From a virus, in IMG/VR virus record IMGVR_UViG_3300033979_000277, positions 1 through 23,471 of that record: 23,471 nt of DNA. One strand, 5' to 3'. Position numbers and translations under genes: made by a program. The stretch's first letter is position 1. Each line of letters starts with the position of its first letter. Below are positions 1 through 23,471 of the stretch, one piece after another. The notes under the pieces were generated by a model, which worked only from the letters and a program-made list of their open reading frames with translations, was not told the origin of the DNA and did not search any database.

Positions 1-1
1 G

Positions 2-1324
2 GTGGCCGAGGCCGTAGTGCCCCCGACGCCCGCGCCCGCCGCGGCCAAGGTCATGGCGATCCAGCCCTGCATCATTGGTGGCGTGCGGCGTGCGGCGCGG
101 GAGGTGTTCGAGGTGCCCGCCGACCGAGTGGGCGATCTGGTGCAGTGGGGGCTGGTGCTGTCGCACCCGATGGCGTGGGCCATGGGCGCCAGCCTTAAGG
201 CCGCGTGGGATGAGGCGGCTACGCAGATGACGCCGGGGCTGGCCACGAACGCGCTGGTCGTGGACGAGGACGGGATAGCTCGGCTGTGGGGCGGGACGGG
301 GCGGATCTTGTCGCCCCCGGAGGTGCCCGAGCACTACACCGCGGCGGACCCGACCCCGGACGCGCTGCGCGTGCTCCAGATCACCGAGTACGATCCGGGT
401 AGCTCGGTCTACCGCTACCATTCCGCGGCCAACACGGCCCCGGGCGTGCTGTCGGCGCTCGTGCGCTACGACTACACCAACCCGCACTGCCACTGGCGGC
501 AGTGGGACGGGGACGCCCACCGCGTGACGGTGGAAGTGCTGGCCGCGACGGCGGACGTGATTCACTGCCACATGGACTACCGCGGTCTGTTCCAAAAGCT
601 GCGCGTTGCCCCGACCGAGCGGCAGCGGGTGGCGGTGACCTACCACGGGAGCCTGCCCCCGGGCGACCCGCGGGTGACGTACCGCGACCGGAACACGGAC
701 GAGAAGCTGGGCAGCGTGACGTTCGGGGCGCGGCCCTACCACCACCGGCACGGGGTGGAGCATTGGCTGCCGATCCCGATGCCGGTGAAGAATTACCAGG
801 CGCTGCGGGCGAGCGTGACGCGCTACGCGCCGCCGTGGGATGGCGGGCGGCTGCGCGTGGCGCACAGCCCGACGCGGCGCGAGATCAAGGGGACGTCGGA
901 CTTTCTCGCCGTCATGGCCTATCTGAAGGACTACGGCCTGCCCGTGGAGCCGGTGCTGATCGAGGACATGAGCCACGGCGAGGCGCTGGCGCTCAAGGCC
1001 ACCTGCCACGTGGTGTTCGACAGCTTCTGGCTCGGGATGCAGGGCTCGGGGCTGGAGGGCGCGGCGATGGGGCTGCCGGTCATCGCGGGCGATCATGGCG
1101 CGGTGGACGACCTGGCGAAGCTCGGCATCCCGTGCCCGTGGACGTTCGCGGATACCCGCGAGGAGCTGCGCGAGGCGGTGCGGCGGCTGTGCGTTGACAG
1201 TGGCCACTACGCCGCCGAGGCGCGCCGCGTATACGATTACACCGTGGCCCACCACGACTACCCGGTCGTCGGGGCCAAGTACGCCACCATCCTGCGCGAG
1301 GCCGTCCGTGGCGCTGCCGACTAG
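2..1324 (+). CDS. Glycosyltransferase (GT-B fold) with extra N-terminal domain; 5' end may lie outside the window
   Basis: This predicted GT-B glycosyltransferase probably transfers a sugar to a virion or host surface component. A GTG opens the frame at base 2, but only one base precedes it, so the true start may be upstream. Residues about 16-55 form a small separate domain (IGGVRRAAREVFEVP) resembling short proteins I associate with phage head-tail regions. Residues about 122-435 look like the transferase: a Rossmann-like start (LRVLQITEYDPGSSVYR), a phosphate-binding-like HSPTRREIKGT (288-298), and a donor-site segment LEGAAMGLPVIAGD (351-364). The usual EX7E motif is not cleanly visible, so activity is uncertain. 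The C-terminus overlaps the connector gene by 17 bases. Function is inferred from motifs; the sugar and acceptor are unknown. Confidence 0.68.
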   Translation: MAEAVVPPTPAPAAAKVMAIQPCIIGGVRRAAREVFEVPADRVGDLVQWGLVLSHPMAWAMGASLKAAWDEAATQMTPGLATNALVVDEDGIARLWGGTGRILSPPEVPEHYTAADPTPDALRVLQITEYDPGSSVYRYHSAANTAPGVLSALVRYDYTNPHCHWRQWDGDAHRVTVEVLAATADVIHCHMDYRGLFQKLRVAPTERQRVAVTYHGSLPPGDPRVTYRDRNTDEKLGSVTFGARPYHHRHGVEHWLPIPMPVKNYQALRASVTRYAPPWDGGRLRVAHSPTRREIKGTSDFLAVMAYLKDYGLPVEPVLIEDMSHGEALALKATCHVVFDSFWLGMQGSGLEGAAMGLPVIAGDHGAVDDLAKLGIPCPWTFADTREELREAVRRLCVDSGHYAAEARRVYDYTVAHHDYPVVGAKYATILREAVRGAAD

Positions 1325-1868
1325 CACCGACCTCAAGACGTACCTGCGGATCGAGACCAACGCGGAGAACGCGCTATTGGCCGCGCTGGTGGCGCGTGCG
1401 CAGGCGATGGTGGAGGGGTGGATCGACTGCCCGATCACCGCCGAGAGCCAGACCGCGGTAGACCGGGCCGAGTCGCTCGACGAGCCGGTCACTAGCCTGA
1501 TCTTCCCGCGGCGGCCCATCGCGTCGGTCAGCATAACGGACAGCGAGGGCGCGACGGTCGACGCCACCACGTATACCGTATACGGGGCGTCGGGCATGAT
1601 CTATGCCAAGCCGCTCACCAGCTTCTACAACGGCCCGTATACGATCACCGCGAGCTGCGGCCTGTCCCTGCGGTCGGACTATGCGCGCATCGAGCCGCTG
1701 CTGACCGAGATGATTCTGGACCTTGCCGCCGACCTGTACCAGCGCCGTACCCCGGGCGCGGCCAGCGAGAAGGCGGGCGACACCACCATTTCGTGGGACG
1801 CGAGCCGCGAGACGGTGGCGCGGGTGGTCAAGAGCCTGCGCCTGTTCCGGCTGGGGGTGGCCCAATGA
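1308..1868 (+). CDS. Head-tail connector (gp6-like adaptor)
   Basis: The 186-residue product resembles the HK97 gp6 / SPP1 gp15 adaptor family, which forms a ring below the portal and joins head to tail. The N-terminus (TDLKTYLRIETNAENALLAA) has the family's typical opening, with a helix of repeated Ala/Leu followed by VEGWIDCPI. The middle is beta-rich with RRPIASVSI, and the C-terminal helix (IEPLLTEMILDLAADLYQRR) is also typical. The frame is open further upstream, but similarity begins only here, so I chose the GTG at 1308, which overlaps the glycosyltransferase end by 17 bases. The stop overlaps the next ATG (ATGA). Position directly before a stopper gene supports the call. Confidence 0.85.
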   Translation: MALPTSTDLKTYLRIETNAENALLAALVARAQAMVEGWIDCPITAESQTAVDRAESLDEPVTSLIFPRRPIASVSITDSEGATVDATTYTVYGASGMIYAKPLTSFYNGPYTITASCGLSLRSDYARIEPLLTEMILDLAADLYQRRTPGAASEKAGDTTISWDASRETVARVVKSLRLFRLGVAQ

Positions 1869-2305
1869 CCATGGTGGCGGGGCGGCTGGACCAGCGGGTG
1901 AGCCTGTGGGCACGCGAGGACGCGGGCGCGGACGGGTTCATGCGCCCGGTCTACGCCTACCAGGGCACCTTTTGGGGCCGCATCGACGCCACCAGCGACG
2001 GGCAGAACGTGGGCACCGACCCGCAGATGCACATTTCGTACCGCACCACGGCGCGGGCCACGGTGGCCGACTATGTGCCGGTGCCGCTGGCGGGGCTCGT
2101 GCGGCTGGAGGGGAACGAGACCGTCTATTGGGTGCGGGGCGTGGTGCCGCAGCGCCAGCTCCGTTCGCAGCGGCTCGACCTGGAGGCGGTGACCCCGACC
2201 GACGCGGTGGAGTTCGCGGGCTTCGAGGGATTGCCGACGCTGGACGGCGTGCATCTGGTGACCACCGACGAGTTTTCTTCCGCCTTCGACGAGGCGTTTG
2301 CCTGA
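1865..2305 (+). CDS. Head closure / stopper protein (head-tail joining family)
   Basis: The 146-residue protein resembles the phage head-tail joining family (SPP1 gp16-like stopper), which seals the connector channel after DNA packaging. Visible family traits are the opening MVAGRLDQRVSLWAR, the short beta strand with TFWGRIDATSDGQN, the segment HISYRTTARATVADYVP, and a late strand with ETVYWVRGVV. The start ATG overlaps the previous stop by four bases, and the stop overlaps the next ATG (TGATG). Its place after the connector is the standard order. The C-terminal 25 residues after the barrel are of unknown role. Confidence 0.83.
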   Translation: MTMVAGRLDQRVSLWAREDAGADGFMRPVYAYQGTFWGRIDATSDGQNVGTDPQMHISYRTTARATVADYVPVPLAGLVRLEGNETVYWVRGVVPQRQLRSQRLDLEAVTPTDAVEFAGFEGLPTLDGVHLVTTDEFSSAFDEAFA

Positions 2306-2859
2306 TGGCTGATACCCCACGTACCCTGAGCGCGCTACTCACGCTGCTGGCTGACAACACCAGCGGCAACATCACCGCGCAGATCGTGCGCGACCTCACG
2401 GTGTCGCTCTACCCGAGCCGGGGCCAGCTTGCGCTGGCAAGCGGCGGCGCGGTGGCGACCACCTTCGGCAGCAGCGGCACCTATGTGCCGGTGGCGGGAA
2501 CCACCGCACTGGACACGGCGGTCTGCACGAGCTGCGTGTCCATGCCCGCCAACGGCCAACTGCGGTGGGAAAAAGCGAGCACGCACGTGCTGCTGGCCAA
2601 CGCCACGCTGGAGGTGCTGCCTGCGAGCAACAACAAGCGGTACACGTTCACCTTCGCCAAGAACGGCGTGGCGATTTCGCAGCTCGCGTTTACCGCCTTC
2701 TACGGCAACCTGAGCGGCAACCCGGCGGGTGTGTTTCTGTCGGGGCTCATCCCCATCGCCGAGGACGACATCATCTCGGTGGTGGTCAAGAACGACAGCG
2801 ACACGACGGCGATGACGGCTTCCGTGCTGACGCTCTCCGGCGTCGGCTTTATGACCTGA
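2305..2859 (+). CDS. Virion-associated protein, possible jelly-roll decoration or head fibre
   Basis: This 184-residue protein is not firmly recognised. Residues 1-50 form a helical start (RTLSALLTLLADNTSGNIT, then AQIVRDLTVSLYPS), like the anchoring part of some head-fibre proteins. Residues 55-184 alternate hydrophobic and polar residues and are rich in Thr, Ser, Gly and Val. They include LRWEKASTHVLLAN, KRYTFTFAKNGVAI and ISVVVKNDSDTTAMTA, compatible with a TNF/C1q-like beta sandwich seen in phage surface proteins. There is no signal peptide or membrane segment. The start is set by the TGATG overlap with the stopper gene. The position between connector genes and a fibre gene suggests a structural role; this is inference. 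Confidence 0.6.
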   Translation: MADTPRTLSALLTLLADNTSGNITAQIVRDLTVSLYPSRGQLALASGGAVATTFGSSGTYVPVAGTTALDTAVCTSCVSMPANGQLRWEKASTHVLLANATLEVLPASNNKRYTFTFAKNGVAISQLAFTAFYGNLSGNPAGVFLSGLIPIAEDDIISVVVKNDSDTTAMTASVLTLSGVGFMT

Positions 2860-2874
2860 CCCCGAGGGACGACG

Positions 2875-3300
2875 ATGGCGACCTACAACAAGTTCCAGGC
2901 GTTCGTGGAGGCGCTGGCCGAGAAGGTGCACAACCTCGGCAGCGACACGCTCAAGGTCTACCTGAGCAACGCCACGCCGGACGCGGCGACCGACGCGGTG
3001 AAGGCCGACCTCGCGGAGATCAGCGCGGGGAACGGCTACACGGCGGGCGGCAACACGGCGGCGCAGACCAGCTCGTCGCAGACGGGCGGCACCTATAAGC
3101 TGGTGCTGGCCGACCCCGCCACGTGGACGGCGACGGGCGGGAGCATCGGGCCGTTCCGGTACGCCGTGCTGTACAACGACACGACGGCGAGCAAGAACCT
3201 GATTGCGTGGTGGGACTACGGGACGAGCATCACCCTGTCAGCGGGCGATACCTTCGCGGTCGACTTCGACCCGACCACGGGCGTCCTGACCATCGCGTAA
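2875..3300 (+). CDS. Conserved phage structural protein of unknown role
   Basis: The 141-residue product has the look of a widespread small phage virion protein. It opens MATYNKFQAFVEALAEKVHN, continues with GSDTLKVYLSNATP, has EISAGNGYTAGGN, then SIGPFRYAVLYNDT and ends DFDPTTGVLTIA. I recognise this pattern from many tailed phages, where it usually sits among head or tail fibre genes without an assigned function. The protein is mainly beta with one N-terminal amphipathic helix. The ATG follows a 15-base gap containing GAGGGACG, a plausible ribosome binding site. The next gene begins 10 bases downstream. No enzymatic motif is visible. Confidence 0.72.
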   Translation: MATYNKFQAFVEALAEKVHNLGSDTLKVYLSNATPDAATDAVKADLAEISAGNGYTAGGNTAAQTSSSQTGGTYKLVLADPATWTATGGSIGPFRYAVLYNDTTASKNLIAWWDYGTSITLSAGDTFAVDFDPTTGVLTIA

Positions 3301-3310
3301 GGGCTGACCT

Positions 3311-4441
3311 ATGCCTGCGCTATCGGATCGCGTACGAGAGACCAGCACCACCACGGGGACGGGGACGTTCTCGCTGGCGGGAGCGGTCACCGGGTTCGTG
3401 TCGTTCTCGTCGGCCTTCGGCAACGGCGTGTCCGTCTACTATGTGGCGGCGCTCGGGGCCGAGTGGGAGATCGGGATCGGCACGACGGGCGCGGGCACCC
3501 TGACGCGGGACACCGTGATCGCCAGCAGCGCGGGCGGCACCACCAAGGTGACCTTTAGCGCCGGGGCCAAGGACGTGTTCTGCTCGATCCCGGCGACCGG
3601 GCTGGTGACCACGGACGATGTGGCGAGCACCAACACCGCCAACAAGGTGGTCAAGCGGGACGGCTCGGGCAATTTCGCGGCAGGCACGATCACGGCCACG
3701 CTGACGGGCAACGCCGACACCGCGACGGCGTTGCAGACGGCGCGCACGATCAACGGCGTCAGCTTCAACGGGACGGCGAACATCACGGTGGCGGCGGCGG
3801 CGGGCACGCTCACCGGAAATACCCTGGCGTCTGGCGTCACGGCGTCGAGTCTGACCAGCCTGGGCACGCTGACCAGCCTGACGGTGACGAACGCCAGCTC
3901 AGCCGCTCCGTTTGCCGTCAACAGCAACAATGCGAACGGCGTCTACTATGACCTCACCAACGCACAGAACAGCGGCAGCTTCCGGCTGGCTGTCTATGGA
4001 ACAACGGCTTTTGGAGTGACTGCGCTCGTAAGCCGTGCAGCCGTTGAAGGTACGACCCCAAACGGGCTGGTTATCGGTGCGGTTACCACTGGCGCAAACG
4101 GTGGGCCGATTGAGTTCCACACAGGGTTCCGCGTTGTTCGCTGGAGCATCGGCGCAAGCACGGGGCATTTCCTTGCAGGCACCGATAACACCTACGACAT
4201 CGGCGCGAGCGGGGCCACGCGACCGCGTGACCTGTATCTCGGGCGCAACATGGTGGGCGGCGGCTGGGTGCGCGCCGGGGCAGTGTCGGCGGGTGCGGCG
4301 TCCACCACCACGTTCGGCAGCACGACCAGCACCACCGTGGGCGCGACCGGCGCCGCCTCGGCGCTGCCCGCCAACCCGCTGGGCTACCTCGTGGCGCACG
4401 TCGGCACCACCGAGGTCCGTATCCCCTACTACAACGCCTGA
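3311..4441 (+). CDS. Tail/head fibre-like protein
   Basis: This 376-residue protein is modular. Residues 1-95 match a common fibre N-terminal module: DRVRETSTTTGTGTFSLAGA, VYYVAALGAEWEIGIGT, and FSAGAKDVFCSIPA. Residues 115-162 hold a stalk repeat typical of tail fibres (GNADTATALQTARTINGVSF followed by NGTANITVAA). Residues 195-285 are a different domain encoded in lower-GC DNA. Residues 292-320 contain NTYDIGASGATRPRDLYLG, a motif common near the C-termini of phage fibres. The protein likely contacts the host surface or decorates the virion. No carbohydrate-active catalytic residues are recognisable. It sits upstream of the tail-completion gene, an unusual place for a tail fibre, so a head fibre is also possible. 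Confidence 0.72.
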   Translation: MPALSDRVRETSTTTGTGTFSLAGAVTGFVSFSSAFGNGVSVYYVAALGAEWEIGIGTTGAGTLTRDTVIASSAGGTTKVTFSAGAKDVFCSIPATGLVTTDDVASTNTANKVVKRDGSGNFAAGTITATLTGNADTATALQTARTINGVSFNGTANITVAAAAGTLTGNTLASGVTASSLTSLGTLTSLTVTNASSAAPFAVNSNNANGVYYDLTNAQNSGSFRLAVYGTTAFGVTALVSRAAVEGTTPNGLVIGAVTTGANGGPIEFHTGFRVVRWSIGASTGHFLAGTDNTYDIGASGATRPRDLYLGRNMVGGGWVRAGAVSAGAASTTTFGSTTSTTVGATGAASALPANPLGYLVAHVGTTEVRIPYYNA

Positions 4442-4445
4442 CACC

Positions 4446-4721
4446 ATGCCCGCCCCCGTCGTCATCAACACCGCCGCCGTGCAGTATGCGCAGGGCAAGA
4501 CCGAGTGTCACTGTGTCGAGACCGTGACCGGCGTGACCGGCACCACCACGGTGTCGTTCGTCGTGGTCATCGACTCCGAGACGCTGGCCGAGGACTGGCC
4601 CGACGCCCAGCTCGAAGCCGCTGTGGCCGAGAAGCTGAACATTCCCGCCGCCGACGTGGCGGTCGCCAGTGCGCCGGTCGGCACGGTGTCCGTGGCGGCG
4701 CCTGATCTGGAGGCCGCGTGA
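4446..4721 (+). CDS. Small unknown protein in structural operon
   Basis: I do not recognise this 91-residue protein. It starts MPAPVVINTAAVQYAQGK, has two close cysteines (CHCVE) around residue 22, a beta-rich TTTVSFVVVIDSETL and an acidic Ala-rich C-terminus ending PDLEAA. The ATG at 4446 was chosen because it lies four bases after the fibre stop; the frame is open upstream only as a shadow of the fibre gene. Its stop overlaps the next GTG (GTGA), so it is translated in the same operon. It could be a fibre chaperone or minor virion protein, but nothing in the sequence decides this. Confidence 0.6.
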   Translation: MPAPVVINTAAVQYAQGKTECHCVETVTGVTGTTTVSFVVVIDSETLAEDWPDAQLEAAVAEKLNIPAADVAVASAPVGTVSVAAPDLEAA

Positions 4722-4981
4722 AGGTGCCCCACGCGCTGTCCGCGGTGGAGCAGGCGCTTGTCACCGAGGTCGCCGCGTGGCTCCAGCGCACGCAGGCCGA
4801 AGCGCAGGCGAGCGCCGACGCTCGGCTCGCCCCGATCCTTGACGCGCACCAGCTCAAGGGGCAGCCGGTCACGTTCCACCACGACGGCGAGGGCTGGGTG
4901 CTGCTGGTGGACGTGGAGGACACGGCGCGGCCCACGGCGCCGCAGCTCGTGACGGACGACTTGCCGGGCGCGGTGGCGTAA
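4718..4981 (+). CDS. Small unknown protein, possible fibre accessory
   Basis: The 87-residue product is predicted to have an N-terminal helix (LSAVEQALVTEVAAWLQRTQ) rich in Ala, Glu and Gln, followed by a short beta part (QPVTFHHDGEGWVLLVDVED). The start is GTG, overlapping the previous stop by four bases. The first half is strongly helical and could form a coiled coil. No family is recognised. It is followed after one base by the ATG of the repeat protein. A role in virion assembly is likely from position only. Confidence 0.58.
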   Translation: MKVPHALSAVEQALVTEVAAWLQRTQAEAQASADARLAPILDAHQLKGQPVTFHHDGEGWVLLVDVEDTARPTAPQLVTDDLPGAVA

Positions 4982-4982
4982 C

Positions 4983-5687
4983 ATGCTGGGCTTCTACCCG
5001 CTCGCGACCGCGCCACTTTGTGCGCTCGGGTTCGCCGCGTTCTCTCTGGCGGGGGACGCGGGTGCCTACACCGCGACCGGGCAGGACGCCGGGTTTAACC
5101 GTAGCGTCACGCACGAGGCGGGCGCCTATACCCTGACGGGGCAGGCGGCGGGGATCGGCGTCTCGATCACCATGCAGGGCGGGGCGGGCACCTACACCGT
5201 GACCGGGCAGCCCGCCGCGTTCGCCCGCAGCAATGCGTCCGACGCCGGGGCCTACGCGCTGACCGGGCAGGACGCGGCGCTGCGGCGGGTGCAACTGCTG
5301 GCCGCCGACGCCGGGGCGTACAACCTGACCGGGCAGGCGGCGGCGTTCCACCTGCGCCAGCGTGGCGCTGCGGGCGCCTACCTGCTGACCGGGCAGGACG
5401 TTGGGTTTTCGTTCGGCATCACCATGCCCGCCGACGCCGGGGCGTACACGCTCACGGGCCAAGCGGCGGGGCTCAAGTTCGGACGCGTGCTGCGCCCGCT
5501 GTCCGGGGCCTACGTGCTGACCGGGCAACCGGCAGCGCTCGTGCGCGGGCCGATCATTCGGGGACGGGCGCGGGACCGCTCAGGGGTATGGGTGCTGGTG
5601 GTGGACGGCAGCGGCCATGCCCGCCGGATTGCTGACCGGGGCGGGCTGGCGGTGCTCATGGTGGACCATTCGGAGGGCACGACATGA
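4983..5687 (+). CDS. Structural repeat protein with eight GAYxLTGQ repeats
   Basis: This 234-residue protein is built from eight short repeats with core GAYxLTGQxAxx. The conserved Tyr falls at residues 29, 49, 71, 91, 113, 133, 155 and 177, giving spacings of 20, 22, 20, 22, 20, 22 and 22. Each repeat has Gly-Ala-Tyr, a short beta-like xLTGQ, then a hydrophobic residue and a variable linker. The N-terminus (1-20) is hydrophobic (LATAPLCALGFAAF) and might be a membrane or packing segment. Residues 195-234 form a separate, non-repetitive end (SGVWVLVVDGSGHARR). Similar GTYTVTGQ repeats occur in other phage proteins, but their function is unknown to me. A beta-solenoid or strand-stacking virion protein is a reasonable guess. 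The stop overlaps the next gene by four bases. Confidence 0.68.
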   Translation: MLGFYPLATAPLCALGFAAFSLAGDAGAYTATGQDAGFNRSVTHEAGAYTLTGQAAGIGVSITMQGGAGTYTVTGQPAAFARSNASDAGAYALTGQDAALRRVQLLAADAGAYNLTGQAAAFHLRQRGAAGAYLLTGQDVGFSFGITMPADAGAYTLTGQAAGLKFGRVLRPLSGAYVLTGQPAALVRGPIIRGRARDRSGVWVLVVDGSGHARRIADRGGLAVLMVDHSEGTT

Positions 5688-6046
5688 CGAGCACGGCCAC
5701 GCGCAAGACCATTCAGCCGCGGAACACCTACCTGGCACGCATCGAGCTGACGCGCTACGTGGCGGCGAGCAACAGCTTTACGGTCTGGACCGCCACGTCC
5801 GGCACGGTCAGCTTCTGCACCGACGCGCTGGGCGCCTCGCCTATTGCGGGGCTGTCGAGCTTCCCGCTCACCGAGTCGGGCACGCTGGGCACCTACTACG
5901 CTGAGATTAGCCCGACGTACACGAACCTCCTGATCCCCTACGTGGGGCAGACCATCTACCAGGTGGTGCGCGCCGGGGCGAACCTGGCGGTCCCCGATCT
6001 GGACGGTGTGGTCCCGCTGCTGGTCGAGCAGCCGAGGTACGTCTAG
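5684..6046 (+). CDS. Unknown structural-operon protein
   Basis: The 120-residue protein is Thr/Ser-rich and beta-like. It opens MTSTATRKTIQPRNTYLARI, has NSFTVWTATSGTVSFCTDAL in the middle, then LGTYYAEISPTYTNLLIPYV. The pattern of a short beta sandwich with a conserved YYAEI-like strand resembles small immunoglobulin-like virion proteins, but no family can be named. Start and stop both overlap neighbours (ATGA with the repeat protein, shared G with the tail-completion GTG). A decoration or adaptor role for the repeat protein just upstream is possible and unproven. Confidence 0.6.
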   Translation: MTSTATRKTIQPRNTYLARIELTRYVAASNSFTVWTATSGTVSFCTDALGASPIAGLSSFPLTESGTLGTYYAEISPTYTNLLIPYVGQTIYQVVRAGANLAVPDLDGVVPLLVEQPRYV

Positions 6047-6492
6047 TGCCGGTCAGGTTCACGAACAACGCGGCCCAGTTCGTGGGCGATCTGGACAAGG
6101 CGCGGCGCAACGGCGTGGTGGCGTGCGGGAACCTGCTCGTGCGGCGGCTCAAGAAGGCATTTGGCTCGGGCTACTATAAGGGCGGGCGGTTCCGCGACAC
6201 GCTCAAGGTGAAGGCGTCCATCCAGCGCGAGGACGCGCCGACGCTGGAGCGCGAGGGCTATGCCATCCGGGTCGGGCCGCGGTTCGGCGGGGCGGCGCCG
6301 CAAGCGGGCGGCGTGCAGCGCGGGAAGGCGTGGTTGGTGCCGCTCTATTGGGAGCTGGGGCACTACAACATCTTCACCCGGCGGCACGAGCGGCGCGAGA
6401 TCTTCCGCCCCACCGGGGTGGAGGCGACCCCGGCGCTGGGCGCCGAGTACGCCAAGACCGTCAAGCGCTATATGCAGCGGTGGGCGATATGA
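6046..6492 (+). CDS. Tail completion protein (HK97 gp10-like)
   Basis: The 148-residue product matches the HK97 gp10-like family, which completes the head-tail interface and helps attach the finished tail. Features are a helical start with repeated basic residues (DLDKARRNGVVACGNLLVRR), the conserved WELGHYNIFTRRHERREIFR segment around residues 105-125, and a C-terminal amphipathic helix ending in an aromatic residue (YMQRWAI). The start is GTG, sharing one base with the previous TAG. It is followed by the tail-terminator gene with an ATGA overlap, the normal order. Seven structural genes separate it from the stopper gene, which is unusual. Confidence 0.8.
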   Translation: MPVRFTNNAAQFVGDLDKARRNGVVACGNLLVRRLKKAFGSGYYKGGRFRDTLKVKASIQREDAPTLEREGYAIRVGPRFGGAAPQAGGVQRGKAWLVPLYWELGHYNIFTRRHERREIFRPTGVEATPALGAEYAKTVKRYMQRWAI

Positions 6493-6980
6493 CCAAGCCG
6501 AAGTGGGTGGTCCCTAACAACACCTTGCGGCAGGGCACCGGGTCTACGGTGGCGATCTACGCCCGCATCCGGTCGCTGCTGCTGGCGCACGTCACCCCGC
6601 AGGGCGAGCGGCTGGCCGACTACCTGGGCAGCGACAACATCTGGGTGCGCGCCCACCCGCAGCCGCCGACGTTCCCGTACCTGACCCTGCGGCTGGACCG
6701 TGTGTCCACGCCGTGGGCGTCCGGCTACCGGGAGACCGCGCAGCTTGAGGTGCAGGCCATCGGCCAACCCGAGGCGCAGCTCCCGGTGATCGAGTCGGCC
6801 ATGGACATCGTGGACGGCTGCCTGCTCAGCCTGACGGACAATGACGCCGGGCTGATGGTGGGCCGCACGCGTCAGCGCAACACCATCCCGCAGTTCACCG
6901 ACCCCGCCGACAGCACCGTGGTGGGCGTGGTCGCCACGTATGACCTGATCTTGTGGCCCACCGTCCTGACGACCCGTTGA
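6489..6980 (+). CDS. Tail terminator protein
   Basis: The 163-residue protein is a likely tail terminator, the ring that stops tube growth and joins head and tail. It has an N-terminal helix with IYARIRSLLLAHV, a beta segment FPYLTLRLDRVSTPW, a strand with RETAQLEVQAIG, and a C-terminal strand TYDLILWPT. These match the general pattern of the DUF3168/gpU-like group, though distance is large. The ATG at 6489 overlaps the gp10-like stop. The frame is open upstream to 6330, but that is a shadow of the previous gene. The gene lies directly before the tube protein, as expected. Confidence 0.72.
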   Translation: MTKPKWVVPNNTLRQGTGSTVAIYARIRSLLLAHVTPQGERLADYLGSDNIWVRAHPQPPTFPYLTLRLDRVSTPWASGYRETAQLEVQAIGQPEAQLPVIESAMDIVDGCLLSLTDNDAGLMVGRTRQRNTIPQFTDPADSTVVGVVATYDLILWPTVLTTR

Positions 6981-7062
6981 CTGTGGCCACGTGCCAGCCG
7001 TGGGCGCGTGCCGCTGCGCCCGATAGCTTCCCCAGCGGCGACCCCAACCACCGAGGTGACCC
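6981..7062 (+). promoter_or_regulatory. Untranslated leader with hairpin before the tail-tube gene
   Basis: This 82-base gap is the longest between coding regions in the late operon. It holds a perfect 6-bp stem (GGGCGC at 7002-7007 with GCGCCC at 7016-7021, 8-base loop) and ends in GAGGTGACCC just before the GTG start of the tube protein, a clear ribosome binding site. Such a leader may stabilise or separate the highly expressed tube message. No good sigma-70 promoter is visible. Role is inference. Confidence 0.4.
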
Positions 7063-7626
7063 GTGACTGCCCCACTGACTGGCTACACCAGCTCGCTTCC
7101 GACCGACGTCCTGCTGGACTCGGGCGTCCTGTACATCGGCTCCAGCGTGCTGGGCGCCATGACCGGCGGGCTCAAGTTCGACCCCGGCACCGAGTACCGC
7201 GCCATCGAGTTCGACGGGCGCCGCTCGCCCGTGAAGGGACTGGATCGCAAGGCGGCGACCATGCCCAAGCTGACCGGCACCATGATCCAGCTCAGCACCA
7301 CGAACGTGGGCCAGATCGAGCCGGGGGCCACCGTGGTGGCGTCGGGCGCGTGGACCGGCTCGACCAGCTACCAGGGCAAGCGGGCGGGCTCGCTGCTGGC
7401 GTCGGGCGACTACCTGACCGACGTGCGGGCCATCTGGCTGCGCGGCTCGGGGGCGTTCGTGCAGGTGCGGTTTCCGGCGGCGCTGCTGACCAAGTACGAC
7501 ATGACCTCGCAGGACGCCGCCGAGATCGCCATCGCCATCGAGATCGAGGCGCGGCTGGACATGACCGTTTCGGGCGCCAACGTGGGCGACATGCCGTACC
7601 GGATCGAGTACCTCGCCAGCGTCTGA
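7063..7626 (+). CDS. Major tail (tube) protein
   Basis: The 187-residue protein lies between the tail terminator and the chaperone genes, where the tail-tube protein is expected. Its beta-rich sequence fits the tube fold: TDVLLDSGVLYIGSSVLGAM at the start, IEFDGRRSPVKGLDRKA in the middle, and a late strand series AEIAIAIEIEARLDMTV. The start is GTG at 7063, preceded by GAGGTGACC. The stop overlaps the next ATG. It would polymerise into stacked rings around the tape measure. Confidence rests on synteny and length more than on a signature motif. Confidence 0.78.
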   Translation: MTAPLTGYTSSLPTDVLLDSGVLYIGSSVLGAMTGGLKFDPGTEYRAIEFDGRRSPVKGLDRKAATMPKLTGTMIQLSTTNVGQIEPGATVVASGAWTGSTSYQGKRAGSLLASGDYLTDVRAIWLRGSGAFVQVRFPAALLTKYDMTSQDAAEIAIAIEIEARLDMTVSGANVGDMPYRIEYLASV

Positions 7627-7985
7627 TGCTGACCGCCAGGGTGGTGGACCTCGACGCGCTGGTGTCGGACGCCCGGTTGCCGCGGGTGCGGCTGTTCGGG
7701 CGGGAGGTAACGGTGCGCCCGATTTCCGGCGCTGCGGCGCACAAGCTGGCCGTGGCACAGGAGGCGGACCCCACCGGGGTGTCGCTGATGGGCGCCCTCC
7801 TGGACGTGGTGCGGGCCTCGTGCCCCGAGCTGACCGCGGCCGAAGTCGACCGGCTGACGGTGGACCAGCTCGGCGCGCTGGTGCAGCTCACGCGGGGCGC
7901 GGTGGCCGAGGTGGAGGCGCAGTTGGCGAGCCAGGACGCCGGGCAGGACGAGCGGAGCGGAGCGGAGCCAGCGGCGGGAAACTGA
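7626..7985 (+). CDS. Tail assembly chaperone, short form (G-like)
   Basis: The 119-residue protein is the short tail assembly chaperone. It opens MLTARVVDLDALVSDARLPR, has a beta segment VRLFGREVTVRPISG, then two helices (AHKLAVAQEADPTG, LTVDQLGALVQLTRGAVAEV). The end is acidic and charged (QDAGQDERSGAEPAAGN). The last two sense codons are GGA AAC inside the slippery heptamer G GGA AAC, directly before TGA. Most ribosomes stop here; a fraction shift to make the long form. It lies between tube and tape-measure genes, the invariant place for these chaperones. The chaperone would bind the tape measure and recruit tube subunits. Confidence 0.85.
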   Translation: MLTARVVDLDALVSDARLPRVRLFGREVTVRPISGAAAHKLAVAQEADPTGVSLMGALLDVVRASCPELTAAEVDRLTVDQLGALVQLTRGAVAEVEAQLASQDAGQDERSGAEPAAGN

Positions 7986-8016
7986 CCGTGGGCACCGGGG
8001 CGACGGTCTCGGTGCC
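7971..8016 (+). promoter_or_regulatory. Programmed -1 ribosomal frameshift site (slippery GGGAAAC and hairpin)
   Basis: The heptamer GGGAAAC occupies 7976-7982, read as G GGA AAC in the zero frame and followed at once by TGA (7983-7985). After a spacer of 8 bases, GGCACCGGGG (7991-8000) pairs with TCTCGGTGCC (8007-8016) over 10 bp (eight Watson-Crick, two G-U), leaving a six-base loop. The -1 frame then reads CTG ACC GTG without a stop to 8359. A GGAG triplet series (7954-7967) ends 8 bases upstream and could act as an internal Shine-Dalgarno stimulator. This is the canonical architecture of tail-chaperone frameshifting. Confidence 0.9.
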
Positions 8017-8359
8017 GCGGTCAGTCTCGCAGTACGTGGCGCGGGTGGTGGTGCAGGTGGCGCGGGCGACGGCCCGCCCGGTGGCCGAGGTGGCGCGGGA
8101 TTCGTTCGCCTTGACGTTGTGGACGTGGGGCGAGATTATGGCGATGGACCGGGAGGCGACGGTGGAGCGCATGGGGGAACGAACGGACCTGGCGGGCCTC
8201 GTCGCCGTGGCATTTCACGAGCCGAGCAAGCTGCAACAGGCCGAGCTGCGCTACCTGAAGGCGGCGGGGCGGCTGACGTCCATGATCGACCAGGCGAAGG
8301 CGCGGGCGCTGGCGCTGGTGGCGCAGCACGAGCGGCTGGCCGTGGTCGGGGAGGGCTGA
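7982..8359 (+). CDS. Tail assembly chaperone, frameshift extension (T domain of G-T)
   Basis: This frame is read after the -1 shift, with base 7982 read twice: join 7626..7982 and 7982..8359, giving a 244-residue G-T protein. The 125-residue extension includes VGTGATVSVPRSVSQYVAR, a helical middle (SFALTLWTWGEIMAMDRE) and a long C-terminal helix (KLQQAELRYLKAAGRLTSMI). In other phages the T part contacts the tape measure. A gene caller may start it at the GTG at 7988, but there is no convincing ribosome binding site there, and the slippery site makes fusion the better model. It ends three bases before the tape-measure ATG. Confidence 0.83.
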   Translation: MTVGTGATVSVPRSVSQYVARVVVQVARATARPVAEVARDSFALTLWTWGEIMAMDREATVERMGERTDLAGLVAVAFHEPSKLQQAELRYLKAAGRLTSMIDQAKARALALVAQHERLAVVGEG

Positions 8360-8362
8360 CGC

Positions 8363-10459
8363 ATGGACGTGATGAGCGTGGCGGTCGCCATCAAGGAGAT
8401 TGGCGCCAAGGCGGTACAGGCGGCGCTGGACTCACTGGGCAAGGCCGCGAGCAATACGGCGGGGAGGCTTCAAAGCACGGACAAGGCGGCGCAGGACTTG
8501 ACCGGCTCGTTCCGCACGCTGGCGGGCGCGGTCGGCGCGGCTTTCAGCGCGCAACAGATTGGCGCGGCGCTGGATAGCTACACGAACCTGACGAACCAGT
8601 TGAAGCTGGCGTCCACGGGCGCCGAGGGGCTGGCCGCGGCGCAGGCCGAGGTGTACCGCATTGCGCAGCTCACCCGGCAGCCGATCAATGACGTGGCGGT
8701 GCTCTACGGCAAGACCGCGCAGTCTGCCGAGGCGTTGGGCTTGTCGGCGTCTGACGCGGCAAAGATCACCGAGTTCGTCGGCAAGTCGCTTGCCATCTCT
8801 GGCACAAGCGCCGACGCGGCACGCGGGGCGCTGATCCAGCTTTCGCAGGCGCTGGCGGCTGGCACGGTCCGGGCCGAGGAGTTCAACAGCGTACAGGAAG
8901 GCGCCCCGGCGCTGATCCGCGCCGTGGAAAAGACGCTGGGTCTTGCGTCGGGCGGGCTGCGCAAGCTGGCCATTGAAGGGCGGCTGTCGTCCGAGGTGTT
9001 CGCCAAGGCGATGCTGGCCAACACGACGGTGGCTAAGTCGTTTGCAGACTTTATGCCAACGATGGCGCAGCAGCTTACTACGCTACGGAACGACTTCATC
9101 CTGCTGGCGGGCGAGATCGACAAAAGCGCACGAGTGACCGGCACCTTCGCCGCGCTTATCAATGGGCTTCGCGCTAACCTGCCGCAGATCGCCGGGGTGA
9201 TCGCGGGCGTGACGGCGGTGTGGATCGGCTATAAGGCGGCGGTGCAGGCGGCGGCGTTATGGACCGGACTGATTGCCAGCGCGCAATACGTGGCAGCCTT
9301 CCTTGAGCTGGCGAGTGGGGTTCGCACGCTCGCCGGGGCGTTCGGGCTGTTGCAGGCCGTGCTGGCCGCGGGCACCGGCGCCAAGCTGCTCACTCTGCTG
9401 GCAGGGTTGGCGGCTGGTGTTGGCGCCTACAAACTGGTGGTCAAGGAAATCGACGAGGCGATGGTCCAGATGGAGCAATCCATCGCCAAGAATACCGCGG
9501 CGCAGCAAAAGGGCACGGCAGCGGCGACGGACTACGGCGCCGAGACGCAGAAACTGCTGGCCAAGACTCAGCCGGTCGCCAAGACGAAGGAGCCGAGCAA
9601 GCTGGAGCAGATGATGGCCGCGGAGGAGGCGCAGGCGCGCCGCCTCGCGCCGTGGCTGCGCATGGTGCAGCAGCTCCGTGACCAGATGGACGCGGGCGAG
9701 GGGACGCGCACGGTGCTGCCGAGCGTTGGCCGCGACCTTGAGGCACTGCTGGCGCGCACGAAAACGGTCGGCGCCGAGGTGGCGCGCACGGTGGCAGGCA
9801 CCGTGACGGCCTTTCAGGTGGCCAGCTTTGAGGGCATCGGTCTGGGCGTTTCGCAGGCCATTGCCGGACTGGACGCCAAGCGGGACGAGATGATCGCCGC
9901 CTACGAGCGCAACGTGCTGGAGCCCGCCCGCGAGATGGGCAACCAGCTCGGCCCGATTCTGAGCGCGGGCGTGGCCAACGCCTTCCAGGCGTTGACCGCC
10001 AAGGGCGGCAACATCGGGGACGCGTTCAAGGCGCTGGGCCAGACGGTGCTTTCGGGGCTCGGGGATATGCTGATCCAAGTCGGCACCAAGGGGCTGGCCG
10101 CGGCCATTGCGGTGAACACGATGTTGCAGACCCTGTTCAGCCCCACCGGCATCGCGGCCTCGCTGGCCGTGATCGCGCTCGGCGGTGCGCTCAAGGGTGT
10201 GGCGTCCCGCATGACGACCACGGGCGCTGGCGCGCCGGTCTCGTCGGGCGGATTCGGCTACACCGCGGGCGGTCAGGGCGGCATCACGCTGCCGGGGCTG
10301 ACCTTCGGCCCGACCATGGCTGCGGCCGCGGCGGGCGGGCTCTCGCCCATGCAGCCCATGAACGTCACCATCATCGGCCCCAACGACCCGAGCGCCCAGC
10401 GGCAGATGCAGGAGCTGCTGCGCAACGCCCAGCGGCGCGGCGGGACCACCATCGTCTAG
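8363..10459 (+). CDS. Tape measure protein
   Basis: This 698-residue protein sets tail length. Residues about 65-250 match the tape-measure N-terminal domain family: SYTNLTNQLKLASTG, LTRQPINDVAVLYGKTAQSA, ALAAGTVRAEEFNSVQEGAP, and QQLTTLRNDFILLAGEID. Residues about 270-360 are strongly hydrophobic and may enter the host membrane during DNA ejection. Residues 410-450 are charged and helical, and the end is Gly-rich (TTGAGAPVSSGGFGYTAGGQ). By the rule of about 0.15 nm per residue the tail would be near 105 nm, an estimate only. GGGAGGG lies upstream of the ATG. It follows the chaperone pair, as in other siphophages. No peptidase or lysozyme domain is visible. Confidence 0.9.
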   Translation: MDVMSVAVAIKEIGAKAVQAALDSLGKAASNTAGRLQSTDKAAQDLTGSFRTLAGAVGAAFSAQQIGAALDSYTNLTNQLKLASTGAEGLAAAQAEVYRIAQLTRQPINDVAVLYGKTAQSAEALGLSASDAAKITEFVGKSLAISGTSADAARGALIQLSQALAAGTVRAEEFNSVQEGAPALIRAVEKTLGLASGGLRKLAIEGRLSSEVFAKAMLANTTVAKSFADFMPTMAQQLTTLRNDFILLAGEIDKSARVTGTFAALINGLRANLPQIAGVIAGVTAVWIGYKAAVQAAALWTGLIASAQYVAAFLELASGVRTLAGAFGLLQAVLAAGTGAKLLTLLAGLAAGVGAYKLVVKEIDEAMVQMEQSIAKNTAAQQKGTAAATDYGAETQKLLAKTQPVAKTKEPSKLEQMMAAEEAQARRLAPWLRMVQQLRDQMDAGEGTRTVLPSVGRDLEALLARTKTVGAEVARTVAGTVTAFQVASFEGIGLGVSQAIAGLDAKRDEMIAAYERNVLEPAREMGNQLGPILSAGVANAFQALTAKGGNIGDAFKALGQTVLSGLGDMLIQVGTKGLAAAIAVNTMLQTLFSPTGIAASLAVIALGGALKGVASRMTTTGAGAPVSSGGFGYTAGGQGGITLPGLTFGPTMAAAAAGGLSPMQPMNVTIIGPNDPSAQRQMQELLRNAQRRGGTTIV

Positions 10460-10462
10460 GCC

Positions 10463-10903
10463 ATGGCTTCCATCGGATTCAACGACGGCACGAGCGCCAC
10501 GCTCGACAACGGCACCACCGGGGTGGCGGGCGCGGTCGGCTCGCGCTTCGCCAACTGGACGCCGTTCACGCGGCGGGTGGGCGACACCGCGGTGGCGCTG
10601 GCGACCGGGGCGCGGTCCATGTTCACCTTCCGCACCGACTACGGGGCGCGGTTCGAGATGCGGGACATCCCGGCGACCAACCAAGGGACCGCCCTGCGGC
10701 TGATCCGGCATCTTCAGGGCGGCGGGACGTGCAGCGTGACGACCAGCGACAACAGCGCGCGCACCTACACCACCTGCGGGCTGGACCCGGAGGGGACGGT
10801 CGAGCTGGCGTTTCAGGACGCTACGTTCCTGACCTACACCTTGTCGGTGTCGCTGGTCAACCTGGCGTCTCCGGGCGCGGACATGCTGTGCGACTATGCC
10901 TAA
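10463..10903 (+). CDS. Minor tail protein, distal-tail-like position
   Basis: The 146-residue protein lies between the tape measure and the tail hub, the place of distal tail or tip-attachment proteins. It is beta-rich: GFNDGTSATLDNGTTGVAG, then SMFTFRTDYGARFEMRDIPA, a helix ALRLIRHLQGG, and TVELAFQDATFLTYTLSVSL. It may be a small tail-tip protein similar in role to lambda gpM or a Dit. I cannot assign a family. The last eight bases overlap the start of the large hub gene (ATGCCTAA), suggesting translational coupling. Confidence 0.65.
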   Translation: MASIGFNDGTSATLDNGTTGVAGAVGSRFANWTPFTRRVGDTAVALATGARSMFTFRTDYGARFEMRDIPATNQGTALRLIRHLQGGGTCSVTTSDNSARTYTTCGLDPEGTVELAFQDATFLTYTLSVSLVNLASPGADMLCDYA

Positions 10904-13900
10904 CTACCTGATCGAGTACCGGCTGCGCATCCGCAATGCGTCCACGGTCACGGACCCCAACGGGACCGCGGACGCGCTGAGCATTTCGAGCGTGGCGGGC
11001 GGGACGAACCCGTACCTAGCGGGACCGCCGAGCGGGGACGGACAGGAGATCGACCCGGTGACGGGGCAAACCCGGACGGGTTCGTATGTGGTGGAGGTCG
11101 TCGACGCGGCCACGGGCACGGACGGGACGGGCACGATCCGCGTGGTCACGAACGCCCTGGAGGACGCGGGCTACCTTCAGCAGCTCTTGGGGCGGCGGGC
11201 GTATGTCGAGACGCGCACGGACGGCGGGAGCTGGACGGGCCTAACGGCGGGGTACGTGCTGTCCATTCGGCTGGTGGCCCCGGCGCGATACGCCATCACG
11301 GTGGGAGATACGCGGCGGGTGGAGCAGACGCAGCCGATCTTCACGGGCAACACGCTCGGCAGCTATGCCACCCGGGGCTGCCTGACGGGTGGTCCGGTGA
11401 CGGCCACGTTTGGCCCGGTCGTGGCCCGCGGCGGCTGGACGTACAAGATCTACAAGGTGGGGGCGACCGACGACTGGTTCGCCGAGTTCCAATCGGGCTA
11501 TCTGCCGTACATCGGGGCGCCCATTGTCAAGGACTGGCGCCCGCTGGTCAACCAGACGGTGGTGGACACCATCGCGGCGCGGGCCATTGCCAACCCAGCA
11601 TCGGTGTCGCTGTTCGGGTCCAACCAGTCGCAGTACGTGACGGCCTACCGGGACGTGCTGGTCTACGTCAACGGGACCCTGAGCACGGCCACGCTGTGCG
11701 GGTATTCCAGCGTGCTGACGGGCGAGACGCTGGGGTATAACCGGCTGTATTTCTACTGGCCCAGCGCCACGGTGTCGAGCGGCGACACGGTCACCATTAG
11801 CCTGTTGACCAGCGAGGTGTCGGCGCTGTGCCCGCTGTACATCGACGCGCACCCGGTGGACATCGTGACCGCCATCTGGACGGCGGCGCGGGTGAAGTAC
11901 GATACCGGCGGCGCGTGGATCAATACCCTGCGCAACCTGATCGGCCCGCAGGTGCGGATGGCGCTTAAGCTGACCGAGGCGCCGGTTATCGTGGACTTTC
12001 TGGAATCGGCCATCTGCGGCCCCTTCGGGCTGGCGGTACGGACCACCAGCGCGGGCGACCAAGAGCTGGTCGGCACCCGCATCCTGACGACCGCCGTGCC
12101 GTCGCTGACCATCGCGGCTGGCGACTTGAGCAGCGCCGATCCGGTGGTGTTTGATCTGGACGAGCGGACGGCGATCAACACCGTCACGCTGACGCAGCAG
12201 ACGCTCGCCCCGGCGACCTTGCAGGGCGCGCCGCCGACGGGGGCGACGGGCTCCAGCATCCCGGCGGACGGGCTGGTCACGCTGCCGTTGAGCATCACGG
12301 GCCGCTACGTCGACCCGGCGACGAGCACGTTTGCGGCGCGGGACGTGACGTTCTCGGTGCCGGGGATGATTCACACGGCGACTGACTGGCAGCCGACGCC
12401 CGCCGAGACGCTCAACGTCATCGCGCAGGGCATCCTGCCGCGGTTCGGGCGCGGCTCGCCGGTGGCCGATGTGCAGGTGCTGGCCAGCGCGGCCAGCGCG
12501 GCGGCGCAGGTGGGGGACGAGGTGTACCTGGAGGCTCCGCACTATCCCAACCGAAACTACAGGATCGGGGAGAGCACGGTGGGCGCCCGCATCATGCAGG
12601 TGATCCGGCGCACCGAGACCCCGACCGGGCCGCAGCTTCGGCTGCTGGACAGCGGGATCAACGCGCAGCCCGTCAGCCCTGCGGCCACGATCACGATCCA
12701 GGCCAACACCAACCACCCCAGCCTGATCGCGCAGTTTACCATCACAAACGCGGCGACCATCAATAGCGGCGGGGTGCTGTCGGTCGAAGTGGAGTGGGCC
12801 ACGGGCTCCAGCACGCCGACCACGAACGGCGCGGCCTTCGCCACCTACGCGCCCGGCACGGTGCCGACCGGGGCGGTGGACCTTCCCGCGGTGGTCGGCT
12901 CGGGGGTGACGGTCTATGCCCGCGCCCGGACGACGCAGACCGGGCGGCGCCCATCCGCCTTCACCGCGTGGGCCAGCGTCACCCTGACGGCGATCCCGAC
13001 TCCGGGCGCCATCTCGGTGGGCACGACGACCGCCACCAGCGTGGCCATCTCGTGGACGAACACCAGCACCGCCTACCCGCTGTTCGTGTTCGCCTACTTG
13101 GGCGGCTCGGCCCCGGCGCAGTGGGAGCCGTACCTCGTCACCACGCTGCCGCCCGGGTCCACGTCGACGGTCATACGCACGCTGGAGGCGGGCACGTACC
13201 AGCTCGCCATCGCCTATAGCACCCCGACCGGGCGTGGCCCGGTGGCGACGGCCAGCGTGACGACGAGCGGCACGGGCAGCACGGCCACGCGCCCGGCGGG
13301 GCTGGCGCTCGTGCCGCTGCTGGATGACGCCACGTTGGAGCAGGGGATCGCGCTCGGGCTCTATGCGTCCGACCAGACGCTGGACTTCGTGATCGAGCGC
13401 AGCGCGGTGAGCGGCAGCAGCTTTGGGGAGATCGCCCGCGTACCGGGGTCTACCGCGGTCTACGTGGACCGGCTAGCCCGCGACGGATTCACCTACTACT
13501 ACCGGGCCAAGCACGCGCTGGGCGGGTTCGTGACCAGTGCGGCGACCGGCGAAGTGTCGGGGATTGCCCGGGGGGTGCCCGCGGAGCTGCTGCGCCCGGC
13601 GCCCGTGGTGCCCACCGTTGGGGTGGAGATCACCGAAAGCAGCACCACGGGGACTGTCACGCTGGTCATTACCGACCCGCAGGGGCGGCTGACCGAGGTG
13701 CGATTCCGCGACGACCCGGGGACCGGGGTGTTCGGCGCGTGGACGGTCGACAGCGCTGCGCCTTACACCTACAGCGCCACGATCCCGACCACCGGGTTCC
13801 TGCGCATCGAGTACGAGGTGAAGGGCTTCGACGCGGACGGCATCGAGCGGTTGCTGGCGTCGGGCATCGAATCGTTTGACCGCGGGCGCGTGGCCAACAT

Positions 13901-15413
13901 TGTGAGCGCGGCGGGGCTCTTTAGCACGGCAGGCGTGCTGACGGTGACCGTGCAGGGGGACACGGACACGGTCTCTATCAAGTATGCGGTCTCGGCTACG
14001 CCATGGGCCAGCGATGCCGTAGCCTATGCCGCCGCGCAGGCGGGGACGCTGATCAACGCCCGCAACGGCACGTTCACGGACGCCGGGCCCTGGTCGGTCG
14101 GGGCCGTGGCTTATGTCGCGTTCGCAGCCTATGATGCGGCTGGTGGCGGCGGCAACGTCAGCGGCCCCTATCAATACGTATTCACCAACGGGGCGCGGGA
14201 CACCAAACCGCTCATTTCCCGCGCCCGCGAGCTGACGACCAGTACGGCGACGGTCGCCAAGGTGCGCGTGGCGGTCAACGTACCGGACCCGTTCACGTCG
14301 ACCACGGCGACGATCCGGTACACCACACAGGGGCTCACGGGCGTCTCGCCCGCCGACTCTAGCGGCAACACGGTGACCACGGGGACGGGCAACTTCGCCA
14401 GCCCGGAAACGGCGGGCAGCTTCATCGACTTTGATGTGCCGCGCCCCGCGGTCGGCGCTCCGGCGGGTATGATTACCTTCACCGCCACGGCGACCGGCTA
14501 CGCGGCGGACACGGACCCGGTGGCCATCGCCCCGGTGGCGACCACGCAATCCCTGATCGGGCGGGCGCGGGTGGTTGCCAACAGCGGCACGCAGCTCACC
14601 ATCCGCATGGCGGTCGCCAGCCCGGTGGCGCTGTCGCCCAACACGGCCACGGTCTCGTGGGTGACCGACGCGCTGGCAGCCACCAGCCCCTTGAGCCCGG
14701 CGACCGTCACCCCGGAGACCAACACTACGGTCACCGAGGTGGCGGGCAGCTACGTCGACGTGACGGTAGACCGCCCCGCCATCGGCGGCAATACGGGGCG
14801 CATCACCTTCCTCGTGACTGCAACCGACCGGGCCGCGGTCAGCGACTCGGTGGACGTGCCCGCGATTGAGCGCGTGGGGCCGAGTCTCAACATCGTGACA
14901 ACGCCGGGCAGCTCCAGCTACTCACTGGTCATTACCTGGACGGGGACGATCGCGTTTGATCTGGACGGGGTGTCACAGTCGGTCAGCGGCTGGACCTCGC
15001 CGCGGACCGAGACCATCACCCGCAACGACTTCAGCGGCGCGGCCAAGGTGGCCTCGTTCAGGGCGACGAAGGACAGCATAACCATCGGCGAGTCGGTCAA
15101 CGTCCCCGCCAAGGACGCCACGTCGGCCAGCATCACCATCGGCACCCAGAACGCGGACGATGTGACCAACGAGTACGAGTTCAGCTGGACGGGCAGCGGC
15201 TTCCCGAGCGGCACGCAATACGACCTCCAGTACCGCACGGTGACTACGGGCGGCACGGTGGAAGATGGCTTCCTGACCAACCAGACGAGCCCGGTGACGG
15301 TGACCAGCGGTTATTCTATCGGGGTGAGCCCCACCTACCAGATGACGGTCTATGCGCGGTCGAGCGACACGGTGCTGATGTCGCGCTTTCGCGCCGGGAC
15401 GTTTTTGACCTAG
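10896..15413 (+). CDS. Large tail tip / hub protein with fibronectin-III-like domains
   Basis: At 1505 residues this is the largest gene and probably forms the tail tip and central fibre. Residues 1-590 are hub-like, with VTNALEDAGYLQQLLGRRAY, WTAARVKYDTGGAWINTL and the baseplate-like segment PRFGRGSPVADVQVLAS. Residues about 700-790 form an FN3-like domain (ATSVAISWTNTSTAYPL, then GTYQLAIAYSTPTGRGPV), and a second begins near 800 (YVDRLARDGFTYYYRAKHAL). Residues about 1104-1217 and 1218-1330 are a tandem duplication (LISRAREL and LIGRARVV starts; AGSFIDFDVPRPAVG and AGSYVDVTVDRPAIG). The C-terminus is more beta sandwich. It likely recognises the host receptor. No peptidoglycan-cleaving motif is seen. 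The start overlaps the previous gene by eight bases. Confidence 0.82.
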   Translation: MPNYLIEYRLRIRNASTVTDPNGTADALSISSVAGGTNPYLAGPPSGDGQEIDPVTGQTRTGSYVVEVVDAATGTDGTGTIRVVTNALEDAGYLQQLLGRRAYVETRTDGGSWTGLTAGYVLSIRLVAPARYAITVGDTRRVEQTQPIFTGNTLGSYATRGCLTGGPVTATFGPVVARGGWTYKIYKVGATDDWFAEFQSGYLPYIGAPIVKDWRPLVNQTVVDTIAARAIANPASVSLFGSNQSQYVTAYRDVLVYVNGTLSTATLCGYSSVLTGETLGYNRLYFYWPSATVSSGDTVTISLLTSEVSALCPLYIDAHPVDIVTAIWTAARVKYDTGGAWINTLRNLIGPQVRMALKLTEAPVIVDFLESAICGPFGLAVRTTSAGDQELVGTRILTTAVPSLTIAAGDLSSADPVVFDLDERTAINTVTLTQQTLAPATLQGAPPTGATGSSIPADGLVTLPLSITGRYVDPATSTFAARDVTFSVPGMIHTATDWQPTPAETLNVIAQGILPRFGRGSPVADVQVLASAASAAAQVGDEVYLEAPHYPNRNYRIGESTVGARIMQVIRRTETPTGPQLRLLDSGINAQPVSPAATITIQANTNHPSLIAQFTITNAATINSGGVLSVEVEWATGSSTPTTNGAAFATYAPGTVPTGAVDLPAVVGSGVTVYARARTTQTGRRPSAFTAWASVTLTAIPTPGAISVGTTTATSVAISWTNTSTAYPLFVFAYLGGSAPAQWEPYLVTTLPPGSTSTVIRTLEAGTYQLAIAYSTPTGRGPVATASVTTSGTGSTATRPAGLALVPLLDDATLEQGIALGLYASDQTLDFVIERSAVSGSSFGEIARVPGSTAVYVDRLARDGFTYYYRAKHALGGFVTSAATGEVSGIARGVPAELLRPAPVVPTVGVEITESSTTGTVTLVITDPQGRLTEVRFRDDPGTGVFGAWTVDSAAPYTYSATIPTTGFLRIEYEVKGFDADGIERLLASGIESFDRGRVANIVSAAGLFSTAGVLTVTVQGDTDTVSIKYAVSATPWASDAVAYAAAQAGTLINARNGTFTDAGPWSVGAVAYVAFAAYDAAGGGGNVSGPYQYVFTNGARDTKPLISRARELTTSTATVAKVRVAVNVPDPFTSTTATIRYTTQGLTGVSPADSSGNTVTTGTGNFASPETAGSFIDFDVPRPAVGAPAGMITFTATATGYAADTDPVAIAPVATTQSLIGRARVVANSGTQLTIRMAVASPVALSPNTATVSWVTDALAATSPLSPATVTPETNTTVTEVAGSYVDVTVDRPAIGGNTGRITFLVTATDRAAVSDSVDVPAIERVGPSLNIVTTPGSSSYSLVITWTGTIAFDLDGVSQSVSGWTSPRTETITRNDFSGAAKVASFRATKDSITIGESVNVPAKDATSASITIGTQNADDVTNEYEFSWTGSGFPSGTQYDLQYRTVTTGGTVEDGFLTNQTSPVTVTSGYSIGVSPTYQMTVYARSSDTVLMSRFRAGTFLT

Positions 15414-15415
15414 CC

Positions 15416-16528
15416 ATGCAACTGCACCTCTTGGCCGTGCCGCATACCGTGACGCGGCAAGACTTTACGCACTGCGCGTTCACGCAGAAGGTAAAGCGGT
15501 TCGGCCCCATGCTGTTCCCGCACGGCTACCGCGTGATTCACTACGGGGTGGCTGGCAGCGAGACGGGGGCGACCGAGGACGTGGTGCTCATGGAGCAGGA
15601 CGAGCACCAGGCGCTGCTGGGCCACGCCTACCACGAGGTCGGGCGCGGCTTCTACGGGGCGGACGCCGTGGACGGCTCGCCGGTCTACCGGCAGTGGAAC
15701 CTGTACGCCCGCGAGGAGCTCAAGGAGCGGGTGGAGCCCGGCGACCTGATCCTGCTGCCGTTCGGCCACGCGCACGCCGCGGCCATCCGCGGGCTGCCGG
15801 TGCTGGCCGCGGGCGCCGGGGCGATCGAGTCGGGGATCGGCTACTACGACTGCCTGTTGCCGTGGCGCATCTTCGAGAGCTATGCCGTGCGGCATGGCGT
15901 GATGGCCAAGGAGGGGCGGCACGGCGTGCAGCTCGACTCGCCGCGGCTGGAGTTCGTGGCGCCCAACTACTATGACGTGGACGAGTGGCCCCGCGGGCGC
16001 GGGAAGGGCGACTACATCGCCTTTCTTGGGCGGCTGACCGAGGGCAAGGGCGTGGCCGTGGTGCTGGAGCTGGCGCGGCGCTGCCCCGACCTGCGGTTCC
16101 GCCTGGCGGGGCAGGGCGACCCGGACGCCTTCGGCGAGGCGCCCGCAAACGTGGAATTTGTCGGACCCCTGTCCACGGAGCGGGCCGAGTTCCTCGGCAA
16201 CGCCAGGGCCATCGTGGCCCCGAGCCGCTACGCGGAGCCGTTCTGCGGGGCCGTGGTGGAGGCGGCGCTGTGCGGCACGCCCGCCATCACGTCCGACTTC
16301 GGGGCGTTCGCCGAGACGGTGCTGCACGGGCAGACCGGCATCCGGTGCAACACGCTGGCCGACTTCACGCGGGCGCTGGACGAGGTGGGACATCTGGACC
16401 GCGGCACGGTGCGCAGCTTGGCCCGGCAGCGGTATCGGCTGGAGACGGTGGGGCAGACCTACGCGGACATCTTTCGCACGGTGCAAGAGCCGCTGCGTGC
16501 CGGGCGCTTCCCGGCGACCGGATGGTAA
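15416..16528 (+). CDS. Glycosyltransferase family 4-like
   Basis: This 370-residue protein is a clear retaining GT-B glycosyltransferase. It opens with the phage-type start LHLLAVPHTVTRQDFTHCAF and TQKVKRFGPMLFPHGYRVIH. The C-terminal half has FLGRLTEGKGV (203-213), RFRLAGQGD (227-235), VEFVGPLSTERAEFL (246-260) and the EX7E motif with Glu274 and Glu282 (EPFCGAVVE), followed by CGTPAITSDFGAFAE. These mark the nucleotide-sugar donor site. The ATG lies two bases after the hub stop. Its place between tail and lysis genes suggests late expression and a virion or receptor-modifying role, but the acceptor is unknown. It differs from the first transferase at the window start. Confidence 0.88.
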   Translation: MQLHLLAVPHTVTRQDFTHCAFTQKVKRFGPMLFPHGYRVIHYGVAGSETGATEDVVLMEQDEHQALLGHAYHEVGRGFYGADAVDGSPVYRQWNLYAREELKERVEPGDLILLPFGHAHAAAIRGLPVLAAGAGAIESGIGYYDCLLPWRIFESYAVRHGVMAKEGRHGVQLDSPRLEFVAPNYYDVDEWPRGRGKGDYIAFLGRLTEGKGVAVVLELARRCPDLRFRLAGQGDPDAFGEAPANVEFVGPLSTERAEFLGNARAIVAPSRYAEPFCGAVVEAALCGTPAITSDFGAFAETVLHGQTGIRCNTLADFTRALDEVGHLDRGTVRSLARQRYRLETVGQTYADIFRTVQEPLRAGRFPATGW

Positions 16529-16539
16529 AGGGGAGACGC

Positions 16540-16842
16540 ATGACCACGGAGACCATCGCCGCCCTGAAGGTCGGCACACTGACCGCGCTCGGCTCGGTGG
16601 CCATCGAGCAGGCGCAGCCGTCCGCGCTGCCGATGGTGGTGCCGGTCGTCTCGGGCATTCTGGGAGCGGGGATCGCCTATGGCATCCTCAAGGGCGCGGT
16701 CGACACCCTGAATCGCCAAGTGGCGGACTTCGCCCGCGAGCTGGCCGCGATCCGGGAGACCACGCACGCCACCGCCGAGCGGGTGGCCCGCATCGAGGGC
16801 ACGATGGAGCGCCGCGGCGCCCCGCGGGGCGAGCGTGTCTAA
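16540..16842 (+). CDS. Small membrane protein with coiled coil, putative holin or antiholin
   Basis: The 100-residue product has a hydrophobic N-terminal half, with likely membrane segments at about 8-22 (ALKVGTLTALGSVAI) and 31-52 (PMVVPVVSGILGAGIAYGIL). Residues 54-92 form a probable coiled coil (DTLNRQVADFARELAAI, then TAERVARIEGTMERR). The tail is basic (GAPRGERV). GGGGAGACGC precedes the ATG at 16540. The gene starts the lysis cassette and overlaps the next membrane protein by eight bases. Membrane plus coil resembles XhlA-type lysis proteins with the order reversed. Holin function is inferred from position and topology. Confidence 0.55.
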   Translation: MTTETIAALKVGTLTALGSVAIEQAQPSALPMVVPVVSGILGAGIAYGILKGAVDTLNRQVADFARELAAIRETTHATAERVARIEGTMERRGAPRGERV

Positions 16843-17179
16843 CCCCGGGCCGAGCCCGCGGCGGGGGACGTGGCTGTACACGCAGCAGGGCGAGCTAGAC
16901 CCGCTGTGGCTCTTTCTGGCGCTGCACCTGGCGTTGGGCGTGGTGCTCGTGGTGGCCTCGGTGTTTCACGGGAAACAGGCGTTTCTGGCGGCTTTGAGCT
17001 ACAACGCGGTGTCGGTGCTGCTGCTGGCGATCATCAAGGTGCCGATTGACCGCGCCCGCCTGCTGGCCCCGGCGCTGCCCAAGGCCATGGGTGCGCTGGG
17101 CGCGGCGACCAGCCCGCCGTTTGCGGGGATGGACCAGGACGAGCGGGGGCCGGATGACCGGGATGTGACGTGGGACTGA
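16835..17179 (+). CDS. Two-helix membrane protein, putative holin
   Basis: The 114-residue protein has two predicted transmembrane helices: residues 24-44 (LWLFLALHLALGVVLVVASV) and 48-67 (AFLAALSYNAVSVLLLAIIK). The C-terminal part is soluble and acidic at the end (DQDERGPDDRDVTWD). The start is GTG, overlapping the previous gene by eight bases; its own end overlaps the amidase start by ten bases. Two helices, small size and the adjacent amidase fit a holin. Which of the two membrane proteins forms the hole cannot be told from sequence. Confidence 0.58.
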   Translation: MSNPGPSPRRGTWLYTQQGELDPLWLFLALHLALGVVLVVASVFHGKQAFLAALSYNAVSVLLLAIIKVPIDRARLLAPALPKAMGALGAATSPPFAGMDQDERGPDDRDVTWD

Positions 17180-17682
17180 CCCCGGGGCCTGCGCAGGTGG
17201 ACCAGCTCGGCACGCGGGCAGCGCCGCCGATCACGTGGGCGCGGTCGACGCACCACAGCGAGCGGCGCGGGGCGGCGGTGCGGTGGATCGTGCTCCACGC
17301 GGACGTGAGCCCGCGGGAGTCGTCCACGGTCTCGTGGCTGCTGTCGGCGGCGTCCAAGGTGAGCTACCACGCGCTGGTCCACCGGGACGGCAAGGTCACG
17401 CGGTTCGTGGTGGATAGTCGGGCGGCGTGGGCTTGCGGGGCCAGCGAGTACGGCGGGGTGGTGGGGCTCAACCGGCACACCTTGAGCTTAGCGTTCAGCA
17501 ATCGTCACGACGGCGTCGAGCGACTGACTGACGCGCAGGTGGACGCCGCCCGCTGGCTTATCGAGGATTGGCGCGCGCGCTACCCGAGCATTGAGGGGGT
17601 GCTGACCCATGCCATGATTTCGCCGGGGCGGAAGAAAGACCCGAACCTCATCCCGAATTTTTACCGGCACGACTACACCTAG
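17170..17682 (+). CDS. Endolysin: N-acetylmuramoyl-L-alanine amidase (Amidase_2 family)
   Basis: This 170-residue enzyme should cut the bond between N-acetylmuramic acid and L-alanine in peptidoglycan. It shows the Amidase_2/T7-lysozyme layout: WIVLHADVS with zinc ligand His43, KVSYHALVHRDGKVTRFV (63-80), AAWACGAS (85-92), LSLAFSN (105-111), and LTHAMISPGRKKDP (145-158) with zinc ligands His147 and Asp157 and a nearby catalytic-type Lys (155/156). There is no signal peptide, so export would depend on a holin. The start is GTG at 17170. No cell-wall-binding domain is present; the length is that of a single-domain phage amidase. Confidence 0.88.
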   Translation: MGLTPGPAQVDQLGTRAAPPITWARSTHHSERRGAAVRWIVLHADVSPRESSTVSWLLSAASKVSYHALVHRDGKVTRFVVDSRAAWACGASEYGGVVGLNRHTLSLAFSNRHDGVERLTDAQVDAARWLIEDWRARYPSIEGVLTHAMISPGRKKDPNLIPNFYRHDYT

Positions 17683-17690
17683 GGGGCGGC

Positions 17691-18158
17691 ATGAGTCAGG
17701 CGCGGCTGGTGCTGGTGGGGCTGGGGTTGGTGGCGGCGGTGGTCGGCACGGCCTACGAGCTGGGGCGGCGGGGTGGCGAGGTGGCGGGGCTTAGGGCGCA
17801 GCGCACGGTGGTGGTCGAGTCGCTGGCGGTGCTGGACACGGTGTACCTGACCGATACCCTGCGGCTGTGGCGGCGGGTGACCGCGTGGGACACGCTATAC
17901 GATACGACCCGGATCACCGAGCGGATCACGGACACCGCGTGGGTCCGCGGCACGCTGGCGGCGGCGGACACGACCATCCGGGCGTGTGTGCGCACGGTGC
18001 TGACCTGCGAGCAGCGGGTGGCGCTGGAGGCCAAGCGGGCCGAGCTGGCCGAGGCCGAGGCGCGGCGGCTGTCGGTGCAGCCCCCGTCCAGGCGAAGCTG
18101 GTGGACGCATGGCGCGGCGGCTGGTGCCGGGGTGGCGCTGGGGCTGTTGGCGCGGTAG
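17691..18158 (+). CDS. Spanin-like (Rz-like) protein, tentative
   Basis: The 155-residue protein has an N-terminal membrane anchor (residues 5-22, RLVLVGLGLVAAVVGTA), a long charged middle with repeated Thr-Asp-Thr patterns (LDTVYLTDTLRLW, TRITERITDTAWV), two cysteines (99 and 106), a helix rich in Glu and Ala (ALEAKRAELAEAEARR) and a second hydrophobic segment near the end (GAAAGAGVALGLLAR). Position after the amidase and the anchor-plus-coil layout fit an inner-membrane spanin. The second hydrophobic end is unusual for Rz. There is no visible lipoprotein partner. GGGGGCGGC precedes the ATG. It is the last gene before the terminator. Confidence 0.45.
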   Translation: MSQARLVLVGLGLVAAVVGTAYELGRRGGEVAGLRAQRTVVVESLAVLDTVYLTDTLRLWRRVTAWDTLYDTTRITERITDTAWVRGTLAAADTTIRACVRTVLTCEQRVALEAKRAELAEAEARRLSVQPPSRRSWWTHGAAAGAGVALGLLAR

Positions 18159-18205
18159 ATTGGTGGAGCTGGCCCGCTGCTCCCGTGGCGCGGTCAGCAT
18201 GGCGA

Positions 18206-18227
18206 TGCTGGGGGTCCCCCGGCAGCA
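18206..18227 (+). promoter_or_regulatory. Hairpin upstream of terminator; possible antiterminator component
   Basis: TGCTG (18206-18210) pairs with CAGCA (18223-18227), and inner G and C runs extend the stem. The segment GCTGGGGG (18207-18214) is identical to the right arm of the terminator (18244-18251), so it can also pair perfectly with CCCCCAGC at 18232-18239. The three pairings exclude one another, as in attenuators. In a GC-rich genome chance is possible. Confidence 0.4.
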
Positions 18228-18231
18228 CAAG

Positions 18232-18261
18232 CCCCCAGCCCCCGCTGGGGGTTTTGTGTTT
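18232..18261 (+). terminator. Rho-independent terminator of the late operon
   Basis: CCCCCAGC (18232-18239) pairs with GCTGGGGG (18244-18251) across a CCCC loop, and TTTTGTGTTT follows at 18252-18261. The 8-bp all-Watson-Crick stem with a T-rich tail lies 73 bases after the last late gene. Confidence 0.85.
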
Positions 18262-18340
18262 CCCCCTTGACGGATGGCGCGCGAGGGTGAGTATTGATGT
18301 CGCTCGGTGTTCCGACCATCGGGCAGCCATACGCAGGGAC

Positions 18341-18414
18341 AGCCCCCGCGCTCTCGGTGCCGCCTCGCTCTAGCGGGGCGGGTCGGACACCGACGAGCCG
18401 GGGGCTCTGTGTTT
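18341..18414 (+). terminator. Long imperfect hairpin with T-rich tail; terminator or structured small RNA
   Basis: AGCCCCCG (18341-18348) pairs with CGGGGGCT (18399-18406). The pairing continues inward with single-base bulges (18349, 18394) through CTC/GAG and TCGGTG/CACCGA. After a six-base bulge (18382-18387) a 9-bp apical stem (18360-18368 with 18373-18381, one G-U pair) is capped by a four-base loop. I count 27 pairs. The tail CTCTGTGTTT (18405-18414) resembles the tail of the terminator at 18252. It is a second terminator or the body of a small RNA. Confidence 0.6.
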
Positions 18415-18595
18415 CCGGGGGTGGGCCGACACTATTGCGACAGTCACAGCGGGCCTAGTGCGGCTCTCCCGCTGCGGGGCGACCAGACCGTCCCGCGACC
18501 AATCCTGAGCCAATGACGTGCGCAGACCGCGGTACACAATCCAGGCACTGTCGCCCTACAACCTGGCCGGTCATCCCCCTGCGCATTGCGGTTAC

Positions 18596-18615
18596 CCTAG
18601 ACGGGGACGTCTAGG
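18596..18615. repeat. Perfect inverted repeat CCTAGACG-GGGA-CGTCTAGG
   Basis: Eight bases (18596-18603) are exactly complementary to 18608-18615 around a GGGA tetraloop. No T-run follows, so termination is unlikely. It could be a protein binding site or a stable RNA hairpin. Confidence 0.65.
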
Positions 18616-18670
18616 CAGCGAGGCACAGCAGCTCCTGGCGAGGCATCTCGCACGGCACCCCGAGGAAGGG

Positions 18671-18695
18671 GGGACACGACCACCCCGCGTGTCCC
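18671..18695. repeat. Perfect inverted repeat GGGACACG / CGTGTCCC
   Basis: Arms at 18671-18678 and 18688-18695 are exactly complementary with a nine-base loop. It lies between the CTAGACG hairpin and the early promoter. No T-run follows. Role unknown. Confidence 0.6.
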
Positions 18696-18744
18696 GCACT
18701 CGGCCCCCCTGCTGGTCAGTCTGGCAAGAAACGGCCCCACCCTA

Positions 18745-18763
18745 TCATCCCCACTACGGATGA
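18745..18763. repeat. Inverted repeat TCATCC / GGATGA
   Basis: Six-base arms at 18745-18750 and 18758-18763 flank a seven-base loop. It lies about 55 bases upstream of the -35 region of the early promoter. It could be an upstream regulatory site; at this length chance is possible. Confidence 0.4.
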
Positions 18764-18808
18764 CCGGGTATGGGGGGGTGCGCCCTAAAGTTCCCGAGAC
18801 TTTCTTTT

Positions 18809-18835
18809 GTGGACCTATTGACAAGACTAGTCCAC
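18809..18835. promoter_or_regulatory. Candidate operator dyad over the early promoter -35 box
   Basis: GTGGAC (18809-18814) and GTCCAC (18830-18835) are exact inverted repeats flanking and overlapping the -35 region and spacer. A protein bound here would block RNA polymerase. The binding protein is not encoded recognisably in the window, unless the winged-helix protein at 21757 serves. Confidence 0.5.
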
Positions 18836-18845
18836 GGGCTATATT
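18818..18845 (+). promoter_or_regulatory. Sigma-70-type early promoter TTGACA-16-TATATT
   Basis: A perfect -35 box TTGACA (18818-18823) is separated by 16 bases from TATATT (18840-18845), which matches five of six bases of the consensus. The surroundings are unusually AT-rich for this genome (TTTCTTTTGT just upstream). The first gene of the early module starts at 18907 after a leader of about 55 bases. This is the strongest promoter-like sequence I find. Confidence 0.82.
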
Positions 18846-18860
18846 CCCTAGTGTCGAGAC

Positions 18861-18899
18861 GCTGGACGCCACCAGCCGAGACGAAACGCCCACGGGAGA
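18861..18899 (+). promoter_or_regulatory. Early leader element copy 1: hairpin plus CACGGGAGA ribosome site
   Basis: GCTGGACGCCACCAGCC (18861-18877) folds as GCTGG/CCAGC with loop ACGCCA. CACGGGAGA follows at 18891-18899, seven bases before ATG 18907. The 17-base element recurs exactly at 19204-19220. Confidence 0.65.
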
Positions 18900-18906
18900 T
18901 AAGACG

Positions 18907-19188
18907 ATGACCAACGCCACCAGCTCCGCCCGCGCCGCCCGCACCGCAAAGTTTCTTGACGATGCCGCCGCCGCGGTGCGCGACGAGCGCAACGCCCGCA
19001 AGGCGCTTGCCAAGGAACTGCGCCGCCAAGCGAAGGCCGACCGCCGCGCTGCCGCCTATCTGCGACTGACCGCGCCCAGCGCGATCAATCCCGAAGCCAA
19101 CCTGCTGTCCGCCTGCCTTTACATCGAGGACGCGCTGCGCAAGGAAGAGCGCGCCGCCGATGTGCTGGGCTGGGCCGCTGTCGCCTGA
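18907..19188 (+). CDS. Small early protein, basic and helical, unknown function
   Basis: The 93-residue protein is rich in Ala, Arg and Lys in its first half (SSARAARTAKFLDDAAAAVR, ARKALAKELRRQAKADRRAA) and should be almost wholly helical, perhaps a coiled coil. The end is mixed (SACLYIEDALRKEERAAD). It is the first gene after the strong early promoter. The ATG at 18907 was chosen because CACGGGAGA lies seven bases before it; the frame is open further upstream but crosses the promoter. Being first in an early operon suggests a host-interacting or nucleic-acid-binding protein. No family is recognised. Confidence 0.65.
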   Translation: MTNATSSARAARTAKFLDDAAAAVRDERNARKALAKELRRQAKADRRAAAYLRLTAPSAINPEANLLSACLYIEDALRKEERAADVLGWAAVA

Positions 19189-19203
19189 ACCACCACCGCC
19201 GAG

Positions 19204-19242
19204 GCTGGACGCCACCAGCCCCGGCATCACCACCACGGGAGA
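19204..19242 (+). promoter_or_regulatory. Early leader element copy 2: hairpin plus CACGGGAGA ribosome site
   Basis: The same 17 bases as at 18861 recur here (19204-19220); with the preceding G the stem is GGCTGG/CCAGCC with loop ACGCCA. CACGGGAGA (19234-19242) precedes ATG 19250 by seven bases. The spacing from box to ATG equals that of copy 1. Confidence 0.65.
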
Positions 19243-19249
19243 CTAGACC

Positions 19250-19543
19250 ATGACCACGACCCGCCCCACGCACACGGTGACCCCCACCGCCGCCGAGCTG
19301 ATCGCCGCGGCGCTGGGCCACGACGGCCAGCGCTGGGCCACCTCGGACGGGGTGACTCTGGACGAGCTGATTGACTTGCACGGCGGGCGCATTGACGTAA
19401 GCTATGATTCTTGGCGTGCCGTGTTCGCCGACGGCTCGGCCATCACGGTGTCCGGCGGTGCCGCCTGGGACATCGGGTACGCGGGCTGCTGGTGCTGGCA
19501 GGGCAACGGGCACGAAAACTGCACCGCTGGGCTGGAGGGCTGA
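19250..19543 (+). CDS. Small early protein of unknown function
   Basis: I do not recognise this 97-residue protein. It begins with a Thr-rich stretch (MTTTRPTHTVTPTAAELIAA), has a compact acidic part (VTLDELIDLHGGRIDVSYDS), then a beta pair (WRAVFADGSAITVSGG) and an aromatic, Cys-containing end (GYAGCWCWQGNGHENC). The cysteines and histidine near the end could bind metal, though the spacing fits no known zinc ribbon. It has its own copy of the leader element and is followed after three bases by the next ATG. Confidence 0.62.
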   Translation: MTTTRPTHTVTPTAAELIAAALGHDGQRWATSDGVTLDELIDLHGGRIDVSYDSWRAVFADGSAITVSGGAAWDIGYAGCWCWQGNGHENCTAGLEG

Positions 19544-19546
19544 CCG

Positions 19547-20044
19547 ATGATGCTGACGACGACTTTGAACGCCATCCGCGCCCACGATCCGTGCGACGAC
19601 GGATGGCAGAAGCTGCTGGCCCATCTCGGCAAGACCGGCCCGGACGACGAGCCGGTGACGCTCGCCACGATCTTGGACAGCAACGGGTTGGATGACGCGC
19701 TGTGGGCGCTGCGGTGCGTCACGGGACACGACCGCGCCATCCGACTTTATGCCGTGTGGTGTGCGCGGCAGGTCCAACACCTGATGACGGACCCGCGCAG
19801 CCTGCGCGCGCTAGACGTGGCCGAGCGGCACGCGGACGGGCTGACCACGGATGCCGAGTTGGCTGCGGCAGGGGCTGCGGCACGGGCTGCGGCACGGGCT
19901 GCGGCATGCGCTGCGGCATGGGCTGCGGCATGGGCTGCGGCAGGGAATGCGGCAGGGGATGCGGCAAGGGATGCGGCAGGGGCTGCGGCAGGGGATGTGC
20001 AGGCTGCCGAGTTTCGCCGTCTGTTTTGCACGGAGGACGCGTGA
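19547..20044 (+). CDS. Alanine-rich repeat protein, resembles proteins annotated as putative immunity proteins
   Basis: The 165-residue protein has two parts. Residues 1-104 contain LATILDSNGLDDALWALRCV, RLYAVWCARQVQHLMTDPRS and LDVAERHADGLTTDAEL, a pattern I recognise from many phage and bacterial proteins often labelled putative immunity protein; the true role is unknown. Residues 106-149 are eleven four-residue repeats (AAAx, later DAAx) encoded by eleven 12-base units, predicted to be one long helix. The C-terminus (VQAAEFRRLFCTEDA) is non-repetitive. The next gene's GTG overlaps this stop by four bases. The repeat could change length by recombination without breaking the frame. Confidence 0.7.
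   Translation: MMLTTTLNAIRAHDPCDDGWQKLLAHLGKTGPDDEPVTLATILDSNGLDDALWALRCVTGHDRAIRLYAVWCARQVQHLMTDPRSLRALDVAERHADGLTTDAELAAAGAAARAAARAAACAAAWAAAWAAAGNAAGDAARDAAGAAAGDVQAAEFRRLFCTEDA
19862..19993 (+). repeat. Eleven tandem 12-base units (GCTGCGGCANGG)
   Basis: Eleven consecutive 12-base units share nTGCGGCAnG(G/C), with first codon GCT, AAT or GAT and a variable fourth codon (GGG, CGG, TGC, TGG, AGG). The array is in frame within the alanine-rich protein and contains no stop in several frames, which creates long spurious open frames on both strands. Confidence 0.92.
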
Positions 20045-20244
20045 CCGACAAGCCGAACGTCGGACGCCGCTGGACCGCCAACTTCGCCACGACCCCCATG
20101 CCCGCGTGCAAGGACGGCGTCCACCATGGCTGGCCGTCCCACCGTCCGGTGGGGCTGTGGTCCGAACACAAGCTGGGCCGCTGCATCACCGATTGGACCT
20201 GCCAGGTCTGCGGGCTGGTGGTCCACATCGACAGCAGCGACTGA
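20041..20244 (+). CDS. Small Cys/His protein, possible zinc-binding
   Basis: The 67-residue protein starts with GTG overlapping the previous stop by four bases. It contains PACKDGVHHGWPSHRPVGLW and then GRCITDWTCQVCGLVVHID, giving Cys33 followed by His37 and His38, and later Cys48, Cys54 and Cys57 (CxxC). This could be a one-zinc ribbon. The rest is basic and Trp-rich. Small early zinc-ribbon proteins in phages often bind nucleic acid or host polymerase, but no such function can be claimed here. Confidence 0.6.
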   Translation: MTDKPNVGRRWTANFATTPMPACKDGVHHGWPSHRPVGLWSEHKLGRCITDWTCQVCGLVVHIDSSD

Positions 20245-20254
20245 CGCTACATTG

Positions 20255-20290
20255 CCTATTGCGCTTTTCTAGAGCTAGCGCAATAATAGG
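20255..20290 (+). promoter_or_regulatory. AT-rich dyad and possible second early promoter
   Basis: TATTGCGC (20257-20264) and GCGCAATA (20278-20285) are exact inverted repeats around a 13-base loop containing CTAG. TTGCGC (20259-20264) with AATAAT (20282-20287, 17-base spacer) makes a moderate promoter. CCTATTG followed by CTAG seven bases later resembles the early promoter at 18814-18830 (six-base gap). It lies in the 102-base gap before 20347. Confidence 0.5.
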
Positions 20291-20331
20291 GACGGCGCTC
20301 GGCCCGCCTGTCGGGCGCCACGCACCACCAC

Positions 20332-20340
20332 CACGGGAGA
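20332..20340 (+). promoter_or_regulatory. CACGGGAGA ribosome site, third copy
   Basis: The box CACGGGAGA precedes ATG 20347 by six bases. Upstream a stem GCCCG/CGGGC (20302-20306 with 20312-20316) replaces the 17-base hairpin of the first two copies. A fourth box at 22101-22109 precedes ATG 22116. Confidence 0.6.
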
Positions 20341-20346
20341 CGCACC

Positions 20347-20565
20347 ATGACCGAGTACGAGATTACACGCGCCCACAGCAACACGCTGCTTCAGCGCGTG
20401 GCCTTCCTGACCCACGAGATCAACGCGGCGGGCGTCTACTTCCCCGCCACGTTGGACCAGCTCAAGGCCGAGCGCCGCGCCATCGCCGACGAGCTGGCAT
20501 ACCGCCGCGCCGAGGACAGCCGCGAGGCCTACGAGGCCACCACCGCCGCCGGGGGCTGGGCATGA
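20347..20565 (+). CDS. Small helical early protein, unknown
   Basis: The 72-residue protein (MTEYEITRAHSNTLLQRVAF) is almost entirely helical, with LDQLKAERRAIADELAYRRA as a charged coil-like segment. It could dimerise through that helix. It starts after the CACGGGAGA box and a probable promoter, and its stop overlaps the next ATG (ATGA). No family recognised; small size and early position are typical of phage host-takeover proteins, which is only a guess. Confidence 0.6.
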   Translation: MTEYEITRAHSNTLLQRVAFLTHEINAAGVYFPATLDQLKAERRAIADELAYRRAEDSREAYEATTAAGGWA

Positions 20566-21029
20566 CCGGCTCCCCCATCCCGAGCGGCCACGGCCCGCTC
20601 GCCGGGCGCCCGATGCTCTGGTGGAGCGAGGACATCCGCAATTCCCGCGCAGACATGGCCCGCGGCATCGCCCTGGCGTTGACTGCCGCCCGTATCCTTG
20701 CCGTTCGCCGCCCGACCGCGCAGCAGGTCACCGGCGACTACCGCATCGCCCTGGAGGAGCGCGAGCCCGTCCACGCCATCATCACCGCCGCCTACGATGA
20801 GCTGTACGCCGCCATCACGGCGCTCGAGGAGGCGCGGCAGGCGGTGGACACGGCGCACCGGATGCTCGGCTACATCCCCGCCGAGTGGACGCGCCGCAAT
20901 ACCCTCGACTGGTCGGAGCGCCCCGATCTGTGGGGCTGCACCGCCGAGGACGTGGCTCGCGCCGACCGCGCCCGCGCCCACGGCATCTTCGCCACCGACG
21001 TGACCACCGGCCTGACGGGGGGCGCATGA
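20562..21029 (+). CDS. Unknown early protein
   Basis: The 155-residue protein is mainly helical. It has an N-terminal Gly/Pro stretch (MTGSPIPSGHGPLAGRPMLW), a helix DMARGIALALTAARILAVRR, a central coil (AAYDELYAAITALEEARQAV) and a C-terminal part with PDLWGCTAEDVARADRARAH. I chose ATG 20562 because it overlaps the previous stop; the frame is open far upstream through the shadow of the alanine-repeat gene. It directly precedes the annealing protein with a four-base overlap, so may be a recombination accessory, without other support. Confidence 0.58.
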   Translation: MTGSPIPSGHGPLAGRPMLWWSEDIRNSRADMARGIALALTAARILAVRRPTAQQVTGDYRIALEEREPVHAIITAAYDELYAAITALEEARQAVDTAHRMLGYIPAEWTRRNTLDWSERPDLWGCTAEDVARADRARAHGIFATDVTTGLTGGA

Positions 21030-21757
21030 CCAGCTCCGAGACGACCGCGACCCTGTGCGCCGCGCTGGTGGCCGCGCAGGGGGCGCTCAAGCCCATCGCC
21101 AAGGACGGCAAGAACCCGGCCTTCCGGTCCAAGTACGCTACGCTGGATGGCATCATGGAGACGGTGCGCCCCGCGCTGGCCGCGCACGGGCTGGCCGTGG
21201 TGCAGGGGGTGATCCACCCCGAGACGGGCGAGGGCGGGCGGCTGGTGGGCATCACGGTTGAGACCTGCTTGCTGCATACTTCGGGCGAGTGGCTGGCGTC
21301 CGTGGTGCCGGTGCCGGTCGCCAAGGGGGACGCGCACGGGCTCGGCTCGGCGCTGTCCTACGGTCGCCGCTACGGCATCTCGGCCCTTCTGGCGCTGTCC
21401 ACGGACGAGGACGACGACGGCAACGCCGCGGCCAAGGCCCCGCCCGCCAAGCCCCAGGCGAAGCCCGCGCCAACGGCGCCCGCCCCGGGCCAGCGGCTGC
21501 ACGACAGGGTGCCCGAGACGCCGCCGGAGCGCATGAGCCTCGCCAAGGCAAATACGGTAGAACTCAAAGGACAGTTGCTTGCCGATATGGAGGACGACCG
21601 GTTGGACAAGCTGCGCGCGTGGGCGCAGGATAAGGGGAACGGGCTTATCCTTGCCGCCATCGACGCTATCCAGGCGTCTCGTCAAGCCGCGGACGGCAGC
21701 GGGCTGCACGCACACGACGGCGAGGTGGAGCCGATGGACGGGAGCTTGCCGTTCTGA
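21026..21757 (+). CDS. erf: ERF-family single-strand annealing protein
   Basis: The 243-residue product is an ERF-type recombinase that anneals complementary single strands during phage recombination or replication. Family signs are NPAFRSKYATLDGIMETVRP (30-49), ALAAHGLAVVQGV (50-62), a beta segment LVGITVETCLLHTSGEW and the signature GSALSYGRRYGISALLAL (107-124) followed by an acidic stretch (STDEDDDG). A Pro/Ala linker (139-155) leads to a helical C-terminal part (VELKGQLLADMEDDRLDKLR) and the end DGSLPF. That end resembles the acidic SSB tip (DDDIPF), which binds partner proteins. The ATG overlaps the previous stop by four bases. Confidence 0.87.
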   Translation: MTSSETTATLCAALVAAQGALKPIAKDGKNPAFRSKYATLDGIMETVRPALAAHGLAVVQGVIHPETGEGGRLVGITVETCLLHTSGEWLASVVPVPVAKGDAHGLGSALSYGRRYGISALLALSTDEDDDGNAAAKAPPAKPQAKPAPTAPAPGQRLHDRVPETPPERMSLAKANTVELKGQLLADMEDDRLDKLRAWAQDKGNGLILAAIDAIQASRQAADGSGLHAHDGEVEPMDGSLPF

Positions 21758-22119
21758 TGCGCCCCCTCGACTGCATCACCACCGCGGTCCGCTCGCTGGT
21801 GCGCCGGGACGATCCGGCCACCAGCCACGCCGCCGCCGCCCGCGTGGGCCAGCGCCTGAGCGCCACGCAGGCCCGGGTGCTGACCTACCTCGTCGCCGTG
21901 GGCTCCCGTGGCCTGACCGACGACGAGCTGGACAACGCCCAGGCGTTCGACGACCTGCGCCCGTCCACCGCCCGCAAGCGCCGCACCGAGCTGACCCGCA
22001 TGGGGCTCGTGACCCCGGCGGGCATCCGCGACCGCCAGCAGGTGTGGGTGGCCGTGCGCCCCGGCAGCCACCCCGCCGCGCCCCTGACCACCACCGACCA
22101 CACGGGAGAAACACGATGA
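21757..22119 (+). CDS. Winged-helix DNA-binding protein
   Basis: The 120-residue protein has the short motif DDPATSHAAAARV (18-30), common to many phage proteins, followed by a predicted winged helix: LSATQARVLTYLVAVG, LTDDELDNAQAFDDLRPS, TARKRRTELTRMGLVTPAG and a wing strand RQQVWVAVRPG. The family is often placed in recombination or replication modules; it might regulate transcription or help DNA transactions. The start shares a base with the annealing gene stop (TGATG) and the end overlaps the next ATG. It is the only clear HTH protein in the window and so a candidate to bind the dyads at 18809 or 20257. Confidence 0.75.
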   Translation: MRPLDCITTAVRSLVRRDDPATSHAAAARVGQRLSATQARVLTYLVAVGSRGLTDDELDNAQAFDDLRPSTARKRRTELTRMGLVTPAGIRDRQQVWVAVRPGSHPAAPLTTTDHTGETR

Positions 22120-22973
22120 GCACGCTACGCTGGGCACGCGCCGAAACGGAGACGGCAGTACTCGTCATCAATCCCATAACGGCGCAGCAGATGTTGACCA
22201 CCAGCACCGGCAACCGCACCATGCGCGGTCACTACGTCAAGCGGCTGGCCGATGCCATGCTTCGCGGCGAGTGGCGCGTGACGAGCCAAGGCATCGGGTT
22301 TGACGTGACCGGCGCGCTCCGGGACGGGCATCACCGGCTTAGTGCCATCATCCAGTCCGGCGTGGCGGTGGAGCTGCCGGTAGTCATGGGGATGCCGGTG
22401 ACGGCCTACCAAGTCACCGACATCGGGATGCGGCGAACCTATGCCGAGCTGCTCGGTGAGGACCGGATTATTGCCGAGGTGCTGTTGTTTGCCGCGCAGC
22501 ACGCGCTCGGCGTGAAAGTTCCCAGCGTCGACCAGATCGCGGTCATGCGCAACTCAAGGCTGTATGCAACAGCGACCGCGCTGCAAGAATTTTGCAGTCT
22601 CCGCGTGCGCAACTTTTCCGCGGTGCCTGTGCGTCTGGCCGCGTGCGTGGAGGTGCTGAATGGCGGCAGACAAGCGTTTGTGTTTGAGCAATACCGCGCC
22701 ATGTGCACGCTCGACTACGACCAAATGACGCACGCGACCAGAGCGTATGTGCGACAGGTGCAGATGTCCGAAACATCACGCAGCAGCACGGTGACCCGGG
22801 AAGGCAAGCGCAACGAGCAATTGGCGCGAGCCCTCCGCGTGTTTGATGAAGACCGCAAGGACGTGACAAGGATTCAGATGAATGAGTCAACCATATCGGC
22901 CTCTGTGCAATTGGTGCGCTCTGTGCTCCGAAACGCAATTGAATACACTCTGGACGTGGAGGGCGCCGCATGA
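22116..22973 (+). CDS. ParB/DGQHR-like protein with lower GC than neighbours
   Basis: The 285-residue protein has a ParB-N-like core: INPITAQQML, YVKRLADAMLRGEWRVTSQG (40-59), GIGFDVTGALRDGHHRLSA (59-77) with the DGHHRL motif, and VELPVVMGMP, then TDIGMRRTYAELL. Proteins with DGQHRL in this fold include nucleases and regulators; the phage version is uncharacterised to me. Residues 120-285 are helical. The DNA is clearly poorer in GC: I count 48 % for 22861-22920 and 55 % for 22561-22620, against 72 % for 23221-23280. It may have arrived from another genome. CACGGGAGA lies six bases before the ATG, which overlaps the previous stop. Confidence 0.72.
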   Translation: MSTLRWARAETETAVLVINPITAQQMLTTSTGNRTMRGHYVKRLADAMLRGEWRVTSQGIGFDVTGALRDGHHRLSAIIQSGVAVELPVVMGMPVTAYQVTDIGMRRTYAELLGEDRIIAEVLLFAAQHALGVKVPSVDQIAVMRNSRLYATATALQEFCSLRVRNFSAVPVRLAACVEVLNGGRQAFVFEQYRAMCTLDYDQMTHATRAYVRQVQMSETSRSSTVTREGKRNEQLARALRVFDEDRKDVTRIQMNESTISASVQLVRSVLRNAIEYTLDVEGAA

Positions 22974-23471
22974 CCGCCCTGCACCTGTACGACTTGGCCG
23001 AGGAGGCCGTGGCGCTGGACGACCTGCTGGCCATGGACGACGGCGAGTGGACCTGCGAGGCCGAAATGCTGGCCACCGAGCTGGCGGGCAAGCTCGCCAT
23101 CAAGGCCGACGCCTTCGGCGGCTACCTGCGCGGGCTGGAGGCGCAGGACGAGGCGCTGGCCGCGGAGATCACCCGCCTGACCGCCCGCCGCCGGGCCGTG
23201 ATCGCCCGCACCGCCAAGCTCAAGCAGTACGGCCTGCTGGCGCTCCAGCGCATGGAGCGCCCCAAGGTGGCGGGCGACCTGTTCACCCTGGCGGTGCAGA
23301 ACAACCCGCCGTCCGTCGCCCTGACCGTGGGCGTGGACGCCCTCCCCGCGCAGTACGTCCGCACCATCCCCGAGCAGCGCGAGCCCGATAAGACCGCCAT
23401 CCGGGACGCCCTCAAGCGTGGCGAGACCATCGACGGCGCCACGCTCACCACCACCCAATCCCTTCGCGTCC
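22970..23471 (+). CDS. Gp157-family protein, cut by the window end
   Basis: An ATG at 22970 overlaps the previous stop and the frame stays open to the window end (167 complete codons). It opens MTALHLYDLAEEAVALDDLL, has a long helical hairpin (AEMLATELAGKLAIKADAFG, RLTARRRAVIARTAKLKQYG), then a beta part with NNPPSVALTVGVDALPAQYV, PDKTAIRDALKRGETIDGA and TTTQSLRV. This is the layout of the Siphovirus Gp157 family, long coiled coil then small beta domain. Its function is not established; a role in phage resistance was suggested for the original streptococcal protein. The location beside ERF is common for this family. The C-terminus is missing here. Confidence 0.85.
   Translation, partial: MTALHLYDLAEEAVALDDLLAMDDGEWTCEAEMLATELAGKLAIKADAFGGYLRGLEAQDEALAAEITRLTARRRAVIARTAKLKQYGLLALQRMERPKVAGDLFTLAVQNNPPSVALTVGVDALPAQYVRTIPEQREPDKTAIRDALKRGETIDGATLTTTQSLRV

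Follow-up and report, generated by a model that had tools for sequence, protein, structure and literature searches.

The largest intergenic gap of a 23,471-bp virus record, the whole of which is referred to here as the window, lies between the late and the early genes and appears to encode a structured RNA, about 115 nt long (18301-18416), in which a hairpin, H1, is followed by a second hairpin, H2. Sequence comparison supports a fold in which the two are held together by a kissing pseudoknot between the loop of H1 and a bulge of H2. H1 (18301..18325, + strand) has a stem of 8-9 bp and a 7-nt loop, TTCCGAC, at 18310-18316, and positions 2-7 of this loop (TCCGAC, 18311..18316, +) are the exact complement of the 6-nt bulge GTCGGA (18382..18387, +) on the 3' side of H2. 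H2 is a long terminator-like hairpin (18331..18412, +, with the tail TTTCC extending to 18416) that is built from a basal helix (18331-18334/18409-18412), a stem (18341-18359/18388-18408) and an apical hairpin (18360-18381). The gap itself (18159-18906) measures 748 bp and is gene-free, as stated in an initial annotation of this DNA; the next intergenic gaps in the window are 102, 82 and 61 bp long. The same annotation described the gap as a 750-base structured switch. Its first third is indeed structured beyond chance, the remainder is not, and no sign of switching was seen. The single switch is several separate things, namely a terminator-like hairpin (T1), the H1-H2 RNA and a promoter (P3) with a leader hairpin.

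Structure and covariation of the H1-H2 RNA

The loop-bulge pairing is found as three distinct sequences: TCCGAC/GTCGGA in the window and contig L004, TCAGGC/GCCTGA in contigs L003 and L006, and TGACCC/GGGTCA in contig L015. All six pairs are intact in each of the three, and four of the six are doubly changed. In an alignment (A5) that comprises three distinct rows, 92.7% of the cells pair and 16 of 46 pairs are doubly changed compared to 6.4 in shuffles (0/500 reach 16). These counts lean towards the fold because the model used to fit A5 took its structure from the same sequences. On this alignment, 96% of the H1 cells are paired, with double changes in three of nine pairs, and shifting the pairing partners by one to three columns abolishes the covariation signal. 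The covariation in H1 and H2 includes G-U pairs, as expected for RNA, and the sample is small, with just three sequence types. Two controls are independent of the fitting of A5. Among 67 unrelated IMG/VR matches to the sequence pattern of H1 and H2, none possessed a loop complement within 80 nt. In the window, a loop complement within about 100 nt was detected for seven of 104 comparable hairpins, H1 included, so that a single case is weak evidence; what carries weight is that the match recurs in shifted form. Opening the H1 loop and the H2 bulge costs 0-1.2 kcal/mol in each type, the six-base duplex alone is worth about -8 kcal/mol, and folding z-scores of the H1-H2 RNA are -4.5, -6.5 and -4.8. 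None of 4227 Rfam families scored at or above its gathering score for the region, and permissive Rfam searches returned sub-threshold, chance-level matches only.

A covariance analysis over relatives, the check proposed in the annotation, supports a conserved structured RNA between T1 and P3. Structure throughout the gap was not borne out, as the relatives back T1 and H1 with H2 and not the other dyads. The hairpins and dyads listed in the annotation are present, and an inverted-repeat scan of the gap gives seven pairs, including 18229-18254, 18341-18406, 18596-18615, 18671-18695 and 18739-18769. When perfect, non-overlapping hairpins with arms of at least 8 bp and loops of 3-30 nt are counted per 748-nt window, the gap holds three; the mean is 0.64 in other windows of this size (1/114 reach three) and 0.5 in shuffled controls (three reached in 3/200 shuffles). 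The claimed excess of hairpins over the rest of the window is therefore real in direction, but modest and not extreme. Local folding is better than that of shuffles only across approximately 18159-18460 (z of -2.0 to -4.6 per 120-nt window), and 120-nt windows starting at 18399 or later yield z-scores of -1.8 to +0.6. Strong folding was also noted for 3001-3120, inside a coding region (z of -3.5, or -5.05 with fewer shuffles).

Genomic context and distribution

The gene order in the window runs from late genes through the gap to early genes. The late region includes tail genes, an amidase endolysin gene (PF01510, 17170-17682) and an ORF (17691-18158) labelled spanin-like from its position alone, while the early region includes an ERF gene (20969-21757) and a Gp157 gene (from 22970). 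The ORF at 19547-20044 matches phrog_18326 (function unknown). In viral_contigs, tblastn gives at least 257 relatives of this ORF, among which the alanine-rich C-terminal stretch of the product varies in length. In the related genome G002, the large terminase is located at the far end of the early region and the head genes begin the tail-side region; this TerL matches PHROG terminase families and is an ordinary large terminase. A temperate immunity or attachment region was considered and rejected, as no integrase (PF00589, PF00239) was detected in five records, which are possibly incomplete. Phage-record searches did not reveal DNA-level similarity to any cultured phage. An ERF profile scan recovered four relatives that are only distant and occur in unrelated bacteria, and therefore no host was identified. 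The loci of these four relatives gave no match to a covariance model of H1 and H2 (R1). A scan of bacterial genomes for the pattern of the candidate promoter P1 described below returned nothing.

The same late-early boundary is present in L003, L004 and L006 and in L015, which is more distant. R1 detects a single copy in the window and in each of these four, amounting to three distinct sequences. Over the fetched loci, R1 yielded nothing convincing beyond these contigs, and two RNA-based pattern scans and two phage-record searches added no further members. In three loci with related lysis genes (L005, L007 and L008), the gap is short and contains a promoter-like sequence, but not the H1-H2 RNA. 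Over the gap, L004 is 94% identical to the window. L003 and L006 share both gap ends, between which different sequence takes the place of the middle and carries an ORF of 157 aa (L003 11657-12130; L006 11555-12028) whose match to the HNH family PF01844 is sub-threshold (E 0.0031). Relatives of this HNH-like protein were found in L003 and L006 alone among the viral_contigs; L015 lacks the ORF, although a stretch similar to the ORF's first codons is still present there. Despite the replacement that brought in the HNH-like gene, L003 and L006 retain the H1-H2 RNA.

Flanking transcription signals and probable cassette exchange

T1 (18226..18263, +), the terminator-like hairpin of the late operon, reads CACAA, GCCCCCAGC/GCTGGGGG and TTTTGTGTTTCC; its hairpin at 18229-18254 has 11 pairs and, after TTTT, the tail TGTGTTTCCC. 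It presents the G+C-rich hairpin and subsequent T run of an intrinsic terminator, and these are also kept in relatives. Read by eye, the hairpin occurs in all five related records with altered stems, the basal pairs of which include CACAA/TTGTG, CACGA/TCGTG and CGCA/TGCG. T1 and H2 have a common ending of the GGGGG-T/CTNTGTGTTTCC type, and no other such hairpin was present in the records searched. Both resemble intrinsic terminators in being G+C-rich hairpins with a T-rich tail. H2 differs from these in two respects: part of its short tail pairs within a covarying basal helix, and its bulge pairs with a second hairpin, H1. The tail, CTGTGTTTCC, contains at most three consecutive T residues, and a terminator scan reports H2 only as a 5-bp inner match (18395-18407). 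Termination at H2 is uncertain, since its U-tract is short and some of it is taken up by basal-helix pairing (CACA/TGTG).

The candidate promoter P1 (18267..18297, +) consists of TTGACG, a spacer of 19 and TATTGA, and with 8/12 matches (5/6 and 3/6) falls below the threshold of the promoter scan. It is conserved in the window and L004 and in L003 and L006, and its equivalent in L015 is poor (TTGCGT-17-TACCTT). Wherever P1 is present, in two of the sequence types, its predicted start (about 18303-18304 in the window) coincides with the foot of H1. From P1 to H2, the window and L004 are 100% identical, with 72% identity in the spanin ORF and 76% in the T1 region; L003 and L006 are likewise 100% identical from P1 to H2 and 72% in the spanin ORF. 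Between the window and L006, in turn, the late ends are alike (93% and 87%) and the P1-H2 segment is only 65% identical. As the P1-H2 and late-end identities conflict between pairs, P1 and the RNA appear to move together and apart from T1, and these identities place an exchange boundary between T1 and P1. The window and L006 become alike again from approximately 18811 onwards, in P3 and the beginning of the early gene. The RNA is probably part of a cassette, composed of P1, the RNA and either filler or HNH, that phages exchange with one another.

Possible roles of the RNA

We give an even chance to the reading that 18301-18416 is a small non-coding RNA gene of about 112-116 nt, whose two kissing hairpins are transcribed from P1, end at H2 and function as a free RNA. 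P1 would start the RNA at the foot of H1, intrinsic termination at H2 would end it and the product would act as a free molecule; T1 would shield it from late transcription arriving from upstream, and the early genes downstream would be started separately, from P3. The weakness of P1 as an RNA start (8/12, spacer of 19), hardly recognisable in L015, counts against this gene. The annotation listed a source of small RNAs among its suggestions, and here the conserved structured RNA is supported by covariation and a discrete free RNA is a candidate. Its alternative of a transcription control hub holds insofar as the sequence marks a boundary, where T1 follows the late genes and P3 precedes the early ones, but switching was not seen. 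Control in cis could be exerted by a leader in which a protein, a ligand or the ribosome decides between stopping at H2 and running on into the HNH or early genes. The order of promoter, structured RNA and terminator-like hairpin fits such a leader, as does the HNH gene of L003 and L006, which is located between H2 and P3 with no other visible promoter. The window and L015, however, have no recognised complete gene between H2 and P3, and the one competing pairing tested, an antiterminator formed by an H1 arm and the 3' strand of H2, was rejected at 9-31 kcal/mol above the ground state (9, 31 and 19 kcal/mol), so that a cis-acting leader is considered unlikely. It is also rather improbable that T1 and H2 are merely tandem terminators that both stop late transcription, with H1 incidental. 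Their common ending type, found only here, speaks for this arrangement, but a simple terminator would have no use for the loop-bulge pairing with H1, which nonetheless persists through double changes in three types, and the exchange boundary falls between T1 and P1.

Two hairpins behind a candidate promoter, P1 being predicted only, recall the put RNAs of phage HK022, which bind the beta' zinc-binding domain of RNA polymerase and mediate antitermination (PMC9378689). Like putL and putR, the H1-H2 RNA has two stem-loops near the edge of the early region, directly after a promoter that in its case is a candidate, and no protein partner is evident from sequence (PMC9378689). An RNA that acts on the polymerase and lets it ignore downstream terminators is nevertheless a distinctly remote prospect, as put RNA comprises about 70 nt with no terminator at its end and an RNA triplex in stem I (PMC9378689), whereas the RNA described here is about 115 nt long and has a terminator-like second hairpin and a loop-bulge pairing. 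We also regard as doubtful that a new class of phage RNA is represented, in which kissing of the H1 loop and the H2 bulge sets whether polymerase stops or proceeds at the late-early boundary, or acts on the polymerase directly, with no dedicated protein. A DNA element, i.e. a replication origin or packaging site whose hairpins are features of the DNA, is very improbable. The gap is the only large non-coding one in the window, the cumulative GC skew of which peaks at 18425, but in G002 (24161, with P1 at 22354) and G004 (6675, with the RNA at 27.7 kb) the peak is away from the element, and the G-U pairs among the covariation are expected for RNA. The GC-skew check suggested for the proposed replication origin accordingly speaks against it, the skew turn being inconsistent among relatives, and one repeat scan, for inverted repeats only, revealed no iteron array in the gap. 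There is next to no likelihood that the element is left over from an HNH homing cassette that has lost its HNH gene, and is of no use to the phage. Such an origin would agree with the HNH gene in the L003/L006 cassette and with the stretch like its first codons in L015, but H1 and H2 are folded and covary in genomes that have no HNH gene, and it is the segment behind them that changes more.

Relation to known phage RNAs

To our knowledge, few phage RNAs have been described outside model phages, and most candidates are based on folding alone. The loop-bulge pairing, kept by matched changes in three sequence types, constitutes a specific prediction that can be probed by mutation. If confirmed, the H1-H2 RNA would represent a new RNA family that uncultured phages carry where their late and early genes meet and that they swap as part of a cassette, with or without an HNH gene. 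The phi29 packaging RNA, likewise from a phage, measures about 120 nt, and its complementary loops are kept by covariation and pair between molecules. The latter feature distinguishes it from the H1-H2 RNA, and a relationship was rejected since there is no Rfam match and the TerL of G002 belongs to the PHROG terminase families and is not a phi29-type ATPase. Phage-encoded small RNAs (reviewed in PMC12197685) are similar in being short intergenic RNAs with their own putative promoter and terminator. The RNA described here differs in matching no named family and in its strong conserved tertiary pairing.

Remainder of the gap and the early promoter

Behind the RNA, a partly conserved segment (18440..18590, +) contains the pieces CRATCCTGA and GTCGSCCTACRAC, which are common to the window, L003 and L015. 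It has no supported fold (covariation term of +1.68, which is unfavourable). A small protein was rejected for this segment as well, because substitutions between L003 and L015 show no codon-position bias (22/23/25) and a frame that is alike in these two is, by eye, broken in the window. One large RNA spanning 18300-18600 (H1-H4) was likewise discarded, its rear half having an unfavourable covariation term and no folding signal. Three dyads (18596-18615, 18671-18695 and 18739-18769) have no support as RNA structure and are beyond judgement because they are confined to the window and its nearest relative, L004, which are 98% identical there. The one at 18596-18615 is perfect, CCTAGACG-GGGA-CGTCTAGG, and could be an operator, or nothing.

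The strong promoter that the annotation placed in the gap is confirmed as P3 (18818..18845, +; TTGACA-16-TATATT), the promoter of the early genes. Scored against a sigma70-type consensus (TTGACA/TATAAT, spacing of 16-18), it matches at 11/12 positions and is the best promoter found in 4000-23471, with hexamers identical in L003, L004 and L006. It is followed by an early leader (18861..18900, +), in which the hairpin GCTGG-ACGCCA-CCAGC and then ACGGGAGA precede the start codon, and a second copy (19204-19242) is situated before the next early gene. The hairpin, as GCTGG-ACGCC(A/G)-CCAGC, together with ACGGGAGA is present ahead of the first early gene in 5/5 records and of the second in 4/5, the loop and ACGGGAGA being unchanged across the nine copies; it is possibly a shared signal for translation or mRNA stability. 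A relic of the leader, devoid of the hairpin core, was additionally observed ahead of the gene at 20347.
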